64,000 nt of DNA, from assembly GCF_900100765.1 (NCBI RefSeq), contig NZ_FNFO01000001.1, forward strand, positions 558,001 to 622,000, written 5' to 3'. Below are positions 1 through 64,000 of this stretch, in pieces (within the stretch, counting starts at the first letter, position 1; the number at the start of each line of letters is the position of its first letter). This DNA is from Catalinimonas alkaloidigena (lineage in GTDB: Bacteria > Bacteroidota > Bacteroidia > Cytophagales > Flexibacteraceae). The notes beneath the pieces are model-generated. The model had not been told where the DNA came from. It was given only the letters and a program-made list of their open reading frames with translations, and ran no database searches. The translations under genes were made by a program, and so were the position numbers.

Positions 1-127
1 CATGCCCGATGCCTGGGAACGGAAACACAAACTAAATCCAAACGATCCGGCCGACGGCAACCAGGACGCGAACGGCGACGGCTACACCAACCTGGAAGAG
101 TACCTCAACAGTTTTTTCACGCGCTAG
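1..127 (+). CDS. Pectate-lyase-like protein, C-terminal end only (partial)
   Basis: The reading frame enters from the left edge and ends at the TAG at 125-127, so only about 41 C-terminal residues are visible. They read MPDAWERKHKLNPNDPADGN, then a D-x-N-x-D-G-Y-T-N-L-E-E-Y-L-N tail. This EF-hand-like calcium-binding ending is typical of secreted polysaccharide lyases (PL1 pectate lyases) of Bacteroidota. The catalytic domain lies outside the window, so the enzyme class is inferred from the tail alone. Other secreted Bacteroidota glycan-degrading enzymes share similar tails. Confidence 0.6.
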   Translation, partial: MPDAWERKHKLNPNDPADGNQDANGDGYTNLEEYLNSFFTR

Positions 128-236
128 CCTCACAAGGCGCTGGGCCGCTGGGTGGTAGGGACTGGGGTAAGACGCGCGGCGAGCGAGCGATTCGGGCGGG
201 GAGTTGCGTTGTCAGGAAATTGTGCTTACTTGTGTT

Positions 237-244
237 TACTTTTG
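237..244 (+). promoter_or_regulatory. Candidate -7 promoter element of the histidine kinase gene
   Basis: TACTTTTG fits the Bacteroidota -7 consensus TAnnTTTG exactly and lies 65 bases before the ATG at 309. No convincing -33 TTG at the usual spacing is visible, so the call rests on the -7 box alone. Confidence 0.35.
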
Positions 245-308
245 ACGATTACCGGCACGACGGTGCCCGCCAGCTGCGCTCCCTGGACGGTATCCTAACG
301 CAACCTGC

Positions 309-2882
309 ATGAACCCCGTTTCTTTACCCCCATCACTCGATCAACTCCCCGCTTACGCTACGTACCTGCTGGACCATCGGCTACAAGAAGCCACCGCAGA
401 AAACCTCCGCCTGTTGCGCGCGCATCAGGTGCCGCTCTTGTCGCTGTTTGCGCATCTGCCGGAAGCGGAACTGTTCGAGCTGGTGCAAAAAGGGCTTCGC
501 GAGTTTCTGATGCAGATTCAGGAGCGGCGTCTGTGGGAAGGGGCGCTGGGCAATCTGGCGCGCTGGCAGCGCAACGAATTGGAGGAAGTGGGGCAGGAGC
601 AGATCCAGGTAAAAGACATGGTGCTGATCAACAGCCTCCGGCGGCAGGTGCTGTTTCTGTTCATCCCCGACTATACACCCGACAGCCGACACGCCATGGC
701 GCTGGTGCGCGAGTTGGAGTCGTTTTATGCCCAGCTCGACCAACATGCCCTTGCCGTTTATGTCGACATTCAGCAGACGGAGTTGCGCCGCGAGCGCGAT
801 CAGTTTGCTTCGTTGATCGAAAACAGTGTCGACGGCATTCTGGCGTACGACCGCGAACTGCGCATTACGGCGTGGAACCGCGTGATGGAAGAGCGCAACA
901 ACATCCGGCGGCACGACATCCTGGGAAAGAAGATCTTTGACGTGTTTCCGAGCTACGAGGAGACGCCCGAGGGTCGTGCGTTTATGCGGGTGCTAGCGGG
1001 CGAAAAGGTGGTGATCTCGCAGGCGGCCTATCACACCCGGGCGGGCTTTTACGAAGCCTTTATGGTACCGCTTTATCACGAAGACGGCCGCGTACGGGGA
1101 GGGTTGAGCATCATCCACGACATCACCGAAGCGCGGCACCTGCGGCATGCCCTGGAAGAGGCCAACCGGGAGTTACGCCAGAGCAACGAAGAGTTGCTAC
1201 GCACCGAAGCGCAGTTGCGGGAGATGAACCAGGAGCTGGAGCGGCACGTCGAGCGCCGAACCAGCGACCTGCAAGCCAGCGAAGAGGAGTTGCGTCAGAC
1301 GATGGATAACCTGCTGGACATCCACCACAAGCTTCAGGAGAGCGAGCACTTTCTCAACAGCGTCATCGACCAGAGTCCGGTCTCGACCTGGATTGCCGAC
1401 GCCACGGGCACACAAATTCGTGTCAACGAGGCGTACCTGAAGCTTTTCAGGTTGGACGATCCTTTGCATGGGGTGGGCAAATACAACCTCCTGAAAGACG
1501 AGACCCTGATCGGTCAGCCGTTTTACAAAGACATTCAGGCCGTGTTTACGGAAGGGAAGGTCGCCACCTTCGCCCTCGACTACAACCTGAGCGAGGGACA
1601 GCACCTTCAGGTGCCCGGGCAAACGTCTACGCTGTCGTTGGTGACGACGATTTTTCCCATCAGAGATACCGACGGGAACGTGACGCACGCGGTCGTGAAG
1701 CACGAAGACGTAACGCATCAGAAAAAGGCCGAACAAGCCCTGAAAGCCAGCGAGGAGCAGTTGCGACTGATCACCGACGCGCTGCCTGTGCTGATCACGT
1801 ACGTAGATCGCGACGGACGCTACCGTTTCAACAACCGCGCGTACGAAACCTGGTTCGGCGTTTCGCGTCAGGAGATCCAGGGGAAACACGTGCGGGACGT
1901 GATCGGCGAGGCGGCCTATGCCAAAACCCAACCGGCCATGGCCCGGGTGCTGGGCGGAGAAGCGTTTTCGTTCGAAGCCGAGCTGGAATACCGTGCGGCC
2001 GGCACGCGCTTTGTGGCCATCGATTTTGTGCCCCATTGGCGCGACCAGGCCGTGCAAGGCTATTATGCGCTGATTACCGACATCACCTCCCAGAAAAAAA
2101 CCGAAAAAGCCCTGGAAACGGCGCTGGCCGAAACCCGCCGCAACATGGAGGCCCTCAAGCGGGTCAACGCCGAACTCGACAGCTTTGTATACGCCGCTTC
2201 GCACGACCTGCGCTCGCCCATCACCAACCTGGAAGGGCTGTTGAGCGCCTTGCAACGCCGCCTGGGCGAACGCCTGCAACCCACCGAGCGCGAGTTGCTG
2301 AACATGATGGCCCACTCGCTCGGCAAGCTGTTGCGCACCATCGACGACCTGACGGAAATTGTGCGGGTGGAGCGGGAGAGCGACGAAACGCCCGAGCCGC
2401 TCCTCCTGGCCGAGGTGCTCGACGAAGTGAAAGAGGACCTGAGCCCGATGCTGACGGAGCTGAACGGGCATCTGGACGTCGATTTTCAGGTGACGCATCT
2501 CCACTACGGGCGGAAGGTACTGCGCAGCGTCTTTTACAACTTGCTGAGCAATGCCCTTAAGTACCGCTCGCCCGAGCGCCCTCCGGTCATTCGGGTGCAA
2601 ACGTTCAGGCAGGGAAACGACGTTCACATGCTTTTCCGGGACAATGGGCTGGGCATTCGTCAGGATCAGGTCGATAAAATCTTCATGCTTTTCAAGCGGC
2701 TGCATACCCACGTAGAAGGGACCGGCGTCGGGTTGTACATGATCAAACGCCTGCTGGAGAACCGCGGCGACCGCATCGAAGTAGAAAGTACCCTGGGCGA
2801 AGGCACCACATTCCGGTTAATCTTCCAGCCCCATCCCAACGGTGTGCCCTCGCTTTCCGGACAGGGAGGCGGCCTCGAGTAG
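309..2882 (+). CDS. Soluble multi-PAS sensor histidine kinase
   Basis: An 857-residue hybrid-free histidine kinase with no membrane segment or signal peptide, so it probably senses in the cytoplasm. Residues 1-160 form a helical N-terminal domain resembling RsbR-type globin-like regions. PAS domains follow at about 168-282, 355-475 and 485-605, with a long coiled coil (about 283-345) between the first two. The HisKA H-box (SHDLRSPI) carries phospho-acceptor His632. The HATPase_c domain has an N-box with Asn748 (SNALKY), a G1 box DNGLGI near 778 and a G2 box GTGVGLYM near 802. No receiver domain is fused and no response regulator gene is adjacent, so it is an orphan kinase here. The signal is unknown. 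Confidence 0.92.
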   Translation: MNPVSLPPSLDQLPAYATYLLDHRLQEATAENLRLLRAHQVPLLSLFAHLPEAELFELVQKGLREFLMQIQERRLWEGALGNLARWQRNELEEVGQEQIQVKDMVLINSLRRQVLFLFIPDYTPDSRHAMALVRELESFYAQLDQHALAVYVDIQQTELRRERDQFASLIENSVDGILAYDRELRITAWNRVMEERNNIRRHDILGKKIFDVFPSYEETPEGRAFMRVLAGEKVVISQAAYHTRAGFYEAFMVPLYHEDGRVRGGLSIIHDITEARHLRHALEEANRELRQSNEELLRTEAQLREMNQELERHVERRTSDLQASEEELRQTMDNLLDIHHKLQESEHFLNSVIDQSPVSTWIADATGTQIRVNEAYLKLFRLDDPLHGVGKYNLLKDETLIGQPFYKDIQAVFTEGKVATFALDYNLSEGQHLQVPGQTSTLSLVTTIFPIRDTDGNVTHAVVKHEDVTHQKKAEQALKASEEQLRLITDALPVLITYVDRDGRYRFNNRAYETWFGVSRQEIQGKHVRDVIGEAAYAKTQPAMARVLGGEAFSFEAELEYRAAGTRFVAIDFVPHWRDQAVQGYYALITDITSQKKTEKALETALAETRRNMEALKRVNAELDSFVYAASHDLRSPITNLEGLLSALQRRLGERLQPTERELLNMMAHSLGKLLRTIDDLTEIVRVERESDETPEPLLLAEVLDEVKEDLSPMLTELNGHLDVDFQVTHLHYGRKVLRSVFYNLLSNALKYRSPERPPVIRVQTFRQGNDVHMLFRDNGLGIRQDQVDKIFMLFKRLHTHVEGTGVGLYMIKRLLENRGDRIEVESTLGEGTTFRLIFQPHPNGVPSLSGQGGGLE

Positions 2883-2918
2883 CCCGGCCATGCCGGTTGG
2901 ATGTCAGCACTCGATCGG

Positions 2919-3536
2919 CTAGAAGACAAGCCGCACTTTCTCCAGAAAATCCGGCCGCTTGTAGACCTGCGTTTTGTAGTACTTGGGCCGGCTGTCGAGG
3001 CGGACGTGCAGCCAGATGACGCCCATGCCCGCCGTGTTGAGCCACAGCGTGTGCGAGGCATTGACGGCAGCGTTTACCCGATGTCCGATTCGTTGGAAAA
3101 GCGCGTGTTGCTGCGCTTTCGGAGCGTGCCGGACGAAACTCGCCAGAAATTTGTAATGATCGGCATCGGTGCGGGGAGTCGGGGCAATCAGCCGCGCGTT
3201 CTTCCCCAGGTTCTCGAAATCAACCACCAGCGCAGAGGTGTCGAAGAACTCGGCAAACGCCTCGGCGTCGGCCGGACGCGTGGCGAGCGACGCACTGCGC
3301 AGCAGCACAAACTCGTAGGGCTTGCCGAGGTAGCGCGTCAGCAACCCGGGATGTTCCCAATAGAAAGCTTCGAACGGGGCGTCGGCCAGTAGCTCCAGGT
3401 AATAGGCCCGGAACGCTTCTGACGTTTCCCAGTGGTTCAGTACCTCCGCAAAAGTCAGGGGCCGCAGGTCTGCCTGAATCCGGTAACGTCGGGCGTTTTC
3501 GTTTTGGCCGATGAGTTGGGTGTGCCACATGGACAT
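2919..3536 (-). CDS. DUF6940-type protein of unknown function
   Basis: A 205-residue soluble protein. It has the order of short conserved blocks I associate with DUF6940: ENARRYRI and PLTFAEVLNHW near the N-terminus, then PFEAFYWEHPGL, then KPYEFVLL, then a DAEAFAEFF stretch, ending in a KYYKTQVYKRPDF region. No signal peptide or membrane segment is present. ATGs at 3536 and 3530 are both usable because the protein begins M-S-M-W-H. It stands alone between convergent or co-directional neighbours. No biochemical function is known to me; the family name is recalled, not searched. Confidence 0.7.
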   Translation of the reverse strand: MSMWHTQLIGQNENARRYRIQADLRPLTFAEVLNHWETSEAFRAYYLELLADAPFEAFYWEHPGLLTRYLGKPYEFVLLRSASLATRPADAEAFAEFFDTSALVVDFENLGKNARLIAPTPRTDADHYKFLASFVRHAPKAQQHALFQRIGHRVNAAVNASHTLWLNTAGMGVIWLHVRLDSRPKYYKTQVYKRPDFLEKVRLVF

Positions 3537-3604
3537 AGATAGAAGAGGAGAAAAGTCGCGAAGATCAAACCAAGTGGCTTGCGGTCAAAGCCGCGCCCTG
3601 TCGG

Positions 3605-3976
3605 TCAGGGGCGGGCTTCCTGTTCGTGTGCCGGATGCTTCTGCCAGAGCGACCGCCAGCCCCCACCGAACCGCTGGTGTACCGTGCCTTTGATCAGCGA
3701 CAGTGCCACGACCAGCGCCCCCACCACCGTATCGTTGAGGATAGCAAGGGTCGACTCGTATCCCAGCACCCAGGGTGCCCACAGCAGCCAGCCCCCCAGC
3801 AGTACGTTGGCCCAGCGCAGGTTGCGCGTGGCTTCCCAGGTGGCTGTAAAAGCAAAGGTGGCGATGACCGGCCCGACGATGTGGTTGTTGTCGGCAGCGG
3901 CTGACCCGTAGCCGAACAGATCAGGGACGACCATTAGCCAGATGCCCAGAATTGCGTTGATTGCTTGTGCCCACAT
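3605..3976 (-). CDS. SPW-repeat membrane protein
   Basis: A 123-residue integral membrane protein with two SPW-type repeats. The first is around residues 6-45 (NAILGIWLMVVPDLFGY) and the second around 75-105 (NVLLGGWLLWAPWVLGY). Each repeat is a pair of transmembrane helices with the small-Pro-Trp/Asp turn. It follows the VKOR-like gene by 6 bases on the same strand, which implies one transcript. SPW domains are often found with or fused to VKOR-type proteins, so a shared membrane redox role is plausible, but the activity of SPW proteins is not established. Confidence 0.8.
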   Translation of the reverse strand: MWAQAINAILGIWLMVVPDLFGYGSAAADNNHIVGPVIATFAFTATWEATRNLRWANVLLGGWLLWAPWVLGYESTLAILNDTVVGALVVALSLIKGTVHQRFGGGWRSLWQKHPAHEQEARP

Positions 3977-3982
3977 GGTTGA

Positions 3983-4543
3983 TTAGTTGATTGAAACCAC
4001 CTCTTTCGTGCCCCAGAACGCTTTCCAGAACGAAGCGCCGGACCGTTTTACCCGCTGCATGTACTGCAAACTCGCCAGCATCTCGTCCAGGGCCGGCCCG
4101 ATCATCAGCACCGAAATGAACGCCGACGTCAGGCAAAGTGTACACCAGGCGTCGAACAAGACCGGTTGGAGTACCACCAGCATGATGCTGACCACCCCCA
4201 GCGGCCCGACCAGCATGCCGAAGATGATGACGATCCACGGCATGGTTTTCCACCGCTTCACGCCGCCAATCACGCCCGCCACGGCGTCCAGCAGGTAACT
4301 CAGGGCACCGAGTACGCCGTCAGGAATGGGCAGAAAATCAGAGACCGAAGAGTTGAGAATCTTCCGGCTGTCGTTGCCGAAAAAAGGCTCCCACACCGTG
4401 GGAAACACCTCCAGTTGGTAAAGCCCCAGGTAGCCGGCCACGCCCACACCCACCAGCGCCAACCCGACAATCGGCAGGCGCTGTGGCCACGAAGCGGGGT
4501 TATAGTCCCAACCCGGGGGAATGGCATCGTCGTGTTGTGTCAA
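3983..4543 (-). CDS. Vitamin K epoxide reductase (VKOR) family protein, loop-cysteine-less
   Basis: A 186-residue membrane protein with about four transmembrane helices. The active-site CxxC is present as C134-T-L-C137 in an F-D-A-W-C-T-L-C-L context, as in bacterial VKORs that reoxidise thiol oxidoreductases with quinone. The region matching the usual periplasmic-loop cysteine block (C..VLNS) reads GNDSRKILNSS at about 56-66, with serine where the second loop cysteine is expected, and no other cysteine lies before C134. It could therefore form only the CxxC disulfide and not the usual relay. It is first in a two-gene unit with the SPW gene and divergent from an SDR at 4726. Confidence 0.8.
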   Translation of the reverse strand: MTQHDDAIPPGWDYNPASWPQRLPIVGLALVGVGVAGYLGLYQLEVFPTVWEPFFGNDSRKILNSSVSDFLPIPDGVLGALSYLLDAVAGVIGGVKRWKTMPWIVIIFGMLVGPLGVVSIMLVVLQPVLFDAWCTLCLTSAFISVLMIGPALDEMLASLQYMQRVKRSGASFWKAFWGTKEVVSIN

Positions 4544-4690
4544 GGTTCTGCAAGGTTTAAAAAGTGGAAGTTGCTTATTCCAACGGGCGGAGTGGGGGTT
4601 GGGTTAACTCGTGGGGAAGTGTCTCGTAAACAAAGGGAGGGCACCCTGCCCTCGCCCTGAAGTCCATAGGCCATTTTTTGGAGCCGACTT

Positions 4691-4719
4691 TTTGAGACTT
4701 TTCCTTAAACCTAAATTTT
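4691..4719 (+). promoter_or_regulatory. Candidate promoter of the extended SDR gene
   Basis: TTTG at 4691-4694 and TAAATTTT at 4712-4719 resemble a Bacteroidota -33/-7 pair, with one mismatch in the -7 box and a rather short 17-base spacer. The -7 box ends 6 bases before the ATG at 4726, so the leader would be very short. Confidence 0.3.
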
Positions 4720-4725
4720 ATTCGT

Positions 4726-5829
4726 ATGCCTACTCATGTCTCCACAGAAGCTACGCGAAACGGACCCGGCGCCCGCGACGACGCCAAAGACGTCATTCTG
4801 GTATCGGGAAGTAGCGGCCTGATCGGTTCGGCCCTGATTGAGCGCCTGGCGAAGCGGTTTCGGATGATCGGGCTGGATCGCGCCGGCAATCCCTTTCCGC
4901 CCAAAGAAGCCGAATGCGTCTGCATCGACTTGACGTCGGAAGAGAGCATCCGGCGAGCGATGGAACGCGTGCGCTACGGGTACGGGGATCGAATCGCCTC
5001 GGTGGTGCACCTGGCTGCATACTACGATTTTGCCGGTGGGCCCAGTCCGCTGTACGAGGACGTGACGGTCAAAGGCACCGAGAAATTTTTGCGGGTGTTG
5101 CAGGACTTCGACGTCGAACAGTTTATTTTTTCCAGTACCAACCTGGTCTACGCCCCGACCGAGCCGGGGACTCCCCTCAGCGAAGAGGCCCCGCTCGGCC
5201 CGACGTGGGCGTATCCGCAATCCAAAGTAAAGACCGAAAAAATCATCCATGCCCAGCGCGGCGACATTCCGACCGTTGTGCTGCGCATCGCGGGCATTTA
5301 CAGCGACGAAGGCGACTCCATCCCCCTGACGCACCAGATGCAGCGGATCTACGAAAAGACGCTGACCAGCCATTTTTATTCGGGCGATGTTTCGCACGGC
5401 AATGCCTTTTTGCATCTGGACGACCTGATCGACGCCCTGGTGCGGGCCATCGACCGGCGGCACGAACTGCCGGAAGAAGTGACCCTCAACATCAGCGAAG
5501 CGGAAACGATGAGCTACAGCGAAATCCAGAATGCCATCGGGGAAGCGCTGTACGGGACAGCGTGGCGGACCATCGAACTGCCCGCGCTGCTGGCGAAAGC
5601 CGGTGCGTGGGCGCAAGATCTGGTGAGCGATCCGTTCATTAAACCCTGGATGATCGACCGGGCGGACGACCACTACGAGATGGACATTCGTCGGGCGAAA
5701 GCAGTGCTGGGCTGGGAACCGAAGCATGCCCTGCGTACCACTCTCCCAACCATAGTCGCCGACCTGAAGGCCGATCCTGAGGCCTGGTACGAGAAAAATC
5801 ACCTGCACGAGGCGGCCTCTTCCGAGTAA
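4726..5829 (+). CDS. NAD(P)-dependent epimerase/dehydratase (extended SDR)
   Basis: A 367-residue extended short-chain dehydrogenase. The Rossmann nucleotide-binding loop is GSSGLIG (28-34), followed by an acidic/basic selector region and a VVHLAAYY strand near 93-100. The active site has Ser136/137 in FIFSSTN and the Y163-x3-K167 pair (WAYPQSK). An N-terminal extension of about 20 polar residues precedes the fold. Sugar nucleotide, flavonoid-like or other substrates are all possible, and nothing in the sequence decides. It is divergent from the VKOR/SPW pair, which hints at linked redox functions. Its stop codon abuts the stop codon of the convergent Omp85 gene (5829 versus 5830). Confidence 0.85.
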   Translation: MPTHVSTEATRNGPGARDDAKDVILVSGSSGLIGSALIERLAKRFRMIGLDRAGNPFPPKEAECVCIDLTSEESIRRAMERVRYGYGDRIASVVHLAAYYDFAGGPSPLYEDVTVKGTEKFLRVLQDFDVEQFIFSSTNLVYAPTEPGTPLSEEAPLGPTWAYPQSKVKTEKIIHAQRGDIPTVVLRIAGIYSDEGDSIPLTHQMQRIYEKTLTSHFYSGDVSHGNAFLHLDDLIDALVRAIDRRHELPEEVTLNISEAETMSYSEIQNAIGEALYGTAWRTIELPALLAKAGAWAQDLVSDPFIKPWMIDRADDHYEMDIRRAKAVLGWEPKHALRTTLPTIVADLKADPEAWYEKNHLHEAASSE

Positions 5830-8283
5830 TCAGCGGATGGGCAATCCCAGCAGGAATTGCACAACGGGTTGGCGTGTGCGCTGTCCGTTGGGCAGTGGAT
5901 CGAATCCCCAGCCTACGTCAATGCCCAGCCAGCCAAACGTCGTGGTGTGGACACGCAGCCCTAGCCCGGCGGCGCGGTAGAGCGAAAAAGGCTGGTACGG
6001 TTGCGAGGGGAGCCACGTGTTGCCCGCCTCGGCGAAGCCCAGAAGGTAGGCCGTCGCGGCGGAGCGTTGCAGGAGTAGATGGCGCAGTTCGAGCGAGAAC
6101 TTCTGGTAGAGCGTGCCGCCAAGCAGGTGGCCTGCCTCGTCGGTAGGCGTCAGGGTAAGGTCGTCGTAGCCCCGCAACGCAACCAGGTCGCTGCCCAGCA
6201 GCGTATTGGGGCCGGCCAGTCCGCGCCCTCCCAGGTAAAACCGTTCGAACGGACCCAGCGTGGCGTGGCGTGTATAGGTGCCCAAGTAACCGACGTGCGC
6301 CCGCGTTTCCAATACCCACGCTTTGCCCAGCGGCCAGTAGGCCCGCGCGTCGGCCATCCATTTGTGGTACTCGATCCAGTGCAGCGGGTCGCGTTGCCCC
6401 AACAGCGAATAGGGCGGCGTCAGGGTCAGGGCGAGCGCCAGTTGCGAGCCCTTATGCGGGTAGATCGGGTCGTCGATGTGGTTCCGCACCAGCGCAGTCC
6501 GCAGGGAAACGCTGTGGGCCGCACCGGTCGAAAAGCCCAGGTCGTATTCAAAATTGCGGAGCCCGTACCGGTTGTAGGTTGCCGCAAGGTTCAGCGAGGT
6601 GTACGCATCGAGCCGTGGCAGCGGGCGACTCCAGCTCGTTGCGATGCTGGTCAGCGTCAGTCGTCCGTCTGTGTTGGTGTCCGGTGCCGAAATCACCAGC
6701 GGATTGGTCCCGTTCAGGACCGAATGGCTCAGTGTGAGTTGCAGTGCATTGGCGCGCCGCCCGCCCAGCCAGGGTTCCACAAACGAAAGCGAGTAGTTCT
6801 GATACGGGCGTCCGTTGGTTTGCAGCCGCAGCAGCAACTGCTGCCCATCGCCCGCCGGAACGGGATGCCACTGGCGCGGCCGAAACAGGTTGTGTAACGA
6901 GAAATTGTAAAGGTTCAGGCCCAGCGATCCGACCGGCCCCACCCCCGCGACCCAGGTCCCCGCCAGTTCGTACCGATCCTTCGGCGATTCCGCCACCCGC
7001 AGCTCGACGCCCATGGTATCCTGCGTTGCGTTGGGCAACAGCCGCACGCCCAGTTGGGTCGGGTCCAGAAAGCTCAGTTGCGACAGGGCCAGCTGCGCGC
7101 GTACCAAGGCCTGCCGGCTGAACAGCGTGCCCGGCAGCGGTGGCAACTCACGCCGGATCACGTGGTCGTGGGTCCGTTCGTTCCCGACGATCTGAACGGT
7201 ACCAAAATGCGCTTGTTTTCCTTCGTGCAGCGCTACGCGCACAGTGGCGGTACGGTCGGAGGTAGGCACGACCCACCACGAAGCTTCTGCCGCAGGATAG
7301 CCCCGATCCAGGTAAAGCGCTGCCAGTGGTGCATCGGGTGTTTGCAGCTGCAACGCCGCTTCCAGACGGGGCAGGTCCAGCACGTCGCCCGGTCGGAGCG
7401 GCATCGCCTGCGTCAGTATAGAGTCGTTGTATAACGCGTTGCCCGACCACACCAGACTATCCAAGCGGTACGGCGCGCCTTCCTGCACGGCGATCTGCCA
7501 CGTGGTCGTTCCCCGTTCGCCGACCAGCAATGTGTCGGTCAGGTGCGCATCGAGGTAGCCCCGGCTCTGGTAAAATTCCTGCAGGTGACGCAAGGCAGTT
7601 TGTCGCTCGTCCGGGGTGTAGCGTTGCCGGTGAAACGGACGAAAGCGAAGCGGCCGGAGGTGCTGGCGCAAGGTGGCGGGCAGGAAAGCGGCACTCCCGG
7701 TAAACCTGACTTCTTGCAACTTCAGGCGCGGCCCCGGCGTTACCTTCACCTGCAGGCGCACCGTCCGCGACACGACCGAATCGGGCCGGAGGGCGGTTTC
7801 GACCTGGGCCTGGTGGTATCCTTTCTCCCGAAGTTGCTGCAACACGTATCGGCGGACGCGTCCGCGCACGGCATCGGTCAGCAACTGGCCTTTGTGCAGC
7901 GCCAGCGCTTTTTCCAACGTGCGGGCCTGCCGGAGAGAAATGCCCTGCCAGTCGAGTCCGCCGAAGCGCGGGTATTCGTCTATGCGGAACACCACCTGCA
8001 CCCGGTCGTCGTGCGAAGGAATTACTTGCACTTCCAGATCGCTCCACACGCCCTGTTGCCAGAGGCGGTGCAACGCTTCCTGCAGTTGCGGGCCGGGCAG
8101 TTGCAGTGTATCGCCCGCCGCCAGTCCGCTTAGCTGTTCCAGCGCCGCCGGTTGTGTCTGTTGCGTGCCGATCACGTGAACCTCTTCCACTACGAACCGT
8201 CCCGCCAGCGAATCGGCGGATTGCGCCAGCCCCGAAGTGGTGAGAAAGCAAAGAACCAGAAAGGCAAAACCAAAAATGTGCAT
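5830..8283 (-). CDS. Omp85-family outer membrane protein with POTRA domains (BamA/TamA-like)
   Basis: An 817-residue precursor with a signal peptide ending near residue 21 (LTTSGLAQS). About five POTRA-like units follow, beginning near 30 (EEVHVIGT), 105 (RFGGLDWQGI), 186 (KLQEVRFTG), 265 (RLDSLVWSGN) and 355 (HFGTVQIVGN). A C-terminal beta-barrel starts near 430. The barrel contains the L6-type R-G-Y motif (ALRGYDD), diagnostic of Omp85 insertases. Length and five POTRAs suit BamA, but the gene is not next to the usual uppS or skp genes, so it may be a paralogue that assembles or secretes particular substrates. Confidence 0.85.
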   Translation of the reverse strand: MHIFGFAFLVLCFLTTSGLAQSADSLAGRFVVEEVHVIGTQQTQPAALEQLSGLAAGDTLQLPGPQLQEALHRLWQQGVWSDLEVQVIPSHDDRVQVVFRIDEYPRFGGLDWQGISLRQARTLEKALALHKGQLLTDAVRGRVRRYVLQQLREKGYHQAQVETALRPDSVVSRTVRLQVKVTPGPRLKLQEVRFTGSAAFLPATLRQHLRPLRFRPFHRQRYTPDERQTALRHLQEFYQSRGYLDAHLTDTLLVGERGTTTWQIAVQEGAPYRLDSLVWSGNALYNDSILTQAMPLRPGDVLDLPRLEAALQLQTPDAPLAALYLDRGYPAAEASWWVVPTSDRTATVRVALHEGKQAHFGTVQIVGNERTHDHVIRRELPPLPGTLFSRQALVRAQLALSQLSFLDPTQLGVRLLPNATQDTMGVELRVAESPKDRYELAGTWVAGVGPVGSLGLNLYNFSLHNLFRPRQWHPVPAGDGQQLLLRLQTNGRPYQNYSLSFVEPWLGGRRANALQLTLSHSVLNGTNPLVISAPDTNTDGRLTLTSIATSWSRPLPRLDAYTSLNLAATYNRYGLRNFEYDLGFSTGAAHSVSLRTALVRNHIDDPIYPHKGSQLALALTLTPPYSLLGQRDPLHWIEYHKWMADARAYWPLGKAWVLETRAHVGYLGTYTRHATLGPFERFYLGGRGLAGPNTLLGSDLVALRGYDDLTLTPTDEAGHLLGGTLYQKFSLELRHLLLQRSAATAYLLGFAEAGNTWLPSQPYQPFSLYRAAGLGLRVHTTTFGWLGIDVGWGFDPLPNGQRTRQPVVQFLLGLPIR

Positions 8284-8474
8284 GTAGCCGTGCGTGAGGA
8301 TCTACCTGTAGGTCGCAAGACAGCGACGCAGTGCGGCTTTCGGATGGAAAAACTCGGGTCAACGGTCGAATCGGAGGGAGGAGCGGTCGATGAGGAAAGA
8401 GATTATCCCGTCCGTCCGTTTTTTAAATCAAGGTTGCTCATGCAAAAGTGGTACGTGTCACCGAACGAACGTCG

Positions 8475-9058
8475 CTAATCGATACCCAGATCATAAGTAA
8501 AGCGGGAAGAGGGTTTGATCTCTTCAATATCCACGCCTGTTCGTTCGTATGTGATGCCTACAATGACCCGCTCTACTTCGTAACGACTGGCGGGATGAGG
8601 AAGGGAAATCAACTTTTCGTAGTTCAGCGCCCCTATAAAATGGATCAGGTCTGCAAGCGTATGCTGGAGTAAGGCTTTGCTTCCCTGTGGGTGATGGAAA
8701 GGGCTCCGATTTTTGAGTGACGCATCGCTGAGATCGGCTTTGGGTAAAGGAGGAAATTTCCATCCCATCCGGCGGGCCATTTCTTTCCACTGCGCTTTAC
8801 AATGTTCGTGGGGCAACAGGGAATGAAGCGATGCTTCCAAGAAAAAGCCTTCGTTGGGAACAGAGAAGTTAGTGGAAAAGTAAGCGCGTAGAAGATCTGC
8901 TGTGAAATACAGGTTGATTTGGGCTGAAGTGTGACGTAACGCATAACGACCTCTGTCGCCTTCTCTACCGTCGTGAGGGTTGCGGCTTCTTGATCGGGAA
9001 TGGCGATCTGAAAGGCTTTTTTCCAGCTAAATACGAGTTCAACGCTATCGAGGCCCAT
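8475..9058 (-). pseudogene. Acyl-carrier-like (phosphopantetheine-attachment-type) protein, broken by a frameshift
   Basis: Two minus-strand frames together give one recognisable protein of about 194 residues. The start frame (from 9058) reads MGLDSVELVFSWKKAF...IPDQEAATL, an acyl-carrier-like N-terminus with the D-S-V motif, up to QQIFY at about 8888. The second frame continues RAYFSTNFSVPNEGFFLEAS and runs to the TAG at 8475, ending in ITYERTGVDIEEI and FTYDLGID. Bacteroidota homologues that I recall have both ends in one frame. The switch lies between about 8885 and 8893 and equals loss of one base. It is either a disabled gene or a sequencing error. The neighbouring ORF ends give no acyl-ligase or synthase context. 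Confidence 0.7.
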
Positions 9059-9232
9059 CGCTTTACAAGTTTAAAATAGGAAGGTACCGCATCATGGTGG
9101 GAATTGCGCCAAATCCATGAAACTCCTTACATTTGTTTGCCGTGCCTGGCCACTGATAACAAAATCCAGGTCCGCGAGTTACCTTTCTGAACTTCCCAAA
9201 TCCTCCTGTCCACGTTAATCCGTACGTACCTT

Positions 9233-9838
9233 ATGAAATACCTGATGCTGAGTGCGCTGCTAGGTCTGTTGATGTCCTGTGCGCAAACCAAAACGCGTCC
9301 CGAAGGCGTAGAAACACCTGCCACGACCGTCTCCGAATCAAACACTGAAGCCATGCCGGGAAAAAAATCTTTCTACGACTTTACGATGACCTCGCTCGAA
9401 GGCAAGGAAATCAACTTTTCGCAGTACAAAGGCAAAAAAGTGCTGGTGGTCAACACCGCGTCCAAATGTGGCTTCACGCCGCAGTATGCCGAGTTGGAAA
9501 AGCTGAACAAGATGTACGGCAACAAGGTGGTGATCCTGGGCTTTCCGGCCAACAACTTTGGTGGACAAGAGCCCGGCAGCAACGAAGAGATCGCCGAATT
9601 CTGCGAGAAAAACTACGGGGTCGATTTCCAGATGTTCGAGAAGTCGTCGGTGAAAGGCGACGACAAAAATCCGCTTTACCAGTGGTTGACCGACAAGGCA
9701 CAAAACGGTTGGAACGACCAGGAGCCAACTTGGAATTTCTGCAAATACCTGATCGACGAACAGGGCAACCTCATCAAGTTCTTCCCGTCGAAGGTGGAGC
9801 CGATGAGCGAAGAGCTGCTCGACGCGGTGCAGAGCTAA
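9233..9838 (+). CDS. Lipoprotein glutathione-peroxidase-family thiol peroxidase
   Basis: A 201-residue protein with a lipoprotein signal peptide (lipobox LLMSC, lipidated Cys16), so it acts in the periplasm or at a membrane. The GPx fold follows with the peroxidatic Cys79 in NTASKCGFTPQY and the rest of the tetrad, Gln112 (FGGQEPGS) and Trp167 (TWNF). Cys124 in AEFCEKNYGV is the usual resolving cysteine of thioredoxin-dependent GPx-like enzymes. It probably reduces peroxides using thioredoxin-like donors and not glutathione. It is a single-gene unit followed by a strong terminator. Export of this cytosolic-type enzyme by lipidation is common in Bacteroidota. Confidence 0.93.
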   Translation: MKYLMLSALLGLLMSCAQTKTRPEGVETPATTVSESNTEAMPGKKSFYDFTMTSLEGKEINFSQYKGKKVLVVNTASKCGFTPQYAELEKLNKMYGNKVVILGFPANNFGGQEPGSNEEIAEFCEKNYGVDFQMFEKSSVKGDDKNPLYQWLTDKAQNGWNDQEPTWNFCKYLIDEQGNLIKFFPSKVEPMSEELLDAVQS

Positions 9839-9863
9839 CCGAACAACAGCCAGAGCGTACAGA

Positions 9864-9891
9864 GGCTTCGGACCATTCCGGAGCCTTTTTT
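9864..9891 (+). terminator. Rho-independent terminator after the peroxidase gene
   Basis: GGCTTCGG (9864-9871) pairs with CCGGAGCC (9878-9885), with one G-T pair, over a 6-base loop and is followed by six T. It sits 26 bases past the stop codon. Confidence 0.8.
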
Positions 9892-10240
9892 ATGGGCGAG
9901 GATCTTCCCAGATCAACGCTTCATCCGTACGCGTTTCGAAGAAATCGGCACATTGGCCGTCGCCTTTGCCGGTAAAGCCGCCGTCGGGCGCGCAAAGAGG
10001 AGTACAGTTTTCGTCGAGCAACACGCTGGGAATGTCGCAGCAGCGTTGCGGAATGAAATACACCGTCTGGCCCCGGTACGTATAACGGTATACCTTGGCC
10101 GGCGGATTCCACACGTCTTCCCGAAGGATTTCCTGGATTTTCGCCTGCACGCAGGCGGGCGTTCCGCGCTCCAGTTTCTCGGCCGCGCAGCCGCCGAAAA
10201 GGAGTAGGAACACGACAGCGTATACACAGCAACACTTCAT
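9890..10240 (-). CDS. DUF6970-type lipoprotein
   Basis: A 116-residue lipoprotein when started at the ATG at 10240, giving MKCCCVYAVVFLLLFGGC with a clean lipobox. An in-frame start at 10270 would add ten residues before the signal peptide and is less likely. The mature part contains W-N-P-P-A-K-V-Y-R-Y-T-Y-R-G, then VYFIPQRCCD, then PDGGFTGKGDGQCADF and a final LIWEDPR. This block order matches the small DUF6970 family as I recall it. Function is unknown. The paired cysteines (CCD, C-T-P-L-C) suggest disulfides in the periplasm. It converges on the peroxidase gene. Confidence 0.75.
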   Translation of the reverse strand: MKCCCVYAVVFLLLFGGCAAEKLERGTPACVQAKIQEILREDVWNPPAKVYRYTYRGQTVYFIPQRCCDIPSVLLDENCTPLCAPDGGFTGKGDGQCADFFETRTDEALIWEDPRP

Positions 10241-10685
10241 AGCAGGTACATTTTGTGAACAAAGACGCAAACGGATGCCAAAAGGCAGCGAGCGGGCTAA
10301 AAATAAAAACCGCCCCGGCAGATTAGCCAGAGCGGTCGGTTTTACAGGATCGGCGGGTAAAGAAAAGGAAGCTGTTCAGGCGACACCCGTTCTTTAGTAC
10401 CGCGCGGGTTGAAAAGGCTGGTAGAAAGAGAAACTGGTTGAAAGACAACGCAAAGATGAACGAGGCGGGCCGGTGCCGCTTGTAAAAAGCCGACGACTTG
10501 AAGAATGGGCGGATGAGTGGAGCAGTGATTGAGTGAGGGCAGGGACTGCCCAGCGGGTGAATGGCATCTGCGGTTGGGTGCGCTCCGTGCTTGTGTTGCG
10601 CAAAAGCCATCAACTCACCGCCCCACAATCCACGGACCCAACAACCCGCTAACGCACCAATCCCAATTTCAGGGTAGTTTTGTGC
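10241..10685. other. 445-base intergenic region between DUF6970 gene and menA
   Basis: No convincing gene lies here. An inverted repeat (AAAACCG at 10306-10312 with CGGTTTT at 10337-10343) could form a loose hairpin. TAGTTTTG at 10675-10682 fits the TAnnTTTG -7 box on the plus strand, only 3 bases before the menA ATG. CAAAGATG at 10449-10456 is a near match to the box on the minus strand. The long minus-strand frame that crosses this region has no protein-like features. Confidence 0.5.
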
Positions 10686-11615
10686 ATGGAACCTTCTGTT
10701 TCTCCTTCGCCGTCGTGGCGGGCCTGGCTGGAGGCGGCCCGGCCGCGTACCCTGCCGCTGGCGCTGGCGTCTATTTTGCTGGGGAGTTTCCTGGCGGCCG
10801 CCCGGGCGCAATTCAACGGTCTGATTTTCGGGCTGGCGGTACTGACGACCGTCTTTTTGCAGATTCTGTCTAACCTGGCGAACGACTGGGGGGATTCGAT
10901 CCACGGGGCCGACAGTCTTCACCGCGAAGGCCCTCAGCGGGCGGTGCAGACGGGGCATATCTCGTCGCGGGCGATGCGCAACGCGGTGATTCTCTTCTCC
11001 GTCCTTTCGTTTGCCTCGGGCATTACGCTGCTGCTGTTCGGCATCGACCTGGGCGATATCCGTGTGTTCTGGGGCTTTCTGGCGCTGGGCCTCGTGGCGA
11101 TTGCCGCTGCCATTGCCTACACGTCGGGGCCACGGCCCTATGGCTATGCCGGGCTGGGCGATATCTCCGTGCTGATTTTCTTTGGCTGGGTCGGCGTGCT
11201 GGGTACCTACTACCTGCATGCACAGCACATCGAATGGGCCGACCTGCTGCCTGCCTCGGCGTGCGGGCTGTTTGCCGCTGCGGTGCTGAACGTCAACAAC
11301 ATTCGCGACATTCATTCCGACCGGTTGGCGGGTAAGTTTTCCATTCCGGTACGGCTGGGGCCCCGGCGCGCGCGCGTGTATCATTGGGCACTGTTGGGTG
11401 GGGGAATGGTCTGCGCCGTGGTGTACGTCCTGCAGCAACCGGGCGGCCCGTGGCAGTGGCTGTTTCTGCTCTCGTTTCCGCTCCTTGTCCGCAATGGCGT
11501 GGCGGTCTGGCAACGGCAACGCGCCGCCGAACTGGACCCCCTCCTGAAACAAATGGCCCTCTCTACGTTGCTGTTCGTCGTGACCTTCGGGCTGGGACAA
11601 CTGTTGGCCGCCTGA
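10686..11615 (+). CDS. menA: 1,4-dihydroxy-2-naphthoate polyprenyltransferase
   Basis: A 309-residue UbiA-superfamily prenyltransferase with about eight to nine transmembrane helices. It attaches the polyprenyl chain to DHNA in menaquinone synthesis at the inner membrane. The two Asp-rich Mg-diphosphate motifs are visible: NLANDWGDSIHGAD near 62-75 and NNIRDIHSDRLAGK near 204-217. The ATG at 10686 was preferred to the in-frame TTG at 10680. It is monocistronic, and the TetR gene follows after 80 bases with its own promoter and operator. Menaquinone as the respiratory quinone fits Bacteroidota. Confidence 0.92.
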   Translation: MEPSVSPSPSWRAWLEAARPRTLPLALASILLGSFLAAARAQFNGLIFGLAVLTTVFLQILSNLANDWGDSIHGADSLHREGPQRAVQTGHISSRAMRNAVILFSVLSFASGITLLLFGIDLGDIRVFWGFLALGLVAIAAAIAYTSGPRPYGYAGLGDISVLIFFGWVGVLGTYYLHAQHIEWADLLPASACGLFAAAVLNVNNIRDIHSDRLAGKFSIPVRLGPRRARVYHWALLGGGMVCAVVYVLQQPGGPWQWLFLLSFPLLVRNGVAVWQRQRAAELDPLLKQMALSTLLFVVTFGLGQLLAA

Positions 11616-11646
11616 CACAAAAAATTTTCTCAGTGGTATTGCCTGA

Positions 11647-11678
11647 TTTGCATGAATAGACCGATCGGTCTATTTTGC
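11647..11678 (+). promoter_or_regulatory. Promoter of the TetR gene
   Basis: TTTG at 11647-11650 and TATTTTGC at 11671-11678 form a Bacteroidota-type -33/-7 pair (TAnnTTTG) with a 20-base spacer. The operator palindrome fills the spacer and overlaps the -7 box, so bound repressor would block the polymerase. Confidence 0.65.
11655..11674. promoter_or_regulatory. TetR-type operator 1 (perfect 20-base palindrome)
   Basis: AATAGACCGATCGGTCTATT is a perfect palindrome placed 21 bases before the TetR start codon. The same 14-base core (AGACCGATCGGTCT) recurs at 12314-12327 in front of the thioesterase gene. This predicts autoregulation by the adjacent TetR protein. Confidence 0.8.
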
Positions 11679-11695
11679 GGTAAGTCGCAATCGCC

Positions 11696-12295
11696 ATGTC
11701 TACCAAATCGGAACGGACCCGCCAGTTCATCATTGAAAAAGCTGCTCCTTTGTTCAACACGAAGGGCTATTACGGCACGTCGATGGGCGACATTCTGGCG
11801 GCGACCGGCCTGGCCAAGGGGGGCGTCTACGGTAATTTCGCCAGCAAAGAAGACATTGCGCTGGAAGCGTTCGAGTTTGCGTTTCAGACCGTGATCGAGG
11901 CCTTGAACGTCCGTATTCGCGCGGAACACCACGCCCTCGACAAGTTGAAGGCCATCCTCGATTATTACAGTGCCTATCACGACACGCCTTCGGTGCAGGG
12001 CGGTTGCCCATTGCTAAATACCGGTTGTGATAGCGACGACAGCGATTTGCCCCGCCTGCGGGCACGGGTCAAACAAGCCACACAACAGATGCTTCGCGCG
12101 TTGGTACACATCATCGAGAAAGGGAAAGAGTACGGGCAGGTTCGGTCGGAAGTCGATGCCGAGGTGATGGCCGACCTGGTGTTCAGTCAGATCGAAGGTG
12201 GGCTGGTGCTGGCCAAACTGACGGGCGACGGCGTGCGCCTCCAACGGGTGCTATCGTACACTTACCAGATGTTGCTGCGCGAATTGCCGCACTAA
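11696..12295 (+). CDS. TetR/AcrR-family transcriptional regulator
   Basis: A 199-residue regulator. The N-terminal helix-turn-helix (about residues 8-55) shows TRQFIIEKAAPLFNTKGYYG followed by the recognition segment TGLAKGGVYGNFASKEDIA. The C-terminal ligand-binding domain (about 75-195) includes a cysteine-containing GGCPLLNTGCDSDD segment, as in TetR_C_6/YcdC-like regulators. Identical palindromes lie upstream of this gene and of the next gene (thioesterase, 62 bases after the stop), so it probably represses both. The inducing ligand is unknown; an acyl-CoA or fatty-acid-like molecule would fit the thioesterase. Confidence 0.9.
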   Translation: MSTKSERTRQFIIEKAAPLFNTKGYYGTSMGDILAATGLAKGGVYGNFASKEDIALEAFEFAFQTVIEALNVRIRAEHHALDKLKAILDYYSAYHDTPSVQGGCPLLNTGCDSDDSDLPRLRARVKQATQQMLRALVHIIEKGKEYGQVRSEVDAEVMADLVFSQIEGGLVLAKLTGDGVRLQRVLSYTYQMLLRELPH

Positions 12296-12313
12296 ATTTT
12301 TTTGCCTATTTAC

Positions 12314-12327
12314 AGACCGATCGGTCT
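12314..12327. promoter_or_regulatory. TetR-type operator 2
   Basis: AGACCGATCGGTCT repeats the core of operator 1 exactly and lies 30 bases before the thioesterase ATG. It is a perfect 14-base palindrome. It links the thioesterase gene to the upstream TetR regulator. Confidence 0.8.
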
Positions 12328-12357
12328 TTTATATGACACCTTAACCGCTTTATAACC

Positions 12358-12840
12358 ATGATCCTCGAACCCAAAACACCAGTATCCATCCGCTTTCAGG
12401 ACTGCGATCCCTTCGGGCACTTGAACAACGCCCGCTATCTCGACTACTTCATCAACGTACGCGAAGATCACCTCAAGCAGCACTACCAGATCAGCCTGCT
12501 GGAGTTTATGCAGCAGGGCGTGGGGTGGGTAATTCACCAGCACGAACTGCTTTACCTGAAACCGGCGAACGTGTACGAAAATGTGCAGGTGCGCTCGTCG
12601 CTGATCGACTTCAACGACCACTCACTCTGGGTCGAAGGCTCCATGTGGGACGAAGAAGAAAAGCACCTGAAGGCGTTGCTCTGGACCCGCTACATTCACG
12701 TCAACCTCAAAACTGGCCAGAAAGAACACCACCTGCCCGAAATGCTGGAGCGATTTGCGAAGATGCGCAACGAAACCATCGGTCGTGACGCGGGCATTAA
12801 GGGACGTCTGGCGCAACTGGTGCCCCGCATTCCGGCCTGA
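12358..12840 (+). CDS. Acyl-CoA thioesterase (4HBT hotdog family)
   Basis: A 160-residue single hotdog-fold protein. The 4HBT signature with the catalytic aspartate is visible at about residues 14-31 (FQDCDPFGHLNNARYLDYF). Later beta strands include VGWVIHQHELLYLKPANVYE and the L-W-T-R-Y-I-H-V strand. It should hydrolyse acyl-CoA thioesters; chain-length preference cannot be read from sequence. It is preceded by TetR operator 2 and follows the TetR gene, so its expression is probably induced when the repressor binds its ligand. Confidence 0.87.
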   Translation: MILEPKTPVSIRFQDCDPFGHLNNARYLDYFINVREDHLKQHYQISLLEFMQQGVGWVIHQHELLYLKPANVYENVQVRSSLIDFNDHSLWVEGSMWDEEEKHLKALLWTRYIHVNLKTGQKEHHLPEMLERFAKMRNETIGRDAGIKGRLAQLVPRIPA

Positions 12841-12969
12841 TCAGGATGATGAATAGGGGAGCGGTTCAAGAAACTTGGGCTGTGTGTCGTTAGCGCAAGC
12901 CAAATGGGAATAAACGTTGACCCTAAGGCTGGGCGAATGTAATACGTCGTGCTTTTCGGGAGATCGTGT

Positions 12970-13044
12970 AAGATGGCGACAAACACCGTCGACAGCGTTA
13001 GCTTAGAGCATAGCATAAGCCGTTAGCGTACTGACGCCCATCTT
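12970..13044. repeat. Imperfect inverted repeat (left side of island)
   Basis: AAGATGGCG at 12970-12978 pairs with CGCCCATCTT at 13035-13044, leaving one bulged base. Inside it, GCTTA and TAAGC around 13001-13020 can pair again. No T-run follows, so it is not a simple terminator. Confidence 0.5.
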
Positions 13045-13525
13045 GCTACAGGGGGCGCCTCACCGGGACTGGTTCTACCCTCTTTAGCACAAACTCACCT
13101 AAAATCTCTCCGGTAATTTGCCGTTGAGCTACTGCCCGCGCGCTGTTTATCAACGAAGAAGCAAGCTATACTCTGAAATAATTTGAGTCAACCTCTAGCG
13201 TAAAAGTCGCATAATAAATTAAGAAAATTTTTATAGCTGGTAACGCGAACAATACCATTGTTTTTTAGGCAGACTAAACGGGCTGAAGGGTAGCCCTACG
13301 GGTGCATAGTTCTGGCGGGGATTAGGGAGTGCGCGCGAGCTTAACGAGGTGAATAACAGCAACTAATGAACCCATCTCGAAAGTTGGAAGCTCTAAGGAA
13401 GCCTCGATTTCGACGATTTCTGATGAAGTTTTGTTGACACTGCAAGAACATTACATCTGAATCCACAGTTTTTGCGGGCATATAGTGCTTAGAATGCTAT
13501 TGTGGCCATTGAGGGGAGTTAGTAA

Positions 13526-13569
13526 GCCTGATAAATAGCCGGAAATATTTCATGGCTTGAATATCAGGC
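13526..13569. repeat. Inverted repeat upstream of the STAS/SEC14-like gene
   Basis: GCCTGATA (13526-13533) is the exact reverse complement of TATCAGGC (13562-13569), and an inner GCC/GGC pair lies between them. It ends 70 bases before the ATG at 13640, so it may be an operator or leader structure. Confidence 0.4.
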
Positions 13570-13639
13570 CTTTCGCACTTTTCAAGGTACCGACGTTTTG
13601 TACCTTCGTTTCGCAATTCTCCAAAAAAACTAAAATTTT

Positions 13640-14047
13640 ATGATTGCCGTTAACAAAGCCATTTATGCCGATCCATTTGCTGAGATCACTTACGATGATG
13701 CAAACAAAGTCTTGGTTGCCAAATGGATGGGGTTTCTAAAGATTGATAGCACTCAAAAGGGCTGCATCTCAATGGTTGACTTTGTCAAGAGAAACAAAGT
13801 TACGAAGCATTTGAGTGACCAAAGCACCCTTAAGGTTCTCTCCAAAGACGTACAAACTTATTTGGTAACAGAAGCTTTCCCGGCTTTAGACAGAGCAGGT
13901 TTAAGAAAACTGGCGGTACTGGTGTCAGAAGACATCTTTGCAAAAGCCTCTGTAGAGAATGTGAACACCAACGCGACCAAAATGGGAAACATCTCTATCA
14001 GAACATTTGGCACACGTAAAGAATGTATTGCTTGGCTGAACGAGTAG
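13640..14047 (+). CDS. STAS/SEC14-like domain protein
   Basis: A 135-residue soluble protein that resembles the small Bacteroidota proteins annotated as STAS/SEC14-domain. It has an N-terminal strand pair with VLVAKWMGFL, a helix, a KHLSDQSTLKVLS segment (the usual wL-D block), then AFPALDRAGLRKLAVLVSEDIFAKAS, and a C-terminal RTFGTRKECIAWLNE helix. No membrane segment or signal is seen. Base composition is AT-richer than most of the window, as for the next two genes. The role is unknown. It is separated from the methyltransferase by a 203-base structured spacer, so an operon is uncertain. Confidence 0.6.
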   Translation: MIAVNKAIYADPFAEITYDDANKVLVAKWMGFLKIDSTQKGCISMVDFVKRNKVTKHLSDQSTLKVLSKDVQTYLVTEAFPALDRAGLRKLAVLVSEDIFAKASVENVNTNATKMGNISIRTFGTRKECIAWLNE

Positions 14048-14061
14048 CGGGTTGCATAGTG

Positions 14062-14157
14062 GGGGTAGCATCGTAAGTGAGCTTTGCCTGTATCGCTTGA
14101 GCGTAGCCTAGTTAGCTGGTTAACAGGTTCTTTCAAGCGCTTCGATGCTGCTACCCC
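14062..14157. repeat. Long nested inverted repeat between the STAS-like and methyltransferase genes
   Basis: Nested complementary arms can be read: GGGGTAGCA-TCG (14062-14073) with CGATGCTGCTACCCC (to about 14156), CGCTTGA (14094-14100) with TCAAGCG (14133-14139), and CCTAGTTA with TAACAGG in the centre. A further short hairpin GCCATC/GATGGC follows at about 14163-14177. There is no T-run. The structure starts 15 bases after the stop codon of the preceding gene. Confidence 0.6.
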
Positions 14158-14250
14158 TGTGGCCATCCCACGATGGCTACCCTCTCGCACCGACCTCTCC
14201 AGTTTTACCATTTTACATTCGTGCTACTTCAGAAATAACTATTCTCTATC

Positions 14251-15294
14251 ATGTCGGCTACTCCCTCTGCCCAACTAAATCCTTTTCCAATTATCCAGGT
14301 AGGCTTGAGTTTCTGGTCTTCCAAGACTTTGCTGGCTGCCACTAAGCTAGGCTTGTTTACGCACCTGAGTGAAAAGCCTCTTACAGCGGAGCAGATCAAA
14401 CAGAAGCTTGGTCTGAATCAAAAGGGGCTTTACGTACGTGACTTTTTAGATGCGCTTTACTCCATGGGATTCTTAGAAAGAACCGGGAGCGGCGAAAGCG
14501 TTTTGTACCAAAATACACCGGATACGGCAGCGTTTCTGGATAAAAATCAGCCTGCCTATCTGGGTGGATTTTTGGAAATGGCGAACGACCGTGAGTACAA
14601 GTTCTGGGGCGATCTGGAAGAAGGATTAAAAACGGGCAATCCTCAGAACGAAATTAAGTATACCGGTAAAGAGTCTTTTGAGGCGATTTACGATAATCCG
14701 ATCTCACTGGCACAATTTACAGAGGCCATGTCTGGTATACAGAAGCTGAGTTTTATGGCATTTGCCAACAGCTTTGACTTTTCAGGCTATAAAACCCTGG
14801 TAGACGCCGGTGGTTCTGCGGGGCTTCTTTCAGCGTTGGTAGCTCAACAGCATCCGCACATGCACTGCACTACTTTTGACCTGCCTCAATTAGAGCCCTT
14901 TGCAAAAGCAACCGCTGAAACCTATGGCGTAGCCGACAGGGTAACGGTATTGAACGGAGATTTTTTCAATGAACCCTTTCCAACCGCCGATGTGGTCACG
15001 ATGGGCAACATTTTACACAGCTTTGATCTGGAAAAGAAGAAAATGTTGCTTCAAAAAGCCTATGAGGCACTTCCTGCCAACGGTTGCCTGGTCATCATAG
15101 AAATGATCTTGGATAACGAACGCAGAGAAAATACCTTCGGGCTGCTGATGTCACTCAACATGCTGATCGAGTCTGATGGTGGGTTTAACTATACTCAAAA
15201 TGAGTTTCGGCAGTGGGTTTCGGAAGCCGGCTTTACCTCAGTAAAGTTTATTCCTTTAGGCGGACCTGTGAGCGCTGCGGTAGCTTACAAATAA
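14251..15294 (+). CDS. SAM-dependent O-methyltransferase (plant-type, Methyltransf_2)
   Basis: A 347-residue class-I methyltransferase of the caffeate/acetylserotonin O-methyltransferase type. Residues 10-100 form the winged-helix dimerisation domain (FWSSKTLLAATKLGLFTHL, TAEQIKQKLGL). The SAM-binding motif I is LVDAGGSAGLL at 183-193, followed by FDLPQLEP (acidic loop) at about 209-216. His256 in GNILHSFD occupies the place of the catalytic base. Such enzymes methylate hydroxyl or amino groups of small aromatic or polyketide metabolites. It precedes the PrnB/IDO-like gene by 137 bases on the same strand, which suggests one pathway. The AT-rich composition suggests acquisition. Confidence 0.88.
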   Translation: MSATPSAQLNPFPIIQVGLSFWSSKTLLAATKLGLFTHLSEKPLTAEQIKQKLGLNQKGLYVRDFLDALYSMGFLERTGSGESVLYQNTPDTAAFLDKNQPAYLGGFLEMANDREYKFWGDLEEGLKTGNPQNEIKYTGKESFEAIYDNPISLAQFTEAMSGIQKLSFMAFANSFDFSGYKTLVDAGGSAGLLSALVAQQHPHMHCTTFDLPQLEPFAKATAETYGVADRVTVLNGDFFNEPFPTADVVTMGNILHSFDLEKKKMLLQKAYEALPANGCLVIIEMILDNERRENTFGLLMSLNMLIESDGGFNYTQNEFRQWVSEAGFTSVKFIPLGGPVSAAVAYK

Positions 15295-15351
15295 CGACTC
15301 GTCTCTTGAGTAGACGCCTCGTGCTAATACATGCTTTGGTATTCGTGAGTT

Positions 15352-15381
15352 ACATTAATTAGGCTGTTGTCTAATTAATGT
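15352..15381. promoter_or_regulatory. Perfect inverted repeat upstream of the PrnB-like gene (possible operator)
   Basis: ACATTAATTAG (15352-15362) and CTAATTAATGT (15371-15381) are perfect 11-base complements around an 8-base loop, 50 bases before the ATG at 15432. No T-run follows, so an operator is more likely than a terminator. A near-consensus -7 box (TACCCTTG, one mismatch) lies just downstream at 15385-15392. Confidence 0.5.
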
Positions 15382-15431
15382 TAAATACCCTTGTCAAATT
15401 CTGAACGCCAATCCCTGAATTTTATTTTTTT

Positions 15432-16547
15432 ATGAGAATCTCTACACGTGGTCTTCACGAAATTCCTTCGCTGGAAAAACAAAAAAGTGAAGATCTCTAT
15501 ATTGGTAGCTTAGATCCGTTGCAGTCAGACGATCGCCTTACACGTGTGCCAGCTTTCAACAAAGAAAGGGACGTCATGGCACTGGTGATGACCCTGCAGG
15601 ACATGCTACCCGCTGTACAGGAAGTGACCACGTTTGATTATCCTCAAGCGTGTGCGGCCATGCGAGACATCGGCATTTTGCTGGGCTCGATAAAACGTCA
15701 TGGTGTAGAACCTGTGCATGTTGTCCCGTCACTCGAAGACAGGCTGAACCTATTGGGTGAGGTGACCAACCTTCCGCCTCGCGATACCTTGATCCATTAC
15801 GTGCGCTGGAATCCTGAAGGATCACGGCTACGGACGTACACAGGTACGGAAGATGAGCACCAGCTCATAAAAAGTGTTCAGGTAGCTTTTCATCCTTTGT
15901 ATGAAGCTATTTTGTCGTTACACGACCTCTATCATGTATCATTGGACTCTTCGGAGTTCAGCACTCTGTGCGATCAAGTGATTTCTCAGTTTGAGGGCAT
16001 GGTACATGGCGTAGTTAACGCGAAGCGGAACGTAAGCCCGCAGTATTTTGCAGAAGAATTACGATTTTATTTTGATCCCATTCAACTGAACGGTCGCGAA
16101 TACCTCGGGCCCGGCGCAGTAGAAATGCCGGTTTTTCTATTCGATCACATTCTTTGGAGTTGTGATGTGGAGGATGAAACGTATACGGCCTTCAAAAAGG
16201 CTTACGTGCCTTACAATCAGGCAATGGTACGAGATCTGTACGCGGCCTACGAACAGCGCCCAAGCCTGGTTAGCAAAGCAGTGCAGGAGTTGAGCAACGG
16301 GGATGATTTCTGTGAGACCCGTTTGGAGAGTGCAAAGTCTTTGGTGAGGCTGTTCAACCTGTTGAAAAGTTTTCGCGCACCTCATAAAAAGCTTGCCGAT
16401 AAAGCCTACGAGCATGCAGCCAAAGACAATTACCGTGAGAAAGGAAGTGGCGGATACGAACCAGGCGTGCTGCACTACATTCTTCAGCTTAACCTGAATG
16501 CTTTGCAAAATCTCAAAGCGCGTATTCAGGTCTACGAAAGAAAATAA
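15432..16547 (+). CDS. PrnB/indoleamine-dioxygenase-like haem protein
   Basis: A 371-residue soluble protein that resembles the PrnB (DUF1864) branch of the haem dioxygenase superfamily, which includes tryptophan and indoleamine dioxygenases. Supporting blocks are RFYFDPIQLNGREYLGPGA (211-229) and MPVFLFDHILW (232-242), then FRAPH at 314-318 followed by GSGGYEPG at 338-345. The last two match the IDO/TDO layout of a proximal haem histidine (here His318) and a glycine-rich active-site loop (GTGGS in IDO/TDO). PrnB rearranges 7-chlorotryptophan in pyrrolnitrin synthesis, but no halogenase or other prn gene is present. A tryptophan- or indole-derived substrate is inferred. It lies in the AT-rich island and ends at a bidirectional terminator. 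Confidence 0.6.
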   Translation: MRISTRGLHEIPSLEKQKSEDLYIGSLDPLQSDDRLTRVPAFNKERDVMALVMTLQDMLPAVQEVTTFDYPQACAAMRDIGILLGSIKRHGVEPVHVVPSLEDRLNLLGEVTNLPPRDTLIHYVRWNPEGSRLRTYTGTEDEHQLIKSVQVAFHPLYEAILSLHDLYHVSLDSSEFSTLCDQVISQFEGMVHGVVNAKRNVSPQYFAEELRFYFDPIQLNGREYLGPGAVEMPVFLFDHILWSCDVEDETYTAFKKAYVPYNQAMVRDLYAAYEQRPSLVSKAVQELSNGDDFCETRLESAKSLVRLFNLLKSFRAPHKKLADKAYEHAAKDNYREKGSGGYEPGVLHYILQLNLNALQNLKARIQVYERK

Positions 16548-16582
16548 AGACGGGCAGTACCTACATCAAGAGCATACCAACC

Positions 16583-16613
16583 AAAAAGGGGAACGTAATC
16601 GTATCCCCTTTTT
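16583..16613. terminator. Bidirectional terminator between convergent genes
   Basis: AAAAAGGGGA (16583-16592) and TCCCCTTTTT (16604-16613) are perfect complements with an 11-base loop. The A and T runs serve both the PrnB-like gene and the opposing membrane-protein gene. Confidence 0.8.
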
Positions 16614-16639
16614 CTTTGATAAGGAATGGGTTGTGTTAG

Positions 16640-17896
16640 TTACTGTTTGTAAAACGGAATCTGTGCCAGGGTGTAGGGACGTTGCCGCGCAAGGGAAATG
16701 GTCAGCAGATGCGGTCCCGACGCCAGTTGCCGTACGTCGAGCCACGTCAGTACCCCCTTCTGGTCGGTAATGGGGTGCGTCTGGAAAAACCAGCGTACGG
16801 ACGTGTGCAGCGAATCGTCGATCGTGATGCGGTAGTAGTCGCGCAGGCAGGCCAGCGTCAGGGAATCCGCTTGCGGGGCGGAAGCGTCGTCCGGAAGGTG
16901 ACAGTACGTTTGCAGCGAATCTTCGTACGTCGCGTGTTGCACGACAAACAGACGGATGGGCTCGTTGCGGATGATGTCGGACTGAATGTGCGCCCGTTGG
17001 GAGAACTCTTGCGCCAGGTCGGCATAGTACCCGGCGTAGGCCGTCGTCCCGCTCCGGTCGTAGTAATAGTCGAGCCCGCTCATCCACGTGCGTGAATACA
17101 CCGAAAAAAATTGTAAAACGATCATGGCGATGGACAGACAGGCGTACACCCCAATGGCCGTGACGATTTTCCAGCGGCGAATGTTGGTGATCAGGACGTA
17201 GTAAATGTCGCGGTAGAACGAGGCGAGGGTAAACCAGTTGAAAAATCGGTAGATCGGATAATAGACCGGCGCGAGCCAGCGGAGCCTTTTGATTGCCCCG
17301 AGGCTCAGAAAGTCGAACAGGTACACCAAGCCCATCACCGACAGCGTATATGCGTACAGCCGCACGAACCACGGAAGCTGGAAATTCCCCGTGAAATAAA
17401 TGTAGAGGCCGATCAGCAAGGTGCCCAGCGTCAGAAAGAACAGCAGCAGGCCGAGCATGCACATAAAGAAGAGAAAGGCAATCGCAAAAATGACGCTACA
17501 GTATTTTTCGAGGACCAGAATGCGATCAGAAGGGGACACGAGTCCTTCGACCGTGCGTTGAAAGCGAGCCTGGTACCGCAGCCGTTCGGGACGGATACCC
17601 TTCGGAAACGTGTAACTCAGGCCCACCAGCCCGATCCAGATCCCACGCAGCAGCAGGTGCAACACAAAGCCCGTGATCAGCCAGTAGACCGCCGAATTGA
17701 TCAGGAACATGGCCGTGTCGATGTCGCCGATCTCGAAGAATTCCCGCTTGAACCAGAGCCGTCCGCGTTCTGTGGCGGCAGGTACCTGAAATAAAGAAAA
17801 CAGAATCAGGCTGGACAAGAGGATTTCGGCCTGCCAGCTTTCGTTCTGCAATTTTTCCAGCCACTCGGGCCGGGACGGCGGGGACGTGTTGGGCAT
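16640..17896 (-). CDS. Integral membrane protein of unknown function
   Basis: A 418-residue protein from the ATG at 17896; an in-frame GTG at 17902 overlaps the previous stop. About six to seven hydrophobic segments are visible between residues 30 and 290, among them [18 protein letters not shown], a [12 protein letters not shown] stretch and [18 protein letters not shown] hydrophilic C-terminal domain of about 130 residues follows and is probably periplasmic. I do not recognise a family. It is downstream of and tightly linked to the hydrolase-OsmC gene, suggesting co-transcription. Confidence 0.65.
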
Positions 17897-17901
17897 AAGC
17901 A

Positions 17902-19113
17902 CTACGTTTTCAGCAAAGTATTGACTTCGACGCCTTCGAGGAGGGTTTTGTGTACGGGGCAGCGGTTGGCGATCTCCAGCAGGCGGTTGCGTTGCGCGTC
18001 GGTCAGCTCACCTTTCAGTTCCAGTTGCCGGTCGATGCGGTCGACCTTGCAGGGCGCATCTTCCACCTTGTTGCAGTCTTCGGCGTGAGCTTTGTCGTGT
18101 TGCAAGTGCACTACCACGGCTTGCAGCGGCCAGCCTTTGCGGTCGGCGTACATGCGCAGCGTCATGCCCGTGCAGGCCCCCAGCGCGGCGGTCAGCAAAT
18201 GGTAGGGCGTGGGGCCGAAGTCGTGTCCGCCGATGTCCTGTGGCTCGTCCGCTATAAAATGGTGACGTCCGGCTTTGACAAAACTGGTAAAGCTTCCCGG
18301 CTCGGTGCGCACGGCCACCTCTTTGTCCGAATCGACCTGCGCCGGGGGCGGTACCGGTACGTAGCGCGTCGACCAGGTGGCAATGAGGTCACCGGCATAA
18401 CAGGCATCGGCTTCGTTGGACAACAGGTGGTCGGCTCCGTCGAGCGATACGTAGCTTTTTGGGTGGCGGGCGTACTGGTAGAGTTTGGCGGCGTTTTCGA
18501 CCGATACGATCCGGTCCTGTGGCGAGTGCAGAATCAGCAATGCGCGTTGGAGTTGATGCACCACCTGCTCACTCTTGTTGGCCTCCAGGTCGTCCAGAAA
18601 TTCCTTGCTGATCACGAACGATTCCCCACCAATGGCCACTTCGGCCTTGCCTTCGGCTTCGATCTGGGCCCGCTCGCTTTTGACCAGCCGACTGACGTGG
18701 ACCGGCTCGGCGGGCGTTCCGATGGTGACGACGGCTTTTACGCTGTCCAGCTCCCGGGCGGCAAACAGCACGGCCGCTCCGCCCAGCGAGTGCCCGATCA
18801 GGAGCGACGGCGGCTGGTGATTTTTGGCCAGCCAGCGGGCAGCACAGACCAGATCGTCCACGTTCGACGAGAAATTGGTATCAGCAAACTCCCCTTCGCT
18901 TTCGCCCAGTCCCGTAAAATCGAACCGCAACACGGCGATTCCTTTGCCCGTCAGCGACCGGCTGATGTGGCGGACCGAATGGTAATTCTTGTTGCAGGTA
19001 AAACAGTGCGCAAACAGCGCGTAGGCGTACGGATGCTTGTCGACAGGCAACTCCAGCCGGGCCGATAACTGGTGTCCGTCAGGATTCGGAAATTTGATGC
19101 GGAGGGTTCTCAT
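17902..19113 (-). CDS. Alpha/beta hydrolase-OsmC fusion protein
   Basis: A 403-residue two-domain protein. Residues 1-250 are an alpha/beta hydrolase with the nucleophile elbow GHSLGG (Ser109). Residues 265-403 are an OsmC/Ohr-type domain with the redox cysteine pair Cys314 (GACTGM) and Cys385 (NRCPVHK). OsmC proteins reduce organic hydroperoxides, and the hydrolase may act on esterified substrates, so the fusion could couple ester hydrolysis with peroxide reduction. This fusion is a known architecture in bacteria. It is cytoplasmic, with no signal peptide. The stop codon nearly touches the start of the following membrane-protein gene. Confidence 0.88.
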
Positions 19114-19296
19114 AAGGGAAAGTAGGGGCGATGCTGTTGACTATCAGCGCGCGAGTGATTAGGTTACAGCCCTGCGGGCAACACACTTGATACGGTAAAA
19201 TAAGCAAGCAGCGGGAAGGAAGCGCGATTTTACGGAGGAAATGTCGCACGCCGACCGTGCGGAAGTTGCCTGTCTTTCAAATCAACCTAACCACTT

Positions 19297-20376
19297 ATGA
19301 AAATCGGAATTCTGGCCCCCATTGCCTGGCGTACTCCCCCCGAACACTACGGCGGCTGGGAGTTGGTCGCCCACCACCTGACCGAAGGGCTGGTCGCGCG
19401 TGGCCACGACGTCACGCTGTTTGCCACCTCGGACAGCCTTACCAAAGCCCGTCTGGAATCGGTCTGCCCGCATCCACTTAATCAGCCGGGCCACGCCCTC
19501 GACAGTCGGGTGTACGAAACGCTGCACATCGCCCATGCGTTCGAGCGGGCCAAAAAGCTGAAACTCGACGTGTTGCATAACCACGCGGGCTGCTTCGGGA
19601 CGCCGTTCGCGCACCTGATTTCCGTACCCACCGTCACCACCCTCCACGGCTCGGCCGCAGAGGCGGGCAGCCGCACCCTCTACGAGCACTACCGCGACCT
19701 GAACTACGTCTCCATCTCCGATTCAGAACGAAAACTGGCTCCTGACCTCAGTTACGTAGCCACGGTCTACAACGGGGTCAAGGTTGCCTCTTTTGAGTTT
19801 CAGGAGTCTCCTGGCGACTACCTGATCGTGATCGGGCGCATGTCGCCGGACAAGGGCATTCACCTGGCGATCCAGGTCGCCCAACAGGCCGGTCTGCCGC
19901 TGGTGCTGGCGGGCATCGTCCCGTCGGAAAACGAGTCGTATTTCCGCACGCAGATCGAGCCGCATCTGAACGACCAGATTCGCTTCATCGGGCCGGTGAA
20001 CCACCGTGAAAAAAGTCGCTGGCTGGCCGGGGCCAAAGCTTCGCTGCACCTCGTCACCTACGAAGAAGCTTTCGGCCTGACGATGGCCGAGTCGATGGCC
20101 TGCGGCACGCCCGTCGTCGCCATCCGTCGCGGCAGCGTCCCTGAGCTCATCGAACACCGGCGTACGGGCTTCATCGTCAACCCTGCCTCCGACGACGAAA
20201 TGGTGGCTGATGCCGTAGCATTTCTGTCGCACGTCGCCGACCTGGACCGTCGTTACATCCGCGAACACACCGAAAAACGCTTCGGTGTTGAGCGCATGGT
20301 AAAGGGCTACGAAGCGGTCTACAAACAGCTCCTCGCGCCCCGGCAAACGTTCCCGCTCCGCGCCGAACCCACCTGA
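19297..20376 (+). CDS. Family 4 glycosyltransferase
   Basis: A 359-residue GT-B retaining glycosyltransferase. The N-terminal glycine-rich acceptor loop reads PPEHYGGWELVAHHLTEGL (14-32) and is followed by ARGHDVTLFATSDS. The C-terminal donor domain starts near 170 (YLIVIGRMSPDKGIHLAI) and carries the E-x7-E motif in EEAFGLTMAESMACGTPVVA. It transfers a nucleotide-sugar residue to an unknown acceptor such as a lipid or polysaccharide. It is not in a polysaccharide cluster; it is divergent from the hydrolase-OsmC gene and convergent with an outer-membrane protein gene. Confidence 0.87.
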   Translation: MKIGILAPIAWRTPPEHYGGWELVAHHLTEGLVARGHDVTLFATSDSLTKARLESVCPHPLNQPGHALDSRVYETLHIAHAFERAKKLKLDVLHNHAGCFGTPFAHLISVPTVTTLHGSAAEAGSRTLYEHYRDLNYVSISDSERKLAPDLSYVATVYNGVKVASFEFQESPGDYLIVIGRMSPDKGIHLAIQVAQQAGLPLVLAGIVPSENESYFRTQIEPHLNDQIRFIGPVNHREKSRWLAGAKASLHLVTYEEAFGLTMAESMACGTPVVAIRRGSVPELIEHRRTGFIVNPASDDEMVADAVAFLSHVADLDRRYIREHTEKRFGVERMVKGYEAVYKQLLAPRQTFPLRAEPT

Positions 20377-20431
20377 GTGAGCGTGTTTCGGGCAATTGGC
20401 TAAGTGGGAAGCACACCAGCGGTTACGCTCC

Positions 20432-21487
20432 TTACAAACGGAAGAATAGGCCCGTCTGGAGGTCGTGCGAAAACATCTTTTCGGGGAAAAGGGGCATCTT
20501 AGCAGAAGACGTAAAGTCGATGTCGTAGTTGACGGACCAATATACCCTGCTGCTGAGTTGCGCCTGAAGGCCGCCCATCACTGCAACCGTCTGGTAAAAA
20601 GGCGAATAGAAGTTCACACCGGCCGCAGCTTTGGGTCGAATGCGCGATTTCGGGTAGATGTACTCCAGCTGGAAGGGAATTTTATAGTAGGACAGCGTAC
20701 TGCTTTCGCGTTGCAGACGGGCGTGCAAAAGCCCGGTGCGGAAGTATAGTTTCTCGTTAGAGCGTGGCATCCAAACGTGTAACAATACACCCAGTTCCAG
20801 GTAGTTTTTGTCCTGGATGCGCACGACGGGTCGCTGGTAATGCACCAGCCCGACCACCACTTCCGGATTGGCTTTGAGGAACGGCACCCGCTTTTCATAA
20901 ACCAAGCACTGTTCGCCGTTGCAGACCGTGGCATGATAGCGCTTGGCCAGCTTGATCAGACTGGCATGGTCGGGCTTCTGGATGGCCTCAACGTTGGCTT
21001 GCAGCGAAGGTGCGTCCTGTGTGTAAAGCTTCAGAAGGTTGATGTGCCAGGACGAGTGGGTATAGTAATTTTTTCCATCGCGTTGTATGATCGCCTCTTG
21101 GTAGCGCATTTCGGTTAGTACCGTATCCTTGCCCAAGAAGTAACGGTCATGGTCAGACTGGTCGCGCATGTAGTACACGCTCAGTTCGCCGTTCACTAAG
21201 TACTCCAGAAACTTGTTTTTCCCTTCGACCACTTTGGTGATGTAGTATTTACCGTCTGTGAACCGATAGGCCCGAATGTCGTCCGGTGCATACACTTTTT
21301 CGGCCGCGCCTTCGGAAGTCCGAAACCGACAGACCGTGCTCATGAGGGCATCGCCCCGGTAATCGATCTCTCCGGAAAGGGTGTCCCCGGTATAACTGAG
21401 CACGTACCCAGGCCTGAAGTCGACTTGTGCCTGCAAGGCAGTGGTGGCAAAAAATGTCCCAATGGCGACCAGCGTTTTCCAGCGCAT
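20432..21487 (-). CDS. Secreted protein with predicted C-terminal outer-membrane barrel
   Basis: A 351-residue precursor with a signal peptide cleaved near TALQAQ (residue 21). The mature N-terminal half begins PGYVLSYTGDTLSGEIDYRG, a layout seen in many Bacteroidota envelope proteins of unknown function. The last 150 residues alternate hydrophobic and polar residues with aromatic strand ends (LYFRTGLLHARL, VYWSVNYDIDF) and finish in GLFFRL, consistent with a small beta-barrel. No enzymatic motif is visible. It is an isolated gene. Confidence 0.65.
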   Translation of the reverse strand: MRWKTLVAIGTFFATTALQAQVDFRPGYVLSYTGDTLSGEIDYRGDALMSTVCRFRTSEGAAEKVYAPDDIRAYRFTDGKYYITKVVEGKNKFLEYLVNGELSVYYMRDQSDHDRYFLGKDTVLTEMRYQEAIIQRDGKNYYTHSSWHINLLKLYTQDAPSLQANVEAIQKPDHASLIKLAKRYHATVCNGEQCLVYEKRVPFLKANPEVVVGLVHYQRPVVRIQDKNYLELGVLLHVWMPRSNEKLYFRTGLLHARLQRESSTLSYYKIPFQLEYIYPKSRIRPKAAAGVNFYSPFYQTVAVMGGLQAQLSSRVYWSVNYDIDFTSSAKMPLFPEKMFSHDLQTGLFFRL

Positions 21488-21649
21488 TGCTATACGTTGT
21501 TTGGTTAACAGGTTAAAAAGCGCAATTGCTCGTGAAGATAGGAGGTAGGCCTGGCACGAAAGGTACGATCCCGATGCTTTGCAAGCCGGTGTATTAAATT
21601 GTAGAGGAAGCGCTGGTCGCGCTAAACCGACAGCGTGGTAGACCTTCTG

Positions 21650-22303
21650 CTACACCGGCCACTGTTCCAGGCGGTAGGCGCTGTCCCAGAAGAGCCACTC
21701 CAGCCGGGACGAGTAGAGAAACGCCTCCTGCATCTGGTGTCGGGTTTCGGGAGAGGCCACCTGCGCTACGGCATCCGTGAGCTGAATTGCCTCGTCGACG
21801 ATCGCGCTGAATTCCTCCCCGGCGTAGGTATCGATCCACGCCTGGTACGGATTGTCGGGCTGGTGCTGTTGCCAGATGAAGTTGCCTACCTCACGGTAAA
21901 TCCAGAAACAGGGCAGCAGCGCGGCGACGCCCACCGCAAACGACTGTTGCCAGCACGTGGCCGTCAGGTAATTGGTGTAGGCAAAACAGGCCGGCGATTT
22001 AACGACCCCTTCCTCCGAAATGCCGAAGGTCTGGAAGTAACTTCCGTGCAGCGCCTTTTCGACCACAATGGCCCCTTCGGCGAAACGCAAATAGCGATGC
22101 ACCCACGCGGTCGGTTCGGCTTTGGCGGCCATCACGGCCAGCGCACGGGCAAAGTCGGCGAGGTAGAGCGCATCCTGTTGGATGTAGTGCTGGAATTTTT
22201 CCTGCGGCAGCGTGCCCTGGGTCAGTTCCGCGATGAACGGGTGGGCGGTGATGCTGTGGTAAAGCGGCGTGATGGCGTGCCAGAGTTGCGGCGTGAACGA
22301 CAT
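21650..22303 (-). CDS. tenA: TenA-family thiaminase II / aminopyrimidine aminohydrolase
   Basis: A 217-residue all-helical TenA protein. The catalytic cysteine is Cys132 in AALLPCFWIY, and the C-terminal acidic residue is in SSRLEWLFWDSAY. TenA hydrolyses amino-HMP from degraded thiamine to HMP, which ThiD can phosphorylate. It is the last gene of a salvage operon thiM-thiE-thiD-tenA controlled by a TPP riboswitch and follows thiD by 36 bases. The chemistry thus fits its neighbours. Confidence 0.92.
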   Translation of the reverse strand: MSFTPQLWHAITPLYHSITAHPFIAELTQGTLPQEKFQHYIQQDALYLADFARALAVMAAKAEPTAWVHRYLRFAEGAIVVEKALHGSYFQTFGISEEGVVKSPACFAYTNYLTATCWQQSFAVGVAALLPCFWIYREVGNFIWQQHQPDNPYQAWIDTYAGEEFSAIVDEAIQLTDAVAQVASPETRHQMQEAFLYSSRLEWLFWDSAYRLEQWPV

Positions 22304-22339
22304 GCGTACGAAACGAAAAAAAGATGAAGGTTGAGAACA

Positions 22340-23152
22340 TTACGACCACCAGGCGTGAAAATGATGCACCGGACCGTGGCCGTGTCCGAGTGCATACTGG
22401 CTCCCCGCCTGAAGCGCTTGCGTGAGGTAACTCCGCGCCTGGGGTACCGCCGCTTCGAGCGAAACGCCCCGTGCCAGAAAGGCCGCAATGGCCGACGAGA
22501 GCGTGCATCCGGTGCCGTGGGTGTTGGGCGTGTCGATGCGTGCGGACTGCATGCGCAGCGGCATTGCTTCGCCGGAGACAAACAGGAGATCGGTTACGGT
22601 ATCGCTTTCCAGGTGGCCGCCTTTGACCAGCGCCGCCCGGCTGCCCTGCGTCAACAGGGCCGGGCCGGCCTGTTCCATCTCGGCGAGGGTTTTGACCGGC
22701 AGGCCCGTCAGCACTTCGGCTTCGGGTAGGTTGGGGGTGACCAGATCAACCAGCGGCAACAGATGGTGCTTGAGCGCGAGAATGGCCTCTTCGCGCAGCA
22801 GGTGATCGCCACTTTTGGCCACCATGACCGGATCGAGCACCACATTCCTGACCGTGTAGCGTTTCAGCGTATCGGCTACGGCTTCGATGATTTCCGCAGA
22901 AAATAGCATGCCGATTTTGACCGCATCGGTACCGATGTCATCGAAAACGGCTTCCAGTTGTTGCACCACCATCTCGGTCGGAACGGCATGGATGCCCGTC
23001 ACACCGACCGTATTCTGGGCGGTCAGTGCGGTGAGGCACGACATGCCGTAGCAAGCCAGGGCCGAGAATGTCTTCAGATCGGCCTGAATGCCTGCGCCGC
23101 CGCCGCTGTCGGACCCGGCGATGGTCAGGACGCGGGGGTAGGTTGATTTCAT
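22340..23152 (-). CDS. thiD: Hydroxymethylpyrimidine/phosphomethylpyrimidine kinase
   Basis: A 270-residue ribokinase-fold enzyme that phosphorylates HMP and HMP-P to HMP-PP. It starts at the ATG at 23152, whose A is the last base of the thiE TGA (TGATG), so the long upstream extension of the frame is not used. The N-terminal substrate loop is SDSGGGAGIQAD. The middle has LDPVMVAKSG and TPNLPEAE, and the catalytic anion hole reads DTPNTHGTGCTLSSAI. The translationally coupled order thiE-thiD-tenA supports the assignment. Confidence 0.95.
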   Translation of the reverse strand: MKSTYPRVLTIAGSDSGGGAGIQADLKTFSALACYGMSCLTALTAQNTVGVTGIHAVPTEMVVQQLEAVFDDIGTDAVKIGMLFSAEIIEAVADTLKRYTVRNVVLDPVMVAKSGDHLLREEAILALKHHLLPLVDLVTPNLPEAEVLTGLPVKTLAEMEQAGPALLTQGSRAALVKGGHLESDTVTDLLFVSGEAMPLRMQSARIDTPNTHGTGCTLSSAIAAFLARGVSLEAAVPQARSYLTQALQAGSQYALGHGHGPVHHFHAWWS

Positions 23153-23784
23153 CAAGAGGACTGTACGTGTTGCGTGAGGTGAAGTAAACGCCGGGCCGCA
23201 GTAGCCGGATCGGTGGCGGAGCAGATCGCCGACACCACGGCGACGCCCGCAATACCCGTCTGCATCAGGGCGTCCAGGTTGTGTTCGTGGATGCCCCCGA
23301 TGGCGAAAATCGGATGCTGTGAGTGTTGCCGCATGTGCCGCAGGCCTTCCAGCCCCATCGGCGGCGTGATGTCGCGTTTGGTATCGGTATGGAAAATGGG
23401 CCCCGCCCCAAAATAATCGACGTCCCAGGCTTCGGCTTCTTCCCATTCGGCCAGGTTGGTGACCGACAGTCCCACGATTTTATCCGGGCCGACCAGGCGA
23501 CGCGCCAGCGCATACGGCATGTCGGACTGCCCTACGTGCACGCCGTCGGCGTCGATGGCCAGCGCCACGTCGATCCGGTCGTTGATGATCAGCTTCGCAC
23601 CGTAGGCCTGGGTGAGTTGCTGAATCTGCTGCGCCTTGCGGACAAAATTGCGCGTGGTCTCTTCTTTTTCGCGCAACTGAATCCACCGTACCCCCGCCTG
23701 CAGGGCCGCTTCGACCACAAACTCCAGCGTGTGACCCGCCTGATCGCACAGCGACGCGTCGGTCACCAGATAAATGGCACTCAT
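23152..23784 (-). CDS. thiE: Thiamine phosphate synthase
   Basis: A 210-residue TIM-barrel enzyme that joins HMP-PP and thiazole phosphate to thiamine phosphate. Motifs are WIQLREKEETTRNF (pyrophosphate binding), LIINDRIDVALAIDADGVHVGQSD and the GAGPIFHTDTK loop. The C-terminal GGI phosphate-binding motif reads PIFAIGGIHEHN. Start and stop codons overlap both neighbours by one base (TGATG), indicating translational coupling with thiM and thiD. Confidence 0.95.
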   Translation of the reverse strand: MSAIYLVTDASLCDQAGHTLEFVVEAALQAGVRWIQLREKEETTRNFVRKAQQIQQLTQAYGAKLIINDRIDVALAIDADGVHVGQSDMPYALARRLVGPDKIVGLSVTNLAEWEEAEAWDVDYFGAGPIFHTDTKRDITPPMGLEGLRHMRQHSQHPIFAIGGIHEHNLDALMQTGIAGVAVVSAICSATDPATAARRLLHLTQHVQSS

Positions 23785-24602
23785 CAGTCGACCGTTTTCA
23801 GCATGCGGATGCGGCTGTGCGCTTCGATCTGCTCCAGCGTCAGTTGGTAGAGAGCATCGTAAAAATGGAGCTGGAGCGTACCCGGACCGGACGATTTTGC
23901 GGCGGCGAGTTCGCCGGCGATGCCCATCACCGTCATGGCGTGCGTAGCGGCGGGGAGCGCATCAGGATTAACGGCCAGAAACGCGCCGATCAGGGCCGAA
24001 GCCGTGCAGCCCATCCCCGTCACCTTGCCCATCAGCGGATGACCACCTTCCACTTCCAGCACCTGCGTGCCGTCGGTGATGTAATCTTTCGCGCCGCTCA
24101 CCACGACAACACAGCCGATCTCGCGGGCCAGTTGGGTGGCAGCCTCGACGGCGGTATCCGAGCTGTACGTACTGTCAACCCCCTTCGATTGGACGTGGTG
24201 TTCTACCAGCGCTTTAATTTCGGAAGCATTGCCCCGGATCACGGAGGGCGTGCTTTGGCTCAGAAGTTTCTGCACCGTGTGGAGCCGATAGGGGGTAGCG
24301 CCCACGCCGACCGGATCGAGCACCACGGGCTTTTCGGCATAGGCGGCCTGTTGCATGGCGACTTCCATGCCGGTGACCCAGGGGGCGCTGAGGGTACCGA
24401 TGTTGACGACCAGCGCCGAGGCGATGTTCACGAAGTTGGCGACCTCTTCCTGCGCATGTACCATCGCGGGCGAGGCGCCTAGCGCCAGCAGTGCGTTGGC
24501 CGTGTTGTTCATCACCACGTAGTTGGTAATGTTCTGAATAAGAGGGTTTTGGGTGCGGATGGCTTCCAGGTCGGTCCAGACGGAAGTGGCGGTAATTTCC
24601 AT
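23784..24602 (-). CDS. thiM: Hydroxyethylthiazole kinase
   Basis: A 272-residue kinase that phosphorylates hydroxyethylthiazole, supplying thiazole phosphate by salvage. The N-terminus has NPLIQNITNYVVMNNTANALLALGASPAM. The middle has VVLDPVGVGATPYR, and the active site is TGMGCTASALIGAF. It is the first gene of the operon, with a TPP riboswitch 78 to 150 bases upstream of its ATG. The absence of thiC, thiG or thiH here means this locus serves salvage only. Confidence 0.95.
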   Translation of the reverse strand: MEITATSVWTDLEAIRTQNPLIQNITNYVVMNNTANALLALGASPAMVHAQEEVANFVNIASALVVNIGTLSAPWVTGMEVAMQQAAYAEKPVVLDPVGVGATPYRLHTVQKLLSQSTPSVIRGNASEIKALVEHHVQSKGVDSTYSSDTAVEAATQLAREIGCVVVVSGAKDYITDGTQVLEVEGGHPLMGKVTGMGCTASALIGAFLAVNPDALPAATHAMTVMGIAGELAAAKSSGPGTLQLHFYDALYQLTLEQIEAHSRIRMLKTVD

Positions 24603-24679
24603 GCGTATAGGGTTTGTGTATAGAGAGAAACCTAAACTTCAGGAAGTACGCTCGTGCGGAACCGCAGTGCAGAGAACGA

Positions 24680-24752
24680 CACTTTTTCCTACGCCGGTAT
24701 TGCCGGATCAGGTACGAAGGGTATAATCTCAGCCCGACGCGGGCACCCCTAA
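24680..24752 (-). ncRNA. TPP riboswitch (THI element)
   Basis: Read on the minus strand, the conserved blocks appear in order: GGGGTGCCC (24749-24741), GGCTGAGA (to 24727), ATACCCTT (near 24724-24717), ACCTGATC (24713-24706), then GGCAATACCGGCGTAGGAAA and a closing AGTG. These are the hallmark sequences of the thiamine pyrophosphate aptamer. It sits upstream of thiM in the leader of the thiamine salvage operon, so high TPP should switch the operon off. The palindrome TGCGGAACCGCA between the aptamer and thiM may be part of the expression platform. The rest of the 24603-24931 interval holds the promoter region of the divergent SDR gene. Confidence 0.95.
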
Positions 24753-24931
24753 AGTTGGGCCGTAAAGTACAGGTTCCGCCGCAAAATCGAAAACCAGCCG
24801 CGTGAAATCCCGCTTCAAGGCGTGCCGTGGGGTCCGGCCGGAGGCTGGGGCGTTTGGATTTTTTCGGCAAATCCCTAACCCTTTCGTCGCTATCCAGTTA
24901 TAATGGATAATTAGTTTTAAAACCTATTTTT

Positions 24932-25747
24932 ATGGAGTTAAATATTGAAGGAAAAGTAGCCGTGATTACCGGAGGAGATTCGGGAATCGGCCTTGAAACT
25001 GCAAAATTTCTGGTGAAAGAAGGAGTCAAGATCGTTCTTTCCGATATCGATAAAGAAGAGCTGGAGAAAGCGGCCGACGAGGTGCGCGCGCTGGCCAAAG
25101 ACAAAAATGACGTCATCACCATCGTGGCCGATCTGGCCGAAAACGAGCAGGTGGTGAAGATGGCCGAAACCGTCAAACAGAAGTTCGGTGGAGCCAGCAT
25201 GCTGATCAACTGCGCCGGGGCGCGCGGCGCGGCGGGCGACTTTCTGGAGCTGACCGACGACGACTGGATGAAGACCATCGAGATCGACCTGCTGGCGGCC
25301 GTGCGACTGTGCCGGGCGTTTATCCCGCAGATGCTCGAAAACAAATGGGGGCGGGTGATTCTGATCGCTTCGGAAAACGCCCTCCAGCCCTACGAAGAAG
25401 AAAGCCCCTACAACGCCTGTAAAGCGGCCATCATCAACCTGTCGAAGTGCCTTTCGCGCGCTTATAGTGCCGAAGATATTCTGATCAACACGGTGTCGCC
25501 GGCCTACGTCGAAACGCCGATGACCGACGCCATGATGGAAGAACTGGCCAAAGAGCGGGGTACTTCGGAAGAAGAGGCCGTGAAATGGTTCGTCAAAAAC
25601 AAGCGACCGTACATCGCCATGCAGCGCCGCGGTAAGCCCAAAGAGGTGGCCTCGGTCATTGCCTTCCTTTGCTCGGAGCATGCCACGTACGTGAACGGCA
25701 GCAACGTCCGTGTCGACGGCGGCGCTGTGGAAACGGCATTCGGTTGA
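24932..25747 (+). CDS. Short-chain dehydrogenase/reductase
   Basis: A 271-residue classical SDR. The cofactor motif is TGGDSGIG (13-20), and Asp38 after the second strand (LSDIDKEE) suggests NAD(H) preference. The catalytic residues are Ser in LIASENA and Y-x3-K in YNACKAA. The C-terminus closes with VNGSNVRVDGGAVETAFG, where the D-G-G is typical. The substrate cannot be inferred. It is monocistronic and ends at a strong bidirectional hairpin. Confidence 0.9.
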   Translation: MELNIEGKVAVITGGDSGIGLETAKFLVKEGVKIVLSDIDKEELEKAADEVRALAKDKNDVITIVADLAENEQVVKMAETVKQKFGGASMLINCAGARGAAGDFLELTDDDWMKTIEIDLLAAVRLCRAFIPQMLENKWGRVILIASENALQPYEEESPYNACKAAIINLSKCLSRAYSAEDILINTVSPAYVETPMTDAMMEELAKERGTSEEEAVKWFVKNKRPYIAMQRRGKPKEVASVIAFLCSEHATYVNGSNVRVDGGAVETAFG

Positions 25748-25767
25748 TCGGAGAGAGGAATTATAAA

Positions 25768-25806
25768 CCAAAAGAGGGCGGTGTGTACAGCACCGCCCTC
25801 TTTTGG
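25768..25806. terminator. Bidirectional terminator between SDR and ABC permease genes
   Basis: CCAAAAGAGGGCGGTG (25768-25783) is perfectly complementary to CACCGCCCTCTTTTGG (25791-25806), with a 7-base loop. It lies between two convergent stop codons. Confidence 0.9.
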
Positions 25807-25824
25807 TTATACGCTATCGGTCGC

Positions 25825-28230
25825 TTATTCATCGCGTAAGGCTTCTACGGGGTTGGCGGTCGCGACCAGCAGTGAACGTAAGCTGACTACCAGTGACGTA
25901 AGCAGGCTGATGCTCAGACCAATGACCAACAAGATGCTTACCTTGATATCGACGCGGTAGGCAAAATCCAGCAGCCACTGCTGTGCCAGCAGGTAGGCGA
26001 CCGGTGCGGCGAGGAGGGTAGCCACCGCCACTCCCACGATAAATTCCCGGTTCAGCAGCAGCAACACCTGCCCGATCGAGGCACCCAGTACTTTGCGCAC
26101 GCCGATCTCTTTGGTGCGGGTTTGCGCCAGGTAGGCTACCAGCCCTAGCAGGCCCAGCAGCGCCAGTGCCATGGCGATGCCGCTGATAACGAGCGTCAGT
26201 CGAGAGATGTCTCGTTCCTGCGCGTACAGTTGATCCAGGCGCTCCGTCAGAAACTCGTAGCTGAACGGGGCCTCTTTGACCAGTGCTTGGTATTCGCGTT
26301 CCAGTAGGGAGAGCACTTGCGAAGTCTGCGTGGCATCGAACCGGACCACCATCTGCTCCACCCACCGGGGCTCCTGGGCTACTTCATAGAACAGGGGCCC
26401 CACCTTCTGGCGCAGCGAAAAAAAGTGAATGTCGGGGAGAACACCGGCCACGGTTTTAGGAATGCCCTCGCCCAAGGCCCCGTTTTCCCACGAAGGTTCC
26501 AGCACAATCGTTTTGCCGACCGCGCTGTGCGCGTCCCAGCCGAACTGACGGGCGGCGGTCTCGTTGATGTAAAACAGTTGCTCCGGCGCACCAGGATGCA
26601 ACGCTGCCGACAGGGCGGCACTGTCCATGCCCAATACCTGCCAGTAGGCGACGTCCATATACAGGGTATGCGCATCGTCCATCACCACCTGAAATCCTTC
26701 CGGCACGTAATCGATATGATTGAACGTGGCACTGCCGGGCAACAGACCGCTGCCTACCTGGTGGATGTCCGGTTCCTGCACCAGCCGCTGTTTCAGACGT
26801 TGGTAGACGTCGACATCCTCTAGCGGAATCTGCACGATCCCTTCCCGCACAAACCCCAGGTTCTTTCGTTGCACGTAACGCAACTGATCGTTGATGATAT
26901 AAGTGACGCCCAGCAGACTAATGATGAGCGTAAACTGGCTGATGACCAGTACCCGACGCAGCCGGGCGTTGCGTTTGGGGTGTTGTTTGGGTCGGAAAAG
27001 GCCGACGATGTGCTGTCCGGCCAGCAGCAGCGCAGGGTAAAGACCCGCCAGTCCGGCAATGAGCACTACCAACGCCAGCGGAGCCAGTACGAAGCGCCAG
27101 TCGCGGACGTAGAGGTTGATCAGTTCCAGATTCATCAGACGGTTAAAGGCAGGGAGGAGGGCGTCGATCACTCCGAGGGCGAGCAGCCAGCTTAACAGCG
27201 CGAAAAACAACGCTTCACACAAAAATTGCACGCGGAGTTCCCAGGGGCGTGCGCCCAGCACTTTGCGCAGGCCCACTTCTTTGTGGCGGCCGTGGTAAAC
27301 GGCTACCGACAGGTTGACGTAGCTGATGAGGGTAATGAGCAGAATCACCGCGCCCATCCACGCAAACAGGTAAAAATAGCGCACGTCGCCGGGGGGCTTG
27401 AGTTCGTATAGAACATTGGAACGCAGGTGGATGTCGGCCAGGCGTTGTACCTGTTCGCCTTTGACGAGCGGATCGTCGACGCGCGCCGGATTCTGGCGAT
27501 GCAACGCGGCGGTGATTTCCGTAGCCAGGCGCGCGGGCGTGACCTCGGGTCGGCTGCGCACGTAGGTGTAGGCCCCCCAGGCAGGAATCCGGGCGGGATT
27601 TAACGCCATCTCGAACCCAACGTGCGAAACGTCTGGCACATCTGCGATAATGCCCGTGATGCGGTAGTCGATGCTGTCCAGGCGAATGGTGTGCCCTAAG
27701 GCCGCCTCTGCATACGTCTCGCCGAAGTGACGCCGGGCGGCCGTTTCTGTCAGGATCGCACTGTTGGGTTGGGCAAACGCAGAGGTCGGGTCGCCTTCCA
27801 GAAACGTCCAGGTGAAAAGATCGAGGAAGGCAGGTCCCGTATTCGTAAAGAGAATGTGCTTCTGGGCAAACGTCTTCTCCCGGGTGGTAATAAAGTTTTC
27901 CTGATCGCCTGTGACGGCGAACTGAGCGACTTTCTCAATGTCCGGCAGGGCACGCAGGTAGTCGAGTTTTTCCTGCTGTTGGGCTGCGTCGGCGTCTGCA
28001 TAACCGGGAAATCCCAGCACGGGGTACCACTGGGAACGGTAATGACTGATGATGCGGTAGGTGCGTTCGTGGTGCTGATGGAAGCGATCGTACGAATACT
28101 CGTGGTGAGCGTAGAGGAAAGCCAGCAGGCAGGTGACCAGCCCCGCCGTCAGGCCAACTACGTTGATCAGGGTGTAGGCGCGGTGCTTAAGGCACTGCCG
28201 AAGGATAATCTGCCAGTAGTTGTAGAACAT
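25825..28230 (-). CDS. MacB/FtsX-type ABC transporter permease
   Basis: An 801-residue permease with two repeats of a periplasmic MacB_PCD domain plus an FtsX domain, the common Bacteroidota layout. The N-terminal helix follows LKHRAYTLINVVGLTAGLV (14-32). The first FtsX bundle is at about 285-410 (HKEVGLRKVLGARPWELR). The second bundle is at about 680-795 (RTKEIGVRKVLGASIGQV). No ATPase gene is adjacent, so its partner is elsewhere. Such permeases usually act in lipoprotein, peptide or antimicrobial efflux, and the substrate is unknown. It is transcribed alone between two terminators. Confidence 0.9.
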   Translation of the reverse strand: MFYNYWQIILRQCLKHRAYTLINVVGLTAGLVTCLLAFLYAHHEYSYDRFHQHHERTYRIISHYRSQWYPVLGFPGYADADAAQQQEKLDYLRALPDIEKVAQFAVTGDQENFITTREKTFAQKHILFTNTGPAFLDLFTWTFLEGDPTSAFAQPNSAILTETAARRHFGETYAEAALGHTIRLDSIDYRITGIIADVPDVSHVGFEMALNPARIPAWGAYTYVRSRPEVTPARLATEITAALHRQNPARVDDPLVKGEQVQRLADIHLRSNVLYELKPPGDVRYFYLFAWMGAVILLITLISYVNLSVAVYHGRHKEVGLRKVLGARPWELRVQFLCEALFFALLSWLLALGVIDALLPAFNRLMNLELINLYVRDWRFVLAPLALVVLIAGLAGLYPALLLAGQHIVGLFRPKQHPKRNARLRRVLVISQFTLIISLLGVTYIINDQLRYVQRKNLGFVREGIVQIPLEDVDVYQRLKQRLVQEPDIHQVGSGLLPGSATFNHIDYVPEGFQVVMDDAHTLYMDVAYWQVLGMDSAALSAALHPGAPEQLFYINETAARQFGWDAHSAVGKTIVLEPSWENGALGEGIPKTVAGVLPDIHFFSLRQKVGPLFYEVAQEPRWVEQMVVRFDATQTSQVLSLLEREYQALVKEAPFSYEFLTERLDQLYAQERDISRLTLVISGIAMALALLGLLGLVAYLAQTRTKEIGVRKVLGASIGQVLLLLNREFIVGVAVATLLAAPVAYLLAQQWLLDFAYRVDIKVSILLVIGLSISLLTSLVVSLRSLLVATANPVEALRDE

Positions 28231-28440
28231 GCGGGTCGTATAGGGTGGGACGTAAGTCGTACTATCAACTATCGTGCGTATTGTGTAACTATTTGATAAT
28301 CAGTGATTTTATTTGGAAGTGTGTTGGCGGAACGTTCGTGCATGGACACTCGCGTCCGGTTTCGGACGGCAGCGTTGCAAGGAAGAATGAGTGGGAATCT
28401 GCAGATTTGTCCTGGTCTTGCTCTTTAAAGGCACTTCTAA

Positions 28441-28482
28441 AAAGCAAAGGGGACACTGTCATCGCAGCGTCCCCTTTGCTTT
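28441..28482. terminator. Terminator downstream of the His-rich secreted protein gene
   Basis: AAAGCAAAGGGGAC (28441-28454) pairs perfectly with GTCCCCTTTGCTTT (28469-28482) over a 14-base loop. It lies just past the stop at 28499 on the minus strand and also upstream of the ABC permease start region. Confidence 0.85.
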
Positions 28483-28498
28483 TGTGCTTGCTTTTCGC

Positions 28499-28891
28499 TT
28501 AGTGCGTGTGTTCTTCGCCGTCGTGGCACTTCTCCTGCACTTCGTGAAAACGCTCGTGGAGGTCGTCCAAATCGGCGAAAATCTCTTCGTCCGAAGCCTC
28601 GGTTCGCACCGTCTTGCGCAATTTTTTGGCCGTAGTCACCAGCGCATCCAGCGATTCGGACACCGCTTCGTTATATCCCTGGGGCAGGGGGGCACGTTGC
28701 CAGGCGACCGCCGCCTTGACCAGCTCGTCGACGCGGGTCTTGATGGGCTGCATGTTCCCCTCTTCGGCGGGGTGGAAGGTCTGGGCCATCACTTTGTGGA
28801 ACGCTTGCATCTCTTTCCATTCGGGTTGGTCCTGGGCAAACGTAGCGGCCTGGAAAAGCAGGCAGAATGCTACGGCGAGTAGATATTTCAT
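28499..28891 (-). CDS. Small secreted protein, His/acid-rich C-terminus
   Basis: A 130-residue precursor with a signal peptide cleaved near FAQDQ (residue 20). The mature part is mostly helical, and hydrophobic residues spaced as in a helical bundle (HKVMAQTFHPAEEGNMQPIKTRVDEL) recall periplasmic metal-stress or CpxP-like helical proteins. The C-terminus HERFHEVQEKCHDGEEHTH is rich in His, Glu and one Cys and could bind metal ions. Function is unknown; the metal idea is inference from composition. It is monocistronic. Confidence 0.7.
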   Translation of the reverse strand: MKYLLAVAFCLLFQAATFAQDQPEWKEMQAFHKVMAQTFHPAEEGNMQPIKTRVDELVKAAVAWQRAPLPQGYNEAVSESLDALVTTAKKLRKTVRTEASDEEIFADLDDLHERFHEVQEKCHDGEEHTH

Positions 28892-28949
28892 ACGATGAAG
28901 TTGGTCTTGTCAGGTTGAAGTCACCGCAAAGATAACGCCAGCAAGTCGG

Positions 28950-29555
28950 TTATTCTTGCGCGGGCGGGGTGATCATGATGTGGGCGCGGTGCGTACCCGG
29001 GTCCATAATCCACGGACCACCCGGCACCGTCGGTCGCTCGGGCAAGCCGGTCGACGCGGCCGTGGCGAACGGAATGTAGACGACGTAGCGGTAATTGGCG
29101 CCCGTTACCTGGTTGGTGGCAGGGTCGTATTGGGCATCGGCTCCGGCCAGAATGTGCAGTGTGGCGGGGTGCGTGGGCATCTTGAGCGTACCCGCTTTGG
29201 CTTCTGCTTCCCGGATGTCGAACAGTTCCCTGCCGTTTTTCCCTTCCTCGCGCAGGGCCCGACCGCGTGCCATAAACGGCTCCAGATCTTTGTGATAGCA
29301 CACTACTTCGAAACCGGGTTGGTTCGGGTCATCGGCCCGGCAGATCTGGCTGTTGGTGCCCTCGCGCAGCGTGACCACCTTGCCCTGGGCATCGTAGCCC
29401 AATACGGTGGCTTCCGCACGTTCCGGCTCGGGTGCCGCCAGGAGTGCAGCGCTGATCTGCTGTTCTTTGTTGGGAATCGATTGCGCCTGTGTGCAGGCGG
29501 CCGGCAGACTGGCGGCGACAACGGCAAAAGCGAAGATCAGAGAGGAGTAGCGCAT
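28950..29555 (-). CDS. Secreted protein of unknown function
   Basis: A 201-residue precursor starting at the ATG at 29555, which puts the signal peptide (MRYSSLIFAFAVVAASLPAAC) at the N-terminus. The in-frame start at 29579 would add eight residues before it. The signal may be a lipoprotein signal (SLPAAC) or be cleaved after AQS. The mature part contains a conserved-looking GYDAQGKVVTLREGTN block, CYHKDLEPFMARGRALREEGKNG, HPATLHILAGADA and a final GGPWIMDPGTHRAHIMITP. I do not recognise a characterised family. It is followed by a DinB-like gene upstream on the same strand. Confidence 0.7.
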   Translation of the reverse strand: MRYSSLIFAFAVVAASLPAACTQAQSIPNKEQQISAALLAAPEPERAEATVLGYDAQGKVVTLREGTNSQICRADDPNQPGFEVVCYHKDLEPFMARGRALREEGKNGRELFDIREAEAKAGTLKMPTHPATLHILAGADAQYDPATNQVTGANYRYVVYIPFATAASTGLPERPTVPGGPWIMDPGTHRAHIMITPPAQE

Positions 29556-29621
29556 GGCGATAGGAGGTTGGTGGTTCAAAGTAATGATTTACACGCAAAA
29601 CCCCATGGGCGGGGCGAAGGC

Positions 29622-30071
29622 TTACGCCGCCACAAAATACCGACGGTGGTAGTTGATTTGCCCGAGGTGGTAATGAAAGTGCGCCAGCAGGCGAGCCATC
29701 ATAAAACCGATGCTCTGGTCCTGCCCGGCGTTGTGCTCTTCCGGGTAAGCGTACGGCAATTGTTCTTCCTCCAGGTCCAGGCACACTTCTTCCATCATGT
29801 CGAGGGTCGACTGGATGCGTTGCAACAGCAGCTCGCGGGAAACGTCCTGTTCGGTAAACTCGCGTTCGCGTTCGCGCTGGTAGCCCGTTTTGCCCAGGCC
29901 CTGTCCCACAAAGTGGTTGAGGTTACCCAGCAGGTGGAGCGTCAGATTCCCGGCCGAGTTGGTGGTGCCGGGGAGTTTGCGCCAGATGAAGTTCTCGTCA
30001 GGATACGCGCCGATCTCTTCCCGGAGTTGATCCAGGCCACGGCGAAAAAATTCGTGCAATGCCGCAATCAT
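29622..30071 (-). CDS. DinB-like (DUF1572-type) four-helix protein
   Basis: A 149-residue helical protein of the DinB/YfiT superfamily. The metal-site histidines of the fold are apparent: one in LTLHLLGNLNHFVG (about 44-57) and two in LLAHFHYHLGQINYHRRYF near the C-terminus. This superfamily includes mycothiol- or bacillithiol-type transferases and many uncharacterised members. The DUF1572 subfamily is frequent in Bacteroidota. The reaction cannot be predicted. It lies upstream of the secreted protein at 28950 by 66 bases and may share its transcript. Confidence 0.82.
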   Translation of the reverse strand: MIAALHEFFRRGLDQLREEIGAYPDENFIWRKLPGTTNSAGNLTLHLLGNLNHFVGQGLGKTGYQREREREFTEQDVSRELLLQRIQSTLDMMEEVCLDLEEEQLPYAYPEEHNAGQDQSIGFMMARLLAHFHYHLGQINYHRRYFVAA

Positions 30072-30273
30072 AGAAGGTTTGTTTTGGGGCCTGAATATAG
30101 GATTTATGCAGAAAGGTAGTATACCGATTGGGCCGAAATCTTCTTGGTGGTTCTGCGGTAGAGGACCCGGTCGAGCCAGTAGCCGGGGCCGGACGTTTCG
30201 GCAGACTCCCTAAAAACCCGGAAAATTTCGCTGGGATGTCGGTTTTTTACAAAAGATGTCTGACCGAACTTTT

Positions 30274-30281
30274 TACATTTG
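30274..30281 (+). promoter_or_regulatory. Candidate -7 element of the beta-barrel gene
   Basis: TACATTTG matches TAnnTTTG exactly, 47 bases before the ATG at 30328. A clear -33 TTTG at the right distance is not seen. Confidence 0.45.
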
Positions 30282-30327
30282 AACCATCAAATCATTCTCC
30301 AAGCACAATTACCTTTTTTTCAAGTTT

Positions 30328-30879
30328 ATGAAGAAACTTCTTATCTGTTTGGTGGTTATGATGGGCCTGTTTGCAGCAGTACCGCATAACGCACAAGCAC
30401 AGTCGTACGCGAAGGGCGATAACATCCTGATGGCGGGTGTTTCGATTGGCCGGTACGGATACGGCTATTCGTGGTACTACAGCAACGCCGCGTTGTTCCT
30501 GCCGCTGAACGCGGCCCTCGAGTTAGGCGTGCACGAGTTTATCAGCGTTGGTCCTTACCTGGCCTATGCGCGCTGGTACGGCTGGAACTACGTTTCCGTA
30601 GGGGCGCGCGGTTCGGCCCACCTGTTTCCCATTCTGAACGAATACCTGGATACGGATCTGGACGATACAGATATAGATGTCTACGTCAGTGTGTTGCTGG
30701 GGCTCGATTTTCGGCCCTACTATTACACCAACGACAGCAATTTTCGGGGGCGTGCCGGCATTGGCGGTGGCTCGGTAGTGGGGGCCCGCTACCAATTCAA
30801 CCCCAACGTCGGTGTCTACGCCGAAGTCGGTCGCGGTGCCCTGGGGTACCTGACCGGTGGCGTCGCCCTAAAGTTCTGA
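30328..30879 (+). CDS. Small outer-membrane beta-barrel protein
   Basis: A 183-residue precursor with a signal peptide ending at HNAQAQS (about residue 25). The mature protein is rich in Gly, Tyr and alternating hydrophobic residues (GVSIGRYGYGYSWYYSN, FISVGPYLAYARWYGWN). It ends GYLTGGVALKF with a terminal Phe, as in outer-membrane barrels. An acidic turn (DTDLDDTDIDVY) lies in a central loop and could bind calcium. Function is unknown. It has its own promoter box and two terminator-like hairpins. Confidence 0.8.
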   Translation: MKKLLICLVVMMGLFAAVPHNAQAQSYAKGDNILMAGVSIGRYGYGYSWYYSNAALFLPLNAALELGVHEFISVGPYLAYARWYGWNYVSVGARGSAHLFPILNEYLDTDLDDTDIDVYVSVLLGLDFRPYYYTNDSNFRGRAGIGGGSVVGARYQFNPNVGVYAEVGRGALGYLTGGVALKF

Positions 30880-30941
30880 GTATAGAGCGAGTGATCCTAA
30901 GCCCCCCATGGGACTGCAAAAAATCCATGGGTTGCTTGGAG

Positions 30942-30973
30942 CCGACTGCTTCGGAAAGAAGTAGTCGGTTTTT
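30942..30973 (+). terminator. Terminator after the beta-barrel gene
   Basis: CCGACTGCTTC (30942-30952) pairs with GAAGTAGTCGG (30958-30968), with one G-T pair and a 5-base loop, and is followed by five T. Confidence 0.8.
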
Positions 30974-30994
30974 GCACTGCTGTTCCCTTCCTAG

Positions 30995-31033
30995 CAAAAA
31001 AGCCGGCTTCTGCACTAGAAACCGGCTTTTTTG
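30995..31033. terminator. Terminator of the zinc alcohol dehydrogenase gene (bidirectional)
   Basis: CAAAAAAGCCGG (30995-31006) is complementary to CCGGCTTTTTTG (31022-31033). It lies just beyond the stop codon at 31047 of the minus-strand gene, with T-runs in both directions. Confidence 0.8.
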
Positions 31034-31046
31034 TGTTTGCATCTAT

Positions 31047-32207
31047 TCAGGGTTTGAGGACCACTTTCAGGCAGTTGTCTTCTTTGTTGTTGAAAATCTC
31101 GTAGCCGTGCACGGCCTGGTCGAGCGGCAGGGTATGGGTAATGATGTCGTCCAGTTTCACTTTTTCCTGTTTGACCAAGTCCAGGAGGTGGTCGATGTAC
31201 GTCTGCACCGGCGCTTGCCCGCCCCGGAAAATGATCTCCTTGTCGAACATCTGGCCGAGTGGAAAATTGTCATAGTTGGTCATGTATACGCCCACACACG
31301 TCACGGTGCCACCCCGGCGTACGGTCGAAAATGCATTTTCCAGCACCTTGATCGTGCCGACCTGCGTGCGGACCACCGATAAGGCCTTTTCCAGGACGTT
31401 CCGGTCGGCTTCCATCCCGACGGCGTCGATACACACGTCAGCCCCGCGCCCGCTGGTCATGTCCCGCACGGCTTTGGGAATGTCGACTTTGGCGGCGTTC
31501 AGCACTTCCGATCCCGCCGATTTCTGCGCCTTTTCGAGCCGATACGGCTGAATGTCGACGCCGATCACCCGCGCGGCGCCCTGCAACCAGGCTGCTTTCT
31601 GGGCCATGATGCCCACGGGGCCGCAGCCAAAAACCACCACGGTTTCGCCGCCCTTCAGGTTGGCCCAGTCGACGCCTGCCCAGCCGGTAGGGAAGATGTC
31701 GGTGAGGAACAGGACCTGTTCGTCCGTCAGGTTGTCGGGCACTTTGCGTGGCCCGAAGTCGGCGTACGGAACTCGGACGTATTCGGCCTGGCCGCCGTCG
31801 TACCCACCGAAAATGGAGGTGTAGCCGAACAGCGCGCCCCCTTTGCCTTTGGTCAGGCCCCCGTCGGGGCCGTAAAATTCAGGGTTGGAATTTTCGCACT
31901 GCGTGGGCAGGTGGGCCTGCTGACAGAAGTAACAGTGGCCGCAGGCAATGGGAAACGGCACCACCACGCGGTCGCCTTTTTTCAGGTTATTGACACCCGC
32001 ACCCACTTCTTCGACAATGCCCATGAACTCGTGACCCACCACAAAGCTCTGGGTATCGGGAATTTTACCGTTGTAAATGTGCAGGTCAGAACCGCAAATG
32101 GCCGTGGACGTTACCCGAATGATGGCATCGCGGGCCTCTTTCAGTTCCGGGTCCGGCACGGTATCGACACGAACGTCTTTGGGTTTATGGTAAACCAGGG
32201 CTTTCAT
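31047..32207 (-). CDS. Zinc-dependent alcohol dehydrogenase (formaldehyde/threonine dehydrogenase type)
   Basis: A 386-residue medium-chain dehydrogenase; the ATG at 32207 (MKALVYHKPKDVRVD) is preferred to a long upstream extension of the frame. Catalytic zinc ligands are Cys38 (AICGSDLH) and His59-Glu60 (GHEF). The structural zinc cysteines are at 89, 92, 95 and 104. The Rossmann motif is VFGCGPVGIMA. A long insert (about 105-150) and the DIFPTGWAG segment are typical of glutathione-independent formaldehyde dehydrogenase-like enzymes. It is cytoplasmic and monocistronic. The exact alcohol or aldehyde substrate is not clear. Confidence 0.9.
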   Translation of the reverse strand: MKALVYHKPKDVRVDTVPDPELKEARDAIIRVTSTAICGSDLHIYNGKIPDTQSFVVGHEFMGIVEEVGAGVNNLKKGDRVVVPFPIACGHCYFCQQAHLPTQCENSNPEFYGPDGGLTKGKGGALFGYTSIFGGYDGGQAEYVRVPYADFGPRKVPDNLTDEQVLFLTDIFPTGWAGVDWANLKGGETVVVFGCGPVGIMAQKAAWLQGAARVIGVDIQPYRLEKAQKSAGSEVLNAAKVDIPKAVRDMTSGRGADVCIDAVGMEADRNVLEKALSVVRTQVGTIKVLENAFSTVRRGGTVTCVGVYMTNYDNFPLGQMFDKEIIFRGGQAPVQTYIDHLLDLVKQEKVKLDDIITHTLPLDQAVHGYEIFNNKEDNCLKVVLKP

Positions 32208-32390
32208 ACGCAGGGTTGGGGAATGATGTGATGAATAGTTGTGACATAACCAGACCAGAAGTCTGATGAAGAAAAGTATCCTTACAAACGCGCCGGGCCG
32301 CTTTGGGTTGCAAAAACCTGGTCCGCAGGAAGTTAGCAACTCGCGCAGCGGAATGCCGGCGGAGAGCCCCCCGGGCATGCCGGCTTTTTC

Positions 32391-32398
32391 TATCTTTG
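32391..32398 (+). promoter_or_regulatory. Candidate -7 element upstream of the GWxTD gene
   Basis: TATCTTTG is an exact TAnnTTTG match, 71 bases before the ATG at 32469. A GCCGGC...GCCGGCTTTTT hairpin directly precedes it. Confidence 0.45.
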
Positions 32399-32468
32399 AG
32401 AAGGGCGAAGCTTTTCGCCAAAAACCGCGAAATTTCTTCGCGCCTTTGTACGTTACTAAGTATACGTG

Positions 32469-33731
32469 ATGCGCTATATGAATATAAAACGATACTCGCG
32501 TTGGATCTGGGGAGCGCTGTTGGTGGGCGCGGTGGCCTGTAGTCCTTACGAACGCCTCAGCAAAACCGACCTTTCGTACCGCTACGGCGCCGAGACGCCC
32601 CTCCAGGTAGACAGCAAGGTGCTGGACGAAGGGGGGCAAATGCGCGTGTTCCTCGACATCAAGGCTAGCAAACTGGGCGACGACGCCACATTGGCGACGC
32701 TGAACGAGCGCTATGGCTTTTCGTACCGCATTACGCCCAGCTACCGGAGCAAAGAGACCATTGTCTCCGTTCCTTCGCTCGAATTTTCAGGTTTTCATGG
32801 TCGGAATAGCGACGGTACGTTCCACGTTTCGTTTCCGCTGGCCAAAATCGGAACGCCTTCGGCACTGATGGTGCTGACCGCAACCGAGAAGGCAAGCGGC
32901 AAAGCGGTGATGTTCGACATTCCGATTTCGTTCGCCGACGAAGACCTGAAAACGAAGTACGCCCTGTTCCCGATTCGGCATAATTACCCGGCCGGTCCGT
33001 ACGTGACGACGCGCGACACGGTGGTGATCCGCTCGTTGCGAAACGATGCCCAGCCGCTGATGGTCCGCTACTTCAGTGATGCGTTCCGTCCGGCTTTGCC
33101 GCCGATGGCCATCACCAACTCCATCAAAAACCGCCCGGAAGAGACGCAGACTTACCAGCTACGCCCCGGCGAGGTGATGAAATTTGTGGCCGACGGGTTG
33201 TACTTCGCTCAGGAAGACACCAACTCGCGCGAGGGTTTTTCGTTCGTCGTGAACCCCAACCGTTTCCCGCGCGTCACCCGCGCTACGGAACTGATCGAGC
33301 CGCTTATTTACATCACTACTCGGAAAGAGCGCGAAAAACTGCTGTCGTCCGAAAATCCGAAGTTGGCCCTCGATGCCTTCTGGCTAAAACTTAGCAATAA
33401 TAATCGCGAGTACGCTCGCCGCATGATCCGCGAATATTATACCCGCGTGCAGGAGGCCAACGCACTGTTTACCACGTTCAAACAAGGGTGGATGACTGAC
33501 CAGGGCATGACCTACATCATCTTCGGGCCGCCCCAAAAAATGCTGCGCTACAACGACCGCGAGGAGTGGTATTACGAAAAAAGCGCCAGTATGCCCGAAG
33601 TCTATTTTACGTTCCTGAAAAGACCCACTATTTTTACCGACGAGAATTATGAATTGGTCCGGTATAACGAATTTGACCGGGTCTGGTATGCAAGCGTCGA
33701 ACAGTGGAGAAAAGGAATCGTCCGAAGATAA
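32469..33731 (+). CDS. GWxTD-domain lipoprotein
   Basis: A 420-residue lipoprotein with signal MRYMNIKRYSRWIWGALLVGAVAC and lipobox AVAC. ATGs at 32469 and 32478 are both possible; GTG at 32466 is less likely. The central part is beta-rich. The C-terminal region contains the signature GWMTDQGMTYIIFGPP (about 345-360), followed by REEWYY. GWxTD proteins are widespread in Bacteroidota and Acidobacteria but uncharacterised. The 3' end overlaps the rlmB start by 28 bases, suggesting translational coupling. Confidence 0.85.
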   Translation: MRYMNIKRYSRWIWGALLVGAVACSPYERLSKTDLSYRYGAETPLQVDSKVLDEGGQMRVFLDIKASKLGDDATLATLNERYGFSYRITPSYRSKETIVSVPSLEFSGFHGRNSDGTFHVSFPLAKIGTPSALMVLTATEKASGKAVMFDIPISFADEDLKTKYALFPIRHNYPAGPYVTTRDTVVIRSLRNDAQPLMVRYFSDAFRPALPPMAITNSIKNRPEETQTYQLRPGEVMKFVADGLYFAQEDTNSREGFSFVVNPNRFPRVTRATELIEPLIYITTRKEREKLLSSENPKLALDAFWLKLSNNNREYARRMIREYYTRVQEANALFTTFKQGWMTDQGMTYIIFGPPQKMLRYNDREEWYYEKSASMPEVYFTFLKRPTIFTDENYELVRYNEFDRVWYASVEQWRKGIVRR

Positions 33732-34507
33732 GACCCACCGCACCGGAAGCCTCGCCCGTAGGGCGTGACGTGGTGTTTGGCCTGCGGGCCGTAGTGGAAG
33801 TGCTCCGTTCCGATCAGGAAGTGGAGCGTATTCTGGTCCAGAAGGACCTGAAAAACGAAGTGGCCCTGCCCGAAGTATTGGTGCTGGCCCGCGAGCGGCA
33901 CGTGCCTGTGCAACGGGTGCCGATCGAAAAACTCAACCGCGTTACCCGGAAGAATCACCAGGGCGTTATCGCCCTGATTTCGTCCATCGCCTACGCGTCG
34001 CTCGAAAACGTAATCGATGCGGCCTACGAGGCGGGGCACGACCCCCTCATGCTGATTCTGGATCGCGTGACCGACGTGCGCAACTTCGGCGCCATCGCCC
34101 GTTCGGCCGAATGCGCCGGAGTCGATGCGTTGGTGTTGCCCGAACGGGGTGGAGCGCGGATCGGCAGCGATGCGCTGAAAACCTCAGCGGGGGCGCTCAG
34201 TCACCTGCCCGTCTGTCGGGTGCCACGCCTGGCACAAACCATCCGAGAGTTGCAGGCGCGGGGGGTGCGTGTGGTGGCCTGTACCGAGAAGGCCGACAAG
34301 CTGCTGTATGAAGTGGACCTGAGCGGACCGTTAGCGCTGTTGCTCGGTTCCGAGGAGGACGGCATTCAACCGGAGCTGCTGGAGAAAAGTGACGAACAGG
34401 TACGTTTGCCGATTCAGGGCAAAGTCAGTTCGTTGAACGTCTCGGTGGCGGCCGGAATTGCGACGTACGAGGCAGTGCGTCAGCGCCTGAACACCGTCGT
34501 CCCGTAA
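33704..34507 (+). CDS. rlmB: 23S rRNA 2'-O-methyltransferase, SpoU family (RlmB-like)
   Basis: A 267-residue SPOUT methyltransferase. An N-terminal substrate-binding domain (about 20-95, VFGLRAVVEVL) precedes the knotted catalytic domain. Motif 1 is LDRVTDVRNFGAIARSAECAGVDALVLP. Motif 2 is LLLGSEEDGIQ, and motif 3 is IQGKVSSLNVSVAAGIATYE. The start is a GTG at 33704 inside the preceding gene; no later start would keep the N-terminal domain. RlmB methylates a guanosine of 23S rRNA; the specific site is inferred from the family. Confidence 0.9.
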   Translation: MEKRNRPKIRPTAPEASPVGRDVVFGLRAVVEVLRSDQEVERILVQKDLKNEVALPEVLVLARERHVPVQRVPIEKLNRVTRKNHQGVIALISSIAYASLENVIDAAYEAGHDPLMLILDRVTDVRNFGAIARSAECAGVDALVLPERGGARIGSDALKTSAGALSHLPVCRVPRLAQTIRELQARGVRVVACTEKADKLLYEVDLSGPLALLLGSEEDGIQPELLEKSDEQVRLPIQGKVSSLNVSVAAGIATYEAVRQRLNTVVP

Positions 34508-34523
34508 AATTCCCCCTAACTAG

Positions 34524-34934
34524 GTGACTTCCTTTTATGTGTCGACCGACCGTAGCCGGCTGGATGTCGGCATGATCCACGCGTACCTATCGCAGCGCTC
34601 CTACTGGGCACAAAACCGGACGCGGGCGCAGGTAGAAACTTCCATGGCACATTCGTTATGTTTCGGGGCGTATCAGGACGAGCGGCAGGTCGGCTTTGCC
34701 CGTGTGGTGACGGATTATGCAGTCTTTGCCTGGCTGGCCGACGTGTTTGTGTTGGAGGACGTTCGGGGACAGGGCGTGGGCAAACTGCTGGTGCGCTCCA
34801 TCGTGGAGCACCCTGAATTGCAGCTAGTCAAACGCTGGATGCTAGCCACCAAAGACGCACACGACCTGTACCGACAGCACGGATTTCAGGAAGTGCATGA
34901 TCCTGCGCTCCTGATGGAGCGGATGCGTTCTTAA
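34524..34934 (+). CDS. GNAT-family N-acetyltransferase
   Basis: A 136-residue single GNAT domain with a GTG start 16 bases after rlmB. The acetyl-CoA binding motif A is FVLEDVRGQGVGKLLVRSIV (about 74-93). Motif B is YRQHGFQEVHDP near the C-terminus. The shape resembles small GNAT proteins of the YjcF/PhnO kind. The acceptor is unknown. It probably forms an operon with the two preceding genes and is convergent with, and only 3 bases from, the next gene. Confidence 0.85.
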   Translation: MTSFYVSTDRSRLDVGMIHAYLSQRSYWAQNRTRAQVETSMAHSLCFGAYQDERQVGFARVVTDYAVFAWLADVFVLEDVRGQGVGKLLVRSIVEHPELQLVKRWMLATKDAHDLYRQHGFQEVHDPALLMERMRS

Positions 34935-34937
34935 CTG

Positions 34938-36074
34938 CTACTTCTTGCGCTTCTTTTCCGCCTCGTAGGTGTGTTCGGCCAGTTCCATCAACTCGCGTTC
35001 GAGCGCTTCGCGTTCGCGGCGGTTGTCGCGTAGTTTTTTGCGGAGGGTTTTGGCGCGGTTGTGGGGTTGGGCGGTCAGCAGACGCCGGAAGAAATCGGCC
35101 ACGATGAAGCCCTGCCGTGCTTTGGTCACCACCCCGCGCAATTTCCAGGTGCGGGCCAGGTACTTGACGCGGGCCACTTGCGCCAGGCGGAACGTACGGA
35201 TGAACGACACCAGCGGCAGAAAAATGATCAGCAGATCGATCCAGTTGCGTTTGCAGTAGTCAACTTTCTCGTCCGAAGCCGAAAACATCACCAGAAACTC
35301 GAATGTAAAGGCGATCCAGATGCTGGCCTGCACCATTTCGAGCAGGAAATTCCAGTCGACCGCTGGGAAACGCTGTTGAGCATCTTCCATAAACTTCCAC
35401 TCGACAATCAAGACCGGAATAATCAACATCGCAATCACGATCATCGGAATGCCGAACGCCTTGCGCAGCCGGTCCAGAAGGGGTTCGTTGGCTTCACACC
35501 ATCCCCAGAACGGGAGCCAGATGCGCCGGATGTCCATGATGTGGCGGCTGCCGATGCGGAGCGGCGGAAACACCAGGGCCAGACCTCGCTTGAGTAGCTC
35601 GTGGCGATGCAGCCGCAGGCGTTCCTGCCGCGCGAGATAAAGGGTAATGGCAAAATCGGCCCAGAACAAGAGCAAGCCCACACCCCAGAGGGAACCCAGC
35701 GTGCGAGTAAAAGTGGACAGGTAGCGGAACTGGTCACCGCCGGTCAGGCCCATGATGAGAACCCCTGCCACGATGAGCAAGGCGGTTGCGGTCCCGAACA
35801 CATACGGCGCGATGGTGTGCTCGTAGCGTCCCAACCGCGTTTGCATCCACGCCGTGCCGAGGTGGGTGCGCAATACGCCGTCGGGCTGGTCGGTAAACCA
35901 GTGGGCAACCCAGGGCGCTTTGCGGCTCATCTGCTGCAATTGCTCCGCCCCGGCCACCAACTGCCGAAACCGCTGCCAGAACAACGGATGCTCAATCCGT
36001 CGCGCCCGGTCGAGCAATTCATCGCGTTCGGAGCGCGTTGTGGCTTCCCACGTATCCTGCGCCTTTCGATCCAT
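34938..36074 (-). CDS. Voltage-sensor-like membrane protein (ion transporter-like)
   Basis: A 378-residue protein from the ATG at 36074, which has AAGG just upstream; the frame extends to 36140 without need. Four to six membrane segments are visible. The last two resemble S3-S4 of voltage-sensing domains: an acidic EMVQASIWIAFTFEFLVMF helix, then RNWIDLLIIFLPLVSFI followed by RTFRLAQVARVKYLARTWK, with basic residues repeating every three to four positions. No pore helix or selectivity filter follows. The C-terminus is a highly charged coiled coil. It may be a proton-conducting or sensor protein without a pore; this is inference. Confidence 0.6.
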   Translation of the reverse strand: MDRKAQDTWEATTRSERDELLDRARRIEHPLFWQRFRQLVAGAEQLQQMSRKAPWVAHWFTDQPDGVLRTHLGTAWMQTRLGRYEHTIAPYVFGTATALLIVAGVLIMGLTGGDQFRYLSTFTRTLGSLWGVGLLLFWADFAITLYLARQERLRLHRHELLKRGLALVFPPLRIGSRHIMDIRRIWLPFWGWCEANEPLLDRLRKAFGIPMIVIAMLIIPVLIVEWKFMEDAQQRFPAVDWNFLLEMVQASIWIAFTFEFLVMFSASDEKVDYCKRNWIDLLIIFLPLVSFIRTFRLAQVARVKYLARTWKLRGVVTKARQGFIVADFFRRLLTAQPHNRAKTLRKKLRDNRREREALERELMELAEHTYEAEKKRKK

Positions 36075-36192
36075 CCTTGAAAGTAAGAAGAATTTGGGTG
36101 TTGTGCCGTCGGCGGTATGACGAGCGGGGCAACTGGGCAAATTTTCGCAATTTTAGGGCATCTGAACAGAACAACTCATTAACCACGAGACG

Positions 36193-37104
36193 ATGGAGAC
36201 AATCTGGGGCGTAGACCTGGGCGGTACTAAACTTGAAGGCGTAGTGCTGGCGAACGACGAAGCGAATACGGTGCTCAAGCGCCTGCGCATTCCGACGGAA
36301 GCCGACAAAGGATACGACCATATCTTACGGCAGATTCGTTTGCTCATCACCCAATTGACCCGCGAAACGGGACAAGCCCCCTCGGCCATTGGTTTTGGCA
36401 CACCGGGCGTACTCGACCCGCAAACACAGACGATGAAAAACTGCAATACGGTGAGTCTGAACGGACAGCCGTTGCAGGACGACCTGACGCGGGTGTTGGG
36501 GGTACCGGTAGTCCTGGCCAACGATGCCAACTGTTTTGCGTTGGCCGAAACGAAGCTGGGCAGCGTGGCAGAGGCGAAACCGGGTGCGGAGGTGGTGTTC
36601 GGCGTAATCATGGGCACGGGCGTCGGGGGCGGCGTGGTGGTCAACGGACGTTTGCTGAACGGACATCACGGCATTGCGGGCGAGTGGGGCCACAATTTTC
36701 TGGACGTTTCGGGCGGGCCGTGTTACTGCGGTCGCGTGGGATGTGTGGAAACGATTCTTTCCGGCAAGGGGCTGGAGCGTTACTACACCCAACTGAGCGG
36801 TAAAGCTCTGGACCTGAAAGAGATCCACGAGCGGCATCGCAAGCACATTGATCCTTATGCGACTGCCACGATGCAACGCCTTGCGCACTTTTTCGGGCAG
36901 GCCATTTCGGTCGTGATTAACATTCTGGACCCGGACGTGATTGTGCTGGGCGGTGGCGTGGGCAACGTCGACTTGCTCTACACCGATGGCGTCGCGATGG
37001 CCGAAGCCAAGGTGTTCAACAACCGGCTGGATACGCTCTTCCTGAAACCCAAATTAGGCGACAGCGCAGGCGTTTTCGGAGCAGCAATGCTGGTGGCGGG
37101 GTAG
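36193..37104 (+). CDS. ROK-family sugar kinase
   Basis: A 303-residue ROK kinase. The ATP-phosphate motif is DLGGTK (8-13). The catalytic Asp is Asp111 in LANDANCFA. The zinc-binding motif has His167 (GHNF) and Cys177, Cys179 and Cys184 (CYCGRVGC), followed by VET. It most likely phosphorylates glucose or a related hexose or hexosamine. It is transcribed alone, divergent from the voltage-sensor-like gene. Confidence 0.92.
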   Translation: METIWGVDLGGTKLEGVVLANDEANTVLKRLRIPTEADKGYDHILRQIRLLITQLTRETGQAPSAIGFGTPGVLDPQTQTMKNCNTVSLNGQPLQDDLTRVLGVPVVLANDANCFALAETKLGSVAEAKPGAEVVFGVIMGTGVGGGVVVNGRLLNGHHGIAGEWGHNFLDVSGGPCYCGRVGCVETILSGKGLERYYTQLSGKALDLKEIHERHRKHIDPYATATMQRLAHFFGQAISVVINILDPDVIVLGGGVGNVDLLYTDGVAMAEAKVFNNRLDTLFLKPKLGDSAGVFGAAMLVAG

Positions 37105-37136
37105 CGGGGAGAGACATGTGGCAGTGAAAGGGATAA

Positions 37137-38435
37137 TCAAAGTGGTTCGGAGGCTCGTACTTCATCAAAGTAGATCAACCAGTCGAAGGTTTGGCCGATG
37201 GGCAAAAAGTAATAATGATCGACCGGATCTCCCGTATAGGTAACGCCGACGGATAATATGGAATTAGTCCCCGCCAAGAACTCGGGCCAGCCGCTATTGG
37301 GAGGTGTGTTTTTGAGAGGCAAGGCAAAGTTTTTAGACTGTGCGTTGTGGAGGAGGTGGTTGATGGAACTCTCAATAGGGGCTTTCTGTATCATTTGCGT
37401 GCGCACATTGCCGTCCGAAGAAGCGGCCATGAATGCACCGGTAGAAAACGTAAATCCTACACGTTGGTAAGCGTCGTGCAAGTCGGCTTTCAAATAGGCA
37501 CCAGTGGTTCGTTGGAAGAAATTGCCGATGTGGTAATTGTGAGCCCAAATGGAAATCTTGCTGGCGTCTCCCATCATTTGCTGTAGCCAGCGCACATTAT
37601 CAGCCATGTAACGATCCCGCTCCAAATTCCTATCCGAGGCCCCTGCCACGTGGATCGCCTGCTCAAGGGTCGTAACCAATTGCTTCATGATCTGCCACTC
37701 CTGCACGGAGCTGGCCTGTATTAAGGGCGCCTTATGCTCATCCAGGTAGGTCTGAATGCTTGCCAAACTATCCAGGTACTTGGGTTCATGGGTAAGGCTT
37801 TCGGCCCTCATCGTGGTTTGAATAGACGTAAGAATGCTCTTGGTGCGTTGGTAAAGTGCAGGTGCATTCTTCTCAAAATAGGCCAGAAGAAGGGGCGGTT
37901 GCTGGTCTATTTGTTGGCAGTCAAACCCATAAAAATGGATTTGGTCTTCTTCGGTTTTGCCTGCATTGTATTGGCGCATCCATTCTAGCAGAGCGCGTAC
38001 TTCGGTCGTTTTCCAAATCCAGAAGTGCATTTTGGTACGCATCAGTTGGGTCAGGTCGCCCGCTCCCGTGGTGACATACGTATCAAAGTACAGCGATTCG
38101 GCGAAGTCACACTCAAACCCAAAAGCTCGGTGTCCGAAGTTTTCGACCAAATATCGAAAAAGGCGGTGCTTGATTTCGAAAAACTCCTTACTGCCGTGAG
38201 TGGCTTCGCCTAATCCTACAATCGAGGCTCTCCCCAGTTCGTTCAGCGTCGAAAGCGCGTCGTCGGAGAGCGTAAGGGGGTGATTGGAGAAAGGGAGGGC
38301 CAGGCCAGTGTTCAATTCGGCGACAAGCGCTTGCTGCTTGGTAGTAAGTGCAGGTTCCTGTGCTTCTTCCTGATGACAGCCCGCGGCTATGATTACGAGC
38401 AAAATAGACCAATGGAGAGGGATGAAACGAACCAT
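37137..38435 (-). CDS. Erythromycin-esterase-family lipoprotein
   Basis: A 432-residue lipoprotein with lipobox IIAAGC (Cys20). The erythromycin esterase (EreA/EreB) family motifs are present: GLGEATHGSKEF with Glu77 and His80, the GFECDF segment, ERDRYMADNVRW and SIWAHNYHIGNFF. These carry the acidic and histidine residues used in hydrolysis by EreA/B. As an envelope lipoprotein it is unlikely to be a macrolide-resistance gene in the classical sense. The gene is visibly AT-richer than its surroundings and sits behind a lipoprotein gene (38467) by 31 bases. Confidence 0.85.
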   Translation of the reverse strand: MVRFIPLHWSILLVIIAAGCHQEEAQEPALTTKQQALVAELNTGLALPFSNHPLTLSDDALSTLNELGRASIVGLGEATHGSKEFFEIKHRLFRYLVENFGHRAFGFECDFAESLYFDTYVTTGAGDLTQLMRTKMHFWIWKTTEVRALLEWMRQYNAGKTEEDQIHFYGFDCQQIDQQPPLLLAYFEKNAPALYQRTKSILTSIQTTMRAESLTHEPKYLDSLASIQTYLDEHKAPLIQASSVQEWQIMKQLVTTLEQAIHVAGASDRNLERDRYMADNVRWLQQMMGDASKISIWAHNYHIGNFFQRTTGAYLKADLHDAYQRVGFTFSTGAFMAASSDGNVRTQMIQKAPIESSINHLLHNAQSKNFALPLKNTPPNSGWPEFLAGTNSILSVGVTYTGDPVDHYYFLPIGQTFDWLIYFDEVRASEPL

Positions 38436-38466
38436 AAGCGAAGCAGAAAAACCTGAGGAGGAAAAC

Positions 38467-39078
38467 TTACCGCTTGTAAGTGAGGGTCACATCGTCGAAG
38501 GAGGCGCGTCCGGTGGTGGCGTTCAGATAGAGCACTAAGACTGCGATCACGTTGGTTTCTTCCGGCACTTCATCGAGTACCACATTGAATTCTTTCCAGT
38601 CGAAATTGCCTTGAATGGGAGCCTGATCGCGGGTCGATACGAACTTGATTATGCCCTGCGGACCATCGCATCGAATTGCCAGGTTAAGCCCTTCGCCCAC
38701 CAGATTCTCGGCTTTTACTTTGGCACGTAGGGTCAACTGTTTGCCTTTGGGAATAGGAGTGAGAATAGACTGCGCGTAAAACGAGTAGTGAACGGTATCG
38801 AAGACGCTATTCTCAAAACCCAGGTAATAGTCGTTCGATTCCGGTTCTTTCGGTAGCCAGAAAAATTCATGCGGGCTTTCATTCACCCAATAGAACCAGG
38901 AATCTGGAAAATTTTTACCCGGTTTTAAATCGAGGGAGGGATCGGTGATCAACTGGCCAATTTCATCTTCATTCTGGCAACTGGCTATGCCTAAGCATAG
39001 GAAGCTGCATAGCACGAAACAACCGAGTGGTTGAAGCGACCGGGAAACGTACCGGGTCGTTACGAAGAGGTGGTTCAT
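38467..39078 (-). CDS. Lipoprotein with predicted carbohydrate-binding-like domain
   Basis: A 203-residue lipoprotein; the signal has a long N-region and ends in CLGIASC. The mature protein contains FPDSWFYWVNESPHEFFWLP, then YYLGFENSVFDTVHYSFYAQSI. It closes with a beta-sandwich-like ending VLVLYLNATTGRASFDDVTLTYKR, the usual finish of CBM4/9-like modules. No catalytic motif is seen. It is co-directional with, and 31 bases before, the erythromycin-esterase-like gene. A hairpin abuts its start codon. The carbohydrate-binding assignment is tentative. Confidence 0.6.
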   Translation of the reverse strand: MNHLFVTTRYVSRSLQPLGCFVLCSFLCLGIASCQNEDEIGQLITDPSLDLKPGKNFPDSWFYWVNESPHEFFWLPKEPESNDYYLGFENSVFDTVHYSFYAQSILTPIPKGKQLTLRAKVKAENLVGEGLNLAIRCDGPQGIIKFVSTRDQAPIQGNFDWKEFNVVLDEVPEETNVIAVLVLYLNATTGRASFDDVTLTYKR

Positions 39079-39128
39079 AAAAAAAGGTAGGTTGAAGAGG
39101 CAAATAACCCCGTCAACCTACCTTTTTT
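39079..39128 (-). terminator. Terminator of recQ, directly before the next start codon
   Basis: AAAAAAAGGTAGGTTGA (39079-39095) pairs with TCAACCTACCTTTTTT (39113-39128). On the minus strand, the stem and T-run follow the recQ stop (39151) and end one base before the ATG of the lipoprotein gene at 39078. It could act as terminator or attenuator. Confidence 0.8.
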
Positions 39129-39150
39129 TATGGATTTATCCTAACTCTTC

Positions 39151-41337
39151 TTAGTTAGCCACTTCCGACATGAACTTGATACGCATCAGGCGCAGTTCTT
39201 CTTCGGTGTACTCATCAGGACCCAGGGTGCGGAGGGCCGCGTCGATGTTGTCCGTGTCGGCGTTCATGAAGTAATCGTAGATCTCTTCCTGCCGCTCTTC
39301 ATCCAGAATCTGGTCGATGAAGTAATCAAGGTTGAGGCGCGTACCGGAGTAACAGATGTGCTCGATTTCCGAAATCAGCTCGTCCATTTCCAGGTCTTTG
39401 GCTTCGGCAATCTCTTCCAGGTCGACTTTCCGGTCAATCTGCTGGATGATGTAGATTTTGACCTTCGATTTATTGACCGTCGATTTCACCACCACGTCGT
39501 CGGCGGTGGCGATGTCGTTTTCTTCTACGTATTTCTTGATCAGGTCCAGGAACGGACGTCCGTATTTCGTGGCTTTGCCCATGCCGACGCCGTTGATGCG
39601 CGTCAGGTCGTCGCGGGTCGTTGGATAGACGGTCGCCATCTCTTCCAACGAAGGGTCCTGGAAAATAACATAGGGTGGGAGCTCCTTTTCTTTCGCCAGC
39701 TTTTTGCGCAGCTTCTTCAGAAGCTCAAAGAGGGTCTCGTCGTACGACTTCGCCGGCGCGGCAGGTTCTTTCTCTTCTTCTTCGTCTTCCACGGCTACAT
39801 TAGTATAATCATGGTCCTTATATAGGGTAACGGGGTAAGGCAATTCCATGAACTGGCGGCCTTTGTCAGTGATTTTCAGCACGCCATAGTTATCAATGTC
39901 CTTTTCCAGGAAGCCGGCGAGAAGAATCTGGCGCAACAGCGACGACCAGAATCCGCACTCCTGCGAGGCACCTTTGCCAAACATGCTCAGCTCGTTGTGG
40001 CTGTAACTCTGCACGTAATCGTTGTTGACGCCGCGCAGCACATCCACCAGGTGTTCGATGCCGAAGCGTTGTTCTGTAGCCACTACCGCCTGAAGCGCCA
40101 GCTTCACTTCGTCGAGTAGTTTGATCTCCTGACGAGGCTTGGTGCAATTATCACAAAATCCGCACTCTTCTTCCAAATGTTCGCCAAAATAATGTAGCAA
40201 CTGACGTTTCCGGCAGATGGCCGACTCGGCATAGGCCGTCATTTCCTGCAGCAGGTGCTTGGCGTTGTCGCGCTCGGTAACCGATTTGTCTTTGTTGAAC
40301 TTCTCCAGCTTGGAGATGTCGTTGTGGCTGTAGAACATCACGCAGTTGCCCTCCAGGCCATCGCGACCACTGCGGCCGGTTTCCTGGTAATAGCCTTCGA
40401 GCGATTTGGGCGCGTCGTAATGAACCACGAAGCGGACGTCAGGTTTGTCGATGCCCATGCCGAACGCGATGGTGGCCACCACAACGTCGACGTCTTCACT
40501 CAGAAAGGCATCCTGGTTGGCCATCCGGATCGACGCATCGAGACCGGCGTGGTAGGGCAGCGCCTTCACGTCGTTGACCCGCAACAGTTCGGCGATCTCT
40601 TCTACCTTCTTGCGGCTCAGGCAGTAGATGATGCCCGACTTGCCTTTGTTATTTTTGACGAACCGGATCAGCTGCTTTTTCGCGTCCTTTTTGGGCCGCA
40701 CGTCGTAATACAGATTTTTCCGGTTGAACGACGACTTGAACAGTGTCGCGGCCTCCATCTGCAGGTTTTTCTGAATGTCGAGCTGTACTTTCGGCGTGGC
40801 CGTAGCGGTCAGCGCGATGACGGGCAGGTTGCCGATCTGGTCGATGATGCTCTTGATGCGGCGGTATTCCGGGCGGAAGTCGTGCCCCCATTCCGAAATA
40901 CAGTGGGCTTCGTCGATGGCTACGAACGAAATGTTCGCTCTTTGCAGCAGGTCTACGTTCTCTTCTTTGGTGAGCGACTCGGGCGCTACGTAGAGCAGCT
41001 TGATGTCGCCGCTCAGCGTTTCTTTCTTCACGCGGTTGATCTCCGCTTTGGTCAGCGTGGAATTCAAAAACTGCGCGTTGACTCCCAGGGCGTTGAGTTG
41101 GTCGACCTGGTTTTTCATCAGGGCAATGAGCGGCGAAATGACAATCGCGGTGCCGGGCAGCATCACGGCCGGAAGCTGATAGCACAGCGATTTACCGGCG
41201 CCGGTCGGCATGATGACAAACGTGTCGTTACCGGCCAGTACATTGCCCACGATGGCTTCCTGATCGCCTCGAAAGGTGTTGTATCCGAAAACTTCCTTTA
41301 GCTTGGTTTTGAGATCGGTTACGGGTTCTGCAATCAT
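39151..41337 (-). CDS. recQ: ATP-dependent DNA helicase RecQ
   Basis: A 728-residue superfamily-2 helicase. Walker A is PTGAGKS (44-50) and the DEAH box is DEAHCISEW (142-150). The helicase core ends with QETGRSGRDG. The RecQ-C zinc site has CRKRQLLHYFGE...CGFCDNC. The winged helix follows, and an HRDC-like domain lies near 600 (VYPTTRDDLTRINGVG). A further conserved acidic C-terminal helical extension, usual in Bacteroidota RecQ, completes it. Involved in recombination and repair. It is divergent from kdsD with a shared 68-base promoter region. Confidence 0.96.
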   Translation of the reverse strand: MIAEPVTDLKTKLKEVFGYNTFRGDQEAIVGNVLAGNDTFVIMPTGAGKSLCYQLPAVMLPGTAIVISPLIALMKNQVDQLNALGVNAQFLNSTLTKAEINRVKKETLSGDIKLLYVAPESLTKEENVDLLQRANISFVAIDEAHCISEWGHDFRPEYRRIKSIIDQIGNLPVIALTATATPKVQLDIQKNLQMEAATLFKSSFNRKNLYYDVRPKKDAKKQLIRFVKNNKGKSGIIYCLSRKKVEEIAELLRVNDVKALPYHAGLDASIRMANQDAFLSEDVDVVVATIAFGMGIDKPDVRFVVHYDAPKSLEGYYQETGRSGRDGLEGNCVMFYSHNDISKLEKFNKDKSVTERDNAKHLLQEMTAYAESAICRKRQLLHYFGEHLEEECGFCDNCTKPRQEIKLLDEVKLALQAVVATEQRFGIEHLVDVLRGVNNDYVQSYSHNELSMFGKGASQECGFWSSLLRQILLAGFLEKDIDNYGVLKITDKGRQFMELPYPVTLYKDHDYTNVAVEDEEEEKEPAAPAKSYDETLFELLKKLRKKLAKEKELPPYVIFQDPSLEEMATVYPTTRDDLTRINGVGMGKATKYGRPFLDLIKKYVEENDIATADDVVVKSTVNKSKVKIYIIQQIDRKVDLEEIAEAKDLEMDELISEIEHICYSGTRLNLDYFIDQILDEERQEEIYDYFMNADTDNIDAALRTLGPDEYTEEELRLMRIKFMSEVAN

Positions 41338-41371
41338 ATAAAGAGGGAGATCTGTAGAAGGGCATTCTTTC

Positions 41372-41379
41372 TATCTTTG
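41372..41379 (+). promoter_or_regulatory. -7 element of the kdsD promoter
   Basis: TATCTTTG is an exact match to TAnnTTTG, 26 bases before the TTG start at 41406, within the recQ/kdsD divergent spacer. Confidence 0.55.
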
Positions 41380-41405
41380 CCCTGAAACAGACAGATACAT
41401 AAAGG

Positions 41406-42365
41406 TTGACAAACATTAAACAGACGGCAATACGCGTCCTTCAAACTGAGGCGCAGGCGTTGCTGCAGTTGACCGACCGTGTGGGGCCGGCGTTTGAAAC
41501 GTGCGTTCATACCATTCTTCATACGCCCGGTAGGGTTGTTGTGTCGGGCATTGGTAAAAGTGCCATCATTGCTCAGAAGATTGTGGCTACGTTGAACTCC
41601 ACCGGAACACCCGCATTGTTCATGCATGCGGCCGATGCGATCCATGGCGATTTAGGAATGATCCAACGTGATGATGTAGTCATTTGCATCTCCAAAAGTG
41701 GGAGCACTCCCGAAATTAAAGTATTGGTTCCACTTTTGAAAAGAACCGGCGCAAAATTAATCGCTTTGGTAGGGAATCTGAACTCCTGGCTGGCCGATCA
41801 GGCGGACTGCATTCTGGACGCCACCGTGGCCCAGGAAGCCTGCCCGCACGACCTGGCACCGACCACCAGCACCACCGCGGCGCTGGCGCTGGGCGATGCG
41901 TTGGCCATTTGTCTGCTGGAAGCCCGCAGCTTCGGACGCGAGGATTTTGCACGACTGCACCCCGGCGGCACGCTGGGGAAACGCCTGTACCTAACGGTCG
42001 ACGACCTCAGCCGCCTCAACGAACTGCCGCAGGTATCGTTACAGGCCGATCTGCATACGGTGATTCTGGAGATGACGTCCAAGCGCCTGGGAGCCACGGC
42101 CGTGGTCGACGACGACGGCGCGCTGGCCGGGATCATTACCGACGGCGACCTGCGGCGCATGTTACGGGCCGGGCGCGATCTGGCCCAGGTCCGGGCGACC
42201 GACATTATGACGCCCCGCCCCAAAACCATCGAAACCGGTACCTACGCCGTTACGGCGCTGGAAATGATGCAACTACACCAGATTACCCAACTGATTGTTC
42301 TGGAGGGGACGCGTCCGGTAGGTTTCGTTCATATGCACGACCTGTTGCGCGAAGGGTTAGTTTAA
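41406..42365 (+). CDS. kdsD: Arabinose-5-phosphate isomerase, KpsF/GutQ family
   Basis: A 319-residue SIS-domain isomerase with two C-terminal CBS domains. The SIS domain (about 35-180) contains VVSGIGKSAIIAQKIVATLNSTG and HAADAIHGDLGM. The CBS pair lies at about 210-315. The enzyme converts ribulose 5-phosphate to arabinose 5-phosphate, the first step of Kdo synthesis for lipopolysaccharide. The start is TTG at 41406, because no ATG lies in range that keeps the conserved N-terminus. A promoter for manC begins inside its 3' end. Confidence 0.93.
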   Translation: MTNIKQTAIRVLQTEAQALLQLTDRVGPAFETCVHTILHTPGRVVVSGIGKSAIIAQKIVATLNSTGTPALFMHAADAIHGDLGMIQRDDVVICISKSGSTPEIKVLVPLLKRTGAKLIALVGNLNSWLADQADCILDATVAQEACPHDLAPTTSTTAALALGDALAICLLEARSFGREDFARLHPGGTLGKRLYLTVDDLSRLNELPQVSLQADLHTVILEMTSKRLGATAVVDDDGALAGIITDGDLRRMLRAGRDLAQVRATDIMTPRPKTIETGTYAVTALEMMQLHQITQLIVLEGTRPVGFVHMHDLLREGLV

Positions 42366-42374
42366 GTACATTTG
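42345..42374 (+). promoter_or_regulatory. Promoter of manC
   Basis: TTG at 42345-42347 and TACATTTG at 42367-42374 form a complete Bacteroidota promoter with a 19-base spacer. It begins inside the kdsD 3' end and gives a leader of about 155 bases before the manC ATG. The rest of this spacer shows nothing else. Confidence 0.6.
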
Positions 42375-42536
42375 TAGAGATGGATCGTGCCGCCACTACC
42401 CTCTGCCGGCAGAATTCTTTCCACGCTCCGGACGGTGGAAAGCCACCCCTGTACAGCGCACGGACCGAACCATCGCCGTTAGTTTAACTCAGCAAACACA
42501 AATCAATCCTGATTTTTTGCTTTCAATGCTTCACCT

Positions 42537-43616
42537 ATGAATCAGAACCATTACGCCGTCATCATGGCGGGGGGCATTGGCAGTCGCTTCTGGCCGTTTA
42601 GCCGTACCAACCATCCCAAACAGTTTCATGACGTGCTCGGCAAGGGGCGCAGCATGTTGCAGGATACGGTGGCCCGTTTCGAAAGCGTTTGCCCGCCCGA
42701 AAACATTTACATCGTTACCAACCGCGACTATTACCAGCTGGTCAAAAATCAACTTCCGTTTCTGGAAGACGACCAGATTCTGCTGGAGCCTGTCGGGCGC
42801 AACACCGCCCCCTGTGTGGCGTACGCCTGTTACAAAATTGCCAGCCGCAACCCCGAAGGAAACGTGGTGGTAGCGCCGGCCGACCACGTCATCACCCGTC
42901 CTGACGAATTTGTCCGCACCATCGAAACCGGTCTGGCCGCCACGGCCGAGCAAGACATTCTGCTGACGCTGGGCATCAAGCCGAGCCGCCCCGACACCGG
43001 CTATGGCTACATTCAATACCTGAATGGGGAGGCTGGCAGCGAAATCAAAAAGGTGAAAACCTTTACGGAAAAGCCGGAACTGGAGATGGCGAAAGAGTTT
43101 TTGGCGAGCGGCGATTTCGTCTGGAACGCCGGGATTTTCCTTTTTAATGTCAAAGCCATCCTGAAGAGTTTTGAACAACACTTGCCCGACGTAGCCGAAA
43201 TTTTCGAAGAGGGCAACGAGGATTACTACCAGGAAGACGAGCAGCACTTTGTGACCAAAGCGTATTCGCAGTGCAAAAACATCTCACTCGACTACGGCAT
43301 CATGGAAAAGGCCGAAAACGTTTACACGCTGTTGTCTGATTTCGGGTGGTCGGACCTGGGCACCTGGAAGTCCCTGTACGAACTGTCGGACAAAAACGGT
43401 GACCGCAACGTGGTCGACGGCAACGTAATGTTGTACGATACGGAAGGCTGCATCGTCAAGTCGTCGAAAGACCGGTTGTTGGTTGTGCAGGGCTTGAAAG
43501 ACTACATCGTAGCCGAATACGACGGCGTCGTGATGATCTGCCACAAGGACGAAGAGCAGCGCGTCAAACAGTTTGTTGCCGACGCGAAAGAAAAACAGGA
43601 CCGGAAATTCATTTGA
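42537..43616 (+). CDS. manC: Mannose-1-phosphate guanylyltransferase
   Basis: A 359-residue nucleotidyltransferase making GDP-mannose for surface polysaccharides. The N-terminal signature is VIMAGGIGSRFWPFSR. The ligand loop is LEPVGRNTAPCVAYA, and the downstream FVWNAGIFLF and SDFGWSDLGTW blocks are typical of the type II enzyme. The C-terminal left-handed beta-helix region ends at FADA-like residues (QFVADAKEKQDRK), so there is no phosphomannose isomerase fusion. It follows kdsD on the same strand with its own promoter. Confidence 0.95.
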   Translation: MNQNHYAVIMAGGIGSRFWPFSRTNHPKQFHDVLGKGRSMLQDTVARFESVCPPENIYIVTNRDYYQLVKNQLPFLEDDQILLEPVGRNTAPCVAYACYKIASRNPEGNVVVAPADHVITRPDEFVRTIETGLAATAEQDILLTLGIKPSRPDTGYGYIQYLNGEAGSEIKKVKTFTEKPELEMAKEFLASGDFVWNAGIFLFNVKAILKSFEQHLPDVAEIFEEGNEDYYQEDEQHFVTKAYSQCKNISLDYGIMEKAENVYTLLSDFGWSDLGTWKSLYELSDKNGDRNVVDGNVMLYDTEGCIVKSSKDRLLVVQGLKDYIVAEYDGVVMICHKDEEQRVKQFVADAKEKQDRKFI

Positions 43617-43637
43617 GCCGAGTTCTATATATAAAGA

Positions 43638-43668
43638 AAAGGGGCCATGTCAATGGCCCCCTTTTTTG
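43638..43668. terminator. Terminator after manC (bidirectional)
   Basis: GGGGCCAT (43641-43648) pairs with ATGGCCCC (43653-43660), with flanking A-T pairs and a tetraloop GTCA. It ends in a T-run, 22 bases past the manC stop and also serves the opposing MFS gene. Confidence 0.85.
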
Positions 43669-43692
43669 TTGCAGCGCCGCCCCTGCCTTGCC

Positions 43693-45240
43693 CTAACGGT
43701 GCAGTGCCGTTTCGGTCGCCCCGATTGCCGAGGGCACTCCCGGCGCGTCGTCGACATCCCGCACGCGGAGTGTCAGGAAACCGGCCACTACCATCGAGAC
43801 ACCACCGACCACCAGTGCGTAGACCGCCTCGCCCCCGAACAGACCCCGCACCATGAAGCCCAGAATGGCCGCGGCGGTGATTTGCGGAATGACGATGAAA
43901 AAGTTGAAGATGCCCATATAGACGCCCATCTTGTGGGCCGGGAGCGACCCGGTCAGCATGGCGTAGGGCATGCTCAGGATGCTGGCCCAGGCAATGCCGA
44001 TCAATACCATCGATACCAGCAGCAGATCTGGATTGGCAATCACGTAAATGGACGCCAGCCCGATGCCACCGAGTACCAGCGCAATCAGGTGCGTCATGCG
44101 TCGGCTGGTCCGCGCGGCGAGAACCGGCAGCAGAAACGCCGCCAGCGCCGCTACTCCGTTGTAGACCGCGAACAAAACGCCCACCCAATCGGCGCCCTGA
44201 TTGTACAAGGCCGAAGTCGTATCCGTGGTGCCGTAAATGTGGGCCGTCACCGCCGAAGTCGTGTAAATCCACATGGCAAACAGGGCCAGCCACGAGAAAA
44301 ACTGCACCACCGCAAGTTGGCCCATGGTAGGGGGCATGCGGTACAGGTCGGTGATGATGGAAACCAATCCGTTGTGTGAGTGCCGTTGTACGCTCCAGCC
44401 CGCGATCAGTTGCAGGAGGCCGTAGGTCGCTACGCCTCCCGAAAGCACGTAGAGTTGGCGGTCCAGCTCGGCGATGAAGAACAACAGCGAGGCCACGAGG
44501 CCCACCGCAAGCCAGAGTAGGCCGTGTTGCAGGTACCGGGACGCCGGAAGCGTAGTCTCGGTCGGAGTGGCATGGGCTAACGGAGACGCCTCTTCGAAAC
44601 GGCGAAGCTCTTCGGGCGAATACTCGTGGCTTTTGAAGACGGTCCAGAGCACCGCCAGTAGAAACGTGGCGCCGCCTAGGTAAAACGACCACCGCACAGA
44701 GGCCGGAATCAGCCCTTCGGCCGCCGTATTGTCTACACCGAACCAGTTGCTCATCATGTACGGGAGGGCCGAGGCCACCACCGCCCCCAGACCGATGAAA
44801 AAACTCTGCATAGCAAACCCCGTGGTGCGTTGGGCCGACGGCAGCATATCCCCCACGAAGGCCCGGAACGGCTCCATCGAAACGTTGATCGACGCATCCA
44901 TCATCCACAGCATGCCCGCCGCCACCCAGAGCGAAGGCGAATTGGGCATCAGGAACAAGGCCAGCGATGCAAGGATGGCACCCGCCAGGAAGTACGGCCG
45001 TCGCCGCCCGAGGCGTCCCCAGGTGTGGTCGCTCATGTGGCCGATGATGGGCTGAATCAGCAGACCCGTAACCGGCGCCGCAATCCAAAGAATGGGAATT
45101 TCGTCGACTTCGGCACCGAGCGTTTCGAAAATGCGGCTGACGTTGGCGTTTTGCAGGGCAAAACCGAACTGGATGCCCAAAAAGCCAAAACTCATGTTCC
45201 AGATTTGCCAGAAGCTCAGGCGGGGTTTGTGCGCGGACAT
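43693..45240 (-). CDS. MFS transporter of the SLC45/maltose type
   Basis: A 515-residue, 12-helix transporter from the ATG at 45240 (MSAHKPRLSFWQIWNMSFGF). The extension to 45348 is not needed. The SLC45/GPH-like hallmarks are NMSFGFLGIQFGFALQNANVSRIF, PIIGHMSDHTWGRLGRRRPYFLAGA and MDASINVSMEPFRAFVGDML. Members move disaccharides such as maltose or sucrose with protons. No glycosidase or regulator gene is adjacent, so the sugar is inferred only from family. It converges on manC. Confidence 0.85.
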   Translation of the reverse strand: MSAHKPRLSFWQIWNMSFGFLGIQFGFALQNANVSRIFETLGAEVDEIPILWIAAPVTGLLIQPIIGHMSDHTWGRLGRRRPYFLAGAILASLALFLMPNSPSLWVAAGMLWMMDASINVSMEPFRAFVGDMLPSAQRTTGFAMQSFFIGLGAVVASALPYMMSNWFGVDNTAAEGLIPASVRWSFYLGGATFLLAVLWTVFKSHEYSPEELRRFEEASPLAHATPTETTLPASRYLQHGLLWLAVGLVASLLFFIAELDRQLYVLSGGVATYGLLQLIAGWSVQRHSHNGLVSIITDLYRMPPTMGQLAVVQFFSWLALFAMWIYTTSAVTAHIYGTTDTTSALYNQGADWVGVLFAVYNGVAALAAFLLPVLAARTSRRMTHLIALVLGGIGLASIYVIANPDLLLVSMVLIGIAWASILSMPYAMLTGSLPAHKMGVYMGIFNFFIVIPQITAAAILGFMVRGLFGGEAVYALVVGGVSMVVAGFLTLRVRDVDDAPGVPSAIGATETALHR

Positions 45241-45387
45241 GGGGACGTGGGGGTAGGTTGTTGAAAAGCTAACTAGAAAAATAACGGAAAGTTCCGGTTT
45301 TCCCAGGGTGCCGCTTCTCCGCGTACGAAATTTCATCTTCTGGAGCACGACTGCAACTTCCCACCGGGGATCTGCGTTGAGAATGGC

Positions 45388-45582
45388 GTGAAAAACAAAG
45401 CCGATACCTCTGCGCTCGAAGCGACCCTGCGTCGCGAATTAGATCAGTTTGACCGCCTGCACGATGATTTGCGCCTGTCGATTGAAGGGCAGGATTACGT
45501 GCGTGCCGACAAAGTCTGCCGACAAATTAGCCAGTTACTACACATGATCCAGGCCGACGTCCACTCGGCCCGGCACGTCTAG
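45388..45582 (+). CDS. Small coiled-coil protein of unknown function
   Basis: A 64-residue frame with a GTG start (the nearby ATG at 45383 runs into a stop after two codons). It reads as two amphipathic helices, ATLRRELDQFDRLHDDLRLSI and DKVCRQISQLLHMIQADV, which could pair as a helical hairpin. It has no signal or membrane segment and no recognised family. It converges on the ACBP gene with 7 bases between stops. The strong helical pattern supports it, but a spurious frame cannot be excluded. Confidence 0.45.
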   Translation: MKNKADTSALEATLRRELDQFDRLHDDLRLSIEGQDYVRADKVCRQISQLLHMIQADVHSARHV

Positions 45583-45589
45583 TTTTCCC

Positions 45590-45850
45590 TTACGCTTCCT
45601 GTTCCAGCCGATCGACGAGGGCGATGTAGCGTTGCATGGCTTCTTCGGACGAGAGCCCCTGCACTTCTTTCCAGGCATCGTACTTGGCAATGGCTTTGAA
45701 GTCGAAACCGCCGGGACGTTCGCCCGTCACATCGCCTTCGGTGGCTTGCTTGTAAAGTCCATACAGAGCAAGAAGATCGTCGTTCGACGGGCGGCTCGGC
45801 AAGTGGTTGACGCGCTCGGACGCGGCGTTGAATTGTTCAGATAGTTCCAT
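45590..45850 (-). CDS. Acyl-CoA-binding protein
   Basis: An 86-residue four-helix ACBP. The conserved blocks are LALYGLYKQATEGDV (27-41) and the KYDAWKEVQGLSSEEAM block (55-71), which hold the ligand-contacting Tyr, Lys and Trp residues. It binds long-chain acyl-CoA esters and buffers them in the cytoplasm. It is co-directional with the YvlD-like gene, 29 bases away. Confidence 0.93.
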   Translation of the reverse strand: MELSEQFNAASERVNHLPSRPSNDDLLALYGLYKQATEGDVTGERPGGFDFKAIAKYDAWKEVQGLSSEEAMQRYIALVDRLEQEA

Positions 45851-45879
45851 AATGATGTTGAGTTATGTTTACTTAATGC

Positions 45880-46212
45880 TTAAAAGATCCAGTTGAGGAC
45901 AGAACTGATGATCGACAGCACGACGCTGAAGGCCACCGCCCAGCCAAAATTTTTGATTTCCATACCCGTCAGCAGCTTGTCGACAAGCATCACGATCAGG
46001 GCGTTGATCACCAGCAAAAATAGCCCAAGCGTCAGGATGGTGATCGGGATGGTAAGGACAACCAGGATAGGTTTGACAACGGCGTTGGCAAGGAGGAGCA
46101 ACAGGGCGGCGAGAATAGCCGTGCCGAAATTGTTCACCTTAACTCCGGGCAGGAGGTAGGCCGTAGCAAATACCGCTACCGCATAGATCAGGGTAGAGAC
46201 AATAAATTCCAT
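45880..46212 (-). CDS. Phage-holin-4-like (YvlD-type) membrane protein
   Basis: A 110-residue protein with four transmembrane helices. It has the YvlD/Mycobact_4TMS layout: a first helix ending LLPGVKVNNF, a second with ALLLLLANAVVKPILVVLTIPITILTLGLF, and a C-terminal helix VAFSVVLSIISSVL. The family is called holin-like only by similarity and its role is unknown. There is no phage context here. It is upstream of the ACBP gene on the same strand. Confidence 0.85.
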   Translation of the reverse strand: MEFIVSTLIYAVAVFATAYLLPGVKVNNFGTAILAALLLLLANAVVKPILVVLTIPITILTLGLFLLVINALIVMLVDKLLTGMEIKNFGWAVAFSVVLSIISSVLNWIF

Positions 46213-46263
46213 AGAAAATCGAGTTTACCTAGGCTACGGAAATCTGTCCGGCGGGTTCGGTTC

Positions 46264-46965
46264 TCAGGCCGGGTCGGGCGGAATGAAGTTAAACACGTAA
46301 TTGGGATCGGGGCAATTCTGCCGGTAGTGCTCCCGTTCCGATCCGGCCGCTACGCCCGGATAGTCGCCCCACCAGTCGCCCATGTCGTCGATGATCTGAA
46401 AATGCAGGTGTGGGGGCCAGTCGCCGTTTTCAGGATAAGGTCCCAGTTCACCAACGCGTTCGCCTTGGGCAACTGGTTGCCCTACGTGCAAGCCCTCCAG
46501 CGAAGCCAGCGACAGGTGCCCATAGAGGGTATGAAACGTGCCGTGATCATACGCATGTTCCAGGATAATCGTGGGGCCGTAGTTGCCAAATCCTTGGTTA
46601 TCGGCAAAGCTGTGGACCCGCCCTGCCAGCGGCGCGAAAATGGGCGTATAAGCCGGTGCCCAGATGTCCATGCCCAGGTGCAACCGCCGTGGTTCGGTCC
46701 CGGTCCCGTCGTAGTGCGCACTGCGCTGGTAAAGTACGCGGTCTTCGAGGTATCCGCCAATTCCGATCCGGCTTCCTTCTTCGCGCAGCCGTTTGTCGAC
46801 GTATCGGGCAAACGCGGGCGTATCGCGCAGGTCCACGGCCGTCAGGTCCGCGTTTTGCGCGGTGAAATCGAACACAAATACCTTGGGGTGGTGGAGATCA
46901 TAGGAAACCAGAGGACCGAACGTACCTTGACGCGCTTGCAACCAGTCGGATAGGGGCGTTGACAT
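46264..46965 (-). CDS. M23-family metallopeptidase domain protein
   Basis: A 233-residue protein starting at the ATG at 46965; the frame continues upstream but without a plausible start context. The LytM/M23 zinc site is complete: His96 and Asp100 in LHLGMD, and His186 and His188 in PPHLHF. The segment HTLYGHLSLASLEGLHVGQPVAQGERVG is a typical M23 core. No signal peptide is seen, which is odd for a peptidoglycan endopeptidase; a cytoplasmic or atypically exported role is possible. It overlaps nothing and is divergent from the POT gene. Confidence 0.88.
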   Translation of the reverse strand: MSTPLSDWLQARQGTFGPLVSYDLHHPKVFVFDFTAQNADLTAVDLRDTPAFARYVDKRLREEGSRIGIGGYLEDRVLYQRSAHYDGTGTEPRRLHLGMDIWAPAYTPIFAPLAGRVHSFADNQGFGNYGPTIILEHAYDHGTFHTLYGHLSLASLEGLHVGQPVAQGERVGELGPYPENGDWPPHLHFQIIDDMGDWWGDYPGVAAGSEREHYRQNCPDPNYVFNFIPPDPA

Positions 46966-47111
46966 GCGGGCAAATGTACGGTCCGGTGCCTGCCCCGAAA
47001 ATAGGGGCGAGGCGTGTAGGCAGGGGTTTTTGCGGGGTGGCATGGTTTTTCCATTGCGGGTCTGGTCGGCACCGTGTACTTTTAGAGTTATTACCATCTA
47101 AAATTTCGCCT

Positions 47112-48725
47112 ATGGCCTCCTCTCAGCAGCCTCTTTCCTCGTCTTCCTCCGTCTCGCCGGGCACCTTTTTCGGACAACCCAAAGGACTTTTTTTCCTCTT
47201 TTTCACTGAGATGTGGGAGCGGTTTAGTTATTACGGCATGCGCGCCATTCTGGTGCTGTTTCTGGTGTCCAGCACTACCGGCGAAAATCCCGGTTTCGGC
47301 TGGACCGAGTTGGATGCATACGCGTTGTACGGTTGGTACACCATGTTCGTCTACGTGGCCTCTATTCCCGGAGGAATCATCGCAGATAAATTCTTAGGCC
47401 AGAAGAAGACCGTCATACTTGGCGGTCTTTTGTTGTGTTTGGGACATGGCATTCTGGCGGTGCAGGCGCCTTGGGCTTTTTACACGGGTCTTGTACTGAT
47501 CGTTTTGGGGGTCGGCGGCCTGAAGCCCAACATCTCCACGATGGTCGGTGGGCTGTATGGCCGGAAAGACGGTCGTCGCGACATGGGCTTTTATATCTTT
47601 TATATGGGGATTAACCTCGGGGCTTTGCTGGCCGGGGTCATTGTCGGAACGGTCGGTGAGCGAATCGGCTGGCATTACGGCTTCGGGCTGGCGGGCATCG
47701 GCATGGTGCTGGGGCAACTGGTGTTCATGTCCGGGCAGAAACACCTGAAAGAGGTCGGCAACGCACCGGACAAATCGGCCGTTTCGAACGAGCCTAATTT
47801 CTTCCTGGAAATTTTCCGGCAGCGCAACGCCCTACTCTGGACGGCGATCGTGGCGTTGGCGGGCGTGGCTACCTGGGTCTTCGGCGGCTCCTGGGCGTAC
47901 GGATTGCTGATCATCGGGCTGAGTCTGGCGGTAGGTGTGTTTTTCGTATTTTTCAACGAGTCCAATCCGGTAGAGCGCGACCAGCTCTTGGTCATCGTGC
48001 TTTCGTTCGTGATGATCATCGTTTTCTGGGGGGCGTTCGAACAGGCCGGGGGATTGATGAACGTTTACGCACAGGAAAAAACGGATCGGATGCTGGGATC
48101 GTTCGAGGTGCCAGCCACCTGGTTCCAGTCGGCCAACTCCATGTACATCTTGATTTTTGCCACCATCGTAGGCAGCTTCTGGGCCTGGTGGGGGCGGAAG
48201 GGCAGAGAAACGAGTTCGCTCTTTAAAATGGCGGTAGGCATCATCATCACGGCCGTGGGCTTTCTGTTCATGGTAGGGGCCGTACGGCAATACGAAGCCC
48301 AGGGAGCCTCGGCCATGTACTGGCTGATGCTGGCCTATATGTTCCACACGTTAGGCGAGCTTTGCCTGTCGCCGGTGGCGCTGAGTTTCGTTACCAAGCT
48401 GTCGCCGCAGCGCTACGTAGCGTTTATGATGGGGGCGTATTTTGCCGCTACCGGACTGGGCAACAAGGTGGCAGGCTCGCTGGGAGAACTGTCGACAGAA
48501 GCCGGAGAATACGCCATCTTTCTGGGGATCTTCATCTTCTGCGTCATTTTCGGCCTTCTGATGATTGCCGTACTGAAGCCGCTGAAACGCCTCGCACACG
48601 GCGCGGAAGACTTGCAACCGTCGGTGGTAGGCGACAATGAAGGCTACGAAGTGGAAGAAACGCTACACCTCGAAGGCGACGGCGAGACCATCAGCTACGA
48701 CGAACTGAAACGTAGCAAAAAATAA
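47112..48725 (+). CDS. Proton-coupled oligopeptide transporter (POT family)
   Basis: A 537-residue MFS transporter with 12 to 14 helices. The POT signature ExxERFxYYG appears as TEMWERFSYYG near residue 32. A second motif is GGLYGRKDGRRDMGFYIFYMGINLGAL. It imports di- and tripeptides with protons at the inner membrane. It starts at the ATG at 47112 after a short promoter region shared with the M23 gene. A terminator hairpin separates it from a second POT gene 60 bases downstream. Confidence 0.92.
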   Translation: MASSQQPLSSSSSVSPGTFFGQPKGLFFLFFTEMWERFSYYGMRAILVLFLVSSTTGENPGFGWTELDAYALYGWYTMFVYVASIPGGIIADKFLGQKKTVILGGLLLCLGHGILAVQAPWAFYTGLVLIVLGVGGLKPNISTMVGGLYGRKDGRRDMGFYIFYMGINLGALLAGVIVGTVGERIGWHYGFGLAGIGMVLGQLVFMSGQKHLKEVGNAPDKSAVSNEPNFFLEIFRQRNALLWTAIVALAGVATWVFGGSWAYGLLIIGLSLAVGVFFVFFNESNPVERDQLLVIVLSFVMIIVFWGAFEQAGGLMNVYAQEKTDRMLGSFEVPATWFQSANSMYILIFATIVGSFWAWWGRKGRETSSLFKMAVGIIITAVGFLFMVGAVRQYEAQGASAMYWLMLAYMFHTLGELCLSPVALSFVTKLSPQRYVAFMMGAYFAATGLGNKVAGSLGELSTEAGEYAIFLGIFIFCVIFGLLMIAVLKPLKRLAHGAEDLQPSVVGDNEGYEVEETLHLEGDGETISYDELKRSKK

Positions 48726-48736
48726 ATCATCCCTTC

Positions 48737-48771
48737 AGCCCTGCTTCATCTTCCCGAGGCAGGGCTTTTTT
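48737..48771 (+). terminator. Terminator between the tandem POT genes
   Basis: AGCCCTGC (48737-48744) pairs with GCAGGGCT (48759-48766) over a 14-base loop and is followed by five more T. It should reduce read-through from the first to the second transporter gene. Confidence 0.75.
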
Positions 48772-48785
48772 AGGCCCTTTGCTGT

Positions 48786-50447
48786 ATGGACTTTACCCTG
48801 ACCCTCCTCATCTTCGGCTGGATTTTCGTCGCTGCCTGGGTTCCCATCGTCATTGCCACCAACCGGAAAACCCACCCGATGGCGCTGTTTGTCTTGTTCG
48901 GGGCGGAGATGTGGGAGCGGTTCAGTTTCTACGGCATGCGTGCCCTGCTGACGCTTTACATGTCGAAGGTGCTGTTTCAGGCCATGGAAGGGGCCGAAAG
49001 CCGGGCATTGGGCGTGTACGGTTCCTACACGGCAATGGTCTACCTTTTTCCGGTGTTGGGCGGACTGGTGGCTGACCGCATCTTCGGCTTCCGGAAAGCG
49101 ATCCTCTGGGGCGGCATCCTGATGATGCTGGGGCATTTTACGTTGGCGTTGGAGGGTACTTTGTTTGAGGGGAGCTTGTTTTTGTTCTTCTTTTCGCTGG
49201 CGCTCATCATCGTTGGTAACGGGTATTTCAAACCCAACATCTCCAGCTTTCTGGGCGATTTCTACGAAAAGGACGATCCGCGCAAAGACGGTGCGTTTAC
49301 CATTTTTTACATGGGGGTGAACATCGGCTCGTTCCTCGCCACCCTCACGTGTGGGTATGTGGGCGAGCGCATCAACTGGCACTACGGCTTTGGGCTGGCA
49401 GGCATCGGGATGGCGTGCGGGCTGCTGCTTTTCTGGATCTGCAGCCGCACCCAGGTGCTAGGCGACAAAGGACTGGTACCGCCTTCGGTAAAGGAGCGCG
49501 GACCGGTGGTGGCGGGCTTGCGTGCGCCTGCGCTGGTCTATATCGGATCGCTTATGGCGCTGCCCATCGTCGCCCTGATGCTGAACATCAGCAACATTGT
49601 GTCGGGTCTCTTGGTGGTGACCACCATCGGCATCATTGGCTATCTGGTGTACGAAGCGGTGCAATTGCGTCGGAAAGCACGCGTCATGATCGCGTCGGGC
49701 GGACGACCGGGTGCGTACCTGCCGGAAGGCGAGGGGACGGACGAGGACACTGCATCACCAAAAGCGGAAGGCGACCGTTTGCTGGTGGTGACGGTTTTGT
49801 TTTTCTTCCACGCCATCTTCTGGGCGCTTTTTGAGCAGGCGGGCGGCTCGCTAACCCTCTTCACGGACAAGAACGTGCAGCGCATGCTGGGCGGGACCGA
49901 AGTACCGGCCTCAATTTTTCAGAGTCTGAACCCGCTGTTTATCATGCTGTTGGCTCCGGTTTTCTCCTGGATTTGGCTTCGGCTTCGCAAACGGAATGCA
50001 GAACCCTCCACACCGATGAAATTCGTGTTGGGGCTGGCACAATTGGGGCTGGGCTTCGTGATCATTGTGTCCGGTGCTAAATTGTTTGCGACCAACGCGC
50101 AGGTACCGATGATCTTCGTGGTGCTGATGTATCTGTTCCACACCATGGGTGAGCTGAGCCTGTCGCCGGTAGGACTCTCGATGATCACCAAACTTTCACC
50201 CGCCAAAATCGTGGGGTTTGTGATGGGAGCATGGTTTCTCTCCATTTCGCTGGGCAACAAGATTGCGGGCGTCATCGGGCAACTGACCGCCGCCGAAAAT
50301 CTGCCGGACGAGGCCTCTGCCTACGATACGCTCGCGCTTTATTCGCAGACGTATCTGGTGTGGGGTGTGCTGGTGGTATTAGGGGCGGCACTGGTCCTGT
50401 TGGTGCTGGTGCCTCGCCTCCGCAAATGGATGCACGGCATCCATTAA
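48786..50447 (+). CDS. Second POT-family peptide transporter
   Basis: A 553-residue transporter related to its neighbour. It carries AEMWERFSFYG near residue 40 and FYEKDDPRKDGAFTIFYMGVNIGSF. It differs by an extra N-terminal helix (about 5-25) and by a long charged cytoplasmic insertion around residue 300 (RRKARVMIASGG, then PEGEGTDEDTASPKAEG). The pair probably arose by duplication. Different substrate ranges are plausible but cannot be read. A terminator separates the two genes, so separate promoters are expected. Confidence 0.9.
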   Translation: MDFTLTLLIFGWIFVAAWVPIVIATNRKTHPMALFVLFGAEMWERFSFYGMRALLTLYMSKVLFQAMEGAESRALGVYGSYTAMVYLFPVLGGLVADRIFGFRKAILWGGILMMLGHFTLALEGTLFEGSLFLFFFSLALIIVGNGYFKPNISSFLGDFYEKDDPRKDGAFTIFYMGVNIGSFLATLTCGYVGERINWHYGFGLAGIGMACGLLLFWICSRTQVLGDKGLVPPSVKERGPVVAGLRAPALVYIGSLMALPIVALMLNISNIVSGLLVVTTIGIIGYLVYEAVQLRRKARVMIASGGRPGAYLPEGEGTDEDTASPKAEGDRLLVVTVLFFFHAIFWALFEQAGGSLTLFTDKNVQRMLGGTEVPASIFQSLNPLFIMLLAPVFSWIWLRLRKRNAEPSTPMKFVLGLAQLGLGFVIIVSGAKLFATNAQVPMIFVVLMYLFHTMGELSLSPVGLSMITKLSPAKIVGFVMGAWFLSISLGNKIAGVIGQLTAAENLPDEASAYDTLALYSQTYLVWGVLVVLGAALVLLVLVPRLRKWMHGIH

Positions 50448-50457
50448 CTATCGTGAG

Positions 50458-50826
50458 TTAGGTCAGCAGCGCGCGGATCACCCGGAACACTTCCTGTTCG
50501 GTGCTTTTTACTACGCCGTCGGCCTCGATAATTTCCTCCATGTCGCGCAGAAACGCCTGTTTCTCACTGTCTTCTTGCAAATACTGCGTGCAACAGTGTT
50601 CTACGTGCGCGTACACTTCATCCCAAGTGTGGCTGAGCTGCTGGTAGAGTACCGCCTCGAAAAGTTCGTTGGTCAGGTGCGGTTTCATGGTCGGGAACGA
50701 ACGCAATTTTTCGAGAATCACGTTGGTTTCTGAGTCGACCAGACGCAAATCGGCCCGTGCCACACAGATGTATACGTACGTCAGGTAATGGAGGGGACCC
50801 CAGCCCGGGGTGAGTTCTACAGACAT
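50458..50826 (-). CDS. TerB-like helical protein
   Basis: A 122-residue soluble protein with a TerB-like repeat of acidic helices. It has YVYICVARADLRLVDSETNVIL near the N-terminus and MEEIIEADGVVKSTEQEVFRVIRALL at the C-terminus. Both resemble the A-x-A-D-G-x(4)-E pattern of TerB/DjlA-type domains, but the first lacks the glycine. Such domains bind metals or partners. The function is unknown, and it stands alone. Confidence 0.65.
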   Translation of the reverse strand: MSVELTPGWGPLHYLTYVYICVARADLRLVDSETNVILEKLRSFPTMKPHLTNELFEAVLYQQLSHTWDEVYAHVEHCCTQYLQEDSEKQAFLRDMEEIIEADGVVKSTEQEVFRVIRALLT

Positions 50827-50895
50827 GAGGAATTAAGCAAAAATGTAGCGCATAGAGAGAGATAGAGCAAAAAAAGGAAGAAAAGGTGAAACAAA

Positions 50896-50923
50896 AAAAC
50901 CCGGTACAAACATACCGGGTTTT
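50896..50923 (-). terminator. Terminator of the groESL operon
   Basis: AAAACCCGGTA (50896-50906) is complementary to TACCGGGTTTT (50913-50923) with a 6-base loop. It lies 23 bases past the groEL stop on the minus strand. Confidence 0.85.
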
Positions 50924-50945
50924 CTATGTTAGAGACGATGAGGAA

Positions 50946-52595
<1,650 letters not shown>

Positions 52596-52647
52596 TTAGT
52601 TTGATTTAAGGTTGAGACTAATGTAATGCAGGATGATGTCCTTCAGA

Positions 52648-52923
52648 CTAGAGGATGGCAAATACGTCCGATTCACGCATGATCAGGTAGTCGCTACCAT
52701 CGACGGTGATCTCCGTACCGGCGTATTTCCCGTACAATACGGTATCGCCTACTTTAACGGTAAGCGGCTCATCTTTTTTACCGTTTCCGACGGCCACTAC
52801 TTCGCCACGTTGCGGCTTTTCTTTGGCAGTGTCAGGGATGATGATTCCGGAAGCGGTCTTCTCTTCAGCGGCGGCAGGTTTCACAAGAACCCGGTCGGCC
52901 AGAGGCTTAATGTTTACTGACAT
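52648..52923 (-). CDS. groES: Co-chaperonin GroES (10 kDa)
   Basis: A 91-residue co-chaperonin starting [31 protein letters not shown], which includes the mobile loop that contacts GroEL. Later blocks are [29 protein letters not shown] and [14 protein letters not shown]. It caps the GroEL ring. It is the promoter-proximal gene of the operon. A TAnnTTTG box on the minus strand at 53037-53044 is the likely promoter. Confidence 0.98.
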
Positions 52924-53308
52924 AACAATCGTGAATTAAGGAGATGTACAAATTAGTTTAATGATTCTTCCTCGTGAGGCAGTGATGGAGCACTGTCTCG
53001 GTGTGCCTTTAAGCATTTGTTGTGCCATTGCGCTTGCAAACTTACAGATTCGAGCATTTCGGCCATTTTTTCCGCTAATTCTACCAAAACCGAAGTACAG
53101 AGGCTGACAAAGTTTCCGTTGCGCGGAAAATAAACGCGAAATCCTGTCGTGTTTATAATAACATCACGTACGGAATGGGTTTGTTCTGAGTATCTTACGT
53201 CTGTCCGATGTAAATTTTGTCACTGGCCCGAATAAGCTTTACTTCCTACTGTTGCTGAACCGATGTTTGTTGTATATTATCTGCCAGTCTATCACGAAAC
53301 CTGACACT
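52924..53308. other. Divergent intergenic region with groES promoter
   Basis: The reverse complement of 53037-53044 reads TAAGTTTG, an exact TAnnTTTG -7 box about 115 bases before groES. No CIRCE-type inverted repeat (TTAGCACTC with GAGTGCTAA) is present. On the plus strand only a weak AT-rich stretch precedes the gene at 53309. Nothing else was recognised. Confidence 0.45.
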
Positions 53309-54028
53309 ATGAAGAAACTAACTCCGAACTGGCTGACAGAAGGGTTGATCGATTTCGAATACAAGAAGTATCTCCTGCTCTCGTATTTTCAGCAAGTAGA
53401 AGCTTGTTTCAGCCAAACGCACCTTTATCCCACTTTTTCGGAACTGGTCTTTCACTACCAGAACCTGATCTCTGTCAAGGAAAACAAACAACTTTTGCGG
53501 GAGAATTTTCCGAAAGAAATTTCGCGTGATGAGTTCCGGCGGCTGAAGCTGATTTACGAAGAGATGGTCGAAGACGACGGCGTCATGAAGGAGCTGCAGG
53601 AGATCATTTCGTTCTCGTTACCGGAGTTTGAGCGGTATCTGGAAGAAGGCAAAGCCATTTATCAGTATGTCGCCGAAAACCTGCACATCAGCCCGGTAGG
53701 TCTGGTGCCGCTCGACACCACCGCCGGCTTCCTGTTTCTGTTGCAACCCACGGGTCGCGACACCGAGGTGTACGAGTACCGCATCACCATTTTTGAAAAC
53801 GCCGAAGAGAATTACCGGGGCATCCGGGTCAGCCACCTGGAGTCGGTCCAAAAGCCTCGGTTGTATACGTACGAGATGCTGAAGATCGATTTGGTGCGCC
53901 GTTACAAAGCCATCGCCAATCCTGCGGCCTACCTGATCGAATCGCGGGTGATGTGCCCGATGCAAGAAACGCTTCTGCCGGTCGCCAAGCGTTCGTTTGT
54001 GCGCTACATGGCCAAACAGGCCGCATAA
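53309..54028 (+). CDS. Conserved-looking Bacteroidota protein of unknown function
   Basis: A 239-residue soluble protein from the ATG at 53309 (MKKLTPNWLTEGLIDFEYKKYLLLSYFQ). The frame extends 19 codons upstream without a plausible start. The N-terminal half is helical. The C-terminal half (about 125-200) is beta-rich, including a YEYRITIFENAEENYRGIRV strand pair. It ends with a helical VMCPMQETLLPVAKRSFVRYMAKQ. I do not recognise a named family. It sits between groES (divergent) and secG (convergent). Confidence 0.7.
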   Translation: MKKLTPNWLTEGLIDFEYKKYLLLSYFQQVEACFSQTHLYPTFSELVFHYQNLISVKENKQLLRENFPKEISRDEFRRLKLIYEEMVEDDGVMKELQEIISFSLPEFERYLEEGKAIYQYVAENLHISPVGLVPLDTTAGFLFLLQPTGRDTEVYEYRITIFENAEENYRGIRVSHLESVQKPRLYTYEMLKIDLVRRYKAIANPAAYLIESRVMCPMQETLLPVAKRSFVRYMAKQAA

Positions 54029-54029
54029 A

Positions 54030-54055
54030 AAAAGAGGTCTGCAAAGACCTCTTTT
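54030..54055. terminator. Bidirectional terminator between the unknown gene and secG
   Basis: AAAAGAGGTCT (54030-54040) and AGACCTCTTTT (54045-54055) are perfect complements around a GCAA tetraloop. Both convergent genes end within 33 bases. Confidence 0.85.
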
Positions 54056-54087
54056 GTGTATCGGGGAAACGCGTTGTCGCGTCGGAT

Positions 54088-54498
54088 TTAGAATGGATTG
54101 GTCGTGTCGCCTTCGTCAGACGATTCGGCCGGGGCTACGTCGCTGCCTTCCGCACCGCCACCGAATGCCGTGCTGTCACCCACTTCTGGTAGGGCAGGGG
54201 CTTGCAGGTCACCGGCGCGCTCAATGTTGACGCTGCTGGGAATATCGGCTTGTGGCGTGCTGTTGTTCACGATGAAGCCGCTACTGATGCACAGCACCAT
54301 AATGGCGATGGCAAAGCCCCATGTGACTTTCTCCAACAGGTCGTTGGTGCGTTTCACGCCCATCAGTTGGCTGGAGCCCGCGCCACCAAACGCCGACGAA
54401 AGACCTCCTCCTTTGGGATTTTGGGCCAGTACGACCAACGTCAACAACACTGCCAACACGATAACCAGGCCAATCAGAATACTCAGTAGAATCGACAT
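54088..54498 (-). CDS. secG: Protein translocase subunit SecG
   Basis: A 136-residue SecG. The first helix is LLSILIGLVIVLAVLLTLVVL (4-24), followed by the family motif AQNPKGGGLSSAFGG. The second helix lies in VTWGFAIAIMVLCISSGFIV. The tail of about 55 residues is acidic and Ser/Gly-rich, as is usual for Bacteroidota SecG. It works with SecYE in the inner membrane. It lies at the end of a transcript with the TPR and lptE genes. Confidence 0.95.
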   Translation of the reverse strand: MSILLSILIGLVIVLAVLLTLVVLAQNPKGGGLSSAFGGAGSSQLMGVKRTNDLLEKVTWGFAIAIMVLCISSGFIVNNSTPQADIPSSVNIERAGDLQAPALPEVGDSTAFGGGAEGSDVAPAESSDEGDTTNPF

Positions 54499-54541
54499 AA
54501 GAACGAGACGCTAATAAGTGTTTAAGATAATTGAGTGTGAT

Positions 54542-55312
54542 TCAGAGCTTTTCCAAACTATCAATTCGGGCCGCAAAGTACGCTTTTTTCTCCGGGTGTT
54601 TCAACATTAGCTTGTGGTAAATTTCGATGGCTTTGTTGATTTTACCTTGTTTGGTCAGAATAATCGCGAGATTTTCAGAAACTAGATTTTCATTACGTCG
54701 CGAACTTTCCGATGCCAGGTCGTCCTTGCTCGCATTTTCGTCAGCCTGATTGGGTGTCAGGCGCGGATTGACGAGGATAAAACGATCGATAACGTCGAGC
54801 TGATCCACGCGCAAGGGTTTCCGTTTCGGCTCTTCTTCGCGGGCGACGCCTTCTTCACGCAGCGGGCGCGCTTCCAGTTCGGTCAGAATCGTGTCGGGGG
54901 TTACCGAAGGTGTTTCCGAAATCTCTTCCAGCAGATCAGGTATTGGAGACGCTTGAGGTCGTTGCGGCGATTCTGCCTGCGCAATTTCGGCTTCCAGGGC
55001 CTCGGGGCCCAGCTCGGCGCCGGCCCGCTGGGCCAGGGCCCGCACCACTTCGTCGGGTGTGGTGGCGAACGTGGCCGGACGGGCGTGGTAGAGTGTGCGC
55101 TTCAGCAGCGCGCGGTCGGTCGTATACACCGCCGCTTTTTTCAACTTCTGATGCGCCAGCATGCTTCCTTTGTCGTGGGCGGCTTTGGCAATCAGCACGT
55201 GAGCCGCCTGACAATACGGAAAGTTGGTCGCCAGCTCTTCCAGCAACTCAAGGTCGTGTTCGTCGATCCGTTCAGGATCTTCCAGTAAATCGATGAACTT
55301 CTGTTTGTTCAA
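54542..55312 (-). CDS. TPR-like protein of the lptE-secG locus
   Basis: A soluble protein of about 256 residues. Only TTG start codons fit: the one at 55312 gives MNKQKFIDLLEDPE-like beginnings, and the one at 55333 adds seven residues. The N-terminus has paired helices (ELLEELATNFPYCQAAHVLIAKAAHDKG), followed by an acidic, proline-rich linker. A C-terminal TPR-type pair is LVSENLAIILTKQGKINKAIEIYHKLMLKHPEKKAYF. The gene sits between lptE and secG in Bacteroidota as I recall it. Function is unknown. Confidence 0.75.
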   Translation of the reverse strand: MNKQKFIDLLEDPERIDEHDLELLEELATNFPYCQAAHVLIAKAAHDKGSMLAHQKLKKAAVYTTDRALLKRTLYHARPATFATTPDEVVRALAQRAGAELGPEALEAEIAQAESPQRPQASPIPDLLEEISETPSVTPDTILTELEARPLREEGVAREEEPKRKPLRVDQLDVIDRFILVNPRLTPNQADENASKDDLASESSRRNENLVSENLAIILTKQGKINKAIEIYHKLMLKHPEKKAYFAARIDSLEKL

Positions 55313-55454
55313 GAGATAAAGTAGTGAAAGCAAGTGTGTCGTGATACGTGTCCGGGTCAGTAAACGCCAGTTAGCGGCGGGGCGGTGTCTACCTGAACTA
55401 TAACGTACTCAATTTATAACAAACTATCATGATAACCGCCTCGGAAATAAATCG

Positions 55455-55970
55455 TTACCAGTTGGCCACCGACTTGTTGAAGATGTCCAGGATGATCCGA
55501 TCCGTAATGGTTTCGATCAGTTCCTGTTCTACGGAAGCCAGATCCTGGCTCTGCGGAAAATCTTCGTAAGCGGAAAAGGTCGACTGAAAATCTTTGGTAT
55601 CGTCCAGGGTGTTGACGTAGTTGGCCTCAATGCGGATCGTCAGTCGGTTCAGGGCGGCGCTTTCGGTGGCTCCGGCCTGCGGGGCAATCGGGGTCAGGTC
55701 GTACCCCACGATGGCGCCGTCCAATTGCAAATCGCCAGGCTGATCGGAAACCAGACTCAGGCTGGTGTTCCGCTGGTAGAACTCCCGGAGGTTCTCCGAA
55801 AACCGGATGGCCAGGTTGGTCGGACCCGTGCCTACGTCGTCCACAAACGTCTGAATCGAAATGGTTTTGGCGTTGCCGATGTCTGCGCCCGTAAATGAGT
55901 AACTGACTCCGCAAGAGGCAAGCATCCAGCTCGCCCAGACCAACGCGCCCCAGACCACCTTTCTAGACAT
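55455..55970 (-). CDS. lptE: LPS-assembly lipoprotein LptE (Bacteroidota type)
   Basis: A 171-residue lipoprotein with lipobox WMLASC. The ATG at 55970 is used; a TTG at 55976 would add two residues. The mature protein begins GVSYSFTGADI and continues AKTISIQTFVDDVG. A helix-rich part follows, FSENLREFYQRNTSLSLV. It closes with DLASVEQELIETITDRIILDIFNKSV. LptE plugs the LptD barrel in the outer membrane. Its start overlaps the 3' end of the sigma-54 regulator gene by 8 bases, so translation is coupled. Confidence 0.88.
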   Translation of the reverse strand: MSRKVVWGALVWASWMLASCGVSYSFTGADIGNAKTISIQTFVDDVGTGPTNLAIRFSENLREFYQRNTSLSLVSDQPGDLQLDGAIVGYDLTPIAPQAGATESAALNRLTIRIEANYVNTLDDTKDFQSTFSAYEDFPQSQDLASVEQELIETITDRIILDIFNKSVANW

Positions 55971-57264
55971 TCTCAATCTCGTATTGTTTGATTTTCCGGT
56001 ACAAAGTTCGTTCCGAAATTCCGAGGTCGTTGGCGGCGTATTTCCGCTTGTTGTTGTTCTTCCGCAGGGCTTTGATGATCATCTCCTTTTCTTTGTCTTC
56101 CAGCGAAAGCGACTCTTCTTCCGGCTCGTGCGTAATGTCTTCTACGCGTTCGTAAGGCTCGTTGCGGTACTTGTCCAGGTAGTACGTGGTCGGTTCGCTC
56201 GGAATGACCTCTTCCTGCACGTCGTTGTCCGTCAGGTTGTGGAAAAGGTTCGGATGATCTTTGATCATGTCGCGCGCACTGCGGTTGCCGTTCAGCACTT
56301 GATAGACTACTTCTTTCAGCTCAGTGATGTCTTTTCGCATGTCGAATAGCACTTTGTAGAGCAGATCGCGCTCCGAAAAGTTGGCATCCTGCGAGGCACC
56401 GGCCTCTTTGGCGGGAGCGGGGAGCTGTGCGGGCAAGTACGACTGATCGGGCAGGTACTGCCGCAGGGTTTCGGCATCTACTTCGCGCTCCATCAGCAGC
56501 ACCGACATCTGTTCTACCAGGTTCCGCAACTGACGGATGTTGCCCGGAAAGCGGTAGCGGAGGAGCTCGCGTTTGGCGTCTTCGTTAAGGCGCAGGGGGC
56601 GCACCCGGTAGCGTTCGGCAAAGTCGCCGGCAAACTTCCGAAACAGCAGATCGACGTCCTCGCCGCGCTCGCGCAACGGCGGCACAAAAATCGGTACGGT
56701 GTTGAGGCGGTAGTAGAGATCTTCGCGGAAGCGCCCCTTTTGTACCGAGTCGAACAGGTTCACGTTGGTGGCTGCCACTACGCGCACGTCGGTCTTCTGT
56801 ACTTTGGACGACCCTACCCGGATAAATTCGCCGTTTTCCAGCACGCGCAGCAGCCGCGCCTGCGTGCCCAGCGGCATCTCACCGATTTCGTCGAGGAAGA
56901 TGGTCCCGCCGTTGGTGACTTCAAAATAGCCTTTGCGGGCTTCGGTGGCGCCGGTAAACGAGCCTTTTTCGTGTCCGAACAGTTCGGAATCGATGGTGCC
57001 CTCGGGAATAGCCCCGCAGTTGATGGCGATAAACTGGCCGTGTTTGCGGTGGCTGAGTTGATGAATAATTTTAGAGAAAGATTCTTTCCCGCTGCCGCTT
57101 TCGCCCGTAATCAGGACGGTCATGTCGGTGGGTGCCACCTGCATAGCCACCTGAATGGCATAGTTCAGTTGCGGCGAGTTGCCGATAATGCCGAAGCGGA
57201 GCTTGACACTCTGAACTTCATCCTGCGTAATCAAAATGGTAAGGGTTTCTTGGTCAAACGTCAA
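55963..57264 (-). CDS. Sigma-54-dependent transcriptional activator (AAA+, Fis-type HTH)
   Basis: A 433-residue activator without receiver, GAF or PAS domain, so regulation of its activity must come from elsewhere. Walker A is GESGSGKE (54-61). The sigma-54 contact loop is GSFTGA (101-106) in place of the usual GAFTGA. Walker B is FLDEIGEM (Asp125-Glu126). The C-terminal Fis-like helix-turn-helix is RKYAANDLGISERTLYRKIKQY. A 100-residue segment between the AAA+ and HTH parts is specific to this family. The start is probably a TTG (57264), as no ATG is available. It is co-transcribed with lptE. Confidence 0.9.
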   Translation of the reverse strand: MTFDQETLTILITQDEVQSVKLRFGIIGNSPQLNYAIQVAMQVAPTDMTVLITGESGSGKESFSKIIHQLSHRKHGQFIAINCGAIPEGTIDSELFGHEKGSFTGATEARKGYFEVTNGGTIFLDEIGEMPLGTQARLLRVLENGEFIRVGSSKVQKTDVRVVAATNVNLFDSVQKGRFREDLYYRLNTVPIFVPPLRERGEDVDLLFRKFAGDFAERYRVRPLRLNEDAKRELLRYRFPGNIRQLRNLVEQMSVLLMEREVDAETLRQYLPDQSYLPAQLPAPAKEAGASQDANFSERDLLYKVLFDMRKDITELKEVVYQVLNGNRSARDMIKDHPNLFHNLTDNDVQEEVIPSEPTTYYLDKYRNEPYERVEDITHEPEEESLSLEDKEKEMIIKALRKNNNKRKYAANDLGISERTLYRKIKQYEIENV

Positions 57265-57271
57265 TCAAAAA

Positions 57272-57295
57272 CAGGTCATCGGTGAGGATGACCTG
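57272..57295 (-). terminator. Terminator after the ATP10-like gene
   Basis: CAGGTCATC (57272-57280) is the perfect complement of GATGACCTG (57287-57295), with a 6-base loop and a T-run on the minus strand. It separates the ATP10-like gene from the sigma-54 regulator gene. Confidence 0.8.
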
Positions 57296-57306
57296 CGGGC
57301 GAGAGG

Positions 57307-57849
57307 CTATTCCTCTTCCAGATAACTTTCTACTTCTTCCATCTTTTTATCGGAGTAGGCACCCTGCGTGGCGTACACCACCTTGCCATCCGCATCGAGC
57401 ACGAAGAAGTAAGGCTCGTCTTTTTTACCCAGGTTCAGCGCGTCTTTGTATTCTTTGATCGAACCCGTATAAAACAGCACATGAGGCTGCAGGGCGGGGT
57501 CCAGTTCCTTTTTCAATCGCTTTTCGATTTTACCGGAAGCGGCTTCTTTAATGCCGCTGATCATGGGAATGAAGTAGATGTTCACGTTGTAACTACTCAC
57601 TTCCCACATCGACCGGTTTTTGTCCAGAAACGTGGAGTACACCGGCTGAAACCAGGTTTCCAGGTCATCCTGCGACTTTTTCGAATAGGCCAGCCCCAGT
57701 AGCGTATACTTGCCCTGGGTATCCTTGGGGACCGTCATCGATTTGCCCGTCAGGGTAGTGCCCGACACTTCGGGGAAGGGTTGGCCGGTTTGCGCCTGCG
57801 TCAGCAAGGCAGCCAGACACAGCAGCGTGGTCAGAAAGAGTTTGTTCAT
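57307..57849 (-). CDS. Secreted thioredoxin-fold-like protein, ATP10-like, no CxxC
   Basis: A 180-residue precursor with a signal peptide ending in ALLTQAQTG (about 20). The mature part resembles the thioredoxin-like ATP10/TlpA shape: FPEVSGTTLTGKSMTVPKD, then GKYTLLGLAYSKKSQDDLETWFQPVYSTF, then HVLFYTGSIKEYKDAL and PYFFVLDADGKVVYATQG. No CxxC is present; the only cysteine is in the signal peptide. It cannot be a thiol oxidoreductase. A structural or chaperone role is possible. It lies between miaB and the sigma-54 gene on the same strand. Confidence 0.65.
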   Translation of the reverse strand: MNKLFLTTLLCLAALLTQAQTGQPFPEVSGTTLTGKSMTVPKDTQGKYTLLGLAYSKKSQDDLETWFQPVYSTFLDKNRSMWEVSSYNVNIYFIPMISGIKEAASGKIEKRLKKELDPALQPHVLFYTGSIKEYKDALNLGKKDEPYFFVLDADGKVVYATQGAYSDKKMEEVESYLEEE

Positions 57850-57867
57850 AGCGGATTGTGGTTGCGT

Positions 57868-59301
57868 TTACGCTTCAACTACCTCACCGAAGAGCGTCGC
57901 CGTGGTGCAGTCGGTAATGCGCACCTGCACGTACTGGCCTTTCTGGTAGTGTTTCCGATCAAAAACGACCATGGCGTTCTGATCATTGCGTCCGCAGAGC
58001 TGTTCTTCCGACCGGCGCGAGGGACCTTCGATCAGAACTTTCTCGATGCGTCCGACGTGGCGGCGGTTGCGGGCCAGCGAATGTTGGTTCTGCAACGCGA
58101 TGATTTCCTGCAAACGACGTTTTTTCACCTCCACCGGAATGTCGTCGGCAAATTTGCGTGCGGCCAGGGTGCCGGGACGCTCCGAGTAATAGAACATGTA
58201 CGAAAAATCGTACTGTACCAGTTCCATCAGCGACAGCGTGTCCTGGTGTTCCTCTTCGGTTTCGGTGCAGAAGCCGGCGATCATGTCGGACGAAATGCCA
58301 CAGTCTTCGCCCAGAATGCGGCGGATGGCCTGGGCGCGTTCCAGATACCACTCCCGGTCGTAGGTCCGGTTCATCAGCTTCAGCACCCGGCTGTTGCCAC
58401 TCTGGACGGGCAGGTGGATGTAATTGCAGATGTTTTCGTACTGCCGCATGGTGTACAGCACCTCGTCGGTGATGTCCTTCGGGTGCGAGGTCGAGAAGCG
58501 GACGCGCAACTCGGGATGAACCTGCGCCACACGCGCCAGCAACTGCGCGAAGTTGACGTTCTCTTGTTCTCCCTCGGTTTGCCACTTGTACGAATCCACG
58601 TTTTGGCCCAACAGGGTCACTTCGCGGTATCCCTGTGCAAACAAGGTTTCGGCTTCTTTCACGATCGAGTGCGGATCACGGCTGCGTTCCCGGCCGCGCG
58701 TAAACGGCACCACGCAAAACGAGCACATGTTGTCGCAGCCGCGCATGATGGAGATGAAAGCCGTCACGCCGTTAGAATTCAGCCGTACCGGACTGATGTC
58801 GGCGTACGTTTCTTCGCGCGAAAGAAACACGTTGACGCCGCGCTGGCCTTCGTCAGCTTCGCCAATGAGGCGGGGCAGGTCGCGGTACGCATCCGGCCCG
58901 ACCACCAGGTCGACAATCTTCTCTTCTTCCAGCAACTGGGCTTTCAGGCGCTCGGCCATGCAGCCCAGCACTCCAATCACCATGCCGGGGCGTTCGCGTT
59001 TGGCGGCATTGAAATGCTTCAGGCGGTTGCGGACTTTCTGTTCCGCGTTGTCGCGAATCGAGCACGTATTGAGCAGAACGACGTCGGCATGTTCGAAGGC
59101 AGACGTGGTACCAAACCCGTGTTCACCCAGAATCGACGCCACAATTTCGCTGTCCGAAAAGTTCATCTGACACCCGTACGACTCGATGTACAGTCGTCGG
59201 CTGCCGGTCGCTTCTTCTTTCGTCACCCGGGGCAGGTCACAGGCCTCGGCCTCTGCCTTCTTCTCGTCCAGAATATCTAAATCGGCAATAACTTGTTTCA
59301 T
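57868..59301 (-). CDS. miaB: tRNA-2-methylthio-N6-dimethylallyladenosine synthase
   Basis: A 477-residue radical-SAM methylthiotransferase. The N-terminal UPF0004 domain supplies three cluster cysteines, Cys44, Cys80 and Cys114. The radical SAM CxxxCxxC is Cys189, Cys193 and Cys196 (GCDNMCSFC). A C-terminal TRAM domain binds tRNA. The enzyme converts i6A37 to ms2i6A37 in tRNA. The ATG at 59301 (MKQVIADL) is preferred; an ATG at 59322 would add seven residues. It begins the miaB to secG block of co-directional genes. Confidence 0.95.
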
Positions 59302-59427
59302 AGCAAAAGCAGAACGTTGCATTCTCGTTCAGGCATCTACAAAGGTATAGAAAAGATGACAGTTTGGCAGAAAATGGCGTGGCTTGCAAAGAGCAGAGGC
59401 GCAAATTGCAACTAAAAAAAGGTACAC

Positions 59428-59461
59428 AGATTCTTTACCTTATCGGTCAGGTAAAGAATCT
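59428..59461 (-). terminator. Terminator of dapB
   Basis: AGATTCTTTACCT (59428-59440) pairs perfectly with AGGTAAAGAATCT (59449-59461), loop 8 bases. On the minus strand, a T-run (complement of A at 59414-59420) follows about eight bases after the stem. Confidence 0.8.
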
Positions 59462-59487
59462 GCCACCTGCCAATGGGCGATTTTAAT

Positions 59488-60195
59488 TCATCCCAACAAG
59501 TCGTCCATGCCAAACGCGCCCTGCTTGCCCAGGAGCCATTCGGCGGCGACCACGGCTCCGGTCGCGAAACCTTCCCGACTATGGGCGGTGTGCTTGATCT
59601 CGATGTCGTCGATAGCGGAGCGGTAGGCAACGGTGTGGGTGCCGGGAACCGGATCGATGCGTTTGGAAAGGATCGGAATCAGGGCCGGATCGTTCGTCGG
59701 ACCTTCGACCCAGCCGGTTTTGCGGTCCAGTTCGGCCATCAGGCCTTCCGCCAGGGTGATGCCGGTACCGCTGGGCGCGTCTTTCTTCTGGGTATGGTGA
59801 ATTTCCTCCATCTCCACCTGGTACTCAGGGTAGGCGTTCATCAGACGAGCCAGCGAACGGTTCAGCCGGAAAAACAAGTTCACCCCAATGCTGTAGTTTG
59901 AGGCGTAGAAAAAGGCGCCTTGCTGTTCCTGGCAGAGTTGCTCGATTTCGGGACGGTGCTGAAGCCAGCCGGTTGTGCCCGATACAACAGGAATGCCGTT
60001 CCGCAGACAGTAGCGGATATTGTCGACGGCGGCGTCGGGTTGGGTAAATTCAATGGCGACGTCGCCCGCTCCTTTCGGAAGCTGGTCACGTTCGGCGGCG
60101 GTGTCGATGCGGGCGGCGATGGTATGGCCACGGCGCAGCGCAATCTGCTCGATGGCTTTGCCCATCTTGCCGTAGCCCAGTAAAATCAGGTTCAT
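59488..60195 (-). CDS. dapB: 4-hydroxy-tetrahydrodipicolinate reductase
   Basis: A 235-residue reductase of the lysine/diaminopimelate pathway. The nucleotide-binding start is LILLGYGKMGKAIEQIA. The catalytic block EIHHTQKKDAPSGTG has His133/His134 and Lys138, where substrate and catalysis reside. The protein is short, as in Bacteroidota DapB. It lies downstream of the parA-parB-DUF5683 genes on the same strand, a common Bacteroidota order. Confidence 0.96.
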   Translation of the reverse strand: MNLILLGYGKMGKAIEQIALRRGHTIAARIDTAAERDQLPKGAGDVAIEFTQPDAAVDNIRYCLRNGIPVVSGTTGWLQHRPEIEQLCQEQQGAFFYASNYSIGVNLFFRLNRSLARLMNAYPEYQVEMEEIHHTQKKDAPSGTGITLAEGLMAELDRKTGWVEGPTNDPALIPILSKRIDPVPGTHTVAYRSAIDDIEIKHTAHSREGFATGAVVAAEWLLGKQGAFGMDDLLG

Positions 60196-60197
60196 GG

Positions 60198-60836
60198 TTA
60201 TTTGATCACTAACACGAGAGAAAGCCCGGCCGCCGGGGTGGCACTGAAGCCTACCGGTTCCAGCGAAGGGCGAAAAACGCCTGAAAGGTCGTCATTTACG
60301 TTGAATTCTGACAGTTGGGCGTCGACGTACGCATCCACAATCTGCAGAAAATAGAAACCGGTTGCGAGAATGATGTTCAGGTCGCGGTAGCGTCGGTAGC
60401 CCTCGGCCGCCCGGTTGATCTGGTCGTCGCTGTACTGATTGACAAACCGGTCGATGGTGTTGGGGTTGCCGTCGCGGCGCAGGATGTTCGCCTCGCGGAA
60501 GGTCTGGTACTTCTGGTTGAAATCCGTAATCAGATACCCGAAAATGCCCGCCCCGATGTAGACCAGCGGTACTTTCCAGTACTTCCGGTTATAGACTTGC
60601 CCCAGGCCCGGAAACGCTGCCGCCATCAGCGCCGCCCGTCGGGGAATCAACATCGATTTGGTTGTGATCGTTTCGATGCCGCTGGTGTCGGGTAGCACCA
60701 GCTCGTCGGGAAGCCCTGTCGAGTCAGGAGGGGGGATGTTCTGCGCTACCACCGGCGTGAGCCGAAGCGCTAAAAAGAGAAAGCCCCCTATTGCAAAATA
60801 GCGGGCTAAAGAAGGAAAGTCGAAGCGTTGTTTCAT
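60198..60836 (-). CDS. DUF5683 protein
   Basis: A 212-residue membrane-associated protein from the ATG at 60836 (MKQRFDFPS). The N-terminus has a signal-like hydrophobic stretch (FAIGGFLFLALRLTPVVAQ), then a proline-rich linker and the DUF5683 core. Its key block is AALMAAAFPGLGQVYNRKYWKVPLVYIGAGIFGY. A second helix is ILATGFYFLQIVDAYVDAQL. The family is Bacteroidota-specific and of unknown function, frequently found with ParB and DapB, as here. It follows parB by 56 bases and precedes dapB by 2 bases. Confidence 0.9.
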   Translation of the reverse strand: MKQRFDFPSLARYFAIGGFLFLALRLTPVVAQNIPPPDSTGLPDELVLPDTSGIETITTKSMLIPRRAALMAAAFPGLGQVYNRKYWKVPLVYIGAGIFGYLITDFNQKYQTFREANILRRDGNPNTIDRFVNQYSDDQINRAAEGYRRYRDLNIILATGFYFLQIVDAYVDAQLSEFNVNDDLSGVFRPSLEPVGFSATPAAGLSLVLVIK

Positions 60837-60892
60837 GAACGACAAAAGAGCAAAAACAGCGCCAACTCGTGCGTAGCGCGGGGTTGGAACAG

Positions 60893-61807
60893 TTATAAAC
60901 TAAGCAGTTCCAAAATTCGGTTCAGATCGTCGTCCGACATAAACGGAATTTTGATCTCGCCTTTGCTTCGTTCGTTGGTGCGGATCTGCACGCGCGTGCC
61001 GAAATGGCTCGTCAGCTTGTTTTGCAGATCTTGCAGCACTGGGCTCAGCGGAGCGCTCTCTTTGTCTTTTTTCTCTTTGGTATCCGGGCTGCCGGTCGCC
61101 AGTTCGCGCACCAGCTCTTCCACCTTACGAACCGACAACTCTTCGTTGAGGATGCGGCGGTAGATGGCCAGTTGCGTTTCGATGTTGTCGATGTTGATGA
61201 TGGCACGGGCGTGGCCCATACTCAGCAGGTTGTCGCGGATCGACGCCTGAATTTCGGCCGGAAGCTTCAGCAACCGGAGGTAGTTATTGACCGTCGAGCG
61301 CTTCTTGCCGACCCGTTCGCCTAGTTCCTCCTGTTTCAGGTCACATTCCGAGATCAGCCGCTGGTAGCTGTGCGCAATTTCGAGCGCGTTCAGGTTTTCC
61401 CGTTGAATGTTCTCGATCAGCGCCATCTCCAGCATCTGCGTGTCGTTGGCCGTGCGGATGTAGGCCGGCATCGTAGTGAGGCCCGCCTGACGCGAGGCCT
61501 GCAGGCGGCGTTCGCCGGAAATCAGCTGAAACTGGTTGCGGCTCAGTTGGCGGACCGTCACGGGCTGAATCAGCCCCTGTTGCCGGATCGATTCGGCCAG
61601 TTCTTCCAGGGCTTCCCGGTCAAAATGCGTACGTGGCTGATAGGGGTTGGTCTCAATCTGCTCGATCGGAATTTCCCGCATCACGTTTACGACTCCGATT
61701 TCACTTTCCGGCGTATTATTCTGTACTTCAACGGAATCTTCCAGCAGGGCACCTAACCCTCTTCCCAAGGCACTTCTTTTCTTCACGGCTTTTTTATCGG
61801 TATTCAT
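60893..61807 (-). CDS. parB: Chromosome partitioning protein ParB
   Basis: A 304-residue ParB/Spo0J. The start KKRSALGRGLGALLEDS is typical of the N-terminal ParA-interacting part. The CTP-binding domain contains NPYQPRTHFDREALEELAESI and the SGERRLQASRQAGL motif. The central helix-turn-helix is in LKQEELGERVGKKRSTVNNYLRLLKLP. The C-terminus forms the dimerisation domain. ParB loads at parS sites and spreads to organise the origin. It is transcribed from the same strand and 11 bases after parA. No clear parS is seen within the window. Confidence 0.96.
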   Translation of the reverse strand: MNTDKKAVKKRSALGRGLGALLEDSVEVQNNTPESEIGVVNVMREIPIEQIETNPYQPRTHFDREALEELAESIRQQGLIQPVTVRQLSRNQFQLISGERRLQASRQAGLTTMPAYIRTANDTQMLEMALIENIQRENLNALEIAHSYQRLISECDLKQEELGERVGKKRSTVNNYLRLLKLPAEIQASIRDNLLSMGHARAIINIDNIETQLAIYRRILNEELSVRKVEELVRELATGSPDTKEKKDKESAPLSPVLQDLQNKLTSHFGTRVQIRTNERSKGEIKIPFMSDDDLNRILELLSL

Positions 61808-61818
61808 CAACAGTACGC

Positions 61819-62601
61819 TTATATTTTGGTAATATCAATCCCATTCTTCTCCAGAATCTCTCGAGCCAGGTTGATATAACTAATGGACCCCTTGCTTTCG
61901 GCATCGTGCGCAATGGCCGGTACGCCGAAGCTGGGCGATTCACTCAGGCGGATGTTACGGGGGATGATCGTGTCGAACACCAGCGACTGGAAGTGCATCC
62001 GGACTTCTTCCACCACTTGGTTGGAAAGGCGCAGCCGCATGTCGTACATGGTCAGCAGAATGCCCTCGATTTCCAGGTCACGGTTCAGGCGCGATTGGAT
62101 GATTTTGATGGTGTTGAGCAGCTTGCCCAATCCCTCCAAGGCAAAGTACTCGCACTGCACCGGGATGATCACCGACGAAGCGGCCGTCAGGGCGTTGATC
62201 GTAATCAGGCCCAGCGAAGGCGAACAGTCGATGATGATGAAGTCGTACTCGTGACGTATCCCCGACAGCGCTTCTTTCATTTTTTCCTCCCGGTTCTGGA
62301 GGTTGATCATCTCCACCTCGGCCCCCACCAGGTCGATGTGCGAAGGCAGCAGATCCAGGTATTGGATGTCTGACTTCAGGATCATGTCCCGTGCCTCCAG
62401 GCCATCGACCATACACTCGTAGATGCTATTTTCGATGTTTTTAGGATTAAAACCTAATCCGGAGGTGGTATTGGCCTGCGGGTCCGCATCGACCAGCAAG
62501 GTCCGAAACTCCAGTGCCGCCAGCGATGCCGCCAGGTTGATTGCCGTGGTCGTCTTCCCTACGCCCCCCTTCTGGTTTGCAACCGAAATGATTTTACCCA
62601 T
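61819..62601 (-). CDS. parA: Chromosome partitioning ATPase ParA (Soj)
   Basis: A 260-residue ParA/MinD-type ATPase from the ATG at 62601 ([13 protein letters not shown]). The deviant Walker A is KGGVGKTTT, Lys11 to Thr19. Walker A' and B segments are [11 protein letters not shown] and [11 protein letters not shown]. With ParB it segregates the replication origin. The adjacent gene UPF0173 ends 10 bases upstream on the same strand, so the two may be co-transcribed. Confidence 0.97.
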
Positions 62602-62611
62602 CTGTGTCGTG

Positions 62612-63292
62612 CTATAGCGTAATTGTTTCACCAACGGCCGGCAGCAGCAGCTCAATGCCTTCCTCGCGGGCACGGGCCTGTACGGCAGCTTTGTCTATTT
62701 TAATGTAGGGGAAGGTGTCGTAGTGCATCCCAATCACTTTCGTAACGCCAACGTAGCGTGCGGCAACCAGCGCCGCTTCAGCGTCCATTGTAAAGTTATC
62801 ACCAATCGGAAGAAAAGCAAATTGAGGCTTAAAGCGCTCTCCGATCAACTTCATGTCCCCGAAAAGATCGGTATCGCCTGCGTAGTAAAAAGTGTTACCA
62901 CCAGCCTCAACGACAAAACCCGAGGCCGTTCCGGCGTAGCTTCCGTCCGGGAAACTGCTGGAGTGAACGGCCGGAGTCAGCCGCACGGAACCGAAGTCGA
63001 AGTCCCACTTGCCGCCGGTGTTCATCGGGTGCGTTTTTTCAACGCCTTTGTTGCCGAACCAGGCGGTTAGTTCGAATTGCCCTACCAGCGTAGCCCCGGA
63101 TTGTTTCAGGATCTGCTCGGCATCGGCCATGTGGTCCTGGTGTCCGTGAGAAAGCAGGACATAATCGGGCTTTATGCTGTTGACGTCTACCTCTTTGGCC
63201 AGCTCGTTGGGCGTGATGAACGGATCAAACAAGAGCTGATGTTTCCCGGTTTTCACCAAAAAACACGAATGACCATAATAGGTTACTTCCAT
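62612..63292 (-). CDS. UPF0173 metal-dependent hydrolase (metallo-beta-lactamase fold)
   Basis: A 226-residue protein from the ATG at 63292 ([18 protein letters not shown]). The MBL metal motif is HGHQDH with His49, His51, Asp53 and His54. Further ligands are AVHSSSF (His) and [11 protein letters not shown] (Asp). This is the UPF0173 group of cytoplasmic hydrolases, whose substrates are not established. It lies at the head of the parA-parB unit. Confidence 0.92.
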
Positions 63293-63460
63293 AAAAATCG
63301 GGTGATCTTGGAGATTGTAAGCGTGTAAGATCTGACAAAGATAACCCAATTCTTTTAGAAAAAGGCAACGAAACGCCGAGCAAAAAAGCCGGGCTCAGGA
63401 GGTTTTTTTACCGGAACGAGAAATAAGAAGGGCGCGAAATTTCAGTACATTTAGCGCAGG

Positions 63461-64000
63461 ATGGAGGCAGAAATTCGGCTTAGCAAATCTACTTTTATGC
63501 GGGGGGTACAGTGTGCTAAGTCGCTGTTCCTCTACAAGAACCATATCCAGTGGCGCGACCGCCCCACGGCCGAACAGCAGAGTCGCTTCGCACGGGGGCA
63601 GGAGGTCGGCACGCTGGCACGCCAGTTGTTTCCGGGCGGGAAAGATGCCGCCGCGCTGGGCGGACGGAAGCTGGCTCGCGTGGTGGAAAAGACACGGGAG
63701 CTGCTGGCCGCCGGCGAATCGGTCATCTACGAAGCCGCCTTTGCGCACGAAGGTGTGGGGGTACAGCTCGATATTCTGGTGCGGCGCGACGACAAGTACT
63801 ACGCCTACGAAGTGAAAAGTTCGGTGCGCGTCTCCGAAACCTACGAGCTGGATGCTTCGGTCCAATACTACGTCATTACGGGCAGCGGCCTGCCCCTGGC
63901 CGACATTTCGATCGTGTACCTGAACGAGGCGTACGTGCGGGAGGAGGGACCGCTCGACTTGCAACAGCTGTTTCGGCAACGTTCCGTACGCGACGTGGCG
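63461..64000 (+). CDS. DUF2779/PD-(D/E)XK nuclease-like protein, N-terminal part (partial)
   Basis: An open frame from the ATG at 63461 runs off the right edge after 180 residues. The start LSKSTFMRGVQCAKSLFLYKNH is the conserved N-terminus of the DUF2779 family. The core PD-(D/E)XK layout is visible: Glu91, Asp104 (QLDILV) and Glu117-V-Lys119 (YEVKSS). The family resembles Cas4/RecB-type nucleases; Cys18 may belong to an iron-sulfur cluster as in Cas4. No CRISPR array or cas gene is visible. A box TACATTTA near 63446 may be its promoter. Confidence 0.85.
   Translation, partial: MEAEIRLSKSTFMRGVQCAKSLFLYKNHIQWRDRPTAEQQSRFARGQEVGTLARQLFPGGKDAAALGGRKLARVVEKTRELLAAGESVIYEAAFAHEGVGVQLDILVRRDDKYYAYEVKSSVRVSETYELDASVQYYVITGSGLPLADISIVYLNEAYVREEGPLDLQQLFRQRSVRDVA

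Follow-up and report, generated by a model that had tools for sequence, protein, structure and literature searches.

A SpoIIAA-like protein as a candidate dedicated partner of a PrnB-family haem protein in Bacteroidota

What does a homologue of the pyrrolnitrin enzyme PrnB do at a locus that carries no other pyrrolnitrin gene, and with which proteins does it work? The question is raised by a stretch of 64,000 nucleotides from Catalinimonas alkaloidigena (contig NZ_FNFO01000001.1; hereafter the window), in which a plus-strand cassette at positions 13640–16547 holds three open reading frames: 13640–14047 (135 aa), 14251–15294 (347 aa), and 15432–16547 (371 aa). An initial annotation had correctly placed the 371-residue protein at 15432 with a methyltransferase gene before it and proposed a two-gene pathway of an O-methyltransferase (OMT) and a PrnB homologue, leaving the frame at 13640–14047 inside its span undescribed. 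Comparison across genomes replaces that pair with another: the conserved unit is the small gene, which encodes a SpoIIAA-like protein, together with prnB, found side by side for 24 of 26 intact Bacteroidota PrnB homologues, whereas the OMT gene is present at only 5 of these 24 loci.

The 371-aa protein belongs to the PrnB family within the histidine-ligated haem aromatic oxygenase superfamily. It matches the Pfam PrnB profile (PF08933) with an E-value of 3.9e-48 and 164.6 bits against a cut-off of 27, and it matches in the PDB the PrnB proteins of Pseudomonas fluorescens (PfPrnB, 2v7i; 6.3e-80) and of a “Flavobacteriales bacterium” (FbPrnB, 9dfg; 1.2e-50), which confirms the superfamily membership proposed at the outset. 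These two PrnB sequences were the only ones returned by phmmer against the PDB at E-values up to 1, with no indoleamine or tryptophan dioxygenase (IDO, TDO) proper among them, and no IDO or TDO family in Pfam matched the protein at E up to 1. His318 (codon 16383–16385), the presumed proximal haem ligand, aligns by a hand-counted position with residue 313 of the PfPrnB chain, which we take to be the proximal ligand of that enzyme. The GSGGY loop at residues 338–342 (16443–16457), presumed to hold the substrate carboxylate, is GSGGY in PfPrnB and GSAGY in FbPrnB, and Ser339 is the counterpart of the carboxylate holder Ser319 of FbPrnB, with the numbering offset of 9dfg derived by hand. Both assignments had been made in the initial annotation and are borne out by these alignments; H318, G338, S339, G341, and Y342 are invariant across 38 aligned rows.

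In a PrnB tree that took in 11 of 22 proteobacterial and myxobacterial loci, a 25-row Bacteroidota clade is recovered with support of 100/97, the rows on long branches (the fused domain L021, L048, FbPrnB, L135, L136, and L074) being less certain. Pocket position 123 is Tyr in 24/24 on the Bacteroidota side versus Val in 11/11 on the proteobacterial and myxobacterial side. The PrnB/IDO fold expected for this family was found in the model of a fused relative from Reichenbachiella versicolor (L021), to whose PrnB domain the window protein is ~45% identical; the model matched PrnB (2x67, E 1.9e-21, TMt 0.92), and IDO1 and IDO2 were matched as well. A search of viral contigs confirmed no PrnB relative.

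The association between the small gene and prnB takes several forms in the 24 linked loci, with the two genes in tandem in 20, separated by the OMT gene in 3, and fused in 1. Measured from gene starts set by rule, the tandem gap is 1–80 nt in all 20 loci and 6–36 nt in 17 of them. The fusion is that of R. versicolor, where partner and PrnB form one open frame of 509 aa; the model of the whole chain has a pTM of 0.70, and the domain arrangement is not readable from it. The count of 24/26 was taken after duplicates had been dropped (L012, judged the same as L008; L073, as L015; L079, as L014) and excludes G690 (prnB broken into two frames, partner not found), G577 (a 224-aa partial prnB, partner not found), G697 (a weak match of 70 residues interrupted by stops), and G164 (a remote match of 28 bits, partner not found); with these four added, the partner-linked share is 24/30. 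One intact clade member, Dyadobacter MSC1_007 (L013), had no partner alongside or genome-wide in a search run without a positive control, and the partner gene was found at none of the 22 proteobacterial and myxobacterial prn loci.

Among 390 sampled genomes of the order, 12 carry both genes, 1 the partner only, and 3 a prnB match only, the last being partial, split, or a weak fragment. The partner was called at 134.9 bits or more, with the next best score at 85.8. The Fisher p of 2.7e-19 for this table is indicative only, because at most 10 candidates per genome were scored, some of these genomes had also gone into the partner profile, several genomes are congeneric, and the sameness of both 390-genome draws was inferred from their matching size and common labels. 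Partner and PrnB distances are correlated (r 0.50–0.74, Mantel p 0.0001), as joint inheritance would likewise produce. Clustering of the open reading frames at 20 loci (18 of the 24, L013, and L048) found nothing else common to at least three of them beyond the partner, prnB, the OMT, and histidine kinases, the last lying within ~10 kb in 7/20. This pattern suggests that the SpoIIAA-like protein is a dedicated partner of the PrnB homologue in Bacteroidota.

The partner itself, encoded at 13640–14047 on the plus strand, has no Pfam match at E up to 1, PF11964 included, and that profile is matched by 6/19 partner members at the same limit (best 0.0043). The AF2 model of the 135-aa protein (pLDDT 90.0, pTM 0.83) gave 2q3l, a DUF3478 protein of SpoIIAA-like fold, as its best Foldseek match (8.5e-5), and VIA placed RsbS (Z 13.3) and 2q3l (Z 12.7) in a tie, with a top alignment of Z up to 13.3 over 112 residues at an rmsd of 2.2. 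By this model, the protein adopts a SpoIIAA-like, or STAS, α/β fold. The partner sequences form one branch of their tree (98/97), separate from 24 generic SpoIIAA-like paralogues; the tree also took in 6 orphan partner copies, so the partner may have a role independent of PrnB too. His57 (codon 13808–13810, checked) marks the subfamily, being His in 23/26 prnB-linked rows and in 0/24 generic paralogues, and further residues specific to the subfamily (L67, Y74, A103, V108, and N109) are located within or beside strand 3/helix 2 or within helix 3. Most linked members have Ser at position 68, close to where helix 2 begins, and some have Ala, Leu, or Asn; judged by eye, this is presumably the counterpart of the SpoIIAA phospho-acceptor site.

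The gene at 14251–15294 (plus strand) encodes a COMT-type S-adenosylmethionine methyltransferase, with matches to PF00891 (Methyltransf_2; 3.8e-41) and PF08100 (Dimerisation), and is an accessory member of the cassette. It had been described as plant-type, though bacterial RedM (4.8e-87) and human hydroxyindole OMT (4.7e-35) stand nearer to it than the plant OMTs among the PDB matches listed. No OMT was found in the examined neighbourhood of 19/24 linked loci, and the five OMTs linked to prnB group in a single clade (100/99) that leaves out 12 unlinked homologues. The order small gene, OMT, prnB recurs in two other families, and the OMT–prnB adjacency initially described is thus found in other genomes too. 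His256 (codon 15016–15018), proposed earlier as the catalytic base, occupies the catalytic place by alignment, where it matches the His of PigF and of human hydroxyindole OMT and falls opposite Ser253 of RedM (PMC10784701). RedM is an N-methyltransferase whose activity is abolished by a Ser-to-His change (PMC10784701), and O-methylation is therefore favoured for the window OMT, which has His at this site. Assignment of the cassette to a defence system was rejected: PADLOC returned only mad2 (2e-8), matching the methyltransferase part of the OMT, with partner and PrnB unmatched.

As first noted, the cassette genes are AT-richer than their flanks, with a GC content of 0.462 over 13640–16547 versus 0.560 for the whole window and a GC3 of 0.47–0.50 versus 0.72–0.77 in six neighbouring genes. 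Only 21 of 1222 same-sized stretches have GC as low, all 21 of which overlap the cassette, and it is probably of foreign origin. An AT-rich leader at 12841–13639 (no strand assigned; GC 0.434 in 13001–14000) is presumed to be a regulatory region and, among open reading frames of at least 100 aa, is overlapped only by a minus-strand frame ending at 13016. The claim of structured spacers holds for that between OMT and prnB (15295–15431; MFE −31.5, z −3.23, 1/200 shuffles equally stable), which contains an AT-rich hairpin at 15350–15382 (plus strand), whereas the first spacer is marginal (z −1.85, 6/200 shuffles equally stable). An Rfam scan of 12800–16700 gave no family at gathering score, and a tRNA search of 8000–22000 gave none.

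The reading that we favour, with about an even chance of being right, is a two-subunit PrnB-type haem enzyme with optional tailoring methylation. The 371-aa protein would be the catalyst, with its haem ligated by His318; tryptophan or one of its close derivatives would bind above this haem, amine and carboxylate being held as in PrnB. The 135-aa protein would bind this catalyst as its dedicated partner, as the single chain of R. versicolor suggests, and would most probably either switch the haem enzyme to its active state or carry or gate the hydrophobic indole substrate or product. Where the OMT gene is present, here and in four further strains, methylation of the product would follow, most likely on an oxygen inserted by the haem enzyme; the product of the pair would be a non-halogenated tryptophan or indole compound, methylated in some strains. 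A STAS protein that binds and stabilizes an enzyme has a precedent in MlaB acting on MlaF (PMC7367683). The partner matters because purified PrnB was inactive, with no turnover, one of the suggested reasons being the lack of a partner protein (PMC11791213). Proteobacterial PrnB forms its product in vivo (PMC11791213), and the partner gene was found at 0/22 prn loci, so the PrnB fold is not always dependent on this partner. The stronger proposal, that catalysis by this PrnB/IDO-superfamily haem oxygenase depends on a dedicated SpoIIAA-like subunit, is tentative, and we would sooner doubt it than assert it.

The same genes could instead form a haem-based sensor, in which the PrnB homologue would use its haem to detect O2, NO, or tryptophan and the SpoIIAA-like protein would relay the signal by partner switching. 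Such a sensor would suit the STAS fold and the place of RsbS among the best VIA matches, as well as the 19/24 neighbourhoods in which no OMT was found and the histidine kinases near 7/20 loci, and haem–STAS sensing is described for the stressosome protein RsbR of Vibrio brasiliensis (PMC4976288). It is nevertheless distinctly unlikely, given that His318 is retained along with every substrate-loop residue, that Ser68 in its phospho-acceptor-like place is replaced in some linked members, and that one methyltransferase clade goes with the cassette. Histidine kinases, moreover, are abundant in genomes of this kind and do not consistently neighbour prnB; in two Sporocytophaga MAGs, one adjoins it in convergent orientation. 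The partner might also be a carrier of a hydrophobic ligand (haem, or an indole intermediate or product) beside a haem enzyme active alone. The solved relatives 2q3l and 2ook are proposed to be CRAL-TRIO-like carriers of non-polar molecules with a lid of helices 2 and 3 (PMC2954212), and the residues specific to the subfamily fall within or beside strand 3/helix 2 or within helix 3, but the fusion and the clade-wide pairing fit a stable subunit as well, and we consider this reading unlikely.

A pyrrolnitrin pathway (prnABCD) was rejected, since homologues of prnA, prnC, and prnD were found near 0/24 Bacteroidota genes versus 22/22 prn loci in the same search, in line with the initial annotation, and the genome holds only a weak match to the tryptophan halogenase family (21.3 bits, cut-off 21, 86/458 positions), a family that also matches in E. 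coli. An incomplete or diverged version, in which the enzyme would convert tryptophan to the ring-rearranged product of PrnB, an aminophenylpyrrole, for the OMT to N-methylate like RedM, draws on the identity to PfPrnB, on the acceptance of unchlorinated tryptophan by PrnB (PMC11791213), and on the N,N-dimethyltransferase RedM being the nearest solved relative of the OMT. The missing genes argue against it, as do Tyr123, at a position where the Val117/Tyr104 change alters the seating of tryptophan, and the OMT histidine that RedM does not tolerate, and we regard it as highly improbable.

To return to the two-subunit enzyme, we know of no PrnB/IDO-superfamily member with an obligate small protein subunit. 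If subunit dependence is true, the first such case known to us in the superfamily would be this clade, and purification of the pair could for the first time yield a PrnB-type enzyme that turns over. The partner gene, fused to prnB in one genome, opens the idea of a missing partner to direct test on two small proteins, in this clade at any rate. A partner role would moreover assign a function to one branch of the uncharacterised SpoIIAA-like family, and the cassette points to non-halogenated tryptophan or indole metabolites in Cytophagales and their relatives. In the open-licence literature, nothing was found that links PrnB with Bacteroidetes or pyrrolnitrin with a STAS domain.

Among known systems, PfPrnB of pyrrolnitrin biosynthesis shares with the window homologue the family, the proximal His, the GSGGY loop, 41% identity and, by the model of the fused relative, the fold; the window cassette differs in that no prnA, prnC, or prnD was found nearby and in having a SpoIIAA-like gene alongside and Tyr123 in place of Val117. 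FbPrnB has the PrnB fold and, at 30–31% identity, shares the Tyr at the pocket position, but falls outside the partner-linked clade; so does L048, where the 8.3 kb examined contain no partner gene. PdnC of the Paenibacillus paenidepsin cluster is likewise a PrnB homologue outside pyrrolnitrin, with a proposed role in indole hydroxylation (PMC13036774); its cluster makes a non-ribosomal peptide. The DUF3478/PF11964 proteins 2q3l and 2ook share the SpoIIAA-like fold of the partner (Z 12.7 and 10.4) at 12–14% identity, whereas the window protein has no Pfam match and is tied to PrnB. V. brasiliensis RsbR is also a haem protein working with STAS domains, but is a stressosome sensor with the kinase RsbT and not of PrnB fold (PMC4976288), and no homology is claimed. 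RedM (8tji) and human hydroxyindole OMT (4a6d) share the COMT-type family of the window OMT; RedM lacks its His and acts on a tryptophan-derived bisindole (PMC10784701).

The cassette, in a window that covers 558001-622000 of its contig in a 7.1 Mb source genome, comprises three forward-strand genes encoding a 135-aa SpoIIAA-like partner (13640-14047), a 347-aa methyltransferase (14251-15294), and a 371-aa PrnB-family protein (15432-16547), with G+C contents of 0.42, 0.47, and 0.48, respectively. The initial annotation had described a two-gene cassette; its methyltransferase and PrnB genes stand, but the first gene was overlooked. Its description of the cassette as AT-rich agrees with third-position G+C, which is 0.47-0.50 in the cassette genes vs. 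0.72-0.77 in six neighbors. These differences in G+C and third-position G+C suggest that the cassette is probably of foreign origin, in agreement with the finding that the nearest relative detected lies in another family of the same order (G751; ∼70% for PrnB, 78% for the methyltransferase, and 67-69% for the small protein), while the single PrnB match from another genome of the source family (G396) reaches only ∼48%. Elsewhere in the window, 17902-19113 on the reverse strand encodes a 403-aa protein in which an alpha/beta hydrolase is joined to an OsmC domain.

Neither Pfam nor NCBIfam yields a match to the 135-aa protein at E values up to 1. Its AlphaFold2 model, built from 29 sequences (pLDDT 90.0, pTM 0.83), adopts a SpoIIAA-like/STAS fold (Foldseek match to 2q3l, E 8.5e-5; VIA Z 13.3 to RsbS and 12.7 to 2q3l). 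Among 26 intact Bacteroidota PrnB homologs, including that of the window, collected from genome samples and one contig scan, the small gene adjoins prnB in 24, and it was found at 0 of 22 proteobacterial or myxobacterial loci (tblastn of flanking DNA, 1e-3). It lies directly upstream of prnB in 20 of the 24, with gaps of 1-80 nt when start codons are set by rule, and is separated from prnB by a methyltransferase gene in three (the window, G751, and G482, the latter two at loci L071 and L074); around the methyltransferase gene of G751 the gaps are 93 and 12 nt. In Reichenbachiella versicolor (L021), both proteins are encoded in one open frame of 509 aa (pTM of the fused-chain model, 0.70), followed by a second, free copy of the small gene. 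Two SpoIIAA-like copies or domains thus stand on either side of prnB here (L021:9515-11536) and at L017:9501-11767, an arrangement that would suit a partner acting as a pair. In genome G690 (L077:7462-8624), a prnB homolog is broken over two frames and the partner gene was not found at the locus, which looks like decay of the pair.

The partner is also distinguishable from its relatives. When 56 SpoIIAA-like proteins are placed in a tree, a single branch (98/97) unites every linked row, 26 in all once the second copies of L017 and L021 are added to the 24, with six close orphans, and leaves 24 generic paralogs outside. This branch is marked by Leu67 and Val108 (each in 26/26 linked rows vs. 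0/24 generic paralogs) and by His57 (23/26 vs. 0/24). Of 390 genomes sampled from the order, 15 have a prnB match, 13 have a high-scoring match to the partner (at least 134.9 bits, the next score being 85.8), and 12 have both (p 2.7e-19, indicative only, as the profile derives partly from the same genomes and genera are shared). Partner and PrnB distances are correlated (r 0.74 across 24 genomes, 0.50 across the 19 left by thinning, and 0.61 across 18 when the fusion is removed; p 0.0001), which joint inheritance alone could explain. A second, prnB-free SpoIIAA-like copy in Sporocytophaga-type genomes (L130:5275-6974, L131:4871-6577, L134:4584-6284) comes after genes for a cNMP-binding regulator of the Crp type and for a reductase with a flavodoxin fold (Flavodoxin_2/FMN_red), neighbors assigned by Pfam in L130 alone of the three; this context could hint at a redox role of the partner.

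Pfam and PDB sequence searches place the 371-aa protein in the PrnB family, as initially proposed, and the model of the fused relative from L021, rather than of the window protein itself, supports the fold (2x67, E 1.9e-21). His318 aligns with residue 313 of Pseudomonas fluorescens PrnB (PfPrnB), and Ser339 of the GSGGY loop, by an offset counted by hand, with Ser319 of the Flavobacteriales homolog FbPrnB, described as holding the substrate carboxylate (PMC11791213). One pocket position that differs by group is Tyr123, equivalent to FbPrnB Tyr104 and PfPrnB Val117, a change reported to alter the seating of Trp (PMC11791213). It is Tyr in all 24 partner-linked homologs, in FbPrnB, and at the partnerless loci L013 and L048, and Val in all 11 proteobacterial or myxobacterial rows of the tree, in which the 25 Bacteroidota rows, L048 and FbPrnB excepted, group at 100/97.

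On gene content, a pyrrolnitrin pathway is rejected. Searches with prnA, prnC, and prnD from one Pseudomonas locus, itself checked for Pfam content, found homologs near 0 of the 24 Bacteroidota loci, upholding the absence claimed from the window, and near every one of the 22 prn loci, where hits to the related prnA and prnC may overlap. In the genome itself, the halogenase family reaches only 21.3 bits, barely above its cut-off of 21, over 86 of 458 positions, and this family also matches in E. coli. On two Streptomyces plasmids, annotation names no halogenase or Rieske gene alongside the PrnB homologs (L135:8947-13102, L136:8965-10958); one has a ketosynthase-like gene and a flavin-dependent oxidoreductase beside it, and a GNAT acetyltransferase neighbors the second. 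The prnB of Pseudomonas protegens FD6 (L049:1167-2682) is interrupted, lying in several frames in that record.

The 347-aa protein is a COMT-type enzyme whose nearest solved structure is RedM, with hydroxyindole O-methyltransferase further off. His256 aligns with RedM Ser253; RedM is described as an N,N-dimethyltransferase whose activity is abolished by a Ser-to-His change at this position (PMC10784701). Judged from sequence, the cassette enzyme would perform O-methylation, and the product would therefore carry an oxygen. The pairing of methyltransferase and prnB recurs outside the window, in G751 and G482 and in a pair of Xanthocytophaga-type genomes (L007, L008) where the methyltransferase gene is divergent, which with the window makes 5 of 24 cassettes. 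These five enzymes form one clade (100/99; 200/200 bootstrap trees) and 12 unlinked homologs of the same order fall outside it, so a single origin of the linkage, followed by retention or loss, is more probable than coincidence.

Beyond the genes, their order, the fusion, the modeled folds, and the conserved residues, we propose that the SpoIIAA-like protein binds the heme enzyme and either activates it or carries a hydrophobic ligand, that the heme enzyme would oxidize tryptophan or a close relative, and that the methyltransferase may cap the product in some strains. Counted against a partner role are the orphan copies of the small gene and Dyadobacter L013, which lies inside the clade and lives without it; L048, outside the clade, is the other exception among the 26. 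The main signaling rival, in which the PrnB homolog would serve as a heme sensor and the SpoIIAA-like protein as its relay, has a heme/STAS sensor precedent in Vibrio (PMC4976288), and 7 of 20 neighborhoods have histidine kinases no more than ∼10 kb from prnB. In two of these, from related Sporocytophaga MAGs (L014:11107-12066, L015:11117-12376), a convergent histidine kinase gene comes right after prnB. We take these kinases as probable background and left our estimate for signaling unchanged, as an unlikely explanation. For a partner that binds the heme enzyme, precedent is offered by MlaB, described as a STAS protein that binds and stabilizes an enzyme (PMC7367683), and for ligand carriage by SpoIIAA-like proteins, which have been proposed as CRAL-TRIO-like carriers (PMC2954212).
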